This document shows positions 1-64,000 of a stretch of DNA of 64,000 nucleotides, piece by piece. Position 1 is the first letter of the stretch. Each line of letters starts with the position of its first letter. The stretch is from contig CM077159.1 of NCBI GenBank assembly GCA_039583875.1, forward strand, positions 4,591,371 through 4,655,370, written 5' to 3'. This stretch comes from Platanthera guangdongensis. Its lineage: Eukaryota > Streptophyta > Magnoliopsida > Asparagales > Orchidaceae. The position numbers were made by a program, and so were the translations under genes. The notes beneath the pieces are model-generated. The model ran no database searches. It saw only the letters and a program-made list of their open reading frames with translations, and was not told the origin of the DNA.

Positions 1-977
1 CCGTTCTGTTGAGGAGTACGAGGAGAGGAAAACTCATGAAAGATACCCAAGCTTTCACAGAATTCTATCATGGCCCCACACTTGAACTCTATTCCATTAT
101 AACTTCTGATTTTTACTACAAAAAAGTTGTATTCATTCTGGACCTGCCTGACAAAATTAGTAAAGATGTCAAAGGTATCTGACTTGTGTTTTAGAAAGAA
201 CACTCACGCAAAGCGCGAGTAATCATCGATAATAACCAATGTATAATCCTTACCTCCCAAACTTCTAACTTATAGTGGACTGAACAAGTCCATATGAAGT
301 AGATGTAAACATCGATTAAAATCTTTGCCAATAATTCTTTTAAAGGTAGCCCTTGTTTGCTTGCCTTTTACACATGTGTGACAAGGTCTATCTTTAACGT
401 ACTTGACATTTAGGTCATCACGTATTAAATTGAGTGAAAATAACTTATTAATAGTTTTGAAATTAATGTATGTTAATCTCGTGTACCATTGGTCACCAAG
501 AGATGCACTATCTTTAGCCAAAAAACACATTAGTGTAGAAGAATCTGTACAAATAAAATTCAAACAAAATATATTTCTGCTTTGAGTGCCTGATAGAATC
601 ATTTCCATATTGTCAACCAATTTTATCAAGCACTTATCTGCATGAAATTCAACAACGTATCCTTTATCGCAGAGTTGGCTTATGCTTATGAGATTGTGTT
701 CCAATCCTTCAACATAAGCCACATCTTAGAAGGATATACTACCGTTAGTGATCATACCATAGCCTTTTGTAATTTCTCGGTTTGAACCTCCAAAGATCAC
801 CTTTAGACCATTCAAGACTGGAGAATAGTTTTAAAGAAGGCTTCTTATCCTAGTCATGTGTCGAGAGCATCCACTGTCCAAGTACCACATAAGAGTTTTG
901 TTGGCCTTAGGACATACCTGCAATTACAAGTCAACTTGCTTTAGGAACCCAAACATGTTTGGGTCCGTGGTCTCTTG
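1..977 (-). pseudogene. Element A pol fragment: protease, GAG-pre-integrase, integrase N-terminal part
   Basis: The minus strand from about 900 encodes a retropepsin-like active site in the context WYLDSGCSRHMT (about 890-849), then a GAG-pre-integrase domain (722-270) with the HNLISISQLCDKGY signature and a CHTCVKGKQ zinc-binding Cys pair, followed by integrase core with VIIDDYSRFAWVFF and, at the very edge, PQQNG. The frame is the same as gag. In-frame stops occur at 926-924, about 834-832, near 724 and at 272-270, and frame changes follow in the integrase. Role when intact: Gag-Pol maturation and cDNA integration. It is clearly non-functional. Confidence 0.88.
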
Positions 978-3236
978 TTAGAATACTCCCCCTACGAGTA
1001 TTAGCATTATGAGTGGTCTTTCACATATTGCTAACTTGAGAGTCACATAATTTCTGGAATTAAACCAACAGTCAATGGCAAAGTGACCAATTTTACCACA
1101 GCACCAACAGTCAAACCTATTGTATCTTTGCCTTATATTCTCCTGCTTGACCTTTTGAGATGGCGGTCTAGCAGGGGCAGCATTCTTGAAGGAAGAATCT
1201 TCATGGTGATGGCAATCACATGATTTCTTCTCCTTTAGTGGATTTTCCACAATAAGTCTTGCCTTTAGTGCTTTCTTAATTTTATGACCATGATTATAAG
1301 GGCCATAACTTTGAAGAATGATTTCTTCATAAGGTGCCTTAAAGACACTCTCGCCAAAGTTTCGGGGACGAGTCCATCTTTGGTAACGAGACTTCGGCTC
1401 TACATAAGTAGACCTAGCAAAGTGACCGTAGGACGAGTCAAAATCAAACTCGTTTGATGGAAATATGACCTTCTTGAAAGAAGTTTGATCTTGAGGGGCT
1501 TTCCCCTTCTCTTTGGCCAAAGCTTTATTGGGCGCCTTATTCTTTCTCTGAGCCTTATTCCTCCTAGAAGATTTACTAGGAGCTTCAATATGGTCTAGCA
1601 CAACACCCTTGGCCTTGGCTGAGAATTCAGCAACGAAAAGAAGGACAATCTTGGGCTTCGAGAAACTTTCAACAAGTTTCTTTTCTGCTTCAAGTTGTGC
1701 TTCCAGTTCTTTTATGATCTTCACCTTAAGGTCTAGGTGCTCGAGAGCCTTGCTATATTCTTCAATGGCAGCATTGAAGTTCTCTGTGAGTGAGTCGGTC
1801 TTAGCGACTTCCTCTCTAAAAGTGTTCTCTTCAGCCTTCAGAGACTTTATCTCTCTGTCTTGAGTTTTCAAGACTTTTTGACAATTATCATAAGCCTTGA
1901 TCAACTCCTTATACTGGGCCAGGAGTTCAGACTCATTGTCAAAAGAGCTGTCCTCATGATCACGTTCAGAAACATCAGATTCGTAAAGAGGAGTTTGAGA
2001 ATTTACCTTCCCAGTGAAATGGGGTTCTTATTCATCATCAGTCTGAGCCATTAGCCCAATGTAGGTTTCCTCTTCTTCACTCAACTCAGATGAGTCAGAG
2101 TCGCTCAGAGTTTTGCCCTTTTTGGCTATTAAGCTCTTTTCTATTCTCTTCTTAGTGTAAGAAGATTTATTTTCCTCTCTCTTTGCACCCACCTCCTTCT
2201 TGTGGGGGCAGTCAGTAATAACGTGACCTAGCTTATTACAGCAATAACAAACGATGTCAGTGGAAATATGTTTGTTCTGTTTAGTAGTATACCTGTCATG
2301 GCTACTGGTGCCTTTTCTATGTTGATCTCCACCATGGCGTGATCTTCTGTAAGAGGCATCCTTGCTTTTTCATTACTTCTTTTTGTTCAAGAATTTCTTT
2401 AACTATCTTGAGAGTAGAGAGAACTCTCCTTCATATAGTTCCGAGCCTGAGGTACTTGGCTCCAAGGTTTCTTCTTCACTTACTTCTTGTGCTAGTGCAG
2501 AAGAGGAAGCCTTGGAATTCCTTGAGGTGTCTGCCTTAAGAGCTATACACTTCTCCTTGGATGAAGACATGTTCTTCTCTTCTTCAGCTTTTCTTGAATT
2601 ATGTTGTAGCTTGTATGACATAAGCTTTCCGAAGAGATTTTGCGTTTCTATCTCAGCTAGCTTTCCAAATTCCCGAATAGCACAAACCTTGTTATCTCAT
2701 TCCTTAGTCAGGGATCTCAAGAATTTATCATTCAGTTCTCCGTTGGTGAAGACTCGACCATCGACTCTTAGGTCGTTCATTATCTTGAAGAAGTTTTCAA
2801 ACGTATCTACAACTGTATCCATGTGCCCTTATCGGAAGAATTTATATTTTTGATTTAGAAGGGATCTTCTATCATCCCTAACTTCTTTTGTGCCTTCCAT
2901 CAAAGTGATGAGAGACTGCCACATTTCCTTAGCGGACTGGCAGTGGATCTGGTTCTGCAGCATCGAGTCATCAAATGCACTTGCTATAATATTTTTTTCC
3001 TTCTTATCTAGAGAGACAAGTGCAATCTCATCTTTTTCCAGGTCCATCAACTTCTTAGGAACATTCTTTGTTGGATCTATAGTGGAGACGTTCATAGGAA
3101 CGTAAGCACCTTCTTTAACAATCATGAAGATCCTTGGATCCACAGCTTCCATGAAAAATCTAATCCTCTCTTTCTACATGGGAAAGTTGTTCTTTGTACA
3201 CATGGGAAGCTTAGCAATGTCTCTGGCCTTGTCCAT
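978..3236 (-). pseudogene. Element A gag (Sirevirus-type, two zinc knuckles)
   Basis: One reading frame runs from an ATG at 3236 to the stop at 980-978 (about 750 codons), broken only by in-frame stops (for example 2831-2829, 2405-2403 and near 2030), with no frameshift seen. The order is: N-terminal UBN2-like gag core (EAVDPRIFMIVKEGAYVPMN; ends near 2700); a Lys/Glu-rich linker; a first CCHC knuckle CYCCNKLGHVITDC (about 2250-2208); an acidic Ser/Asp/Glu-rich stretch; a coiled coil (about 1900-1650); and a second knuckle CWCCGKIGHFAIDC (about 1110-1066). When intact this is the nucleocapsid/structural protein that packages element RNA. It closely parallels the gag of S and keeps both knuckles intact. 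Confidence 0.87.
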
Positions 3237-3305
3237 GCTTGAATAACTCAGAAGACAACTTAAGTCAGATCTGATCAAGGTGTTAACCTTTTAATGATCA
3301 ACCTC

Positions 3306-3317
3306 GCTTTGATACCA
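3306..3317 (-). other. Element A primer binding site (initiator-Met tRNA)
   Basis: The minus strand reads TGGTATCAAAGC two bases after the LTR end. This matches the plant copia primer site TGGTATCAGAGC, complementary to the 3' end of initiator Met tRNA, with one mismatch. Confidence 0.85.
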
Positions 3318-3345
3318 ATTGAAAGTGTTCAGTTGTCTACCTAAA

Positions 3346-3371
3346 TCACCTAGAGGGGGGTGAATAGGTGA
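3346..3371 (-). promoter_or_regulatory. Element A terminal poly-C stem-loop
   Basis: TCACCTA (3346-3352) and TAGGTGA (3365-3371) are perfect inverted repeats flanking a 12-base loop that is a C-run in element sense. It lies 26 bases from the LTR end, in U5. The same structure with other stem sequences occurs in S, D and F. Confidence 0.7.
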
Positions 3372-4024
3372 GTTGTGTGTCTTTTTGCGAAATAAAAAAA
3401 TTAGTGATTTATGCACAGAAAATAATCAAGCAATCATAGAGGACATAGAGATTTATAGTGATTCCCCAACCTTGGATACATCCACTTTCCACTCACCGAT
3501 CTTGCAAAGCACTAGACTCCGCTACTCCACTATCTCGGATTAAAACCAATCCTACGCCTCAAAAAAAAGTTCCTACAACTCGATCCACAATACAGAACTA
3601 CACTCGGAAGATGAATATTTCCTACAACTCAGAGAACGAAGCTCCTACACTTGGAGAGTAATCTCGTACAAGAATAAATTGAGAATATGAAATACAAACA
3701 ATAATATTTCTCAGATCTAGAAATTTTGGCCAAGGTCTTCTTCCTTTGAACTTTGCGGCACAATCAGAATAATTATTGAAGAAGATACTCGGCCAGATCC
3801 TAATCTGAAACTTCTTGACTCACACGATCAGAGAGAAGATGAAGAAGTTGAAGAACAGTCTCGATCTGCAAGTCTACTGATCTGAATCTTCTTGGACGAA
3901 AGCCCTAGGCGATTTGCACAATGTTGAGCGGCGGCGGCTTCCGTTTAGGAAAGAGAAAAATGGATTCAGAATTCTTAGAGTATTTCTTTTCAGCGCTTGT
4001 TAGGGTTAGTCTAAATGACAAGAC

Positions 4025-4034
4025 CTTATATAAG
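4025..4034 (-). promoter_or_regulatory. Element A TATA box
   Basis: CTTATATAAG, itself palindromic, lies about 160 bp downstream (element sense) of the CTCGAG array and is the only strong TATA-like site between the array and the LTR end. Confidence 0.5.
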
Positions 4035-4193
4035 ATCTTCCTAACGGTCATAATTACCATTAATGACGTCCACGTGGACCAATCACGTCAAGTCATTTGA
4101 AAATCTCGTCAGTTTAGGGCTTAGCAAATTTTTTTGGAAAACTGGCTGAATTACTCAAGTAAAATAAGAACTACTCCAGTACAATGATAAGTA

Positions 4194-4719
4194 CTCGAGA
4201 GGGTCATGTCAGACAACTCGAGATGAAGTTCTTCATAAAATTCAGAACATAATCTATAATCACTAGAGTGGAATGAAGATTACTCGAGTGCTAGAAAGGT
4301 CACTCGAGAGGTGGAGATGAACTACTCGAGAAAAAAACTTAGAGAAAATTCTGGAAGATAAAAACAGATTACTCGAGTATTGTATCTAGACAACTCCAGA
4401 GGTAAGCAGATTGCTCAAGTACATAAATAGTACTAATCGAGTGAGGTAAATACAACTTGAGAACTTTGTTTCTGTCACTCGAGACAAAGAGCTTATCTAC
4501 TCGAGTGGTGAACTTGACTACTCGGGTATAAGACTTAGAAAAATTGTGAGATAAAAAATCTGTTAACTCGAGAATAAGAAGGGGTCTACTCGAGTAATTA
4601 AACTAGCCACTCGAGAACTATGTTCATACTTCTCGTGAACCATTCCCTTACTCGAAAATCAGACTTAACTTACTCGAGTACTATCAGGAAATCTACTCAA
4701 GTTCTTAAGTTCTTCTCGA
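4194..4719. repeat. Element A U3 array of CTCGAG palindromes
   Basis: Thirteen exact CTCGAG hexamers by hand count (at about 4194, 4217, 4283, 4303, 4325, 4372, 4478, 4500, 4567, 4589, 4610, 4672 and 4714), mostly as ACTCGAG or CTCGAGT, with decayed forms (ctcaag, ctccag, ctcgaa) between them. Spacing is irregular (about 20-100 bp). It sits upstream of the LTR TATA box. Confidence 0.85.
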
Positions 4720-5050
4720 GTAAAATACTTGAAAGAAAATTGTTTTCTGAAAATTTTCCTTTCTTCTATGGAATCAGCAACATGTCTTTCTCCAACAATC
4801 CTAGTGCTTGAAAAATGAAGTGTATCCCAATAGAGAGGCTACACATGAGTCAACATCATGGATCACATAATGAGAGATTACATTGTATGGTCCTGTGTTT
4901 GGTGACCCATTGTAGACTGACATTAGTCTACACTTGGTAATTAAGTCATGTAAACACATATCTCAAACAGTACATCAAATACAACTTAATTCATCTTAGT
5001 TCAAGGGTGACTTCACCAAATCTAGGTTATTGTGGATACAATACCCAACA

Positions 5051-6694
5051 CTCGTGTCAGGGGCTAAGCCAGTATCTAGTTCTCCTTATCGGATGGCCCC
5101 AAAGGAGATGGTTGAGTTTCGAAGTCAGCTGTAGGAGCTAGTGGAAGCCGGATTTGTCCGGCCAAGCTCTTCGTCATGGGGAGCTCCGGTGCTGTTCGTG
5201 AAGAATAAGGATGGGACACTGTGTCTGTGCATTGACTACATGGCACTAAATAGGCTGACGGTCTGGAAGACGTATCCTCTATCGAGGATTGATGAGCTAT
5301 TTGACCAGGTGGAGTGGGTTCACTAGTTTTCGAAGCTGGGTCTGAGGTCATGATACTACCAGATACGGATTCAGGTGGAGGACATCCTGAAGACCCCTTT
5401 CAGCAGCAGATACCCAATGTATGACTTCACCGTGATGCTCTTCGGCATTCTCATTTAAAGACGACATTCTCATTTATTCGAGGACCGAGGAAGAGCATGC
5501 ACATCATTTGACACTGACTCTAGAAAGGCTCCGGGAGCACGGTCTACATGCCAAGTTCAGCAAGTCACAGTTTTGGCTGAAAGAGGTGGCTTTTGGGCCA
5601 TATTATCGGTGGGGCAGGACTGGTAGTGGATCCGACAAAGGTTAAGGCAGTACGGGATTGGCCATCGTTGAAGACGGCCACTAATGTGTGCAGTTTCCTA
5701 GGATTTCCGGTTACTACCAGAATTTCATAGAGGGATTCTCCTGAATAGCTCTCTCGCTCACATCTCTGACGAAGAAGGAGATTCCTTTTGTTTGGACACC
5801 ACAGTGTGAGGCTGCCATCCAGGAGCTGAAGGGTTGGCTTAACTCGGCTCCTATCCTTGCACTTCCATCCGGGAAGGAAGGATTTCAGGTTTATACAGAC
5901 GCATCGTATCAGGGGATGGGTGTCGTTCTGATGCAGAACGAGCACATGATAGCTTATGTCTCCCGCCAATTGAAGAAACATGAGCAAAACTACTCAGTAC
6001 ATGACCTAGAAATGGAGAGGTTATCTTCACTCTAAAGATCTGGTGGCGCTATCTCTATGGTGTCCGTTGTGATATCTTCTCGGACAACAAGAATTTGAAG
6101 TACATAGACAGAGAAAGAGCTAAACATCTGACAGAGATGCTGGGTAAAGTTTTTGTCAGACTATCAGCACACCATGGACTATCATCTCGGGAAGGCAAAT
6201 GTGGTAGTAGATGCTCTGAGCCGGAGAGCCACTATATCAGGAGCAGGGCCTCAGCTGATGGTTATGGAGATGGTAGAGATGTTGGAAGAGATGCAGATAT
6301 CTCTCGTATCCTAGGATGATCCAGAGATGTATGAGGAGTACCTGGCATTGATGAGCAAACCCGAGGACATCTGGGATCATAATAGGGATGGGCAGAGGCT
6401 GAATGCGAGGATGGATCCAATTTTCAGGGACTTGGAGTAAGGCACGGCACGGGATTACTCTCTGAGAGATGGGCGACCATGTCTTAGAGGCAGGGTTTAT
6501 ACACTGCGAGGAGGCTGAATTCGGGACGATATCATGATTAACGCTCACTATAGCAGATATTCGATGCACTCGGAGATCACGAAGATGGCAGGAGATCTGA
6601 AGAGGACTATGTATTGGTCGGGCATGAAGATGGATATCACATACTTTGTCACGCATTGCGAGGCTTATCAGCTCGTGAAGGCGGAGTGTAAGAA
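5051..6694 (+). pseudogene. Host element H0: Ty3/gypsy pol, part 1 (RT, RNase H, integrase zinc domain)
   Basis: This decayed Ty3/gypsy (chromovirus-like) pol encodes, in order, the RT entry segment (SSPYRMAP, then [20 protein letters not shown]), an RT core with [12 protein letters not shown] and [13 protein letters not shown], an RT palm remnant DDILIYS (near 5460), RNase H with [13 protein letters not shown] (near 5890), and the integrase HHCC domain with YWSGMKMDI and HCEAYQLVKAEC (6530-6690). About 100 bases are missing before DDILIYS, and there are several stops and frameshifts. Gag and protease are absent because element A cut the 5' side at 5050. The reading is interrupted at 6694 by element B and resumes at 16300. 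It is the oldest layer in the window. Confidence 0.88.
6690..6694. repeat. Target site duplication of element B (AAGAA), left copy
   Basis: AAGAA at 6690-6694 is repeated exactly at 16300-16304, directly outside the two LTRs. Counted once, it restores continuity of the H0 integrase reading. Confidence 0.92.
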
Positions 6695-8130
6695 TGATGA
6701 GTCCAAATATTACACTGATTTTTGGACTCATCTGGGCCAGTTTTATCATCTTAGCACAGCACTTGAGAGCTATAGTTGCTTATATTTGCTTATTGGCCTA
6801 TTTCATGATTAAGTGCACTTTAGGCCCATTTTCTGTGTGCTTTATATGTTTCTGTATTTCCATTTATTTTACTTGTTCTATCGCCGTGTCTTGAGAATGT
6901 GGTGTGCACTTTTGGTGGCCTATCTGCCACTTCTTCTGGTACATGGGTCGTGTGCGTGCTCTAGAAATGCTCGGGAGACCCTGACGATACAGAAACATTG
7001 CATACGATCACTGGACTCACTGCGCACGACCACTGGTCGTGCGCCACTGATTGTGTGCATTACATTCTCCTTTTCCCCAATTCTGTCTTAGCCAATCGCA
7101 CGATCATTGGATTTAGTGTGCACGACCACCGGTCGTGCGCCACTGATCGTGCGCATATCTGCTGATATTTCTGTCCAAGTTTCAGGTTTAATTGGAAATT
7201 GCGCATGATCATCGACCGACAGTGCGCATGACCACTGGTCATGCGCCACTGATCGTGCGCTCTGCTTATTCTGCCTCCGTATTTAAGGGCCAGCTCCACG
7301 ATTTAGGGCAACGTTGGTCATTTTCTGCGATCGGAGAGTGCACTGGAAGTGCCGTTCTACTTCTCCAGCTGCTCCATCCACCTCCACCTTCATCGGGAGT
7401 CCGTAGCCGGTGATTCTGAAGCTTTTCAAACCCTCCGGCGAAGCTCCCGGCCATTGATGACCTCAACTCCAAGCTTTCCACTGGAGTTGGAGAAGAAGAC
7501 GACCTAGAGAACGGACTCAAAGGCCTTCGAGGTGACATTTCATTTGTACCAGAAGCCTCCTCGGACTGTGCTCGGAAGCGGATTGACAGCTCGCTATTCC
7601 GGCCACGACCTGTCGTGGACCTTCGCCCTCTAGTGGTTTACTTCTCTTCCCCTTCCTCCATTGTATGGAATGATTTGATATTGTAATGAACTACATTTTC
7701 TGCTCTATATCTAAGTGGATGTTTATAGTTTTCATTTGATTTTGAGTTGTGTGTTGTGAATGCGCCTCACCCAATCCACATCCACTCCATACCCTTGTTT
7801 CACCCGATTGCACTCCGCACAAGAACACTTCCATCCATTAGCTTTCCGTCCACTCGCCCAACCGAAGTTCGGCATCGCGGCCGATACACTCACCTCACCT
7901 TGGAAAGCGGTGATGTCGACCCGCATAGCCTTAATTAGTTTATTAGATCAAGAAACCACAATCTCACAAGCCCTCTTTTTAATCTTTTCTATGTATAACC
8001 CTCATAACGATATTTTCTGAACTGTCGCCGCTCTATGCTAATTGCATTCCTCAAGAGACCGACACTCGGGGATTTATTCCCAAATTTTATTACTTGTGCG
8101 ACCGGTGTGCTTGTCGATTTCCACGCATCA
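6695..8130 (+). repeat. Element B 5' LTR
   Basis: 1436 bp, from TGATGAG to GCATCA. The first half is AT-rich; the U3 then carries three units with long inverted repeats (7019-7262), followed by a TATA-like TATTTAAG at about 7277 and the leader into the primer site. Small open frames on both strands here arise from the GC-rich repeats and are not genes. Confidence 0.93.
7019..7262. repeat. Element B U3 hairpin-repeat array
   Basis: Three units (starting near 7020, 7117 and 7222), each built as GCACGACC or GCATGACC, a 3-base spacer, GGTCGTGC or GGTCATGC, then a CACTGATCGTGCGC tail. The arms pair into an 8-bp or longer stem, and the tail repeats the arm core CGTGCGC. The 3' LTR keeps the same three positions near 15210, 15303 and 15393, but the middle unit has lost its second arm. 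Confidence 0.82.
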
Positions 8131-8135
8131 AGTTT

Positions 8136-8151
8136 TTGGCGCCGTTGCTGG
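8136..8151 (+). other. Element B primer binding site (Asp tRNA)
   Basis: TGGCGCCGTTGCTGGG, five bases after the LTR end, matches the Athila-type site complementary to the 3' end of plant Asp tRNA (TGGCGCCGTTGCCGGG) with one C-to-T difference. Confidence 0.88.
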
Positions 8152-8311
8152 GTAATGCAATTATAGAGCGACTCAGGATGACTGAAAATATTGTTATAAG
8201 AGTTACTGTTTTTGACTATTATTTCCTTGTGTAGTTTTCCGCAGTGAATGCAGGGTCGAGGCACAAGAGATCTAGTAGCCTACTAACCCCTCTTCATTCA
8301 AGCCACTTTCA

Positions 8312-9300
8312 ATGACTACTATTCAGCAGCAGACTTATAAAGCAAGCCTTACCAACCTCACATACCGAGCAGAAACGGGAAATAACAGTTTTGAGATCTC
8401 ATCTGAGCTCATCGAATACATCATCGAAAACTACCAATTCAGCGGAGACGGAAATGTAGATGCATTATGCCACGTGTAGAGATTCTTAGAAATTTACAAC
8501 ACTTGTACGCCAAACACTGCCAAAAGCGAGCAGCAGAGGATCCGACTCTTCTCCTTCTCCCTGAATGACGATGCAAAGCGATGGTATCAAGATATTCGAA
8601 AGGGAATATCCTCATCCTGGAAACAACTCGAAGGGAAATTCTTGGGCAAATTCCGACAATAAATGCTAGCAATAGATAATTACAAGGAGCTCATCAGCTT
8701 CACCCAAAGAAATGAAGAGACCTTGTTCGATACATGGGAGCGTTTCCAGTCCCTGCGAAGGAAATGTTGTAGAGTGGAAATGTCAGACATACTAATCCAA
8801 ACTTTCTACTTCGGCATCTCAGACAGATTCCGACCATTACTCGATGTCGCAGCCGGCGGAACTCTGTTTAACAAATCCAGTGAGGACTCCTGGGAAGTAA
8901 TAGACAACATTGCCCAAACTAGTAGGCATTGGAACTCTCCGCCTTCTCCCGGCCTTCTGGTAGAGATAAATTCAGTAGTCTTTGATGAAGCCACCGACCA
9001 TAATCCCTCGTGAAAGACAGAGCAATTTTTCGCTTATGTGTGCAAAATGATGGAGATGTTCAACGACCAAGCCACCACCATTCAGTGCCTACAAACCACC
9101 ATAGGGATTCTCACGGAAACGTTATCATGTTCAGTCGATCAGAAACAGGAAACGGCACATACAATGAGATTAAGAAGCGTAAAAAGCCTAGAGAGGGCCT
9201 CGCCTCCTGATCCTCCTGCACAATCACTCCGCGAGCCCATTGCCGATTTGATAAAGGAACCTCCGTCCTCACTGACCGAGCAAGAACCCATGGCAGTACC
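8312..9300 (+). pseudogene. Element B gag (Athila-type Retrotrans_gag)
   Basis: One frame from ATG 8312, interrupted by stops near 8477, 8660 and 9011. The central gag core is visible: FSLNDDAKRWYQDI with SSWKQLEGKFLGKF, and then FTQRNEETLFDTWERFQSLRRKC (about 8700-8770), the conserved helices of gypsy capsid. A hydrophilic linker follows (9038-9300) and leads in the same frame into the protease segment. No zinc knuckle is evident. When intact this is the capsid/nucleocapsid precursor. Confidence 0.85.
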
Positions 9301-10061
9301 GCAACCTGTGAAGAATGTCGTGAAGCCGCCATTTCCCCACCAACTGCAAAATGAAATGGCTGAAAAGCAATTCCATAAATTCCTCGAGATCATGAAAGGA
9401 GTCCAAATAAGCATACCTCTTACAGAAGCTATCACTCAGATCCCAGGATATTCCAAGTTTCTAAAGAACCTCATCTCGAGGCGTAAATCTTTAGAAGGAC
9501 TGAAAACGATCAACCTCACCGAAGAATGCTCATCTCTCCTCGCCAACTATTCCCCAACCAAACGCAGAGATCCGGGCAGTTTCACCATCCCTTGCAGAAT
9601 CGGCCTCCACAGATTCGGTCGCGCATTATGTGATTGGGAGCTTCGATAAATCTAATGCCGCTCTCCATCTTCCACGAGCTAGGAGTTGGGATTCTACAGC
9701 CCACCCACCTAAGGTTGCAATTAGCTAACAGATCGATAAAAAACCAGCTGGGATAGTCGAAGACCTCACTGCCATGGTCAACAACCTCGCCTTCCTAGCA
9801 GATTTCGTCGTCCTTGACATGATGGCCGATCCCAAAGTACCTATAATCCTAGGACGACCCTTCCTCGCCATAGCCCGTGCCATTATCAACGTCGACCAAG
9901 GAGAGCTAACCCTAAGCCTAGGGGAAGAATCGATTTCTTTCAACGTCCACGAACCTCCCCAACATCTCAGAATCACAAACTCTGAAGAAGAAGATTTGAT
10001 AGACGAACCAGACATGCAAATCGAAATGATTCTTGACCAAGCGGAGCCAGCGTGGGAATAG
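9301..10061 (+). pseudogene. Element B aspartic protease region
   Basis: The segment FHKFLEIMKGVQISIPLTEA with LTEECSSLL and DPGSFTIPCRIG is the conserved Athila pre-protease block. The catalytic stretch follows at about 9627: a single-base loss after the Asp codon moves the active-site triad out of frame, and a second frame change near 9725-9750 returns the reading to MVNNLAFLADFVVLDM and VPIILGRPFLA (9774-9870), the protease C-terminal lobe. The stop at 10059-10061 closes the open stretch. Confidence 0.83.
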
Positions 10062-11890
10062 GAAGATGCACCCGACACAACCGTCCGAACTAATGTCCCG
10101 AGAACCCCTCATCCGACCAAAGAACCTTTCATCGCATCTACCATCACACCCACTGCCGTAACTCTGAAGACGGTGCCCGAATCACTGAAATAAGCTTTCC
10201 TATAGGAAGGCACAGTGTGCCCGGTCATCATCTCCGCATCCCTCTCTGCCGACAACGAACTCGCCCTGGTCGATGTCTTAAAGAAATACAAAAATGTTTT
10301 TGGATGATCATTAGCCGACATAAAAGGGATCAGCCCGGCGTTTTGCATGCACAAGATTCTGCTTGAAGATCAATACAAACAGTCAGCACAACCTCAAAGG
10401 GGACTGAACCCCAAGATGCATGAAGTGGTACAGGCAGAAGTAATAAAATTGCTTGACGCGGGTATCATTTACCCAATCAGCAACAGCAAATGGGTAAGCC
10501 CAGTACAAGTGGTGCCCAAAAAGGGCGGGATAACCGTGGTGGCCAACGAAAAGAATGAATTATTACCCACCCACGTGGTCACCGGGTGGAGAGTCTGCAT
10601 AGACTACCGGAAATTGAATGAGGATACACGCAAAGATCACTTCCCGCTACCCTTCATCGACCAGATGCTGGAAAAATTGGCCGGCCAGGAATACTATTGT
10701 TTCCTCGATGGATATTCAGGATACAATCAAATCACAGTTGACCCCGACGACCAAGACAAAATGACATTCACATGCCCATTCGACACCTTCACGTTCAGGA
10801 GAATGCCATTCGAATTGTGCAACGACCCAGCAACCTTCCAGCGATGCGTGATCGCCATCTTCAGCGACATGATCAGAGACTTTATCGAAGTCTTAGTGGA
10901 CGACTTTTCCCTTTTCGGGAACAGCTTCGATTCCTGGCTCGTGAATCTAGCCAAAGCTCTGAAGCGGTGTAAAGATACAAACCTCATCTTGAATTAGGAA
11001 AAATGTCATTTCATGGTTCGCGAGGGCATCGTCTTAGGCCACAGTCTCTCACAGGGGGCTCAAAGTCGACCAAGCGAAAGTCAGCATCATCAAAAATCTT
11101 CCTCCTCCATCTTCCGCCAAGGGTATCCGCAGCTTCTTGCGACACGCTAGCTTCTACAGAAGATTCATCAGTAATTTCTCATCAATATCCAAGCCCATCA
11201 CAAATCTGCTGCTCAAGGACACCCAGTTTGACTTCGACAAAAATTGTATGCAAGCCTTTGAGACCCTCAAAGACCGACTCATCTCTGCTCCAATCTTGGT
11301 GGCACCAGATTGGACTTTGCCCTTCGAAGTCATGTGCGACGCAAGTAATGTTGCAGTCGGAGCGGTGCTCGGTCACAGGAAAAACAAAATCTTTTATACT
11401 ATCTCCTATGCCAGCCGGACCCTCAATGATGCCCAACTGAATTATACCACTACGAAAATGGAGCTATTGGAAGTAATCTTCGCTTTTGAAAAATTCCATT
11501 CGTACTTAGTGTTATCTAAGGTCATTGTCTACCCTGACCATGCTGCACTAAGGTACTTATTCAAGAAGAAAGACGCCAAGCCCCGGCTAATCCGTTGGAT
11601 TTTTCTACTTCAAGAATATGACATCGAGATCTGAGACAAGAAAGGGGTAGAGAACGTCATCGTCGATCACCTATCAAGATTGGAGAGCGACACCGAAGGA
11701 GCTGCACCCATCTGCGAATGCAACAAGATTGCTGACTGCTTCGCAGATGAAAGATTATTCGCCATCTTTTCGCTCACTTCGACAATCCCGTGGTACGCAG
11801 ATATGGCCAACTACCTCGCTTGCAAATCTGTCTCCCCTAACCTATCATCGCAGCAAAAGCGAAAACTACTGTCCGACGCCAAATACTATT
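10062..11890 (+). pseudogene. Element B reverse transcriptase and RNase H
   Basis: The RT reads from about 10200 (stops near 10190 and 10300) through 10347-10997: VIKLLDAGIIYPISNSKWVS, WRVCIDYRKLNEDTRKDHFP, FLDGYSGYNQI, and the palm motif LVDDFSLFG near 10890-10920. The MPF.LCN.PATFQRC block has two substitutions. A stop at 10995-10997 and a frameshift near 11055 separate it from RNase H (11137-11634), which shows [14 protein letters not shown], a chromodomain-free C-terminal [16 protein letters not shown] block and IVDHLSRLE. These enzymes make cDNA from the element RNA in virus-like particles. Confidence 0.88.
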
Positions 11891-12960
11891 TCTAGGAAGA
11901 CCCGTTACTATTCTGTACTTGCAACGATGGCATCATCATGCGTTGCGTACCCGAGACCGAATTCCAATCCGTCTTAAGACACTGCCACGACTGGGAGGCC
12001 AGCGGTCATTTCGGCGCCACCAGAACAGCACGCAAGGTACTCCAATGTGGCCTATTTTGGCCAACCCTTTTTAGATACACCCAAGCATATGTCACAAAAG
12101 GCAATGAATGCCAAAGGACAGGAAATATCTCCAAGAGGGACGAAATGCCTCTCAACAACATGCTCGTCTACAAACTATTCGACGTTTGGGGGATCGACTT
12201 CATGGGACCCTTCCCAATGTCGCACAAAAAACTCTATATTATTGTCGCAATCGACTATGTTTCCAAGTGGCTCGAAGACGAAGATGTCGCCGCAAATGAC
12301 GCCCACACAGTATTGAATTTCATACACAAGAACATTTTCTCCAGATTCGGCGCCCCGCGCACCATCATCAACGATGGCGGGAGCCATTTCTGCAACAAGT
12401 TGTTCTTGCAACTCATGAAGAATTTTGGAGTCCACCACAAAATCTCTCTTGCCTACCATCCCCAAACCTGTGGGCAAGTAGAGGTCTCAAACCGTGAGCT
12501 CAAAAGAATTATCGAAAAATACATCCATTCCAACAGAAAAGAGTGGGCCAAGAAGGTCGACGACGCCTTATGGGCGTATAGAACCACCTTCAAAACCCCT
12601 ATCAGTATGACCCATTTTCAACTGAACAAACTAGAGGAACTCCGGCATTTCGCATACGAAAATACGCGGATATACAAAGAAAAAACAAAAAAATGGCACG
12701 ACCGTCACATCATCCCAAAAGAATTCCAACCAGGAGACCAAGTCCTGATGTACAATTCCCGCCTCCGCTTATTTTCTTGAAAGCTAAAATCGCGTTGGAG
12801 CGTCCGCTTCATAGTGATTCGAGTGTCCCCCCTTGGCGCCATTGAAATAGCCGGGAAAAGCGGAGACAATTTCAAAGTCAATGGGCACCAGCTAAAATTA
12901 TATGATAGCGGCGCAACCACCGGTGAATCTCAAAGACTGCAGCTCGCCGACCCCAAGTAA
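11891..12960 (+). pseudogene. Element B integrase
   Basis: The integrase is in the same frame as RNase H. Its zinc domain is HCHDWEASGHFGATRTARK followed by CQRTGNISKRDEMP. The catalytic core shows IDFMGPF, INDGGSHFCN and HPQTCGQVEVSNRELKRIIEK, so the D-D-E residues are present. After KTPISMTHFQL the text jumps to NKLEELRHFAYEN, and about 30 residues usual for Athila integrases are missing. A TGA at 12778-12780 interrupts the C-terminal SH3-like tail (SRWSVRFIV, then FKVNGHQLK), which ends at TAA 12958-12960. Confidence 0.87.
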
Positions 12961-14882
12961 AGCGATAGCGACACTCCTTGATCGACAATGGCAGCAACGA
13001 CGAATGAGGATCACCCCTCCACTCTGCAGCTACCCCTGCACGTTATTCACCATATTTTGTATCTAAAGAACATATTTGAGCTTTTATATATTTATTTCTT
13101 TTTCTTCAAACTGCAAAGAACTCTTTATTATAACTGCTAATACAGGTATTTGGTCCACCTTAAGGACGGTAAACAAAAGGGCTTTCAGGAGACAGCCCAT
13201 GTTAGACCATTTGGTCCTGTGCTGTGTTTTGAGCTCTTTTTCTATATTTATATATATGTCCATATTTTGTTTTTCGTACGTATTTAAATTGCAGGTGCAG
13301 GAATTTTTGAGGCGCGGCAACTTGGCCGCACTTGGATATCTCGTCGCACGACTGGTATGCTCAATTTTGAGCATGGGTACTTCTTCCCCTAGCCCTTGAT
13401 TTTTATTTACATGTTTTACTTTTTCGTATTGTCATATTCTAGTCTGGGGGTAGAGTTGTCTGTGATCACTAAACAACACAGTTTATTGCATACTAGTCTG
13501 CATTTATTTATTTCATGATCACTAATTGCACACACTGAATCACCCACATGAGTGCGCACTTAACCATGCGCGCGGCTCAGGCAAAATGTATTACTTTTGT
13601 GTAAACTCTAAAAAGTGGTGTTGACTTAGGATTTTGGGATATAGTAGTTTGAAACTTATGCAGTGCTCCTAATCGAGTACTCATGATTTGCATAGAAATA
13701 GTATAGGAGTACTTTTTCTTCATGCTCGTAAACTTAAATTTATTCTGCAAAAGTAAATTTTGTTTGTACTACTTAAAATTGTAGAATCTGGAGTAATCGA
13801 ACGATAGTGTAGAGATGAGTGTAGCCGTCACTAGACTTGTATTGCTCGAGTCGGGGGGAAGGATCGTCTTTTTCGGGGACTGAGAACTTGCCCCAAGCTA
13901 CTCTCAAAGCATTGGTGCCTGGTTAGTCGAGTGTGAGCGTAAGGTAGGCCATCATTTTGGCTAGTTTCAGTGTTTTTGTACCTAGTCCTAGCAGCTGACC
14001 CTTGTAAGCCAAATTTGCACCTACCCTCCTTTTGTTTCAGCTCCACCTATATTCACCAAAGCCTAAAAGCCAACCCTTTTGTCGCAACCAAAACCTTGAG
14101 ATTGATCGATTTCAAAAATTTGATATGTTGTGATATTTGGGATTCATGTGATGTGGAGATGAATTCATGAATTGCTAATTTTTATATTTGGGGATTGCTG
14201 TATGAAAAAGAAGAAAAATGAAAAAGAAAAAGATGAATAAAAAAGAAAACAAAGAAAATTTAAAATTATTACAAGGAGAATTTCAATCCCCATCTTGTGT
14301 GTTAGTTTTTGGTCGGGATAGGCCGTGTGCATACCTGGTTTTCAAGCCAAGTTTGGGAGTGTGTCACACATGCATTTCTTACTGGCTATTTGGGTTTAGC
14401 TCTTGTTCGCTCGCTTTGGTTGCGTGTAGCCTCCTTGTTTATCATTGACTACCACACCTTAGCCTTAGCCTCATTCAAACCTACAAGTCCTGCTGATTCA
14501 CATTTGAGTCTAATTAGCATCGTGGAGAGTGTATGAAAGGGCAAGCTTATGGTTCCCGACATTGATGGATTTCTTTGGAGGTGATCACGAGCCCCGATCT
14601 TGGGCAATGCTCACCTTAGTGGCCTGTCTACTTTCTCCGTACACATGACCGAATGATTCTCCAGAATTCTAATTTTAAGTAGACACAATATTTATTTACC
14701 TCTGTCAAATAATTTAAGCTCCGTAGTATAATTTAAAAGTTTTTCTATTCCATTTTCTATGCGCATGATGTATTTGATCTCTCGTCCTACTTTATTTTGA
14801 AGTTTCTAAGCCAGCAAGATGTTTTTACAGTCCACGGAGTAATGATTTGCGCGGGATGAGCAAATGGGTAAGTCAAGGGGTG
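12961..14882 (+). other. Element B 3' untranslated region
   Basis: About 1.9 kb without a supportable gene. It is AT-rich, includes an A-rich low-complexity stretch (14200-14270), and ends in a short purine tract (AAGTCAAGGGG, 14870-14880) directly before the 3' LTR that probably serves as the polypurine tract. Athila elements often have an env-like ORF here; I see none. Confidence 0.7.
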
Positions 14883-16299
14883 TGATGAGTAAAAATATTA
14901 CACTGATTTTTGGACTCATCTGGGCCAGTTTTATCGTCTTAGCACTGCACTTGAGAGCTATAACTGCTTATATTTGCTTATTTGCCTATTTCATGATTAA
15001 GTGCACTTTAGGCCCATTTTCTGTGTGCTTTAGATGTTTCTGTATTTCCATTTGTTTTACTTATTCTCTCACCATGTCTTGAGAATGTGGTGTGCACTTT
15101 TGGTGGCATATCTGCCTCTTCTGCTGGTGCATGGGTCGTGTGCGTGCTCTGGAACTGCTCGGGAGACCCTGACGATACAGGAACACTAGGCACGATCCCT
15201 GGACTCACTGCACACGACCATTGGTCGTGCTCCACTGATCATGCGCATTACATTTTCCTTTTCCCCGGTTCTATCTTAGCCAATCGCATGATCAGTGGAT
15301 TCAGTGCGCACGACCGTAATCCTGCGTATATCTGCTGATGTTTCTGTCCAAATTGCAGGTTTAATTGGAAATTGCGCACGATCATCGACCGACAGTGCGC
15401 ACGACCACTGGTCATGCGCCACTGATCGTGCCCTCTGCTTATTCTACCTCCGTATTTAAGGGCCTGCTCCATGATTGCAACGCTAGTCATTTTCTATGAT
15501 CGGAGAGTGCACAAGAAGTGCCGTTCTACTTCTCCAGCTACTCCATCCACCTCCACCTTCATCGGGAGTCCATAGCCGGTGATTCCGAAGCTTTCCAAAC
15601 CCTCCAGTAAAGCTCCCTGCCATTGATGACCTCAACTCCAAGCTTTCCAACGGAGTTGGAGATGAAGAAGACCTAGAGAACGGACTCAAAGGCCTTCGAG
15701 GTGACAGCTCGTTGGTACCGGAACCCTCCTCGGACTGAGCCTGGAAGCGGATTGACAACTCGCTATTCCGGCCACTACCTGCGGTGGACCATCACCCTCT
15801 AGTGGTTTACTCATCTTCCCCTTCCTCCGTTGTATGGAATGATTTGATATTGTAATGAACTACATTTTCTACTCTATATCTAAGTGGAATTTTGTAGTTT
15901 TCATTTGCTTTTGAGTTGTGTGTTGTGAATGCGCCTCACCCACTCCACATCCACTCCATACCCTTGTTTCACCTGATTGCACTACGCACAAGAACACTTC
16001 CATCCTTTAGTTTTCCGTCCACTCGCCCAACCAAAGTTCAGCATCGTAGCCGATACACTCACCTCACCTTGAGAACAGGTGCCTTCGACCCGCATAGCCT
16101 TAATTAGTTTATTAGATCAAGAAACCACAATCTCACAAGCGCCCTTTTTAATCTTCTCTAAGTGTAACCCTCATAACGATATTTTTTGAACTGTCACCGC
16201 TCTATGCTAATTGCATTCCTCAAGAGACCGACACTCAGGGATTTATTCCCAAATTTTATTACTTGTGTGACCGGTGCGCTTGTTGATTTCCACGCATCA
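14883..16299 (+). repeat. Element B 3' LTR
   Basis: 1417 bp, TGATGAG to GCATCA, collinear with the 5' LTR at roughly 93% over the part I compared. One of the three U3 hairpin units is degraded near 15303-15330. It is followed immediately by the second AAGAA duplication copy and the rest of the H0 integrase. Confidence 0.93.
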
Positions 16300-16785
16300 A
16301 AGAACCCGCCCAGATTATTGCAGCCACTACCAGTGCCAAAGTGGAAGTTTGATGATATAGCCATGGACTTCATACATGGACTCCCTCGGTCTCATGCGGG
16401 GAATGACTCAATTTGGGTCATCATCGACTGGCTGACAATGGTGGCCAGTTTTATTCCAGTCAGGAAGGACGCTTCGGTCGCTGATCTGGTGCGTAGATTT
16501 GTGGAGCAGTTTGTCCGCTACCATGGAGTGCCCAGGACAATCGTGTCAGATCGTGATGGATGGTTTATGTCCAAGGAGTAGAGGTCGGTTGAGGCTTACC
16601 TGGGCTCTCGGTTGACATTCAGCACAACCTTCCACCCTCAGACGTAGGGGCAGACGGAGCGCACCAACCGGACACTGGAGGATCTTCTGCGCCTATGTAT
16701 TCGGGACCGCGGAGAGCCCTAGGAGAGACTGTTGTCATTGATCGTGTTCTCTTATAACAACAGTCATCAGTCCAGCATAGATATG
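16300..16785 (+). pseudogene. Host element H0: Ty3/gypsy integrase core, part 2
   Basis: This directly continues the H0 integrase cut at 6694. It reads LLQPLPVPKW, then MDFIHGLPRS, VIIDWLTMVASFIPV, TIVSDRDGWFMS, then TFHPQT and GQTERTNRTLEDLLR, ending in FSYNNSHQSSIDM. All three D-D-E positions are recognisable. Stops occur at 16579-16581, near 16647 and near 16722. The reading is cut after 16785 by the LTR of element C, so the C-terminal domain lies beyond the nest, outside the window. Confidence 0.88.
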
Positions 16786-16929
16786 TGTTAAAATCGTTGT
16801 TTCACATTCTCTATGTTTGATAATATCAAATCCTAGGCTATATTAGATCACACCGTGTGCTGATAGAGTGTGCAGGTTGACAGGTTCAATTAAAGAAATG
16901 AAGCCTCCGATGGATGCTAACGCCAAGCG

Positions 16930-17420
16930 ATAAGAGCTACTGCTGGGCGGTAGCCGTGAATTAATTGGAAGGAGCTATCGGGAAACTACTGCGCCGCGGT
17001 AGCTCGAACACCCACGCTTGTGGAAGGAATTAATCAGGACAGCCTCTCTGGAAACTACCTCCAAGCGTTAATTCTTACCTCCCAGCGCTAGTCGCTCGAT
17101 GAATACCGAGAAGGCTTTCTCGAGAAATTAATCTAGCGCCAGGCGACATTGATTACCATGCCGGACTAGCCTATCGACGAATGTCATGAAGTATTCCTCG
17201 AGAAACTGACCTACCGCCAGGCGAAAATGTTTACCGCGCTGCGCTAGCCTCTCGACGAGTGTCAAGGATTCCTCGGGAACCTACTGCGTAGCGCTACCTT
17301 CTACCGCTGGGCGCTAGCTTTGTGAAAAAGAAAGATTCATCTGAATTATTATTCCAGATTTGGATGACATCAAGTACAACAAGCGCGCGAACCTACCACT
17401 GGGAGCTAGTCCTACTGTCG
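16930..17420. repeat. Element C U3 array of GCGCTAG-type motifs
   Basis: Recurring CTACCGC, AGCGCTA, CTAGCGCCAGGCG and TGCGCTAGC strings alternate with CTCGAGAAA or CTCGACGA segments, eight or so times over 490 bp. Many copies are in opposite orientation to each other. The array ends about 25 bp before the TATA box. Confidence 0.65.
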
Positions 17421-17445
17421 ACGGTATCCTATTTTTCTAAACACG

Positions 17446-17453
17446 TATAAAAG
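17446..17453 (+). promoter_or_regulatory. Element C TATA box
   Basis: TATAAAAG directly downstream of the GC-rich palindromic array is a good match to a plant TATA box and would set the LTR transcription start. Confidence 0.6.
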
Positions 17454-18383
17454 GCCTCCTTGGTTTATGTGCCTTGTGATTGGAGAACAAAAAGTGACAG
17501 GAGTTCATGCATTCTAGGGTTTGGCCGCTCTTTCTTGCGCTCCATTCCAAAAGTCTCCGTCGAAGAAGAAGAAAGTCGTCTCCATCCCGTTTGAGAATGA
17601 AGGACTCCGGCGATCTTAGATCTACATCGAATACAAAGAGCAGACTGGTTGCTAGCAAACGAAGATCTCACGCGCGGACTACGGATCGCTCAACGAAGAA
17701 GTCGTGTAGAGGGAAAACTTCATCCTTTATATTCTCTACATCCTTATTCCTATAATTTCTTTCTTTTCTGAATTTTGTGGTGATGGAAATTGACCAGAAG
17801 GTCGTAAAAATCCGAGAAGGGTTTTGTGAGAAATCGACTTTGAGGTTCGTCGGATTTCGAGGAGGAATCCATGAGAAATCGCCCCGGGGAATGGACATCT
17901 AGAGCGGGTGGATCTGGCGGGGCTCTAAGAACCTTCCTTGTGTGGAGGTGAAGAACCGGCTCGAAGACCTTCCTCAGAGGGAAAGGGAGCGGGCCAACCG
18001 GTCCGTGGAGGGGATCGGTATAGAAACTAAAAGAGTTTTTATTTCTCATCGCCTTCAATCTTCGGCATCACGGTGATCACAATTTTGTAATCATCTAGAA
18101 CAATTGTAATTCTAATTCATGCAATGGAATTCATGTTTTTGTCTTGATTAAGTCTTTGATTGTTCTGCTTTTGTCAAGTGAGTGTGTGTGTGTGTTGTGG
18201 GGCTTGCAAACAAACTTGCACGGGAGAACAAGTTCATAGACTTACCGCCACGTGTTATATACCTAACGCTACGCGACAGCTTCCATAACTCAATCTTCTC
18301 AGCAAAATAATTTTAAATTTCAATTAACGCGTAAACCCTTATTCACCCCCCCCCCCCAAAGGTTGGCCACAAGATCCAACAAT

Positions 18384-18396
18384 TGGTATCAGAGCC
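18384..18396 (+). other. Element C primer binding site (initiator-Met tRNA)
   Basis: TGGTATCAGAGCC, two bases after the LTR end, is an exact match to the usual copia primer site. Confidence 0.92.
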
Positions 18397-18431
18397 AGGT
18401 TACTTCTAAAGGCTTAAAATCCTGATGTAAG

Positions 18432-20388
18432 ATGACCAACTTTGTTCATGCGTTCTCTAAGGGACAAGGTGTGTGTAGACCTCCACTCTTTATGGGGAGT
18501 GACTATAGTCACTGGAGAACACGCATGAGAATTTTTCTGATGACTCAAAGCATGGACGTTTGGGCCATAATTAAGACAAAGTACACTGCACCCACTGTCA
18601 CGGTTGGGGATACCGTCGTAGAAAAACCATGTGATAACTGGGATGACGCAGGCAAGCTTAAATGTATGAATAATGCAAAGGCTATGAACTCATTATTCTG
18701 TGCCTTGGACAAAACTGAATTCATTAGATAATGTAACTATGAGACTGCTTATGATATATGGCGTCTTCTTGTACTCACTCTTGAAGGTACCTTGCAGGTG
18801 AAGGAGTCGAAGCTATTCCGACTCGAATCTGAATATGAACATTTCCGGATGGAGATTGACGAGGAAGTGGTCAGCATGTACACGGGTTTTACCAAGATCA
18901 TCAATACCTCAAGATCTCTCAGAAAGAGCTTTCCAAATGGTGACTTAGTGAGGAAGATCATGTGATCTTTACCTCCCTACTTCAACCCGAAGGTGACAGC
19001 TATTGCTCAGTCTCATGAGATCAGCACCATGGAGATAGAGAGCCTCATCGGCAATCTGAAGACACGCGGACTTGAATTGAAGATTCAAGCAGAGGAATAT
19101 CCCAGGAAAGTAAAGAAGAAGGGAATAGCGCTGATGGCCGCAATGGAGAGAAGAGATGCTGAAGATTCTGACGAAAATGAGGAGGAGAGTCTCTACGTTG
19201 GGGAGTTCAAAAATTTCATGAAAAATGCCAAGAAGCGGAGACAGTTCAAGAAATTCCTGAAGAGAGGTGCTGGAGAAGGCAGAAGATGGAACAAGTCATC
19301 AAAAGATACGGAAAGCGATGGTGAGAAGTCCCAGCAGGAGTGCTATCACTGCCACAAGCCTGGGCACCTAAAGAGAGAATACCCGAGACTCTAGAAGGTG
19401 GAAAAAGAAATGCAAAGCCAGCACAAAGGGAAGAAGAAGGTGTTGAAGGCGCTCACCTGGGATGAGGATAGATCTGACGAGTCATGCACCACAGACTCTG
19501 GCAGTGAAGACAAGGCAAATATATGCCTCATGGGAAAGAATCAAGAAGAATCTGACGGTGAATCCAGTGTCCAGAGCGACATTGAGGTAACCCCGCCTCC
19601 TTATACTAAAATTCTTGAAATTTATGAACACTTGTTGATAAATTAGAAAGTGTTATTTCTGAGAAATAGTCCTTGCGAAATGAGAAAAAGAAAATCAAAA
19701 AGGACTTTGAAAACTTAAAAAATGAACTAATAAAGAGTGGCAAAGAGAAGATCGAATGTCTAGAGTGTCCTCACTCGATGACAATGATCAAAGAACTAAA
19801 AGCAAGTCTCTCCAAGGTAACATTGAGAATAACTAGTCTCATCAATGAAAAGAATGCCTTGGAGAAAACACTTCAAATGTGTCTTGCCAAGATAGAGGAA
19901 GGCAAAAAGAAATTTGCAAATCGGTGCATGATTCTAGTTACTGAAAACACCGCCTAAAAGGCAAGGATCCATGATCTCAACTGTGTTGTCCAAAAATTTG
20001 GAATAGGCGAAAAATCATTGGATATGTTATTGGGAGCACAATGTCATGGATCTGGAAAATTTGGATTAGGATATGTGAGTATAACATCACCACCAAGCGG
20101 AAATCACTATCATGCCCACCCTAAATCCCACATTAAAAATCTAAAGGTAAGGTTAAAGTTTCAGGAGGGTTATCCCCATACTCAAGAAAGAGCTAGAGCA
20201 ACTCGATAAAGGCAACATCCACTGCTTACACTATGTGTGCAAACTGTCACAAGTTTGGTCACACATCCGACTCGTGTTTGTGGAAAGGTGCCAAGAAAAA
20301 TCTGCAAGTCTAGCTACCAAAGTCTTCTACCTATCATATGGGTGGGACAACTTGGGTAACCAGAACTTAACCCTCATCTTCTTTTTAG
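18432..20388 (+). pseudogene. Element C gag (Sirevirus-type, two zinc knuckles)
   Basis: ATG 18432 opens the gag core (FMGSDYSHWRTRMRIFL, then MNNAKAMNSLFCALDKTEF), with stops at 18729-18731 and 18963-18965. The first knuckle, CYHCHKPGHLKREY (19341-19382), has Tyr in place of the last Cys. An acidic region follows, then a coiled coil with frame change (19673-19950), and a second, intact knuckle CANCHKFGHTSDSC (about 20237-20281). The frame leading into protease has a TAG at 20386-20388 within a pyrimidine tract. The protein would package RNA in virus-like particles. Confidence 0.85.
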
Positions 20389-23300
20389 GTCTGTTGGCAG
20401 GCTAAGGACACGAAGAGCGTGTGCTTCTTGGACTCTGGTTGCTCCAAGCACATGACGATAGATAAATACAAGTTCCTTAGCCTGGAGAAGAAGAAGGGTG
20501 GCATGGTGACCTTTTGGAACAACAGCAAAGGACAGATACTGGGAATCGGTACCATAGGTAACAATGCATTTTTTATTTCAAATGTTCTGTTTGTAGATGG
20601 CCTTAACCATAATCTTATTTCATTAGCCAACCGTGTGATAAAGGTATAAATGTGATATTTAAATCTTCCACAAACACATGCAAAATTATAGATGTGAAAA
20701 CTTCTAGTGTTTTACTCGATGCACATAGATCTCATAATCTGTACACTGTTAGTATTGATGATATATTTGCATCTAATTTGAAATGCCTAGTTACTAAGAA
20801 TGAGGAACTAGAACTTTGGTATAGGAGACTAGGACACTGTGGAAGTAAGCTTATTGTAAAACTACAAAAAATAAACTTGTTCGTGGACTTCTCAACTTAA
20901 GCGGTAGTTTAAATGTCTAATGTGCTTCGTGTCAAAAAGAAAAATTTGTTAAAACCTCTTTTAAGAGCAAAACTGAAGTTTCCATGTCTAGACCACTCAA
21001 ACTTATTCACATGGATTTGTTTGGACCCCTTAGTACGTGTAGTCTAGGTGGAAAATGTTACACGTTCGTTATCATAGATGATTATTCACATTATTGCTAG
21101 GCGATTTTTCTTGCAAATAAATCTGACACATTTAGCAAATTCTCAAATCTTTACACGCGACTACAAAATGAAAAGGAGCTAAAAATAAAATGTATTAGAT
21201 TAGATCATGGAGGAGAGTTTTAGAATGAGGACTTCTCAAACCTGTGTGACACCTTAGGAATTAAGCAATAATTCTCTGCCCCTCGCACTCCACAATAGAA
21301 CGGGGTTGTAGAAAGAAAGAACCGTACTCTTCAAGAATTAGCCTGCACAATGCTCGCCGAGTTCGACTTACCACGATCTTTCTGGGCTGAAGAGGTTAAC
21401 ACGACAAGCTACATGATGAACTGAGTCATGCTTCACCCACTTTTAAAGATAACTCCATGCGAGCTGTATTTTGAAAAGAAACCCTCTGTATTGTATTTTA
21501 GGGTCTTTGGTTGCTCGTGCTACATTCTAAACATTAAGGATCATCTAGGAAAATTTGACGAAAAATCTGATCTAGAGTATCTTCTTAGGATACTCGGGCA
21601 AGAGTCGGGCCTATAGGATCTACAATAAGAGGACCTTAGTGGTTGAAGAATCGGCTCATGTGCATTTCGATGAAAATTCCCCAACAAACGAGCCCAAGCC
21701 GAATGAAGAGTAGATTGATGAGAGTGTATCGATAGGGGATAAGAGTGAGGAGAGAGTTGTGGCGAGTGAAACGCCAACTTTTGTACAAGGATATAGGCCT
21801 CCTAGTAACTTAAATTTTTAAAAGCAACATCCACTTGAACTAGTCATAGGAGAGCCATCTCATGGAGTTAGGACTTGGTTTGCACTTCATGAATCTTTCT
21901 CAAAATTGTGTTTCCTATCTGATATTGAACCCAAGAACATCTCAGAAGCCTTAAAAGATGAATCATGGTTCTCGGCTATGAATGAGGAGCTAAGCCAATT
22001 CGAGTGAAGTAAGGTATGGTTGTTAGTGAAGGGCCCAGGTAACCATCTAATATTAGGTTTAAAATGGGTTTTCAAATATAAACTTGAATGTGAGTCTAGG
22101 ATAACAAGAAATAAAGCTTGGTTGGTGGCTCAAGGGTATTCTCAGATAGAGGTTGTGGATTTTGAGGAGTCATTTGCCCGGATTGCTCGTCTTGAGTCCA
22201 TCCATATGTTTTTGGCATTTGCAAGTTAAAAGCAAATTAGATTGTACCAAATGGACATTAAGAGTGCTTTCTTAAACGAGTATATCAAGGAAGAGGTATA
22301 TGTCGATCAACCACCCGGTTTCATGAATGCCGCCTACCCAAACCACGTATACAAGTTGGTGAAGGCCTTGTACGGATTGAAGGAGGCACCGCGTGCTTGG
22401 TACGATAGGCTCACTACTTTTCTCTTAGATCAAAGCTTTCGAACGTGTAGTGCAGACAACTTTATTTGTAAAGAACGAAAATGTAGATTTAATTCTATAA
22501 ATTTATGTGGATGACATTATCTTTGGGGCAACAAATGAGAAATTATGTAAGGAAATTATAACCCTAATGCAATCTGAGTTTGAAATGAGTCTAGTAGGAG
22601 AGCTTACTTACTTCTTAGGATTTCAGATCTCTCAATGCAATGGCAGAATATTTATAGTTCAATCGAAATATGTCAAAGACATACATGCGCGTTTTGGGTT
22701 TGAGAATATGAAACAAGTTAAAACTCCTATGAGTTCGTCTCTCAAATTAGGGAAGGATGAGAGTAGAATTTCGGTTGATCAAACCATGTATAGAGGTATG
22801 ATAGGGTCATTGATATATTTGAGTGCCTCTAGGCCCGATATCACATTCGCAGTGTGTCTTTGCTCTAGATATCAAGCCGACCTTACAGAGTCACACTTGA
22901 AAGCCGTAAAGCACATTTTAGGTATCTAATTGGCACAAAAACCTTGGACTCTGGTACCCACACACCACGGATTTCAAACTTCACCGGTACTCAGACTCGG
23001 ACTATGCCGGATGTTCACTTGATCGCAAGAGCACAAGTGGAACATGTCACTTCCTAGGGGCTGCATTAGTTTCTGGTTAAGTAGAAAATAGAACTCTGTT
23101 GCACTGTCTACCACTAAACCCAAGATATTGCCTCAGGAAGTTTTCGCGCACAAGCACTGTGGATGTCTCAAACGTTAGAAGACTTTGGCCTAACTTGTAG
23201 GAATGTCAAACTTAGGTGCGACAACAAGATTGTCATAGACTTGACATATAATCCAGTGCACCATTCAAGGTCAAAACATATTGACGTGTGTCACCATTTC

Positions 23301-23440
23301 ATTCGAGATCATATAAAAAAGGAGAACGTGAGTGTAAGCTTCATTGGCACCAATTACTAACTAGCTGACATATTACTAAACCACTCCCAGATGCACGTTT
23401 CTCATTACTTCGACTCGAGCTTGCTGTTTTGGATCTCTCA
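20389..23440 (+). pseudogene. Element C pol: protease, integrase, RT, RNase H
   Basis: The protease site reads FLDSGCSKHMT (about 20425-20457). The GAG-pre-integrase block has GLNHNLISLAN and LWYRRLGHCG. The integrase has FVIIDDYSHYC, CIRLDHGGEF and VVERKNRTLQELA. The RT covers WVFKYKLE, then YQMDIKSAFLNEYIKEEVYVDQPPG and VDDIIFGATNEKLC (22507 onward; a frameshift falls just before the palm motif). RNase H covers SDSDYAGC, RSKHIDVCHHFIRDH and a decayed end near 23440. Stops are frequent, many looking like Gln or Arg codons changed by C-to-T. Confidence 0.87.
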
Positions 23441-24190
23441 TCCTAGTCATCGTTGTGTGTGTCTGACTGTTCTTTTGTTTGTGGTTATTGTTTTGTCTAT
23501 GTTTTTTTCTTTTCTTTTGTATATTTGCTTTTGTTTACTTGAGTTTCCTTGTCATTTTTGTTTGGAGTGATAATCAAAAAAATTGTGAAGTGATCATATC
23601 CTTCGGGCACACATGGCTTTAACTTAGACCATTACACGTACATACAATGTTTGCGGTTTGGAGTGATAATCTGTGTGAACATTGTCCTTCTGTCATAGTG
23701 TGCCAAATCTATAGGTGCTTAGCTACTGAGTGTGACATTACATGTTAGTGTATGTTGAATATACCTCTAGGTATGTGTGTGGATTTAGATAGGAAAATGG
23801 CGACACACTATTCACACATCCCTAGACGAAGCACTCATGTAGGAATGCTTGGCTTACATGATAACTCGTGACGTTGTATCTTAACAAGCTAGAACTATCT
23901 TGAATAATCAATGTAATGATACATATGTACTGATATAAAGATTATAACATTGGGTCACATATCTAGTGCTAAGATCTTATGTATACAAGTTAAATTGTAT
24001 CTATCTAGGTGGATAGATTTCTAGTGACTCAGGGATCCTTTGATTTCATCAAAAATTATATACAAATGATAACTCAAAGAAAATTTAAAAGAAAATTATG
24101 CAAGCTATCAAAGGTCATGTCAAGGACCCCCCCCCCCCCCCCCACGCGCTACTCACTCCTCTTGATAAGTCTTTATGAGCATTGTGAGGA
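23441..24190 (+). other. Element C post-pol non-coding region
   Basis: About 750 bp, AT-rich, with no supportable gene. Features seen are a T-rich stretch (23470-23560), a twice-used phrase TTTGGAGTGATAATC (23561 and 23657), and a 17-base C run at 24127-24143. The region ends where the LTR of D begins. Sirevirus elements normally have non-coding sequence or an env-like ORF here. Confidence 0.6.
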
Positions 24191-24384
24191 TTTTGGAACC
24201 CTACTTGTGATTTGGGCTAGGTTCACTATTAGGATTGATGACCCACCATGTATAATCTAGGGTCATATGTTAGTTTCAGGGTTAAGGTCAATCACTTAAG
24301 GATTAGATCACTGAGACCTACCTTCAGAAGAATTCAGAGAACACAAGACTATAGAGACAAGGCAGTTTTGAAGATTGTATAAAA

Positions 24385-24715
24385 ATTCGTTCGACGATAG
24401 CTGAACTCAGCTCGACGATTGTCCATCGCAGATCTACGAATTTAGAGTTCCTTCTCTGAGTTAAGCTCGACGAAATTCTAGCTCAGGTTGATGAACTGTG
24501 AGATTATATCAGAATCTCAGCTCAACGAAGTGCCTTCTCAGCTCGACGAACTTGGAACTTTATTTGGCAAGTATATTTTCTGTTTGATGATCTTGGAGCT
24601 CAGCTCGACGAAGGAGAATTATCAGCTCGATGAACTTGGAGCTCAGGTCGATGAAAACTTTACTGAGTTTGACTAACTCCATCCAGGTTCTGTTCGACTA
24701 AACTTCTCTGCATAT
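24385..24715. repeat. Element D U3 array of CAGCTCGACGAA motifs
   Basis: About twelve copies of CTCGACGA(A/T) and decayed forms (CTCAACGA, CTCGATGA, GTCGATGA, TTCGACTA), often preceded by CAG. The array lies about 240 bp upstream of the TATA box. The same motif is shared by the E and F LTRs. Confidence 0.78.
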
Positions 24716-25718
24716 TCTTAGATCGACTAAGTCAGTTTGATTTCAGATATTAACACAGTAATACTCTGAAATTAATGCTCAATATTCTTAAGAATATAGC
24801 GATTCCTGGCAGCATTAATTAGGGATTTCACAGAGTTATTACTTAACATATTTACAGGGATAGTTGGGAAAATACATTGAAGACAAAATCAGTCGTTCCA
24901 ATTCCTAGAAAATATGCAGAGGACTTCAAGGAATTTGAAATTCAAATCAACAATCAATATATAAAACAAAACATTTCAGAAGATTGCCGATTCAGTCAGG
25001 AATAAGAAGAAAGAGAAAATCTGAGCAATTAGAGAACAAAAATAGAGATAGAGAACATCGTGTTCATCATTCTTCTTATTCAAGCTTTCTTCCAACAAAA
25101 CATATTCAATCTGAGATCAAAAGCTCCATCTCTCAGAATCATTTACTAGAAGAAGAAGTGTTCATCTTTGAATGCCTACACCCTGAAGCAAATTCTCCTC
25201 TCCTAATCAGATTTCTATAACTCAGGGGGGGCTTTGACAACATCATCAAATCAACTAGTCTTCTTAGAGAATTGGGACAGAGAAGACAACATCTTTATTT
25301 TCTTTCACTATGTACAGGGTTATAAATCCCTTCAAAAGTTAAACCTTTTGGTTCTCAAGTCTCATGATCAAAAGACTTAGTTTGGTTTTGGGGAACCTGA
25401 TCAAAAGCACAAAGGGTTGCTAGATCTCACTTAGAAAATAGATCTTGTGGTGACAGAACACTTGATCAAAAACCTGTGTGGACAGGGCACCTGAACAAAA
25501 ACCTGTGGTGGCAGGGCACCTGATCAAAAACCTATGGTGGATTCCTACCAGGGTGGTAGAAGAGTGGATGTACCTAAGTTTATTGGGGAACCACTATAAA
25601 TTTCCTTGTGTCGTCTGGTTGAGCTCTACTTTTTTATTTGTTGTGCTGTGACATTTTCTTTTCTTATATATATCACCTATTTTAATTTGTTGTAAAAACA
25701 ACTTAAAGTTTTTAAATT

Positions 25719-25745
25719 ACTCTATTCACCCCCCCCCCCTAGAGT
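25719..25745 (+). promoter_or_regulatory. Element D terminal poly-C stem-loop
   Basis: ACTCTA (25719-25724) pairs with TAGAGT (25740-25745) around a TTCACCCCCCCCCCC loop, 40 bases before the LTR end. The stem differs in sequence from that of A and S but keeps pairing. Confidence 0.68.
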
Positions 25746-25786
25746 TAGTTAGATCAATCCCTCAGTATCTAAGGCATCACTTTCAA

Positions 25787-25798
25787 TTAGTATCAGAG
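25787..25798 (+). other. Element D primer binding site (decayed initiator-Met type)
   Basis: TTAGTATCAGAG follows the LTR end; it differs from TGGTATCAGAG at the second and third bases. Confidence 0.75.
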
Positions 25799-25882
25799 GG
25801 ATAGGTTACTTGGTTGTACAGACTAAAACCTGAATCAAAAGATCTTTGTTTGATCCTATCTACTCTAGTTGTATTTCATATC

Positions 25883-27984
25883 ATGACAGAAAATAAGGAT
25901 TATTCAAGCACCAGACCTCCAGTGTGCAATCTCAAAAAGTTTGCTCTTTGGAAGGTAAGGATTAGGCTATATATGAATTCTATTGATGAAGATATATATA
26001 ATTCTATTTTGACAGGTCCCCCACTTCCAGCAGCAACTATAAGCACAAGTGTTGTTCCACCACCTGAGTGGAATGAAGAACAAAAGAAGGCAAAGTTAGT
26101 AGATGCCAAAGCAATGAATATACAAGCACAAACCATGCCAGATGACATATTTCAGAAGGTTGCAGAATGCACTTCAGCAAAGGCCATCTGGGACTCACTG
26201 AATGCTATGGTGGCAGGATCTTCTAATGAAAGGAAGGTTGGAGATCACACTTGATCTCATAGTATGAGAACTTTAAGATGGAAGAGTCAGAATCAGTTAC
26301 AGAAATGTACAATAGGTTCAACCTTATAATTAATGAGCTGAAAACTCTGGACAAGGACATCTCTTTAGAGAGATAAATGATAAGATTCTTATGTGCAACC
26401 CTAGTACATGGGACTCTAGGATCTGGACAATCAAGGAAGCCAGAAGTCTGAATGAGATCTCCACTAAAACCTTGTTGGACAAGCTCAAGTCTTATGAGCA
26501 GGTCATCAAGACCAGAGAAGCTGAGCAAAGGACTACCTCATCTTCCGCAAGGAAAGAACAAAGTATTGCTTTCAAATCATGTGAAGAAGCTGAAGTCACT
26601 CCAGATAATGAAGACCTATAGAGTCTCTTGGCAAAGAGATTCTATAAGATGGCAAGAAAGGATTTCAGAAGAAAATCATCAAAAAAAGATGACAAGTCAA
26701 GGTATGATAAGACCCCTAATAAAGAAATAGTTTGTTATGAGTGCAGAAAACCTGGATACATACTACTAGAATGTCCAGAAGCACAGAAGAAAGACAAGAG
26801 AAAGTATAAGGACTCAAGGAAGCGTTCCAGCAATCCCTCCTCCAGCAAATACAAAAAGAGGGAAAAAGGATTTGTTGCTGAGATTTGGAGTGAATCTGAG
26901 TTAGAATCTTCATCCAGCTCCAATGATGATGAATAAGAGGCCAAAGCCAGAGAAATATGGTTGATGTTAATCAATGCCTCTTACAGCAACTCTAATGCTG
27001 TTGATTCAGAAGCAGACAATTCAGAAGATTAATCCATGTCAGAAGAAGATCAGGCAATCTCTTCTTTTGATTTTTCTTCTGATCAATTTAAAATTGGTTT
27101 CAAATTATTATGTAATGATCTAATTAAGTATGAGAAGGAAATCAAACTTCTTAGAGAGAAATTAGTTGAATTTCAAAATATTTCTTTTAAAAACTTAAAA
27201 CTTAAAGAAGAATTAAAAACTGCTAATAATCAAATATCTTCTTTAGAAAATAAATTATCTGAGGCTAAGAAATTTGAAGAATCCCTAAATGTGAGAAGTA
27301 TCAAATTGATGAATATCACAAACACAGTGAATGTCAGGCTTAATGGAAAGCTGGGCTTGTGAGCTTCATCTAATCAGCCTCCGTCTCTTTTATCGAAAAA
27401 TATATTGTCTACCCCCATAAAATTTGTTTCTACAAAGGGCAAAGATAAGCTAGAAGTTAATAATAAAGAAATAGAAATTTTATCTAAAACTTAACCAAAG
27501 AAAAAATTTTTTTAATAAAAATTATGTTCAACATATTTCGTCGAACCATGCTCGACGAAATGAATGTAGTTCGTCAAACTCAGATTGACGAACTATGAAC
27601 ACAGATTTTAGATATAATTATTCATCTAAATGCGCTCGACGAACTCAATATGATTCGTCGAACTGCGATCGATGAACGAGAGGCTCAGAGAATGAAAACT
27701 TTCATTCTATGAGCAGAGTTCGACGAACTTATCCCTATTCGTCGAACGCAGATCAACAAACCTAATATAATTCGTCGAACCAAGTTTCTCAAAAAAGAAA
27801 CTTGAATTATTTTCAAAACTTCAATAAAACTAAAACCTTTAATAATCCTTTTACCTAATGGATAATTCCTCCTAGGAGATATCATCCACTTGGTTATAAG
27901 GACCAACCTGAATTCTCTTACATTTCTAGTTATAAATTTGAAAGAAATCAAGGACCCAAGGTCACCTGGGTCAAGAACAACTAA
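25883..27984 (+). pseudogene. Element D gag
   Basis: ATG 25883 begins a UBN2-like gag core (FALWKVRIRLYMNSIDEDIY, then AKAMNIQAQTMPDDIF and AKAIWDSLN). Frameshifts near 26235 and 26400 follow. The knuckle CYECRKPGYILLEC (about 26732-26774) has Tyr instead of the metal-binding His. An acidic SSSSSNDDE stretch follows, then a Leu/Lys coiled coil (27036-27360). From 27536 to 27778 the frame passes through a second TTCGTCGA/CTCGACGAA array. The frame ends at TAA 27982-27984, just before a splice-like CAG/GT. Confidence 0.82.
27536..27778. repeat. TTCGTCGA array inside the element D gag frame
   Basis: About ten copies of TTCGTCGAA or its complement CTCGACGAA (for example near 27538, 27554, 27577, 27640, 27656, 27720, 27739 and 27768), in both orientations. 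This is the motif of the LTR's U3 array, here within coding sequence, where it would encode repeated Ser-Ser-Asn and Ala-Arg-Arg triplets. Confidence 0.75.
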
Positions 27985-28624
27985 TCTTATTTTGTACAGG
28001 TAAAGGACTATCCTACCACAGAGCAACAGTGTTATATGGATAGTGGTTGTTCAAAATATATGACAGAATATAAAGGCAACCTGACTTATTTCAAAGCTAA
28101 GCTTGGACCAAAGGTGATTTTTGGAGACTCTAACTGTGGATAGACAGAAGGATACGGAAATGTCAAATTTTGAGCTGTTACCTTCAGGAATGTTGCATAT
28201 GTAAGTGGTCTCAAGCATAACCTAATATCCATAAGCCAGTTATGTGATGAAGGTTATCAGGTATCATTTAATCAGTCATCTTGTATTATTACTTCTGATA
28301 AAAATAAAACTGTTTTAACAGAATTAGACAAGGAAATATATATGTAGTAAATTTTAAATCTGCTAATACAGAAATTTGTTTATTTAATCAAATTAGCTCA
28401 ACTAATGATTTATGGCATAAGAGACTAGGCTATGTAAACTTTAGGAATATTGCTAAACTATCTAGGGACAATCTTGTTAGAGGACTGCCTTCTGGTTCTT
28501 ACAAGAAGTAAGGACTCCGCATGGCTTATCAATTAAGCAAACAAACTAAAAATAATTTCAAATCTATTAACAAAAGTGAATCACCCAGAATTTTGTACCT
28601 CCTACATATTGACCTTTTTGGCCT
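27985..28624 (+). pseudogene. Element D pol fragment: protease and GAG-pre-integrase, cut in integrase
   Basis: Directly after the gag stop the same frame reads QVKDYPTTEQQ and MDSGCSKYMTE (protease site near 28035-28065), then KVIFGDSN, VSGLKHNLISISQLCDEGY and, after a frame change, LWHKRLGYVNFRNIAKLS. It ends at LLHIDLFG where the LTR of E interrupts. Stops near 28141 and 28348. Bases 28620-28624 (GGCCT) would be E's target duplication; the partner is outside the window. Confidence 0.82.
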
Positions 28625-29774
28625 TGAAAGTTATTTAATTCAAGATTAGCTAATCAATTAGAGGGGTGGGGGGAATAGGTCTTTGAGATTTTAATAAATC
28701 TTTTTTTGTTTTCAAGTTGTACTAACTAGAGCTTGTCGTTAAATCCTGCAATCACAAAGAAAAATAAGCACACACAGCAAACACAAGAATTTATAGTGGT
28801 TCCTCAATTGGGTAAATCCACTTTCCCTCCCACCTATCCAACTCAGATCTTACACCTCTAGCCCACAGCCTTACAAACAGATTCTTCACAAAATCCAACT
28901 CAGAACCATAAGGGTTCCTACCTCAGAGCTCTACAGAATTCCTACAGCTCAGTGATCTAGATATCACCTAGCTCAGCCTTATTTCTACGGCCTACACTCA
29001 GGCTCTTCAGCCATACAACTTCAGGCACACGACCCTACTCTCAGAGTGTTGCAGCACTCCTACAACTCAGTACCTTTTCAGGTAACTACACCTCAGCCTC
29101 CTCTAAGGCCTACAATCTCAGTGACAAACTTATCACCTACAACTTAGTGACTCTTCAGCCACCTACCTCAGGCACAAGGCCCTACACTCAGGCTGGGAGA
29201 ACAGCCCTACCTCAGATCCACACTTGGATCCTACCTCAGAGAGCATCACTCTCCTACATCAGGCACTTAAGCCCTACAACTCAGATCCTCACTTGGATCC
29301 TACCTCAATGCTCCCAATAGGGCACCTACCTCAGTGATAAATTTGTCACATACCTCAGGCACAAAGTGCCCTACACTCAGATTCAGGAAACCTGAATCCT
29401 ACAGGAAATAAATCAGAATGAAGAAAATAAAATAACTGACTCAGAGAAATAACTCTGAGTCAACTTTGTTGGACTGAGCAGATTTCAATCTAGTTCAGTT
29501 GTTGTAGAAGGAATCATCCTTCTTCTACAGCTATCACCTTTTACTGCTGCACTGATGAGCAACTTCCACCTTACTGATGAAATGAACCAACTTAACTGTT
29601 CTGTAGAGAACAACCTTGCTGAGCTTCAAGAGCTTCAGCTATCCGTCTTTGCCTTCAGGCTATCTTGGCTGGACTTCAGCTTTCAAGCTTAATTGGAAGT
29701 AAAATGTCCAGCCACCTCTATCAATTTCTCTTTCTGTTTGTTTGATTCGTTAACCCTAATCCCTTTTCTATTTT

Positions 29775-29785
29775 CCCTTTTATAT
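29775..29785 (-). promoter_or_regulatory. Element E TATA box
   Basis: ATATAAAAGGG on the minus strand, downstream of the array at 30600-30890 in element sense. Confidence 0.5.
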
Positions 29786-30926
29786 GCATTGATTTGAATC
29801 AACGACACCATAATATGTGGGCCTACCAAGGATTGGTGAGCGCCAACTCCATTAGAAAGGGACAAAACATCTTTCAGCACTATAGCAGCTTTCCTGCAAC
29901 GGCTTCCAGCAATTTTGACTTTGATGATGTCAACAGTGGTCATCAGTATCTAGACTTAGAAAATATTCCAAAATCCCATCAATTGTTGAGTGGTGTTAAG
30001 ACACTCAATGCCATCAGCCTTAGCTCTCAGTGCTTCTGTACTTAGAAATTTTCCTGGCTTTATCTCAGTGGTTTTGTCTCAGCGGTCTCAGCGATTTTTC
30101 ATTTTCAGCTGAGACAAGCCTTTGTTTCAGTGCTTTCTTCTTATCTGTTGTCTCAGTGGTTTTTCCACCTAACTATCTTAGTGGTTTTGTCTCAGCGGTC
30201 TCAGTGGTTTTTCATTTATCAGCTGAGGCAATCCTTTGTTTCAGTGTTTTCTTTTTTCTGCCATCTCAGTAATTTTTTCATTTCACTGTCTCAGCGGTTT
30301 TCTTCTTAATTGTCTCAGCGCTTCCTTCTTCATTAGAAGCTTGAGTGATCCTACTTCACTCAATGCTTCTGGACTTAGAAAAAATTCCAACTAATTTGTC
30401 TTTGTTGTCTCAGCCGTCTCAAATCCATCTCCTCAGCTGTCTCAGCTGTCTCAGTGGTCTCAATGCCATCTTCTCAGTTGTCTTTAGCTATCTCAACACT
30501 ATCTTCTCAGCTATCTCAGCTATCTCAGTGGTCTTAACGCCTTCTTCTCACCGGTCTCAGCACTTTTGCCTTAGCCATATTTTCTGGCTTTAGCTTGACA
30601 AGCTTTGAGCTGAGCTCGACAAACCGCAAATTGAGCTCGACGAACTTTGATCTTCTCAGCGGTCTCATCACTTTTTGCCTTAGTCAATATTTCTCTTGCT
30701 TTAGCTTGACCAGCATTTGGATGAGCTCGATGAACTGTAACATGATCTCTACGAACTTTGAGCTGAGTTCGACGAATTTTGAATCCTGAGTTCTTAAGCA
30801 TAACCCGAGGAATGCTAAGTTGAGCTTGACGATCAGCGAGCTGAGTTTGACGAACTCTGAGCTGAGTTCGACAAAATTTGAGTTTACTACCCAACTCATT
30901 TTTCTTCACCTGTCCAATCATGGACT

Positions 30927-30931
30927 ACCTG
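30927..30931. repeat. Target site duplication of GY (ACCTG), left copy
   Basis: ACCTG at 30927-30931 is repeated at 52284-52288, immediately outside the two GY LTRs, 21.3 kb apart. Confidence 0.93.
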
Positions 30932-31969
30932 TGTTAACCCCGAAAACAGCGATCCTTCCCAAGGTAGCCAGCTCGCCAGTCGCAGCCTACACCAGGTTCA
31001 TCCTGGAGGTCACGACGCCTTAGTGTGGGTAGACATGTTTCTCTGTCCGCTCAGTCTGCATGGTACGGGAGGTCTCAGCTGTCTGACTGCCCAGGCCGCG
31101 CGTTGTTCCTTTGGTCGGCAGTGGCCGCGGACTGCCTCTTCAGTCTGCCCCTGCAGGTCGCGCCCTTTGTCAGCTTAACCGCAGGTTTCTCAACAGATGC
31201 CCCTTTTGCCGGACTCAAATGTCTATCCTCCCAAACCACTCAAACTGCTAAACAAAAGTCGCGACCTGCCCCCAGCCCACCAGCCAGCTACCTCGGTTCC
31301 CACCTCGCCAACATGCACGGCCTGCCTCGTTAGTCCGGCAGGTCGCCCATCCCTTGTCACCCAGCAGGTGCGGCAAGTTCCATTAAACAATGGCGGACTC
31401 CAGCAGCGATGGCAGACAACTTCATCAGTCCGCCTAAGGAGTGCAGACACTCCAGCAGCCTCGGCTACCCGCAAGGACCAGCAGCAACATCCAGTTCATT
31501 GCGAGCTGGGTGGACTCGAAGTGCAATCAAACTTTCCAGTCTGCCTACGTTGATGAACCTCAGCTCCTCAGCAGCAAGCCTCTTCGTTCCAGCATAAGCG
31601 GACTCAGCTTAGCAGCAGGAGCGGACTACGCGGACTCAACGGATTTGCTATGCAGCCCTCCACTCCTCACCTCCAGCACCCGCTTCTCTCCAGCATGAGG
31701 ACAACCTCCTTAGCCCGCATAGTTTGGCGCGGGCTTGATCTATAGTAGCAGACTCCTCCCAGTTCGGCAGTCAGCAGAACCTCCACCAGAGGGCAGTCCC
31801 AGACCGCACAGCATCGTACGGACTCTGCAGACTCGGCGGATATCCTTTAGATTGCACCCTTAGCACGTGCCCAGTTCAGCAGCGGCAGACTCCGCGGATT
31901 CCCCTCACAGTCCACCACTCAGCCTCCATCTCCCGCTTCCCAGCAGCGGGTGGATTTCCCTCAGCCTGC

Positions 31970-32300
31970 ACAATCTTGGCACGGGCTCGATCAGCTCGGT
32001 AGGGGCGGACTCTGCGGATTCCCCTCGCAGTCCGCAACTCAGCTTCCAGCACCTGCCTCAGCGATAGCAGGAAGACAACCTCCTCAGCCCACACACTCTT
32101 GGCATGGGCTCAATCAGCTCAGTAGGGGCGGGCTCCGCGGATTCCCCTCACAGTTCGCCACTTAGCTTCCAGCGCCCACCTCAGCGGTAGCAGGCGGACA
32201 ACCTCCTCGGCCCACACACTCTTGGTGCGGGCTCGATCAGCTCAGTCCGGGCGAACTCTTCCTAGTCTGTCATCAGCATGACTAGTTCCAGAAGCAAGCC
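31970..32300. repeat. GY U3 tandem units of 123 bp
   Basis: Units start with TCTTGGC(A/G)(C/T)GGGCTC at 31974, 32097 and 32220, an exact 123-bp period. Each contains GGGGCGG(A/G)CTC, CGGATTCCCCTC, CAGTCCGCCACTCAGCTTCCAGC and a Ser-box-like CAGCGG. The 3' LTR holds the same units near 51115-51410. Confidence 0.8.
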
Positions 32301-32406
32301 CCAGTCTGTACGACCTATTGCGGACTCGACGGACTCCTTCCTCTTCTCGCTCCAGTTACCGTCTCACCGAGGGTAAAATCACCGCAAGCCGTTACCCCCT
32401 CGGGCC

Positions 32407-32414
32407 TATAAATA
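32407..32414 (+). promoter_or_regulatory. GY TATA box
   Basis: TATAAATA in CGGGCCTATAAATAGA, conserved in the 3' LTR at about 51548, and located just downstream of the 123-bp units. Confidence 0.65.
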
Positions 32415-33194
32415 GATCCCCATGCCTCTCATTTGAGGGGGGACACGATATCGCCAAGGTGCTCACGCTCGAAGACTCCCGACAGCAAGTTCAGCTCTTT
32501 AGCCCCTGCGGACTCTCTTTCCCAGTCTGGATCTACTCTTCTTGTAACCGTGCACGGTTTGCCGGCTTCAGTCTCTAGTCTGCGCGGCCTCCCATCTGCT
32601 CTTAGTCACGCGGCCTGCCGACCTGGCTCTATAGTCCGCGAGGCCTCTCCTAGCACTTCCTTCCTTAGCCGCCAGCTTCCCATTTGTACCCCTTTATTTG
32701 CTTTCTTGTAAATGTGTATTAGCAAGCTGTAACTCTCAATATTAATCAAAGGAAAGCCCGTCGCAAGAGTGGAAATTAAGCCGCAGCGGGCGAAGTCTGC
32801 TGTTGCCGCTCCTAGCGTCCCCCTTTCTTCTTCTTCTCAGCTCAACAATCTTGGCGTCAACTTGCAAGCACAACCGTCATAGTAACTGTCTACTCGATAG
32901 TTACTGATCAACCTCCTCTTCTGATCAACCTTCTTCGCTGATCATCAGCCTTCCCGGCTGCTCTCAGCAAACCTCTCATATAACCTCGCAACCCTTTGAC
33001 AAGCGTTTGCTCCACTCTCTAGCACTCAGAATCTTCATTTCCTCCTCTTCATCCCTGCAACCTTCATCCTCTTCTTCACCTTGCCTGTGAGATCGAACAC
33101 CCCTCCGTATTAATAAGGCGGTGCCGTTTTTGCGCATCAACAGTTAACACGCGACCTTCAAATCCGAACGGACGGTGAACAATGATAGTTAGCC

Positions 33195-34850
33195 ATGTCA
33201 GATCATCATTCAGCCGAGAACCTTGCTCAATCAAGTCCCAGAGATGATCCTCTCTGGGAGGCCTTTGAGCAATCTCGTCGTGAGAATGCTCAGCAATTCC
33301 AAGCGATCAACCAAATTCTTGCTGCAATCACCCACCAATTGCAGACTCAGCCTGCAGTAGCTCCAGTTGCTCCAGCTGCTACGCTCAATCCAGCCCCAAT
33401 ATTGGAGCATCAACAAGCTTATCCTCTAGCTTGCCCGACGGTCTATCCTCCTTACACATCAACCTTTCTGCAAGGTATTGCAGCCCCTTTGCGACCTCAA
33501 GACAAAGAGTTTGCAGCTCGCCAAAACTTCTTCCGGGAAGCAGCCCGGGGAAGTCCTGCAAAATTTATCAACTTTCAGGGAAGTCATCCCTACCCTTCAG
33601 CTCCTGCCTTTGCTCCTGCAGCAACTTTTCCCTTTTATCCTCCTGCTTCTTTTGCAGCTGCAGCTTATGCCCCCGTTTATCCTTATATTGCAGGAGAACA
33701 AGAAGAGCCTTCACCGTTTACAGAGAATGCTCGTCATGAACCAACTCCAGCTAACTTCAAAGAGCCCCGGTTGCCGATCTACACTAGAGAAACTGATCCA
33801 GTGAAGTATCTGCAAGCCTTCGAATGAGTCATTGCTCTCAAAACTCGTTCAGATGCCACCAAGTGCAAGCTCCTTATCACAACCTTTGATGGGCAAGTAA
33901 GGGACTGATTCTATGGTATTCATCCTCACTCCATTAGTTCCTTTGCTGATATGTGAAGGGAGTTCTTGCTCAGATTCTCTACCTCAACCAAGAGAAAGGG
34001 CGGTCCAGAAGCCCTCTTTGAGATCAAGCAGCGTGGGAATGAAACTTTGTCTCAGTTCGTTGATCGATTCCAGAGAGAAATATTGGAAATCGAGATTGCT
34101 GACCAAGAAAGGCATCGAGTGGCTCTTATCCACGGTCTTCGTGAAGGGCTTCTCAAATTTGAAGCCAATGTCCGAGCACCGAGAACGTACCAAGAGTTGA
34201 TTGCCTTAGCCAACTCATACATCAGGGGCGAAAAGAGCAACCCAGGCTTCATCTCCAAGCTTACTTCAGAGAAAGATCCTTCTCATAAGCAGCCTCCGAG
34301 ATCTCCTCGGATAGACTTTCCACCTCACTCAAGGAAGGGAAGAACGTTTCAGCGTCATCAATATCCCTTGCAAGACCATGATCGAACTCGAGATCCCTTG
34401 TTGCTACTAGCTCCCTCTCCGCAAACAGCTGCAGTTTATCAACAACAAGATGATGACTTACATGAGTCCGAACTAGATGAATCCATGCTAGAAGTGAGCC
34501 AAGTCATGAAAAATAAGGCTAACTACAAAAGGCCTTATCGACCAGCTGATCAAAGATCCAAAGAATCAGATCCGTATTACGAATTCCACAGAGAGCCAGG
34601 CCACCTGATAGAGATTTGCCGAGCACTCCACCAACTGATGCAAAGGATGCTTCGGCAAGGTAAGATGCGTGACCTATTTCCCAAGGAATATCGCCCTGAT
34701 CCAGCAACCTCAAAGGGCAAAGAAGTGGCAGACATTCCTTACAGCTCAAGAGAGGTGAGCCTAGTCGAAGAGCACCCTCTCCTTGTTGTTAACAACACCA
34801 TTGAAACCTTCGATGCCAATGACGAGGGCGCGCTTGGAAGGCTATTCTGA
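33195..34850 (+). pseudogene. GY gag (Tat-type)
   Basis: A single frame of about 550 codons from ATG 33195, with two TGA stops (33825-33827 and 33906-33908). A Pro/Ala/Gln-rich N-terminal part (33330-33720) precedes the Retrotrans_gag core: LPIYTRETDPVKYLQAFE, then LRFSTSTKRKGGPEALFEIKQ, ETLSQFVDRFQREILEIE and IHGLREGLLKFE. The C-terminal part has DPYYEFHREPGHLIEICRAL and RQGKMRDLF, the zinc-knuckle-related block of Tat gags (C-to-Y change at the first Cys position). Both stops fit CGA-to-TGA. It has no accompanying pol and would depend on an autonomous partner for enzymes. Confidence 0.85.
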
Positions 34851-34903
34851 GCCAGCAAAGGACTTCATAGTTCTTCAAATTTTTTCACAACCGTGACTGG
34901 TTA

Positions 34904-34908
34904 CTCTT
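34904..34908. repeat. Target site duplication of S (CTCTT), left copy
   Basis: CTCTT at 34904-34908 recurs at 47818-47822 just beyond the 3' LTR. The target is a CTCTTA microsatellite-like run that continues to 47834. Confidence 0.93.
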
Positions 34909-35054
34909 TGTTGGGTACATTGGTTTAAATGTACCTGATTTGAAGAAGCCTCACCCTACTCAATGATATACATCAAAATGTATTTGATGTATTTTGAGTT
35001 GCCTTGTGCAGGTTAAGTATTTGCAGGGAAAGATGAAAAGTTTCTAAGTCCATA

Positions 35055-35865
35055 TGTCGACACCCAGAAGGAAAGTGTCGACACTTAAGAAGACTTGTGT
35101 CGACACCCAGGAAAGCAGTGTCGACACTTGGAGTACTTGTGTCGACACCAGGGATGCAGAGTCGACACCAGACAGAAAGTGTCGACACAAGGAGCTGTGT
35201 CGACACTCAATGAAGAAAGTCCAGTGAAGCTGTGTCGACACTTAGAAGTTGTGTCGACACCCAGAGGAACTGTGTCTACATCAGAAAATGTCGACACTTG
35301 GAGGCTGTGTCGACACTCAGCAGAAGACTCAACACATGAAGAAAGTGTCGACATAATGAAGAATGTGTCGACACATAGCAGAAGATTCGATACATGAAGA
35401 AAGTGTCGACACTAGAAGGCTGTGTCGACACTCAGCAAAGTTCAACGAAAATTCTAAGTACAAGTGTCGACACAAAGGAGATGTGTCGACACTCAGCAAA
35501 AGTCTCAACAGAAGAAGAATGTGTCGGGACAAGGAGCTGTGTCGACACTCAGCAAGTATCAACACAGAAGGCATGTGTCGACACCAAGAAGATGTGTCGA
35601 CACTGAACAAAGTTCAACACATGAAGATGTGTCGACACAAAGGAGATGTGTCGACACTTACAAGAATTCAACAAAGTACTGAAGAACAAGTAGTTGTGTC
35701 GACACACAATATCAGTGTCGACACATGATGAAGAAGCTGTGTTGAGAAGTAATTTCTACAACACAAGGAGTTGTGTCGACACCTTGAAGGCTAGTGTCGA
35801 CACTTAGTCAACTTGTGTCGACACTTGGTCTATAAGTGTCGACACTTAAAGACAGACTGTCTCGA
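35055..35865. repeat. S U3 array of GTGTCGACAC palindromes (5' LTR)
   Basis: About two dozen copies of the 10-bp palindrome GTGTCGACAC, usually as TGTGTCGACACT, spaced 10-40 bp by A/G-rich linkers such as CAGCAGAAG and AAGGAG. Decayed copies (TGTCTACA, TGTCGGGAC) are few. The 3' LTR counterpart is 45863-46735. Open frames rich in Cys-Arg-His and Val-Ser-Thr here are just this repeat translated. Confidence 0.93.
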
Positions 35866-36002
35866 CACTTTCAGACAGTTACAGTTATTTCAAGAACTGA
35901 CTGGATGACATGACAGCTGCCATTCCAGCCGGTCTACTGTACCTGTCAGAGTTGTCAGAAAGCTGTTAGGAACCGGATCAGCCGGTCACCATGAAGAAGG
36001 CC

Positions 36003-36010
36003 TATAAATA
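36003..36010 (+). promoter_or_regulatory. S LTR TATA box
   Basis: TATAAATA within the palindromic GGCCTATAAATAGGC, about 140 bp downstream of the array. Conserved at 46871 in the 3' LTR. Confidence 0.7.
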
Positions 36011-36436
36011 GGCTTATACTGACAACAGAAACAGATGATCAATACATCTAAGAAGATCAATCAACAAGAGAAACACAGAAGAAGATCTAGCTATTCATTG
36101 AAGAATCAAGTGAAGATCTAAGAAGTTGGAGAGAGAGAGCTCCATCCAAGAAGACAGCCGTTGGAACCAGGCTGTGAAGAAGGGTTCAGACCTAGTTCTG
36201 AATCTTAAGTTGTAGTGATTGAAGATCAGCTGCAGAGAATCAATCCTATTGTGTTCTACATTCAAGAAGCTTTGAAGAAAGCCAAGTGAGATTGATCTCA
36301 GCAGAGTTCTTCCAAGAACTCATCAAGAACCTATCAACTCATCTCTCTATTCAGAGTTGTAGGTATATACACTTTGTATTCTTATTTTCTTGTAGGATCC
36401 TTAGGGATTTGAGTTTGTAAGCCTGTAATTATAAAG

Positions 36437-36530
36437 GCTGAGTGTAGGCCTGTTGTGCCTGAGTGTAGGCCTGTTATGGCTGAGTGTAGGCCTGTTGTGG
36501 CTGAGTGTAGGCATGTTGTGGCTGAGTGTA
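36437..36530. repeat. S LTR 21-bp minisatellite
   Basis: Unit GCTGAGTGTAGGCCTGTTGTG, about four and a half copies at exact 21-bp period. The 3' LTR has about seven copies at 47306-47455. Translated, it gives a repetitive WLSVGLL peptide, which is not evidence of a gene. Confidence 0.9.
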
Positions 36531-36853
36531 GGCTTTGTGAAGAAGCTGAGTGTAGGTCTTTGGAGAAGACTGAGTTGTAGGGCCTTGGGCCAGAGCTGTA
36601 GGAACCTGTTTTGGGGTTCTGAGTGTATGATCTGAGGATCTGAGATAGTGGAGGAGTTTGGCCAAATCTAGTACGCTATTAGATAGGCGAAGGGGGAAAG
36701 TGGATGTACCCAAACCTTGGGGAACCACTATAAATTTGTGTGTTCACTGTGTGCTTGATTGATTGCTGTGATTGTTGATTGACTGCTGTGTAGAATAAGT
36801 TACAAATCTGTGATATAATCTGCAATCTGCCTAAAAGTTTTAAAAAGATTAAG

Positions 36854-36886
36854 TCACCTATTCATCCCCCCCCCCCCTCTAGGTGA
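36854..36886 (+). promoter_or_regulatory. S terminal poly-C stem-loop
   Basis: TCACCTA (36854-36860) pairs with TAGGTGA (36880-36886) around a loop of TTCAT and twelve Cs; the structure ends 19 bases before the LTR end. It is repeated at 47765-47798 in the 3' LTR. Confidence 0.75.
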
Positions 36887-36907
36887 TTAGGTACAATTTC
36901 TTTCAAG

Positions 36908-36919
36908 TGTTATTAGAGC
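36908..36919 (+). other. S primer binding site (decayed initiator-Met type)
   Basis: TGTTATTAGAGC, two bases past the LTR, differs from TGGTATCAGAGC at two positions. Confidence 0.8.
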
Positions 36920-37047
36920 CAGGTTACTAAAAAAAAGGACTTAACTGTCTGAGTAAATCCTGTTGGCAGATTCAGTATAAGTAAATTGCAGAATCAAGAA
37001 AATCAAGAAACATGGGTTCAACATAAAATCATAAGGAACTTGGATCC

Positions 37048-39048
37048 ATGAAGTTGCCCATTTGCAGAAAAGAAATTTTTGGCATCTGGAAGGAAAGGGT
37101 GAGACTGTTTATGCAAGCCTCAGACCCTAGAATTTATATCACAGTTAAAGAAGCGCCATATGTGCCTATGAAGGTTTCAGTTTTGGATGCAAATCAGAGA
37201 ACACCTAAGGACTTCTCTGAAATGACAAAAGATGAGATAATTCTAGCCACAATGGACAAAAGGGCTCAGAATATCATAGTGAGTGTCATAGATGATGCTA
37301 CCTTTCAGAATTTGATACACTGTAAGATATCTAAGGAGATGTGGGATACCTTGATAGTGTATATGGAAGGTTCAGAAGAGGTGAGACAGGACAGAAAGTC
37401 ATTGTTAAACTAGGAATATGAAAGTTTCAGGCAAGGTAAGGCTGATAGCATAACTGAATGCTATAAGAAGTTCTATAGGATTGTGAATGAGCTAATGTCC
37501 TATGGAAGAGAATTCAGTAATTATGAACTAAATGATAAGTTCTTGAGGTCTCTAACAAATGATTGGGACACCAAGATCTGTGCCATTAGGGAAATGACAA
37601 AGTTAGCAGATATCCCTCCTCCAACACTATTTGGAAAACTACTTTCCTATGAGATGCAGTTGATGGTGAGGAAAGAAGAGGAGAAGTATACCAGGATTGA
37701 GAATAAAGAAAGAACAGTGGCATTCAAGACAGAAGCCACCAGAAAATATAGAAGTAAGTCACCATCTCCACCTCCAAAGATAGCTGAGACTGAGCCAGAT
37801 GAGTCAGCAAGCAAAAAGTCTGAAAGCAGTGAGAGTGATGAGGACTTTGCAGCATTCACAAGACACTTTCAGAAGTTTCTAAAGAAGAAACAGTGGAGGA
37901 CAAAGCCATCCACATTACAGGGTAAAGATGACTATTATCAGAACAAAAAGTCATCAAAGAAAGACAGGAGGAAGACCAAGTCAAGCAAAGCAACTTTATC
38001 AAAAATTGTTTGCTATTGCTGTAACAGACAAGGACATGTTATTGCTGACTATCCTGAGAAAAGGAAAGAGTCTAATGATAAGAAAAAGACTCAATTCAAG
38101 GTCAAGAAGGAAAGGTCTTTTGTTGCCAAGAAAGATAAAAGCCTGTCAGACATATCTTCTTCAGAAACTGAGTCAGAAGCTGAAGCATACATAGGTCTGT
38201 TTTCTGAGGAAGAAGAAGAAGAGTTCATCCAGATCATGAATTCTATATATGAGCAAGAGGACATCCAGTGCAAAGGACTGATGGCCTTAACAGAAGATGA
38301 CAAAATCCAGGAGCAGCCTGGACCTAGTAAGGTACAAAATTATTCTTTAAGTTCAATTTCTTGTGCTAGTTCAGAATCAGATTCATCATCATCAAGTGAT
38401 GAGAGTGCATCTGAGTCTGAAGAGAATATTCATCAGTTGATTGATGAATATAGAGTTCTGTTGCAAGCATTTAAGAAAAGCAAATCCTTGGCCAAGAGTC
38501 AGGCTAAGGAGATTGCAAGTCTCAAAGTGGCTGCAACAGATTATGAGAAGTTGTTTGATCAAAAACTTAATGAGATAGCCAGACTGAAAAACATAACTGT
38601 TATTCAGATGGGGACTATAACTTTTAAGAATGATCAAATCAGAAAGCTGGAGATTAATCTTCAGAAGGAGAGAGACATTGTTGCTAGGTTTTCTAAGCCT
38701 AAGTCTGTTCTACCCTTAATTGATGAATTTGTTCATCAAAAAGGTAAAACTGGATTAGGGTTTACTAAACCAGCTAGGACTATTCAGTCCAAGTCTAAGG
38801 GCAAAGCCCCAGCTCTCAAGAAGCCAGTTGTAGTTAAAACAGCTAGGAATGTACCTAAGCAAAGGTACAATAGGTTTGAGTGCTGGTGCTGTGGCAAGGT
38901 AGGCCACTATGACATAGACTGTTGGCACAATTCTAGTGCCAAGTTGAGTAGCAAACTGCCTGTTGGAAAACCTGCAGGTAGCTTTGTAAAGAGGCAAACT
39001 AACCAGCACCAAGGACCCAAGAATTCTTTAGGTTCTAAGGTCAACTAA
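37048..39048 (+). pseudogene. S gag (single internal stop)
   Basis: The frame opens at ATG 37048; an in-frame ATG at 37012 is followed at once by TAA 37024, so the original start may be 37012. One TAG at 37411-37413 interrupts otherwise continuous coding of about 665 codons. The order is: UBN2-like core (FGIWKERVRLFMQASDPRIY to about 37620); Ser/Glu linker; knuckle 1 CYCCNRQGHVIADY (38011-38052, last Cys replaced by Tyr); acidic and serine-rich stretches (38150-38420); coiled coil (38430-38690); and knuckle 2 CWCCGKVGHYDIDC (38881-38922, intact). It ends at TAA 39046-39048 in the same frame as pol. Structural and RNA-packaging protein. Confidence 0.92.
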
Positions 39049-39066
39049 TCTGTTTTACAGGTAAGT
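39046..39066 (+). promoter_or_regulatory. S gag-pol junction: in-frame TAA plus splice-like tract
   Basis: TAA is followed by TCTGTTTTACAG and GTAAGT: a pyrimidine-rich CAG acceptor-like site abutting a consensus donor-like GTAAGT, keeping the frame into protease. The corresponding tracts occur in A, C, D and E. Whether it is used for splicing, for readthrough context, or neither is inference. Confidence 0.6.
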
Positions 39067-42000
39067 CCAAGTGGCCATGCCCCAATATGGTACTTGGACA
39101 GTGGATGTTCCAGACACATGACTGGAACTAAGGGATTGTTAAAGGACTACACACCAATCAAGGATGGTCCTAAAATCACCTTCGGTGGTTCTGAAAAAGG
39201 AATCATCAAGGGTTTTGGTAACATTTCTAGCACCCATATTACTATTACTCAAGTGGCTTATGTTAAAGGTTTGAAACATAACCTTATTAGTATAAGTCAA
39301 TTGAGTGATGTAGGATATGACATCTCATTTGTCAAAGATGGTTGTCATATCAGGAGGTCAATTGATCAAGAGATCATTTTGACAGGTTATAGAAAGAGGA
39401 ATGTCTATTGCCTAGACATTATGTGTGAGACCAATGGTTCTCTAGTGTGTTTTGTAGCTGATGAGAAAGTCTCTCATTGTGTCGAATGGCACAAGAGGCT
39501 AGCCCATCTCAACTACAAGATAATTGGCAAACTCTATAGCAAAGAGTTAGTGAGGAATGGTCCTCAAGTTAAGTTTATTAAAGATGGAATATGCTCAGCT
39601 TCTCAAAAGGGCAAGCAGATTAGATCCACCTTTAGTAGCATTGAAATCAAAAATGCTGTGAGGTGTTTATACCTCTTGCATATGGATCTCTTTGGTCCTA
39701 TGCCAGTTCACAGCCTAGGTAGGAAGGTCTATACCTTTGTGGTTGTAGATGACTACTCAAGGTTTTCCTGGGTGTTCTTTCTTAGACAGAAATCTGAAAC
39801 ACCTAGTATCTTCTATAGCTTTGTCAAACAAATTCAGAATGAACTAGACAGTACAATGGTCAAGATAAGAAGTGACCATAGTACTGAATTCCAGTCTGAT
39901 AGCATGACAAAACTATGTGAAGAATTTGGGATATTTCAGGAATTTTCTTCACCTAGAACACCTCAGCAAAATGGCATTGCTGAGAGGAAAAATAGAACCT
40001 TGATTGAGGCTGGTAGAACCCTATTAAGTGACACATCTCTCCCGAAATATTTCTGGGCTGAGGCAGTTAATACTGCATGCCATGTAATTAATAGGGCTAC
40101 CATTACTAAAAGCCACAATAAGACCCCCTATGAGATTGTGAAAGGCAGAAAACCAAACCTGTCCTATTTCAGGATCTTTGGTTGTAAATGCTTTATACTT
40201 AACAATGGAAAGTCTTACTTGACTAAGTTTGCTTCCAAGTCCCAAGAGGGAATTTTTGTTGGGTACAGCAACAATAGTAAGGCTTATAGAGTCTACAACT
40301 TGTTTACTCAAGTTGTAGAAGCGTCTGTACATGTAGTATTTGATGAAACTAGACTTATTAACAATGAGTTGTCTAGTAGTATTTGCAGCTCCACAGGTGT
40401 GACTGAGAAGATGGACAAGCTCACTATAGAAGAAGGACCTACTACAAGACAGCAAGTAGAAGATAGTGGTTGTTGTCCAGGGGGAGTACTACATGTACCT
40501 AATGTAGAAGAAGACCTAGGAGTGCAGCAAGTTGAAGAAGCTGAAGGAGTTCAACCTGAAGCCAGGATGCCTCCAGCTAACAGGCATCTAAGAGATCATC
40601 CAGCAGAGCAATCATTGGTGATCTAAGACAAGGGGTACAAATAAGGAGCAAAACTCTGAGTGCAGCACTCTACTCCAGTTTTCTATCCCAAGTAGAGCCA
40701 AAGAAGTTTGAATAAGCCATCCTAGATCCTCATTGGATTGAGGCAATGCAAGAAGAGCTGAATTAGTTCAAGAGATGCAAAGTCTGGGAGCTTGTTCCTA
40801 AACCAAAAGACCACAATATAATTGGAACCAAGTGGATCTTTAGGAACAAGATGGATGAACATGGAGTGATTGTCAAGAACAAAGCAAGATTGGTTGCTAA
40901 AGGATATAGGCAGGAAGAAGGTATTGACTTTGATCAAACCTTTGCTCCAGTAGCCAGACTGGAAGCCATAAGGATGTTCCTGGCCTATGCAACCTTTCAA
41001 GGATTTAAAGTTTACCAAATGGATGTAAAGTCAGCCTTTCTGAATGGTAATCTAAAAGAGGAAGTCTATGTGGAACAGCCATCAGGTTTTGTTGATTCAA
41101 CTCAACCTAATTATGTCTATAGACTTAGGAAAGCTTTGTATGGGTTAAAACAAGCCCCCAGGGCTTGGTATGAAACCCTGTCTAGTTTCCTCATTGAGAA
41201 TAAATTCACAAGGGGGAAAATAGACAAGACTCTATTCCTTAGGGAATCAAGAGGCAAGATCATACTAGTCCAAATATATGTAGATGACATCATATTTGGG
41301 TCTACTGAAAGTAGTCTTTGCAAAAATTTTGCAAAACTAATGCAAGGACAATTTGAGATGAGCCGTATGGGGGAACTTAAGTTCTTCTTGGGTCTCCAAG
41401 TTAGACAGACTGAGAATGGTTTATCCATATACCAGTCTAAGTTCACCCTAAAACTGATAAGGAAGTATGGTATGGATTCTTCCAGTACCATGAAGACTCC
41501 TATGGGGTCAAGTATGTCTCTTAGCAAAGATGATGCAGGGAAACCTGCAGATGAGACTTTGTATAGAGGGATAGTTGGCTCCCTACTCTATTTAACTGCA
41601 AGTAGACCAGATATCATGTATGCTACATGTGTCTGTGCTAGGTACCAAGCATGCCCTAAAGAGTCTCATTTGACAGCAGTCAAAAGAATACTGAGATATC
41701 TTAAGGGCACTCCTTATCTAGGTCTTTGGTACCCTAGGAATGGAGACTTTGAACTAACAGGTTATTCAGATGCAGATTTTGCAGGCTGCAAAGAAGACAG
41801 AAAAAGTACAACTGGAACCTGTCAATTCCTAGGTGGATGACTGATTTCATGGAGTAGCAAGAAGCAAACAAGTGTGGCTATCTCCACAGCAGAATCAGAA
41901 TATGTGACTGCAGTAAGTTGTTGTGCTCAACTTCTCTGGATACAACATCAGCTTGAGGATTATAGTATTCAAGTAAGTAGAACACCACTGTTTTGTGATT

Positions 42001-42221
42001 CTACTAGTGCTATATCTATTGCTAACAATCCTGTTTCCCATAGTAGAACTAAACATATTGAGATAAAATATTGTTTTCTAAGGGAACATGTAGAAAAAGA
42101 AGATATTTCACTTGAATATATTAATACAGATAATCAACTAGCTGACATGTATACTAAGCCCATAGAAGAAACAAAGTTCAATAGGTTTAAAATTGAACTA
42201 GTTATGATAAACTTAGAATAA
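39049..42221 (+). pseudogene. S pol: protease, integrase, RT, RNase H
   Basis: In frame with gag: protease WYLDSGCSRHMT (39088-39123); GAG-pre-integrase HNLISISQLSDVGY and WHKRLAHLN, with the zinc Cys pair reduced to one (ICSASQKGK); integrase core with catalytic Asp codons at 39748 and 39874 and Glu at 39982, giving the D..D-35-E spacing. A one-base loss near 40609 shifts frame. RT follows: [33 protein letters not shown], and the intact YVDD palm motif at 41277-41288. RNase H has [14 protein letters not shown] and AISTAESEYV, ending at TAA 42219-42221. Internal stops: 40713, 40764 and 41838. Otherwise well preserved. Confidence 0.93.
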
Positions 42222-42728
42222 GTTTACAGAAATGGCTAAGTAAAATAGTGTCGACACACATAGTTGTCTGTGTCGACACAGAAAAATGGTGTCGACACTT
42301 CAGGGAAAAGGTGTCAACACATCTAGGAAGTTGGTGTCGACACTTCAGAAAAATAGTGTCGACACATATAGGATAGGTGTCGACACATCCAAGGTGGTGT
42401 CAACACTTAGACTTTATGCAGAATTAGTGAAGTAAAGTCTCGACTAAGTGTCGAGCTAAGTGGTGTCGACACATAATCAAGTGTCGACACATACATTCTG
42501 TCGACTATACTTGTGTCGACACATAGTTGTCGAGACATTATAAGTCTGTGTCGACACTTTTCAACAGTGTCGACACAATTTGAGTTTGTTGACGCGCCCT
42601 TTCATCTTCAAACCTAGAAAGGTATAAATAGGATTTCACCATTGTTTGTCGACACATTCTCTAAAGTTTCGAGACCAAACTTGTGTGTCGACACCTCTCT
42701 TCTCTCAATTCAAATTCTTCAAACCCTA
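42222..42728 (+). promoter_or_regulatory. S pol-env intergenic region: GTGTCGACAC array and TATA box
   Basis: About 500 bp with no ORF. Eleven exact GTGTCGACAC copies by hand count lie between 42248 and 42576, with decayed GTGTCAACAC between, then TATAAATAGG at 42623-42632, two further TGTCGACAC copies, and a C/T/A-rich leader (CTCTCTTCTCTCAATTC) to the ATG at 42729. The arrangement repeats that of the LTR U3: palindrome array, then the same TATAAATAGG. I infer an internal promoter for the env-like ORF. Confidence 0.65.
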
Positions 42729-45442
42729 ATGGCGCCCAAGCTCGAGGAGAACGTCAATGAAGGCTATGAACTTGTGCGGCATGCGTTTGATGATGCAAAT
42801 TCATAGATCAAGGATGTGGTAACCCTAGTCGCAAACTCAGGGTTAGATTTTCTTGTTTCAGTGCCAACCAAAATATGGAAGAAGGAAGTACTGGAATTCC
42901 TGAATGGAGCTACTGTAGATGAATCTGGACTAAAGATCAAGTCCAGGGTTCATGGAGAAAAGGTGAAGGTCTCACCTAAGAGTTTGAGAAAGGTGCTAAA
43001 CCTACCAAGGACTAAAGAAGAGGATGAAATTACTGCTTCTAAGATAAGAGAAGCTTTAACATGGTGTGGACTGGATTCCAAGATGAAAGTTGGATCAGTT
43101 TTCAATAGGAAAGGAATGACCAGCCAAGGGAAATTTTTATCTGAAATTGTTGGGAAAGTTATCCTATGCAAGTCTGGAGGACATGACAGGATTTCAGCTT
43201 ATATGTTCTGCATCATGACAAGGATTATCTTTCAACTATCTACTGATTGGTCTGCAGTATTATTTGAGAAGATTAAGGAGAGCCTGAAGAAACCCAATCT
43301 GGGTAGAATTCTAAGGCTTTACTTAGCTGGTAGTATACCAGAAGTAATGAGTCAAGCTGCTGGAAGAAGAAGATAGCCCCAGTGGCTCAAGATTCATCTA
43401 GCAGCTCTGAGGAGCAAGTTGTCTTTACACCAGATGATGAACAAGAACCTGGAAATGCTGGAAAGTCTCCAGCTATACAAGATAATGCAGACAGGTAGGG
43501 GGAGCTACCACAGTCAAGCCCTCTTCACCAGGATTCTATCCAGGGGGAGCCTCTAGTAGTGGAAGAGCCAACTCCACTAGAAAGTGAACAAGCTACAAAC
43601 ACCATACTTGAGGTACTCACTGAAATCAATAACTTAGTTTTCCCTATAGTGGATACTATTTTGACTGATTCATTAAATAATGTTAATCAGCAACCTCAGA
43701 TTGATAATCAACTCCCAGATGTTGTCATGGAGGACACATCTGTTGCAGCTCAAGTTATATCTAATCAAGTTGTTGATGAGCCAAGAGAATCTCCATCACA
43801 ACCTCAACAAGAGTTTATTATGGAAGATCTCTTCCTTAATCTAGACCAAACAGACTTTGAAATGGAAAGTGCTGCTGCTGAGGGGGAGAATGCTCAAGTT
43901 GAGGGGGAGCAAGTGGAAATTCTAGAAGAAATTGCAAGGCAAGAGCCTGAGAAGCCAAAGGTTGTTAAGGAGCTACCTAAGGAGAGGGTAGATATAGCCA
44001 GCACATCAGCCTCTGAAGATGAGGAGGCTGCAAGAGCAAAGAAAAGGAAATTTCAAGTATTTAAAAGAAGGAGCCAGAATTACAAAAAGACCTTACAAAC
44101 TATAGCACCACAACCTGCACTACATCCAGCATAAACTGTAGATTACAGTGCTTTGATAGTTGCAATGCAAATTAAGCTTGATGAGCACAGGAAAGCCATA
44201 GAAACATATGTGGATGAGGGGCATAAGTCTTTACAGTTTGATCTAGCCCAAGACATTAAGTCTATAAGATTTGAAATGAATCTCAATAAGAAGGAGATGA
44301 CTGACTGCTTCCACAAGGGAGGGAATGCAGTGGTGTACTTGGCTACACATCAAGAAAAGATCAAAGCTCAAGTGGATGACATTGCACTGAAGCAAGGATA
44401 TGTTCTGGAGAACCAGCTCAGAATGAATGACAATTTGACTGCTTCACACAATGCAATTGTCATAGAGATGAAGAATATAGCTGCTGGACAGACTACTTCT
44501 ACTGCTACTACTAAGGCAGAGTTTGATAAAGCTTTACAAGAGAGTATAAATGCTGTTACTTCTGCAATTGAAAATTCTCAGAAGTTGATAACTGAAAAAC
44601 TCCAAAGGTTGAAACCTTTCTTTAAAGATGGAGTAAACTATTTGGATAACCAAATAAGATTTCAAAAGGATGATCTAAGAGATCACATGAAAAGAGAAGT
44701 CATAAAGGGGGAGAGGGTGTTAGTCAAAGCCAGCTCTAATCATGCCAAGTGGATTTCTAATTCTATCAGAGCAACTCTTGGTTATCATTCTTTATGTCAT
44801 GATGATAATGTGGCAGAGTCTGGGATATATCCTGCATATCTAGGAGGGGAGCAACCTGAAGTGGCTCAAGTCATCTACCCTCCTCCAGACTTTGATATGG
44901 TACAGGCAGATATACAGTCCATGTATAGCCCACCTGAGGGAAAGCATAATGTCATTATAGAAAAAGTGGTTCAGCCAGTATCTGAGGCTATGCAAGAAGC
45001 TTTGTTGAAAGAACAAGAAGCCAAACTGTCTACGAAGAGGTTCAGAGAGCAAGCTGAACAAAGTCCTGATTTTGAACAGTGGCGCCCCACTTCAAGAAAC
45101 ATTATCTTAACTGCATGGAAGGCTGCCAAAGATAATATTCAAGACAGAAACAAATGGTTTTCTGAACTAGAATGGAGGAAGCACGAAACAAGGCAAGAAG
45201 CCATTGTGCAATATAGAAGAAAGGCAAAGATGGGAAAGCTACCTCTTATTGCCCAGGAGCCTAGCAAGTACTTTCCCAAGCCTTATCATTACTTGGAGAG
45301 GCAGAAGATTAAAGCCGAAGAGCTAAAGAAGAAGGATCTGAAAGGGAAGAAGCCTGCTGATACTGAAGATGCTGAAACCCCTGTACAAGCAAAGATAAAG
45401 TCTGGGAAGGGCATAGTGATCAAGGATGCTGAGCAAAAATAG
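42729..45442 (+). pseudogene. S env-like ORF
   Basis: ATG 42729 opens a reading of about 900 codons with stops at 42804 and, after a one-base frame change in a GAAGAAGAAG run near 43365, at 43496 and 44132; it ends at 45440-45442. The N-terminal third (WKKEVLEFLNGATVDESGLKI, then VSPKSLRKVLNLP and AYMFCIMTRIIFQL) resembles the domain annotated in many plant genomes as putative plant transposon protein. The middle is acidic and Gln/Glu-rich. The C-terminal 430 residues are helical with coiled-coil character (44160-44560) and end Lys-rich. I see no signal peptide and no convincing membrane anchor. Sireviruses of the env-bearing branch carry an ORF at this place; its function is unknown. Confidence 0.8.
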
Positions 45443-45702
45443 AACAGAATTTTCTGCAGTTTATAATTGTAATCTTTGGGATTTAAACACTTTGTAAACT
45501 TTTGTAAAATGAATATGACAAAGCTGTTAGAACAATGTGTTGTGTGATAAATCCATTTCATAATTGTTCTGAGATGATATCTATGTATACATGTTTGTTT
45601 AATACATGTTTATGTTTGCCCTGTTACATAATCCTGCTTTACATCATGCTATGATTTTATTCTGTATGGTGTATATCATTGACTAAGGGTTATGACTTCT
45701 CC

Positions 45703-45716
45703 AAATAGGGGGAGAG
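45703..45716 (+). other. S polypurine tract
   Basis: AAATAGGGGGAGAG lies directly before the 3' LTR start, the expected plus-strand priming site. Similar AGGGGGAG strings occur at 40481, 43499, 43540, 43881, 43903 and 44706. Confidence 0.82.
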
Positions 45717-47817
45717 TGTTGGGTACATTCGTTTAAATGTACCTGATTTGAAGAAGCCTCACCCTACTCAATGATATACATCAAAATGTATTTGATGTAT
45801 TTTGAGTTGTCTTGTGTAGGTTAAGTATTTGCAGGGAAAGATGAAAAGTTTCTAAGTCCATGTGTCGACACCCAGAAGGAAAGTGTCGACACTTAAGAAG
45901 ACTTGTGTCGACACTCAGGCAAGCAGTGTCGACACTAGGAGTACTTGTGTCGACACCAGGGATGCAGAGTCGACACCAGACAGAAAGTGTCGACACAAGG
46001 AGCTGTGTCGACACTCAATGAAGAAAGTCCAGTGAAGCTATGTCGACAATTAGAAGTTGTGTCGACACCCAGAGGAACTGTGTCTACATCAGAAAGTGTC
46101 GACACTTGGAGGCTGTGTCGACACTCAGCAAAAGTCAGCAGAGTCTAAGTATAAGTGTCGACACAAGAAAGAATGTGTCGACACTCAGCAGAAGACTCAA
46201 CACATGAAGAAAGTGTCGACATAATGAAGAATGTGTCGACACACAGCAGAAGATTCGATACATGAAGAAAGTGTCGACACTAGAAGGCTGTGTCGACACT
46301 CAGCAAAGTTCAACGAAAATTCTAAGTACAAGTTTCGACATAAAGGAGATGTGTCGACACTCAGCAAAAGTCTCAACAGAAGAAGAATGTGTCGGCAAAA
46401 GGAGCTGTGTCGACACTCAGCAAGTATCAACACAGAAGGCATGTGTCGACAACAAGAAGATGTGTCGACACTGAACAAAGTTCAACACATGAAGATGTGT
46501 CGACACAAAGGAGATGTGTCGACACTTACAAGAATTCAACAAAGTACTGAAGAACAAGTAGTTGTGTCGACACACAATATCAGTATCGACACATGATGAA
46601 GAAGTTGTGTCGAGAAGTAATTTCTACAACACAAGGAGTTGTGTCGACACCTTGAAGGCTAGTGTCGACACTTAGTCAACTTGTGTCGACACTTGGTCTA
46701 TAAGTGTCGACACTTAAAGACAGACTGTCTCGACACTTTCAGACAGTTACAGTTATTTCAAGAACTGGCTGGATGACATGACAGCTGCCATTCCAGCCAG
46801 TCTACTGCACCTGTCAGAGTTGTCAGAAAGCTGTTAGGAACCGGATCAGCCGGTCACCATGAAGAAGGCCTATAAATAGGCTTATACTGACAACATAAAT
46901 AGATGATCAATACATCTAAGAAGATCAATCAACAAGAGAAACACAGAATAAGATCTAGCTATTCATTGAAGAATCAAGTGAAGATCTAAGAAGTTGGAGA
47001 GAGAGAGCTCCATCCAAGAAGACAGCCGTTGGAACCAGGCTGTGAAGAAGGGTTCAGACCTAGTTCTGAATCTTAAGTTGCAGTGATTAAAGATCAGCTG
47101 CAGAGAATCAATCCTATTGTGTTCTACATTCAAGAAGCTTTGAAGAAAGCCAAGTGAGATTGATCTCAGCAGAGTTCTTCTAAGAACTCATCAAGAACCT
47201 ATCAACTCATCTCTCTATTCAGAGTTGTAGGTATATACACTTTGTATTCTTATTTTCTTATAGGATCCTTAGGGATCTGAGTTTGTAAGCCTGTAATTAT
47301 AAAGGCTGAGTGTAGGCCTGTTGTGGCTGAGTGTAGGCCTGTTGTGGCTGAGTGTAAGCCTGTTGTGGCTGAGTGTAGGCCTGTTGTGGCTGAGTGTAGG
47401 CCTATTGTGGCTGAGTGTAGGCCTGTTGTGGCTGAGTGTAGGCTTTGTGAAGAAGCTGAGTGTAGGTCTTTGGAGAAGACTGAGTTGTAGGGCCTTGGGC
47501 CTGAGCTGTAGGAACCTATTTTGGGGTTCTGAGTGTATGATCTGATGATCTGAGATAGTGGAGGAGTTTGGCCGAATCTAGTACACTACTAGATAGGCGA
47601 AGGGGGAAAGTGGATGTACCCAAACCTTGGGAAACCACTATAAATTTATGTGTTCACTGTGTGCTTGATTGATTGCTGTGATTGCTGATTGACTGCTGTA
47701 TAGAATAAGTTACAAATCTGTGATATAATCTGCAATCTTCCTAAAAAGTTTTAAAAAGATTAAGTCACCTATTCACCCCCCCCCCCCCCTCTAGGTGATT
47801 AGGTACAATTTCTTTCA
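45717..47817 (+). repeat. S 3' LTR
   Basis: 2101 bp, same termini as the 5' copy. The GTGTCGACAC array spans 45863-46735, with one extra segment of about 62 bp at 46131-46192; TATAAATA at 46871; about seven 21-bp minisatellite units at 47306-47455; poly-C stem-loop at 47765-47798 with a 14-C run. Confidence 0.94.
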
Positions 47818-50076
47818 CTCTTACTCTTACTCTTCATATTTCAAACATTTTCCCTTACAAAGCACTTCTAAGTGTTCATTCTTGCTTTTCAATAAAGCTT
47901 TCATCAGGGATCTCATACTGACACAGTTCCCTTCTTGTAATCTTTCTTCCTCCATTTTTCTCTTTGTCAAAGAGATCACTAAACCAATGAGATATCGCTG
48001 AGTCTTGCTATAGGCCCCCTCGAGATTGGACTCCGGCGTAAGGCCACAATGACCACACATTGCGGGGTGTTTTCGCATGTGTGTAGTGGGGCAATCCAAT
48101 TCTCATGTGGACGAATACAGGACTTCAGATACTAGCCAGCATCTGACACAGAGTGTGTGCTAGGGAAGCCCCATGTGTTAGATCTACTATGCTTCGCAAA
48201 GGATACATCACAGTTACGATGATCTTTGCTTGGCAAGCAATGGCGATCAAGCATAGCCTTGCCTCTTCGATCATCTCACAATTGTGATGGTCGAACACTC
48301 TATGGTACTCTCAATCCATGTCTTCACGGGATCCACAATTCCATTGATCTTTCCACAAACAAGCAATGTTTTAGGCCATTTGGCGTAACTAATCTCATGG
48401 ATCAGTGATGATTGTACCAAAGGCAAGTGGCAGTGCATTTGATGTTTCCTTCTTAGGATTTTTGAGCATGTCTCCCTTTTGTGCTCTGTCAAGAGAGTAT
48501 AGCTAGTCCTCTTTGTTATCCACTGCCTCTTTCACAGGTGAACAGGTTAATGCGGCCTACCAAAAGAATTTGCAACATTCATTTTGGCTTATGCTCATCT
48601 TATATGCATTGCTTGCTCAAAGCTCTATTAGATGATGACTTACAAGCTCTCTACTTATATAAGCTCTCCATCACTCTTATCAAAATCTAATGTCATCAAA
48701 CATTGATCAAGGAATCTAACTCTTCTTTATCATCAAGCCTTGTTATTGGAATCTAGTTAAGATTGGCAGAATTCATCAAGCTTCTTCTCCGCTAATCTGA
48801 TCACATCTATCCCATCATATCAACAGTCAACATTCGACTTATTGATCTGGACTACATGTTGAAGACATCTTTAATATATCAAGAAGATCACTTCTTTGGT
48901 TTGATCTCCATTCAATTATCAGTAGAGTTCATCAGGCATTTCCTCTGCTACTTGGTCATATCCACCTTATCTCGTCAACAGTTAACATTTGTAAGTTCCA
49001 TCCAGGTACTTGCATCTTAGCTCATTACTTTATGTCTGCTGCTCACTCTTCTCTTTGTAGTGATTAGCAGACACCAGCAAGTCATATCCAGGTACCTGCG
49101 GTTTAGTTTATACATCATGTATCCTTCTATCTCTGATTTTGCAGAGATCAGCAGACACTTGCATGTTTCTTCACAGGTACTTGAAAGCTACTTTCACATA
49201 TTTTGTCTGCTCCTAACTCTTTTCTTGTAGAGATCGACAGACACTTGCAAGTTTCTTGACAGGTACTTGCAAGCTACTTTCACATATTTTGTCGGCTCCT
49301 AACTCTTTTCTTACAGAGATCAGCAGACACTTGCAAGTTTCTTCACAGGTACTTGCAAGCTACTTTCACATATTTTGTCTGGTCCTAACCCTTTTCTTGC
49401 AGAGATCAACAGACACTTGCAAGTTTCTTCACAGGTACTTGCAAGCTACTTTCACTATTTTGTCTGCTCCTAACTCTTTTCTTGCAGAGATCAGCAGACA
49501 CTTGTAAGTTTCTTCACAGGCACTTGCAAGCTACTTTCACATATTTTGTTTGCTCCCGACTCTTTTCTTGCAAAGATCAGCAAACACTTTCAAGTTTCTT
49601 CATAGGTACTTGCAAGCTACTTTCACATATTTTATCTGCTCCTAACTCTTTTCTTGCAGAGATCAACAGACACTTGCATGTTTCCTTCACAGGTACTTGC
49701 AAGCTACTTTTATATCTCATATTTGCTTCTAACATCTCTTTTGCAGAAAGTAGCAAACGCTTGCAAGCCTCCATCAGGAACTTTCAAGTTATTATGCTCT
49801 TATGTTTTCCTCTCACCTTCATTTTGCAGAACTCGGTAGAGCACATATCTTCTTCGTTTTGCAAAGGTAAAGTCAGGTATGCACAAGGCGTAACTTGCAT
49901 ACATGCCTATACTAACTTTTCCTTTGCAGGAAAAACACACGCAATAGCAACCTCCTTAGGAGAGACATCAGGTTATATCTCTCCTTGTCTCCTCTTTCTT
50001 TGGGGAGGATCACAATTTTCGTGGGTCTCCAACTATTTCGAAGTTCCCTTCCGAACTTAAAAACGTGCGCTGATTA
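47818..50076 (+). other. GY internal region, right part (non-coding)
   Basis: This continues GY after the S insertion. No protein domain is recognised in any frame; a 90-codon minus-strand frame at 48099-47827 has no support. The main content is an 86-bp tandem repeat (about 48960-49830). No purine-rich priming tract directly abuts the 3' LTR; the nearest candidate is GGGGAGGA near 50005. Confidence 0.75.
48960..49830. repeat. GY 86-bp tandem repeat array
   Basis: Units begin at GATCAGCAGACACTTGCAAG or close variants at 49059, 49145, 49232, 49318, 49404, 49489, 49575, 49661 and 49747: a period of 85-87 bp. Central copies are very alike; the edge copies (48970 and 49747 onward) are more divergent, the pattern expected of local unequal exchange. 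Tat-lineage 3' regions are known to seed satellites this way. Confidence 0.92.
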
Positions 50077-52283
50077 TGTTAACCCCGAAATCGGCGATCC
50101 TTCACAAGGTAGCCAGCTCGCCAGTCGTGGCCTACACTAGGTTCTTCCTGGAGGTCGGGATGCCTTAGTGTGGGCGGACAGGTTTCTCTGTTTGCTTAGT
50201 CCGCACGGTACGGGCGGTCTCAGCAGTCTGACCGGCCAGGCCGCGCATTGTTCCTTTGGTCGGCAATGGCCGTGAACTACCTTATCAGTCTGCCCTTGCA
50301 GGCCTCTCCCTTTGTCAGCTTAACCATAGGTTTCTCAACAGATGCCCCTTTTGCCGGAATCAAATGTCTATCCGCCCAGACCGCTCAAACCGCCAAACAA
50401 AAGTGGCGACCTGCCCCCAGGCCACCAGGCAGCTACTTCAGTTCCCGCCTCGCCAACATGTGCATCTTGCCTCGTCAGTCTGGCAGGTCGCCCATCCCTT
50501 GTTACCCAGCAGGTGTGGCAAGTTCCATTAAACAGTGGCAGACTCCAGCAGCGATGGCAGCCAGCTTCATCAGTCCGCCTAAGGAGTGCGGACACTCCAG
50601 CAGCCTCGGCTACACCCAAAGACCAGCATCAACATCCTGTTCATCGTGAGCTAGGCAGACTCGAAGCGCAATCAAACCTTCCAGTCCGCCTACGTTGATG
50701 AACCTCAGTTCCTCAACAGTAGGCCTCTTCGTTCCAGCATAAGAGGACTCAGCTTAGTAGCAGGAGCGGACTACGCGGACTCAGAGGATTTGCTATGCAG
50801 CCCATCAATCCTCACCTCCAGCACCCGCTTCTCTCCAGCAGGCGGACAACCTCCTCAGCCCGTATAGTTTGGCATGGGCTTGATGTGTAGTAGCGGACTC
50901 CCAGTTTGCCAAGCAGTAGAACCTCCACCAGAGGGCAGTCCCAGACCGCGCAGCCTCGTGCGGACTCTGCGGACTCGGCGGATATCCTTCAGCTCGCACC
51001 CTTAGCGCGTGCTCAGTTCAATAGCGACGAACTACATGGATTCCCCTCGCAGTTCTCCACTCAGCTTCCAGCTCCTGCTTCCCTACAGCGGGTGGATTTC
51101 CGTCAACCCGCACAATCTTAGCACGGGCTCGATGAGCTAAGCAGGGGCGGACTCCGTGGATTCCCACGCAGTCCGCCACTCAGCTTCCAGCGCCCACCTC
51201 AGAGGCAGCAGGCAGACAACCTCCTCAGCCCACACACTCTTGGCGCAGGCTCGATCAGCTCAGTAGGGGCGGGCTCCGCGTATTCCCCTCGCAGTCCGCC
51301 ACTCAGCTTCCAGCGCCTGCCTTAGCGGCAGCAGGCGGACAACCTCCTCAGCCCACACACTCTTGGCGCGGGTTCGATCAGCTCAGTCCGGGTGGACTCT
51401 TCCTAGTCTGCCATCAGAAGGACCAGTTCCAGAAGCAAGCCCCAGTCCGCACGGCCTGTTGCGAACACGACGGACTCCTTTCTCATCTCGCTCCAGTTAC
51501 CGTCTCACCGGGGATAACGTCACCGCAAGACGTTACCTCCTCGGGCCTATAAATAGACCCCCATGCCTCTCATTTGAGGGGGGACACGACATCGCCAAGG
51601 TGCTCACGCCCAAAGACTCCCGACAGCAAGTTCAACTCTTCAGCCCCTGCGGACTCTCTTTCAAAGTCCGCATCTCCTCTTCTTGTAACCACGCGCGGTA
51701 TGCCGGCTTCAGTCTCCAGCCCGTACGGCCTCCCCTCTGCTCTTCGTCGCGCGGCCTGCCGAACTGGCTCTTCAGTCCGCGTGGCCTCTCCTGGCACTTC
51801 CTTCCTTAGCCGCCAGCTTCCCATTTGTACCCCTTTAGTTGCTTTCTTGTAAAGGTGTATTAGCAAGCTGTAACTCTCAATATTAATCAAAGGAAAGCCC
51901 GTCGCAAGAGTGAAATTTAAGCCGCGGCGGGTGAAGTCTATTGTTGCCGCTGCTAGAGGCCACCTTTCATCTTCTTCTCAGCTCAACTCTCTCAGCGTCA
52001 ACCTGCAAGCACAACCGTCATAGTAACTGTCTGCTCGACAGCTCCTGATAAACCTCCTCTTCTGATCAACCTTCTTCGCTGATCATCAGCCTTCCCGGCT
52101 GCTCTCAGCAAACTTCTCCTCTATCCCCGCAACCCTTTGACAAGCGTTTGCTCCACTCTCGAGCACTCAGAAGATTCCTCTCCTCATCTTCATCCCCGCA
52201 ACCTTCATCCTCTTCTTCACCCTGCCCGTGAGATCGAACACCCCTCCGTGTTAACTAGGCGGTGTTGTTTTCGCGCATTAACA
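50077..52283 (+). repeat. GY 3' LTR
   Basis: 2207 bp, TGTTAACCCC to GCATTAACA, collinear with the 5' LTR including the 123-bp units (about 51115-51410) and the TATAAATAG box (51548). Followed by the second ACCTG duplication and the rest of the E LTR. Confidence 0.91.
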
Positions 52284-52389
52284 ACCTGCATGCATGAACT
52301 AGAGCACACATCAAATACATTATGTGTGTATGTCATTGACCCATTTGACTTCTTACAAATCTGGGATATTTGGATCAATAGACCCAACA
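52284..52389 (-). repeat. Element E 3' LTR, displaced first 101 bases
   Basis: This completes the E LTR cut at 30931: in element sense it starts TGTTGGGTCTATTG at 52389 and runs to the ACCTG duplication. The start TGTTGGGT matches the A and S LTRs. Confidence 0.85.
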
Positions 52390-52761
52390 ATCTCCCTCTA
52401 TTTAAAGAAGTCAAAACAATACGGTTCATTGACAACACAACATTTCATCATAACAAATTTAACAGTAGTAGAGTGGGGAAGTGTTACCATTTATCCAGGC
52501 TATGTAGAATTACTTACTCCCCCTTGCTTGCTGCCATCCTTACTATTCCACTTGGTTGTACTTCTCAGCCCTTGACTTATTTCCTCCCCTTTTTTGACTT
52601 CCGCAATTTAGAGCATACTGATAGGTTGTTCTCCCCTATCTATCTCAGCAGTTGGGCTAGCTCCCCCTCAACAGTTGCACACCATCCTCAGTATCTGGAG
52701 GAAGAGCTTGTTCTACCTGCAAAATAAATAATGCAACATATGGTAGAAGGGAGAATTGAAG
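52390..52761 (-). other. Element E post-pol region with polypurine tracts
   Basis: 370 bp with no ORF. In element sense AAATAGAGGGAGAT abuts the LTR (52403-52390), and further AGGGGGAG or AGGGGAG copies occur at about 52521, 52587, 52631 and 52662. E therefore lacks the env-like ORF found in S and F. Confidence 0.75.
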
Positions 52762-55700
52762 CTACACAAGATTCAACATTCCCAATTCAAATTTGAAGGT
52801 GTTGAACTTAGCTTCATCTAGTGGCTTAGTGAAGATATCAGTCACTTGCTTGTCTGTGGAGACAAACTCAAGGGAGATGTCTTTCATTTCCACATGTTCT
52901 CTAATGAAATGATACCTAATTTCTATATGCTTAGTCCTGCTATGAGAGACAGGATTCCTAGCTATAGAAATTACAGTAGTAGAATCACAAAAGAGTGGAG
53001 TTATATTTATCTGAATATTGTAGTCCTGAAGTTGATGATGGATCCACAACAACTAAGCACAACAGCTTCCAGCTGAAATATACTCTGACTCTACTGTTGA
53101 GATTGCAACACTTGTCTGTTTCTTACTTCTCCAAGAGACTAGCCTTCCACATAGAAATTGACAGGAGCCTGAAGTGATCTTCCTATCCTCCTTGCAGCCA
53201 GCAAAATCTGCATCTAAATAGCAATTTAGTTCAAATTCCTCATTCTTGGGGTACCATAGACCAAGATCTGGGGTGCCCTTAAGATATCTCAAGATTATTT
53301 TTCACAGTAGTATAGTAAGACTCTTTAGGGCACGCCTGATAGCTAGCACAGACAAATGTTGCATACATAATGTCAAGCCTAATTGTTATGAGGTATAGAA
53401 GGGAGACAACTATACCTCTATATAGAGTTTGATCAACAGGCTTTCCTGGATCATCTTTGCCTATAGGCATACTTGAGCTCATGGGAGTTCTTATGGTGGA
53501 AGCATTCTCCATGCCATATTTCTTGATTATCACCCTGGTGATTTTTTACTGGGATATCAATAGACCATCATCAGTCTGTTTTACTTGGAGTCCCAAGAAA
53601 AACTTCAATTCACCCATACTACTCATCTCAAACTTCCCTTGCATAAGTTTTGCAAACTTCCTGCAGAGGTTGTCATCAGTAGAGCCAAATATTATGTCAT
53701 CAACATAAATCTGGACTAGAATGATCTTTCCCTTAGATTCTCTTAGGAATATGGTCTTGTCTATCTTGCCCCTTGAGAATTTGTTCTCAATGAGGAAGGT
53801 AGACAATGTCTCATACCATGCTCTTATTGCTTGCTTATGCCCATAAAGAGCTTTCCTAAGACTATATACAGCAGAAGGAGAGTTAGAATCATTAAAACCT
53901 GGAGGCTGCTCCACATAAACCTCTTCCTTCAAGTCCCCATTTAGAAATGCTGACTTGACATCTATCTGTAATATCTTGAATCCCTGGAAGGCTGTAAATG
54001 CAAGGATGAGTCTGATTGCTTCCAAACTAGTAATTGGGGCAAAGGTTTGATCATAATCAATTCCTTCTTCCTGTTTATACCCTTTGGCCACCAGTTTGGC
54101 TTTATTCGTGATTACAATGCCATTTTCATCAAGTTTATTTCTAAAAATCCACTTGACTCCAATGACATTGAGTCCATTTGGTCTGGGAACCAGCTTCCAG
54201 ACCTTTTACCTTTTGAACTGGTTCAGTTCTTCCTGCATTGCACTAATCCAGAATGGGTCTTAATTTGCTTCTTCAAATTTCTTAGGCTCTTCTTGTGACG
54301 GGAAGATGGAATAAAGTGATGTGGTTAGACTCCTGCTTCTGGTCTGTACACCTTGGCTAGCCTCACCTATTATCTACTCTAGGGGATGATCTCTAAGATA
54401 TTTTACTATAGGGGGCAGTCTGACTGCTTCCTGTTGATTATCATTTTCTTCAGTAGGTTGGTCTTCATTTCTAGCTTGACTGCCCTGTACTTCCTCTAGA
54501 TAGCATCCGTCTCCACAATCTTCTTGCAAAGCTGGGACTTGATCCTTGATGGAGAGCTTTTCCATCATATCTGTTCCTACAGAGCTAGGCAAAGAGCTTG
54601 ACAGCTCACTGTCAATCATGCATGACTCATCAAACACTACATGGATTACCTCTTCTACAACTTGATTTGTCAAGTTGTAGACTCTATATGCCTTACTGTT
54701 ATTGTTGTACCCAACAAATATCCCCTCATGGGATTTGGCAGCAAACTTAGTCATTTTTGACTTACCATTGTCTAGGATGAAACACTTGCAACCAAAGATC
54801 CTGAAGTAGGATATGTTTAGTTTTCTGCCCTTCAAGATCTCATAGGGAGTCTCCTTTTGTCATTTGGTGATAGAAGCCCTGTTGAGTACATGACATGCAG
54901 TGTTAACTACCTCAGCCCAGAAATATTTAGGGAGAGAAGTGTCACTCAATAGTGTTCTCCCAGCTTCTATGAGAGTCCTGTTTTTCCTCTCAGCTAACCC
55001 ATTTTGCTGGGGTATTCTTGGAGAGGAGAACTCTTGATGAATCTCTTTATCTTCACAGAATGTAGTCATAGCAGCAGACAGAAACTCAGTTCCATGATCA
55101 CTTATCATTCTGACCACAGAGCATGCAAGCTCATTCTGAATTTTCCTGACAAAATTTATGAAGACCTCAAGGGTTTCATCCTTTCTTCTAAGGACGAACA
55201 CCCAAGTTAACCTAGAATAGTCATCAACCACCACAAGGGTGTAAACCTTCCTACCTAGACTATAAACAGGCATAGGACCAAACAAATCCATATGCAGGAG
55301 ATACAAGCATCTCACAGAGTCTTTGGCCCCAATTCTCTTGAAAGAGGTCTTTGTCTACTAACCCTTTTGGCAAGCAACACAGATACCATCCTTGGAGCAT
55401 TTCATTTTGGGATCATTCCTAACAAGCTCATCACTAAATTGTTGACCAATGGTCTTATAATTCAAATGAGCGAGTCACTTGTGCCACTGGACACAATATG
55501 AGACTTTCTCATCTGCAACTTGACATATAGGGGAACTATTTTCCAAGTAAGAAAAATTCAAGCAATAAACATTCCCACTCCTAGTGCCTGTTAAGATGAC
55601 ACTTTGGTCACTTAACCTCTTGATGTTGCACTTATACTTGTGGAAGGAAATGTCATAACCAAGATCACATAGTTGGCTTATGCTTATGAGGTTCTCTTGC

Positions 55701-55933
55701 AACCCCTCCACATAAGCCACAATTGTGATGGTGATTATGCCATTTGAGATATTACCATAGCCTATGGTTATCCCCTTGTCTGAGCATCCAAAAATGACCT
55801 TGGGTACATTCTTTAATGGAGTGTACTCCTTTAATAGCTCCTTTGTTCCAGTCATGTGCCTGGAACATCCACTGTCCAAGTACCATTTAGGGGATTTGGT
55901 ACTTAAACTAACCTGAAAAGAATGCAAGTCGCC
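52762..55933 (-). pseudogene. Element E pol: protease, integrase, RT, RNase H
   Basis: On the minus strand one frame runs from about 55933 to 53290 with stops only, then shifts once for the end of RNase H. Protease WYLDSGCSRHMT (about 55887-55852); GAG-pre-integrase ENLISISQLCDLGY; integrase with VVVDDYSRLTWVF, MISDHGTEF and LAERKNRTLIEAG, so D-D-E is intact; RT with [24 protein letters not shown] and [10 protein letters not shown] (near 53710-53690); RNase H with [13 protein letters not shown] and SRTKHIEIRYHFIREHV, ending at 52762. It is close to the S pol and serves as an internal reference for S's broken codons. Confidence 0.9.
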
Positions 55934-55936
55934 TTA

Positions 55937-57860
55937 CCTTAGGACCCCAATTTCTATTGGGTCCTAGGTTCACATTAGCCTTGAAATAATCATGCCTTCT
56001 TGCAGAATTTCTGAAAGGTTGGCAACCTCTGGACACTAATGGATTGTGTCAGCATTCTACAACATAGTGGCCCAGTTTGTCACAACGCCAGCTCTCATAG
56101 ATATTATATCTCCTTTTCTCTTTGGGACAAGCATTTGGCTGTACTACTTCCTGAACATTGGGGAGATGTGCTCCTCTATACTTCTGCCTTCTTTCAGCAG
56201 CAATTTGACTGAAGGACAGTCTTTCAGCTGGATGTGTTGGTCTTCTCTGAGAACCACGAGTTGCATGTCTCTTTTCAGCTAACATGCATGTGATAGCATC
56301 TGAGATTGTCATTCCAGCCCTACCGGAAGACTCACCTTGAGTCATAACTTTTGCTGGATGATTTGGATTTTTAGAAGCAACAATAACTTTGAGTTTTGGG
56401 GATGCAGCACCAAAAATAAATGGTCTAGGATAGGACATTTAGATTTCCTCATGGGCAGTCTTAAAGGCTTTCACATGGCAATACCTTCCACCATGGCTGG
56501 AGCCACATTGGTCCATACTAGTGGATCTGTCGTTCTCCTAGTGACCATAATAGCTTTCATGGTCATACATGTTAGAAGGCAACAACACTCTCTGAAAAGG
56601 AATTTGAGGCAGTGAGGCTGGAGGCACAACGAGTGCCTTCACTTTTCCCTTTCCTCTTGGATTTGAAGGTCTAGCAGGTCCCTTAAAACCCAACCCTTTC
56701 TTACCAGCTTGGGTAAGGTGGGTATCAATTAAGGGCAGCACAGTGCTTGGCTTAGAAAATTTGCTCACCAGCAATTTCACATTTAAGTGATCATTTTCAA
56801 GTTTCTGGATAAGTTTCTCATTTGAGACTCTTACCACAGACTCACTGTCAATGATTTTCTTGAGCTGGGCTGCTTGAGCAGCCATGTTAGTGAGGGCCTT
56901 TTTTTGGTCTTCACACCTGCTTTTAAGACTAAGAAGCTCTTTTGCCTGCCTCTTGCCAAGTAGCTTGCATTTCTTGAAAGCCTCTAGAAGTTCTCCATAC
57001 TTGGCAATTATGGAGTTTACATCATCCTCAGAGTCTGAATCCCCTTCATATCTTTATGATTGAGCTTTAGAGACTAAGTCAGCCTCATGACTAGAAATAA
57101 AAGAATGTAGTTTAGCATGTTCCTGAGTCTGACCAGGCAGATCCTGGCTGCTTTCTTCATCAATCATTGCAATCAATCCATGGCACTGAGCATCTCCTTC
57201 CTCATCTTCATCCACCTCTGAGTCACTATCTGAGTGTGATAAAGAGGCCCTGATCCCTATTCTATAATCAGGGAACTCTTCAGGTTCCTCTTCAGCAACA
57301 GAAATAAGCTCAATATAGGCTCCATCTCTTTCTTCTTTCATTTGTGGTGCTTCTTCACACTTTCTTCTTTCCTCTTTACTGGGTAGTCAGCAATTACATG
57401 CCCAGGTTTGCTGCAGCAAAAACAGATAATGTTGGAGGAAGATTGTTTATTAGATTTAGGAGCATACCTGTTCTCCCAGTGGATTTCCTTCTGTGCTGAG
57501 AGTAGGAAGAAGGTCTTCTGTTCTTCTGATGCCCCTTCTTAATGAATTTCTGAAACTACTTGGACAAGACAGCAAGGTCCTCATCAGATGTATGGTTGTT
57601 AGATGAGCTGGACCTAGAGCTCACAGATTCTGACACAGCAGTTCTCCTCACTAGAGAGATCTTCCTTCTTCTCCTGATTGAAGCATCATCTTTGAAAGCC
57701 ACAGATTTCTACTTGCTCTGTAACTTGCTGGTCTTCTCTTCTTCTTCCTTCCTTGCAGCAGTCTGCATCTTATTGGACAGTAGCTTTCCAAACAGGGTTA
57801 CAGGTGGTGTGTCAGCTAGCTTGCCCATATCCCTGATGGAACAAATCTTTGTGTCCCAAT
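55937..57860 (-). pseudogene. Element E gag, truncated by F
   Basis: The reading starts in mid-gag at 57860 (WDTKICSIRDMGKLADTPP, then VTLFGKLLSNKMQ) because F inserted there. Knuckle 1 is CFCCSKPGHVIADY (57420-57379; last Cys is Tyr, as in S). The acidic block DSDSEVDEDEEGD, a coiled coil (56885-56750) and a decayed second knuckle SWRCDKLGHYVVEC (about 56094-56052) follow. Several stops and frame changes. A one-base difference near 55935 puts the gag out of frame with pol. Confidence 0.85.
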
Positions 57861-57883
57861 TAAAAGTTAGGGTTAGACCTAAA

Positions 57884-57912
57884 ATACTCTAGAGGGGGGG
57901 TGAATAGAGTAT
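57884..57912 (-). promoter_or_regulatory. Element F terminal poly-C stem-loop
   Basis: ATACTCTA (57884-57891) and TAGAGTAT (57905-57912) form an 8-bp perfect stem around a loop that is a C-run in element sense. This is the D-type stem extended by two pairs. Confidence 0.72.
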
Positions 57913-58713
57913 CTTTAAAACTGTTAATGCTTTTTGCTGATTAATAAAAACTACAGAGTTGGGAAGCTATTTAACATCAGAATTTGGCTGAGAGTAAAAA
58001 GTAGTCCTAAGATAAATTAATCTACCACAGGCACAGCAGAAGTTAAACTAACTATAACATGCACAACAAACCTAACTAGCACAGGCATAGCAAGAACAAA
58101 AGAAAGAGGGCAACCAGACAACATAAGAATTTTATAGTGGTTCCCCAACCTGGGTACATCCACTCTTCTACCACCCTGGTAGGAATCCACTAACAGGTTT
58201 TGATCAGGTGACTGCCACCAATGAGTTTTTGATCAGGTGCTCAATAACCAACCCAACTCTTTTGATCAGGTGACTTACAACCAAGGAATAACTTTTCAAG
58301 GTAGTTAAAGAACCCTTTGTACAGTGAGGTGATGAGAGAGTGATGGTGTTTTCTCTTTCTCAAATATAACTAAGAAGACTTAGTGGATCTTTGATGTTAA
58401 CAAAGCTCCCACTGAGTTATAGAGTTGTTCAGGAAGATTGAGCTTTGCTTCAGGGTGAGTAGGTCTTCAATCTTTAGCTTTGACCAGAAGATCTCCAAGA
58501 ACTTATTAACTGATAAAGCTTTGTTGTCCTTGAAAAATCCTGGAGTGAAGAATGAAGAAGACTCTTGATTTGAATATATGTTCTTCTTCTTCTTTTGTAT
58601 CTTGTGTTAATTATATGGTCTGGGATGCTTGTTTGTTGCCTCTGTTACTGTATTATTGCTTTCTGTATTGCCTCTTGCAGTCATGTGTTCCCTATCGAAA
58701 ATGAGGAAGAAAT

Positions 58714-58724
58714 CCCTTTTATAT
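58714..58724 (-). promoter_or_regulatory. Element F TATA box
   Basis: ATATAAAAGGG on the minus strand, about 250 bp downstream (element sense) of the array. Confidence 0.5.
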
Positions 58725-58979
58725 TTTCTATGAAATTTTCCTTTGAATTTTTGAATTCCTTCCAGCATTGATTACTGACGGCCTTGAGAATGTCTGCATT
58801 AATTGATTTCCCCAACTGTCTCATTGAAAAGTGGCAAGTAATAATCTTGATGAATGATATATTCAATACTGCTTCTAACGGTAATATTCAGAGAATATTA
58901 AGCATTGATTATTTAGGAATTACTGCAATAAAATAATGACAGAAGGAGGGAAAAGTCCAACTCTGGATCTGCACAGAAA

Positions 58980-59352
58980 TCGTCGAGCAAAGAACAGAAT
59001 TTGTCAACCTGGGTCCAGAGTTCGTCGAGCTGAGAAGTTATATTCGTCGACCAGATAATTATTGTTCGTCGACCTGAGATCCAAGATCGTCAAACTAAGA
59101 ACAGTTAACTACTTTCTCTAGAGCCTTGCCAATTCTGTGCATCAAGATCGTCGAGCTGAGAATCTAACTTCGTCGACTGGAGTTCAGTGAAATGTTTTTG
59201 GACTTAGAATATTGAGATGTTTCTGGACTAGAATGTTGAAGTAGAGTATCCAGAAATCGTCGATCTGAGAACTAAGTTCATTGAGATTAACTCAGAGAAT
59301 TGTATCTGAGTTCGTCGAGCTGAGCACAACTTTCGCCGAGCTGAGTTCGACG
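58980..59352. repeat. Element F U3 array of TTCGTCGAGCTGAG motifs
   Basis: About a dozen copies of (A/T)TCGTCGA followed by GCTGAG, CCTGAG or CTGG, with decayed forms, and at the end one inverted pair (GAGTTCGACGAACGTCGAACTC, 59342-59363). Same motif as D and E, seen in the complementary orientation. Confidence 0.8.
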
Positions 59353-59552
59353 AACGTCGAACTCATTTTCCTGAGTCTTTAAAATTTCTCTAAGTCTTGA
59401 GTCTTCTGCAGTCTACTGTTGGCTGATCCATGCAGTGTTCACTCTAAGGACATGGCCTATACTCTAGGACACAGACATGACCCTGGCTATATAGGTTGGG
59501 TCAAACATCCTAGTTTAGTGAACCTAGCCCAAATCCAACTCGGTATCCAACA

Positions 59553-59569
59553 GTCTCCCCCTATTTGGG
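59553..59569 (-). other. Element F polypurine tract
   Basis: In element sense CCCAAATAGGGGGAGAC abuts the 3' LTR, matching the AAATAGGGGGAG tract of S. Confidence 0.82.
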
Positions 59570-59635
59570 TGAGGTCACTAAATACAGACATACAATATTT
59601 ACAAAGCAAGAAAAAATATATCTGGCAGGAAATAT

Positions 59636-60573
59636 TTAAAATATGTAGCAGATATATATGTACAGAGAGCATTGTATCAAGAAATAGATGAGCAGTTTTA
59701 GGGCAACAGAAAAGATAAAACAGTTCAAAATTCTTTTCTTCTTCTTTTGTTCCATGCGCTTCTCCTCTTTAGCTTTTTCACCAGGCTGTGTAAACTTGAT
59801 TTTCCTGTTTGTATTTGCTGCTTGAGTCTTTGTCATTGTCAAATCAGCTGCTCCAATAATATTAAGGGAAGTAGCTCTTGGCACCACAGCTTCTCGATGC
59901 AATTTCATATAATCATCAACATTAAAGAATTTGTTAGCTTTGGAATACCTATTGAGTTCCTCGTTCCTGTATTTGGACATGGTTGAGTATTGCGATGGAT
60001 CGTTTCGTTTAGCTTTTGCCTTGTTTATCATGGATAGGCCAACCAATTACTGGAACCTGGCCATCCTTGCAGTTGTAGCTGTTTCTGGGTCCTCAAAAGG
60101 TACAGGAGGGGAGGCAGGTCTTTTTGAGCTTTCAGCTTTCTGATGTTCAGAGATTTATTATTGTTGATCTTAATGTTGCTGTTGTTGTTGCTGCTTGCAT
60201 GATGAATACGTGTGTTGGCTGCTTCCAGTAGAGGAGGAGGACCTGCCCTGATGTCTCTGATATGTTTGATATTGGGTAGTCCTCTGAGATGAAGAGTCTG
60301 AAGCACCAGTAGCAGGTGGAGGAGGAGGGTCTTTTCTGAATCTCTGAGGAGGAGGTGAGTATTTCCTACTCTTCTTTCTATCTTTCTGCTGGTTCTTGTA
60401 CAACCACATCCATGCTGGCATGCCCTTGTATGGAGTGATGTTCTGAAGAATGTAGTAGGGAGTATCATTTGTTGGGTTGGGTTTTGGAGTAGGAGGTGGT
60501 GGAGCATTCCTCTTCTTAGAAAGTTTCCTTTTCCTAGTAGAGGGACTGTCATCTCTATTGGAGTTACCATTGT
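59636..60573 (-). pseudogene. Element F env-like ORF, C-terminal part
   Basis: On the minus strand one frame reads from 60573 to 59636: RKRKLSKKRNAPPPPTPKPN, then PYKGMPAWMWLYKNQQKDRKK, a Pro/Ser-rich and poly-Gln stretch (near 60200-60170), a TAA at 60050-60048, then MSKYRNEELNRYSKANKFFNVDDY, and a Lys-rich segment. The last 30 residues are hydrophobic (FSVALKLLIYFLIQC), possibly read-on past a lost stop. The position directly upstream of the polypurine tract matches the env-like ORF of S, but sequence similarity to it is not obvious by eye. The 5' part was cut off by G. Confidence 0.65.
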
Positions 60574-60774
60574 GATCTAGAAGTGGTCAAACATGTAACC
60601 TCACTGCCAACGCGATATGAGCCTGCAGGGTCGCACATAAGAGATGTGGATAAGTTGGATGATTGACTGTGTTGGTAAAGGTTACCAATCACCCACCTGA
60701 ATGGGGTTGTGGGCAAAGTGTTGCCTTAAAGAAGAGTCGGGTTGGGCAAGGTGTCGCCTTGGAGGATTAGTGCA

Positions 60775-61085
60775 CGGATTCTCACCGATCGACGACAATC
60801 GTCGAGAAGTGTTCTCTGATTCTCGCCGATCGACGAGAATCGTCGACTGTGTTCAACGTGTATCGTCGGTGATTCTCGACGATCGACGAGAATCGTCAAC
60901 CTACGATTCGATGTGAATCGTCGGGCATTCTCGCCGATTGATTCTCGCCGAATCTGCTGGTGATTCTCGCCGACCGATTCTCGCCGACTGGTTCTCACCG
61001 ATCCTAGCCGATACTCGCCGATTCTTAGTGATTCTCGACGATCGATTCTCACCGATCGGCTGGTGATTCTCGCCGATTCTGGAAC
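60775..61085. repeat. Element G U3 array of ATTCTCGCCGATCGACGAGAAT-type motifs
   Basis: About fifteen copies of GATTCTC(G/A)(C/A)CGA, several fused head to head as CTCGCCGATCGACGAG followed by AATCGTCG, giving near-perfect palindromes centred on GATC or CGATCG. The array ends about 60 bp before the TATA box. Confidence 0.82.
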
Positions 61086-61144
61086 CCTTATTCTTGGGTG
61101 GTCTGCGGATAGCGATACTCCTAAGTCTATTTTATACCTTTGGT

Positions 61145-61152
61145 ATAAATAG
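61145..61152 (+). promoter_or_regulatory. Element G TATA box
   Basis: TATAAATA in TGGTATAAATAGAAT, just downstream of the array. Confidence 0.65.
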
Positions 61153-61689
61153 AATACTTAGGGTTTTCGGGATTGATATGATTTCACAGGCGCGATCTCT
61201 CATCGGCTGATAGAAACCCGCGACGGAAGAGTTCCGTTCCGCGATCGTTCCGCCGATCCCGAATCCCGCCACCGACGGAAGTGTTCCGCTGCCGCCGTGC
61301 TCGCTCCGACGACCACCTCTTCTCCGGCGATAGTCGCTGGTGTTCCTCTTCCTGGCGCGGACCTAGCAGTCCGTGGAATAGCAAGGTACGGTCATCATTC
61401 TTCCCGATCTTCCGTGCGACGAAAAGCTCGGTGTTCTCCCGCTCGTGTGGATTTCTGTAGAGACGTGGACATTATTACACGTGCAACTCGCCACCAGCAG
61501 GAATACAAAGTTTGGAGAATCTCCGTTGAGTTGTGACTCAACGCCACCGAGGTAATTTTTGCCTAGATGAATGTTAACTTCTTGATTCAACTATTATGGT
61601 CCGATCCCATTTCTTTTGGGCTTTCTTGATGTTTTTACTTTCCGCTGCGTGCACAAGCGTTGTGTCATCCTCATAGAGAAATCCAACAG

Positions 61690-61700
61690 TGGTATCAGAG
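61690..61700 (+). other. Element G primer binding site (initiator-Met tRNA)
   Basis: TGGTATCAGAG, one base after the LTR end, is an exact core match. Confidence 0.9.
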
Positions 61701-62670
61701 GTAGGTTTCGGCCATGATTGTTGTATTGGAAGTTATGTTATTCCAGTGCGTGTAAAACTAGGGATTTAGAAGTGTTCTAAATGTCTAGATTTAGTCTTGG
61801 TTCCCCGCCAAGAACGTCTGGAATTTCGTGGTAATTTCTAATAGTTAGAAATTATTGTCTCCTTAGCAGTAACCATCCCTCGAGTATGTTTTGGATTTTG
61901 AATCCAACATAGAGAGATGAGCTTGTCTACTGCTTTAAGTTGAGTTGTCTTTGCTTTTGTCCAATGCATGTAAATCTGAGGATTTGGAAATTTCCGGATG
62001 TTCAGATTTAGCCCTTCCTTCTATCAAATGTTGATGGTGTCAGGATGTGCACATAAGGGATGCATGTGGTTTTAGAAGAATTGTTTTTCTTTGGATGTGC
62101 ACATTGATCAAATGTTGATCATGGTTAATTGTTAACCTATAATTAAAATCCCTTCATCAAATATTAAGTGTTCGGATGCCTTCCGATGGATGACACTCTT
62201 CCTGCCTCGATCGATGAAGTGTGGGCTTGCCAAAGCAAGGTGCATTAATCTATCTTGGTAAGGGTGCGAGCGGATAATTGTGATATCCCACTGTCGACAT
62301 CGGGTCCTACTTAACTAGGTGACCTCAAAGGTTGAGTGCCTAGAGGCATAGGGTTGGCATGCACCATATGATGGATGCGAATAAGGAGTTATTCACCAAC
62401 CATACAAGAATTGCATGAGGATGCAATTGGCAAGCGTTGCCTACCTAAATAACCGCATCGTGAGAGGAAAGCCAAAGCTGACTCATTGTGTTGGTGAAAT
62501 ACGGATCTTGTCCACTAAGAGAGTAGCGCGCATGAACTCTCTGAATTGTTAGTGAGGGCTATCATTTCGAATAAAATAGTGGGAGTATTTTAATTGAAGT
62601 CCAAATTAAAATAAATTGTATTTGAAATTTTGGTACTGATTTTATTCTGCATAAATTCTTGTATAATTCC
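61701..62670 (+). other. Element G leader
   Basis: About 970 bp between primer site and gag ATG. No ORF or domain is recognised; it is unusually long for a copia leader. The phrase ATCAAATGTTGAT(C/G) occurs near 62033 and 62107. Confidence 0.6.
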
Positions 62671-64000
62671 ATGGCAAGTGTTTCACACTCCACATTGTCT
62701 CTGAGAGCCATCCTTGAGAAGGATAAGCTCAGTGGGACTAATTACATGGACTGGTACAGGAACCTGAGAATTGTTCTCAGGCAAGAGCGAAAGCTCTATG
62801 TCTTGGAAGAAGAAGCCCCCGAGGTGCCGACCGGGAATTCTTCCCGTGCTGAGAAGGATACTTATAAGAAGTATACTGACGATGCTTTAGATGTTGAATG
62901 TCTTATGCTTTCCACTATGAACTCTGAGCTTCAGAAGCAACATGAGAACATGGGGTGCAAGGAGATTGACAAGCATCTCAAGAAAATGTTTCAAGGGCAG
63001 GCTCGTCAAGAGAGGTTCGACATCACAAAAGCGTTGTTTCAGTGAAAGATGGGAGTTCGAGACTCAGTAGGGACTCACGTACTCAAGATGATTGGGTATA
63101 TAAAGAACCTTGAAATGCTGGGTTTTCCTCTTGGTCAAGAGTTGGCCATAGATCTGATCCTGCAATCGTTGCCGGACAGTTATGAGCAGTTCGTCTTGAA
63201 CTACAACATGAATGAAATAGACAAGACACTGCCTGAACTCCTAGGCATGTTGAGAACTGCCGAGATCAATATGAAGAAGGCCAAGCCTGCCAGCCCCATA
63301 CTGATGGTGCATAAGGGCAAGGGCAAGGCCAAAGGCTCTAAGAAGACGAAGGTGGGACCTAAGTCATATCTTGAGCCCAAGTCTTCTGCACTGATGAAAA
63401 AGAAAAGCACGGTGAAGGAAGGGAAATGCCACCACTGTGGCAAGGCTGGTCATTGGCGGAGGAACTGTCCTTCGTATATTAAGGGTCTGCAGAAATTGAA
63501 GGGAGGTATGACTTCCGCTTCTAATGTTTACGTTATAGAGATAAACCTTTCTGCTCCTTCATCTTGGGTATTGGATACCGGATGTGGTTCTCACATTTGT
63601 ACAAATGTGCAGGAACTAGGAAGGAGAAGATTGTTGAGTAAAGGGGAGGTGGACCTCCGCATCGGCAATGGAGCAAGAGTTGCTGCTGTAGCCGTAGGAG
63701 TTTACCGTCTTTCTTTGCCCAGTGGGCTTGTAATAGAACTTGATAATTATTATTTTGTTCCAGCCATAACTAAAAATATTATATCTATTTCATGTTTAGA
63801 CATGATTGGATTTTCTTTAATAATTAAGAACAATTGTTGTTCTATATTTAAGAATGATGTTTGTTATGCTGTAGCCCAATTGTTTAATGGTCTTTATGTT
63901 TTGAACTTGGACCATCTGATCTGTAATGTAGAAAATAATAAAAGACTAAGAACAAATGACTCGAACCCTACTTTTATCTGGCATTATCGTTTGGGCCATA
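62671..64000 (+). pseudogene. Element G gag-pol (one internal stop; continues past window)
   Basis: ATG 62671 begins a single gag-pol frame with only one break, TGA at 63043-63045. The gag core is LSGTNYMDWYRNLRIVLRQE, then MLSTMNSELQKQHENM and FQGQARQERFDITKALF. The intact CCHC knuckle is CHHCGKAGHWRRNC (63427-63468). The protease is WVLDTGCGSHICTN (from 63565), then LRIGNGARVAAVAVG and ITKNIISISCLDMIGF, entering GAG-pre-integrase (FIWHYRLGH) at the window edge. Gag and pol are one fused frame with no intervening stop, unlike the Sirevirus copies. It is a different Ty1/copia branch (Tnt1-94-type annotation); exact clade not assigned. Confidence 0.88.

Follow-up and report, generated by a model that had tools for sequence, protein, structure and literature searches.

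A Candidate Internal Promoter and Leader Upstream of the env-Like Gene in a Family of Sirevirus-Type Retrotransposons

Introduction

How can a retrotransposon express an env-like open reading frame (ORF) that lies several hundred bases past the end of pol? The available text of Bousios et al. 2010 places palindromic RMs of Sireviruses in the upper LTR before the TATA box and reports that in nine env-bearing Sireviruses the RMs also occur in the linker, before ENV in 77 of 79 of these copies (PMC2829016). Most Sirevirus RM clusters are CpG islands, and 12 of 13 Sirevirus RMs share a CGG-CCG core, with Tnd-1 as the exception (PMC2829016). The same source states that the RM clusters support the proposal of an internal promoter made by Peterson-Burch and Voytas, the promoter itself not having been conclusively identified. 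MASiVEdb names stop suppression and an internal promoter as mechanisms of env expression (PMC3414828), and the text available from both sources leaves open how most Sireviruses express the env-like gene. Palindrome clusters before ENV and the internal-promoter hypothesis are already in print (PMC2829016); the kind of arrangement is known. Here we address the question for one element in a 64,000-nucleotide stretch of the Platanthera guangdongensis genome (the window) and for its copies in the host genome.

Results

A single element of Sirevirus type spans 12.9 kb of the window (34909-47817); its 5' LTR measures 1,997 bases and its 3' LTR 2,101 (Table 1). Its domains follow the copia order, with the integrase core in 39094-40626 preceding RVT_2 in 40851-41840. 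The C-rich integrase signal typical of Sireviruses is present as a C-run near the end of each LTR, and the polypurine tract AGGGGGAG at 45707 stands ahead of the LTR at 45717, with extra copies upstream. These additional octamers (43497, 43542, 43881, 43902 and 44706) lie within the env-like region, whereas in other Sireviruses copies of the tract are described after it. One-mismatch matches to the primer-binding site TATCAGAGC are expected 18 times per window by chance, so that only its position favours TATTAGAGC at 36911 as the primer-binding site. Judged from its letters, the window copy is dead, with a broken pol and an env-like ORF that stops early, at TAG 42804-42806. As this ORF ends after 25 codons, the inference developed below concerns the family and not the window copy.

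Table 1. Coordinates of the element and of the parts recognised between pol and the env-like ORF
Feature	Position	Strand	Basis or remark
Target-site duplication CTCTT (5-bp), 5' copy	34904..34908	.	Sequence; matches 47818-47822
5' LTR	34909..36905	+	Self-comparison; ends TG...CA
U3 array, 25 exact GTGTCGACAC	35075..35845	+	Motif count
LTR TATA box TATAAATAGG	36003..36012	+	157 nt past last exact palindrome
C-run near 5' LTR end, Sirevirus integrase-signal-like	36866..36877	+	Sequence, compared with available text of PMC2829016
Primer-binding-site-like TATTAGAGC	36911..36919	+	1 mismatch to TATCAGAGC
gag-pol region, split into several ORFs; SH3, integrase, RVT_2 domains	37483..42221	+	pol end = TAA 42219-42221
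Internal palindrome array, 11 exact GTGTCGACAC	42248..42576	+	Motif count; conserved in copies
Partly conserved GC/pyrimidine element, GACGCGCCCTTTCATCTTC in window copy	42591..42609	+	Columns 44-100%; between array and TATA box
Internal TATA box TATAAATAGG	42623..42632	+	Conserved in copies
TGTCGACA, 24 nt past TATA start	42647..42654	+	Eight columns 80-100%; predicted place of transcript start
Conserved leader element TTTCGAGACCAAA	42667..42679	+	72-100% columns; used as genome-wide anchor
Twelfth exact palindrome, within leader	42685..42694	+	First nine columns 89-100%, last 27%
Pyrimidine-rich leader end, closing with AACCCTA	42695..42728	+	Sequence
env-like region, broken	42729..45442	+	TAG 42804, stop 43374-43376, other frame TAG 43496 and TAA 44132; weak PF20167 at start
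Terminal polypurine tract AGGGGGAG	45707..45714	+	Begins 10 bp 5' of 3' LTR
3' LTR	45717..47817	+	Self-comparison
3' LTR array, 25 exact GTGTCGACAC	45862..46713	+	Motif count
3' LTR TATA box	46871..46880	+	TATAAATAGG match
Target-site duplication CTCTT, 3' copy	47818..47822	.	Matches 5' copy

The window also holds other repeats. A second copia-type pol stretch (52786-56111, minus strand) is 72% identical to that of the element and lies in the opposite orientation, with no GTGTCGACAC nearby. A tandem repeat with a unit of ~85 bases occupies 48975-49831. Two direct repeat pairs, 30932-33142 / 50077-52283 (88.5% identical) and 6695-8131 / 14883-16300 (90% identical), are perhaps the LTRs of further elements.

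The window has 62 copies of the palindrome GTGTCGACAC, against a mean of 0.02 in shuffles. These form three clusters, with 25 copies in each LTR and 12 between pol and env (42248-42694), and none was found elsewhere in the whole window even when one mismatch was allowed. The TATA-box 10-mer TATAAATAGG is present only at the three places listed in Table 1 (0.05 expected). The preliminary description had reported eleven palindromes in the internal array, to which the twelfth in the leader (42685) is now added. Its positions for the internal TATA box, the ATG at 42729, the pol TAA and the 507 bp between the two codons all hold, and its estimate of about two dozen palindromes ahead of the LTR TATA box at 36003 becomes an exact 25 per LTR. 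Counting pol's own TAA, there are 10 stops in the pol frame of 42222-42728, and 6 and 8 in the other frames; three ATGs lie upstream of the TATA box and none between it and the env ATG. With the palindromes masked, the best LTR match of 42222-42728 is no better than E=0.12. This stretch is therefore not a copied piece of the LTR, in agreement with the earlier view that it is no simple LTR copy.

Close copies were collected from the 4.25-Gb host genome with a 331-base query of pol 3' DNA that ends 9 bases past the pol stop. The search scored 40 matches of 2,847 candidates, and 30 copies were cut out, window copy included (set A). The preliminary description had named loss of the array and TATA box in related copies as an outcome that would speak against a promoter. 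Both are kept, the array in 30/30 and the TATA box at the same place in 29/30 copies, window copy counted; the sole exception (L016) is interrupted by an LTR insertion. Across the 29 remaining copies, identity reaches 96.0% in the palindromes, 96.6% in the TATA box and 95.8% in the pol end, compared with 88.8% in the linkers, 89.5% in the spacer and 84.3% at the env 5' end, so array and TATA box exceed linkers and spacer. The TATA box reads TATAAATAGG in 24 of the 29 and takes one of four one-letter variants in the other five, of which only TATATATAGG alters the first eight letters. Nevertheless, 29% of the 10-mers tested across 42200-42760 are as widely common in set A, and the close copies alone thus do not single out the TATA box. 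Four of 24 measured close copies carry an ATG between the TATA box and the env ATG, and in 4/24 the distance from the TATA box to the closest exact palindrome is 65 nt instead of 46, the palindrome in between having lost its exactness. At window position 43364 the matches of several close copies break, and ~110 bases there are absent from the window copy.

Genome-wide, a palindrome followed after 30-60 nt by TATAAATA is found at 24,682 places (control 5). In the 100 places listed, the gap measures 44 (3), 45 (24), 46 (64) or 47 nt (9), though 30-60 nt was allowed. This count and its gap listing are conditioned on the TATA box; only set A and a count anchored in the leader are free of such conditioning. 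The anchor, the leader 13-mer TTTCGAGACCAAA, was chosen regardless of the TATA box and is present at 19,879 places (control 55), its exact match favouring little-mutated copies. An exact TATAAATA lies 30-45 nt upstream of 18,753 of these anchors (94.3%; control 0) and an exact palindrome 80-105 nt upstream of 16,635 (83.7%; control 0). The argument for an internal promoter is carried by the leader-anchor count.

The geometry of the LTR is different, as the last palindrome precedes the TATA box by 156-157 nt in the LTRs measured versus 44-47 nt internally. A palindrome-TATA distance of 145-175 nt fits 48,615 places (control 5), a figure that includes internal sites through a palindrome farther upstream. 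For 56 internal sites on contig C1 (up to 26.0 Mb), LTR-type sites occur on both sides in 13 and on at least one side in 27. They lie 6.2-6.8 kb upstream or 4.2-4.5 kb downstream, and the count leaves out rows in which an internal site had itself been picked up. The LTR TATA box differs among elements (L059-L078), appearing as TATAAATA, TATATATA or TATATAAA, and both LTRs of an element often share the same form. At G000:C1:475159-475290 and 482874-483108 the palindrome recurs at 103-bp steps with the linker TTGGGCC or TTGGTCC, perhaps as a tandem repeat of its own.

More divergent copies offer a sharper view of what is retained. Set B consists of 20 copies from C1 (L039-L058), picked by eye for differing linkers from the palindrome + TATAAATA list; its palindrome and TATAAATA columns are conditioned by this selection, whereas the leader motifs are not. 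Adding three close copies gave 23, of which 19 are comparable on pol (L047, L051, L056 and L058 dropped out). All 20 set B copies have an array, with 3-14 exact palindromes each. Among the 19, pol protein is 82% identical and pol fourfold sites 59%, and the linkers flanking the TATA box average ~40-50%, gaps counted as differences. In the leader of the same copies, TGTCGACA at +24 scores 80-100%, TTTCGAGACC at +44 72-100% and the core of the second leader palindrome 89-100%. The TATA-to-ATG distance is 104-111 nt in 21/23 copies, and 20 of these 21 leaders are free of ATG.

Column identity by codon position is 0.87/0.94/0.51 over the first 16 codons after the ATG and 0.73/0.68/0.70 before it, indicating that the ORF starts at this ATG and that the leader is non-coding. 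At least 300 codons are open from the env ATG in 15/49 copies, 10 of which reach the end of the fetched piece, and in 3/49 no ATG was matched at the env start. Periodicity and open frames together point at protein-level selection on the env-like ORF. A Pfam search of env-like pieces returned weak PF20167 alone, in 3/4 pieces and below its cut-off.

The spacing within the arrays is also restricted. Start-to-start distances of TGTCGACA in diverse internal arrays are 18-23 bp in 111 of 175 cases and mostly 31-37, 41-47 or 64-67 bp in the rest, with none of the 175 at 11-17 or 24-30 bp; set A (n=310) has one at 13 bp and none at 24-30 bp. A period near 20 bp performs better than one of 10.5 bp, both in the diverse set (R 0.62-0.67 vs 0.45) and in the window LTR (R 0.71-0.79 vs 0.33). 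Spacing of ~20 bp corresponds to two helical turns and would suit cooperative binding on the same face of the DNA, and duplication of a 20-bp unit would fit too.

The CpG content sets the same parts of the element apart. Observed/expected CpG is 1.02 in the array, 0.96 in the leader and 0.79 in U3, compared with 0.02 in pol, 0.09 in env and 0.09 in the rest of the LTR. Taking LTR pairs as identical at insertion, 33/34 CpGs are kept in the array of the window pair vs 4/8 elsewhere in the LTR. The pairs of four further elements kept 124/139 and 23/36, respectively; ten pairs (L059-L078) had been fetched and 4 passed the filter, the others having one LTR not in the stretch (4), an LTR cut by the edge (1) or one that began 62 bases late (1). 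Pooled over the five elements, 157 array CpGs survived and 13 had changed by transition, whereas outside the array 27 LTR CpGs survived and 13 had changed in this way (Fisher p=1.2e-4). Between close copies, 7% of CpG comparisons in the internal array show TG/CA, as do 10% of those for the leader and 28% of those for the env start; the corresponding rates of non-CpG C-to-T change are 5%, 4% and 9%. Another 12% of leader CpGs differ otherwise, and the signal is weaker there. This survival of CpG suggests that the arrays are protected or only lightly methylated.

Discussion

On the sequence evidence assembled here, positions 42222-42728 are likely to hold every part of an internal RNA polymerase II promoter together with its 5' leader. 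Transcription from it would give an env-like mRNA of its own, probably regulated jointly with the LTR. Array, TATA box and leader together probably represent a selected core promoter giving that mRNA, since the TATA box is found at 94% of the leader anchors and the leader motifs outlast both the linkers and the pol fourfold sites. An internal promoter with a transcript of its own had been proposed in the preliminary description; this is partly supported, conservation of array and TATA box speaking for the promoter and the separate transcript standing as a prediction. The conserved DNA of this stretch could also serve another step.

The main competing explanation is that the env-like product arises from a spliced RNA initiated in the LTR, with array and TATA box lying in its intron or leader. 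Splicing of env has been proposed for the Ty3-type env-class elements BAGY-2 and Athila, according to the available text of PMC2829016, and a pyrimidine-rich tract ahead of the ATG could serve as an acceptor, 15/21 copies having an AG within the final 45 nt. However, 6/21 copies, the window copy among them, have no AG in this interval, and splicing accounts for neither the TATA box nor its fixed distance from the palindrome, which makes this route improbable in our judgement. We likewise see little chance that the array acts mainly on chromatin, holding the element open as a CpG island of low methylation and giving env expression as a by-product. CpG near expectation in the arrays and leader only, and the slower loss of CpG from the LTR arrays, are in line with such a role, but few CpGs were counted outside the array, the internal leader signal is weaker, and the TATA box, leader and exact spacing are left unexplained. 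A chromatin role is moreover compatible with a promoter and does not exclude it.

Spread of the palindromes from the LTR by copying or template switching, with no promoter role, appears less probable still. It would agree with the shared 10-mer, the variable copy number among arrays and the ~20-bp spacing, which fits short-unit duplication. The masked comparison with the LTR argues against it, as do the different palindrome-TATA distances and the conservation of leader motifs and spacing where the linkers are only ~40-50% alike. Stop-codon suppression from pol is known in soybean SIRE1 (PMC2829016, citing earlier work), which resembles the window element as a Sirevirus with an env-like ORF after pol. 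In SIRE1 one suppressed stop codon separates pol and env (PMC2829016), whereas here 507 bp with many stops intervene, and pol stop and TATA box are 172-487 nt apart in 20/23 copies alignable to the pol end. Simple readthrough had been dismissed in the preliminary description, and the in-frame stops and distance refute it for this retrotransposon family; we assign suppression next to no probability.

Under the preferred reading of an internal promoter, some twelve palindromes would come first as an enhancer-like array, followed by the GC/pyrimidine element and a TATA box usually 44-47 nt past the last palindrome. The transcript would start ~25-35 nt past the TATA box, on or near the conserved TGTCGACA, and a leader of ~75-80 nt, mostly without ATG, would lead to the env-like ATG. 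In transcription-competent elements, this shorter separate mRNA would allow the env-like protein to be translated from its own message, with a poly(A) signal presumably supplied by the 3' LTR. One host factor probably binds both the internal and the LTR U3 arrays, in which case genomic and env-like RNAs would respond together.

Such a design has a parallel elsewhere. In foamy viruses, an internal promoter located within env directs expression of tas and bel and responds to the viral activator Tas. For the family of the window element, we know of no element-encoded activator. Foamy viruses are unrelated to the element and alike in working, as retroelements that have a promoter additional to that of the LTR (PMC7828637, available text). 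No RT relatives were found in IMG/VR; three IMG/VR stretches (L079-L081) contain two palindromes.

The Sirevirus RM clusters are closer in kind, with one palindrome in high copy before the LTR TATA box and again before ENV. The core is different, as GTGTCGACAC contains neither CGG nor CCG; the nearest RM by letters is that of Vitis, CGGTCGACCG, which has GTCGAC in common with GTGTCGACAC. Compared with the RMs of Bousios et al., the window family adds a conserved leader and an internal TATA box whose distance from the palindromes is fixed. New are the palindrome without the CGG-CCG core, the TATA box at fixed spacing, the conserved leader, the genome-wide retention, the ~20-bp spacing and the slow CpG decay in the LTR arrays. 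None of these features was found described in the literature searched on internal Sirevirus promoters, subscription papers lying mostly outside that search, and no plant retrotransposon paper was among the matches listed for the GTGTCGACAC 10-mer, judged by titles and abstract openings.

Conclusions

A wider model, which we put forward tentatively, is that of a two-promoter LTR retrotransposon in which one host factor, binding cooperatively to palindromes ~20 bp apart, might both fire the LTR and internal promoters and keep them unmethylated. The env-like protein would then be made from its own mRNA, and the internal promoter would be present at >20,000 places in one genome. With a conserved TATA box at a fixed place and >24,000 such sites in one genome, the internal-promoter hypothesis becomes a direct 5'-end experiment. 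Thousands of dispersed promoters of this kind would also provide material on how plants silence, or fail to silence, an internal CpG-rich promoter.
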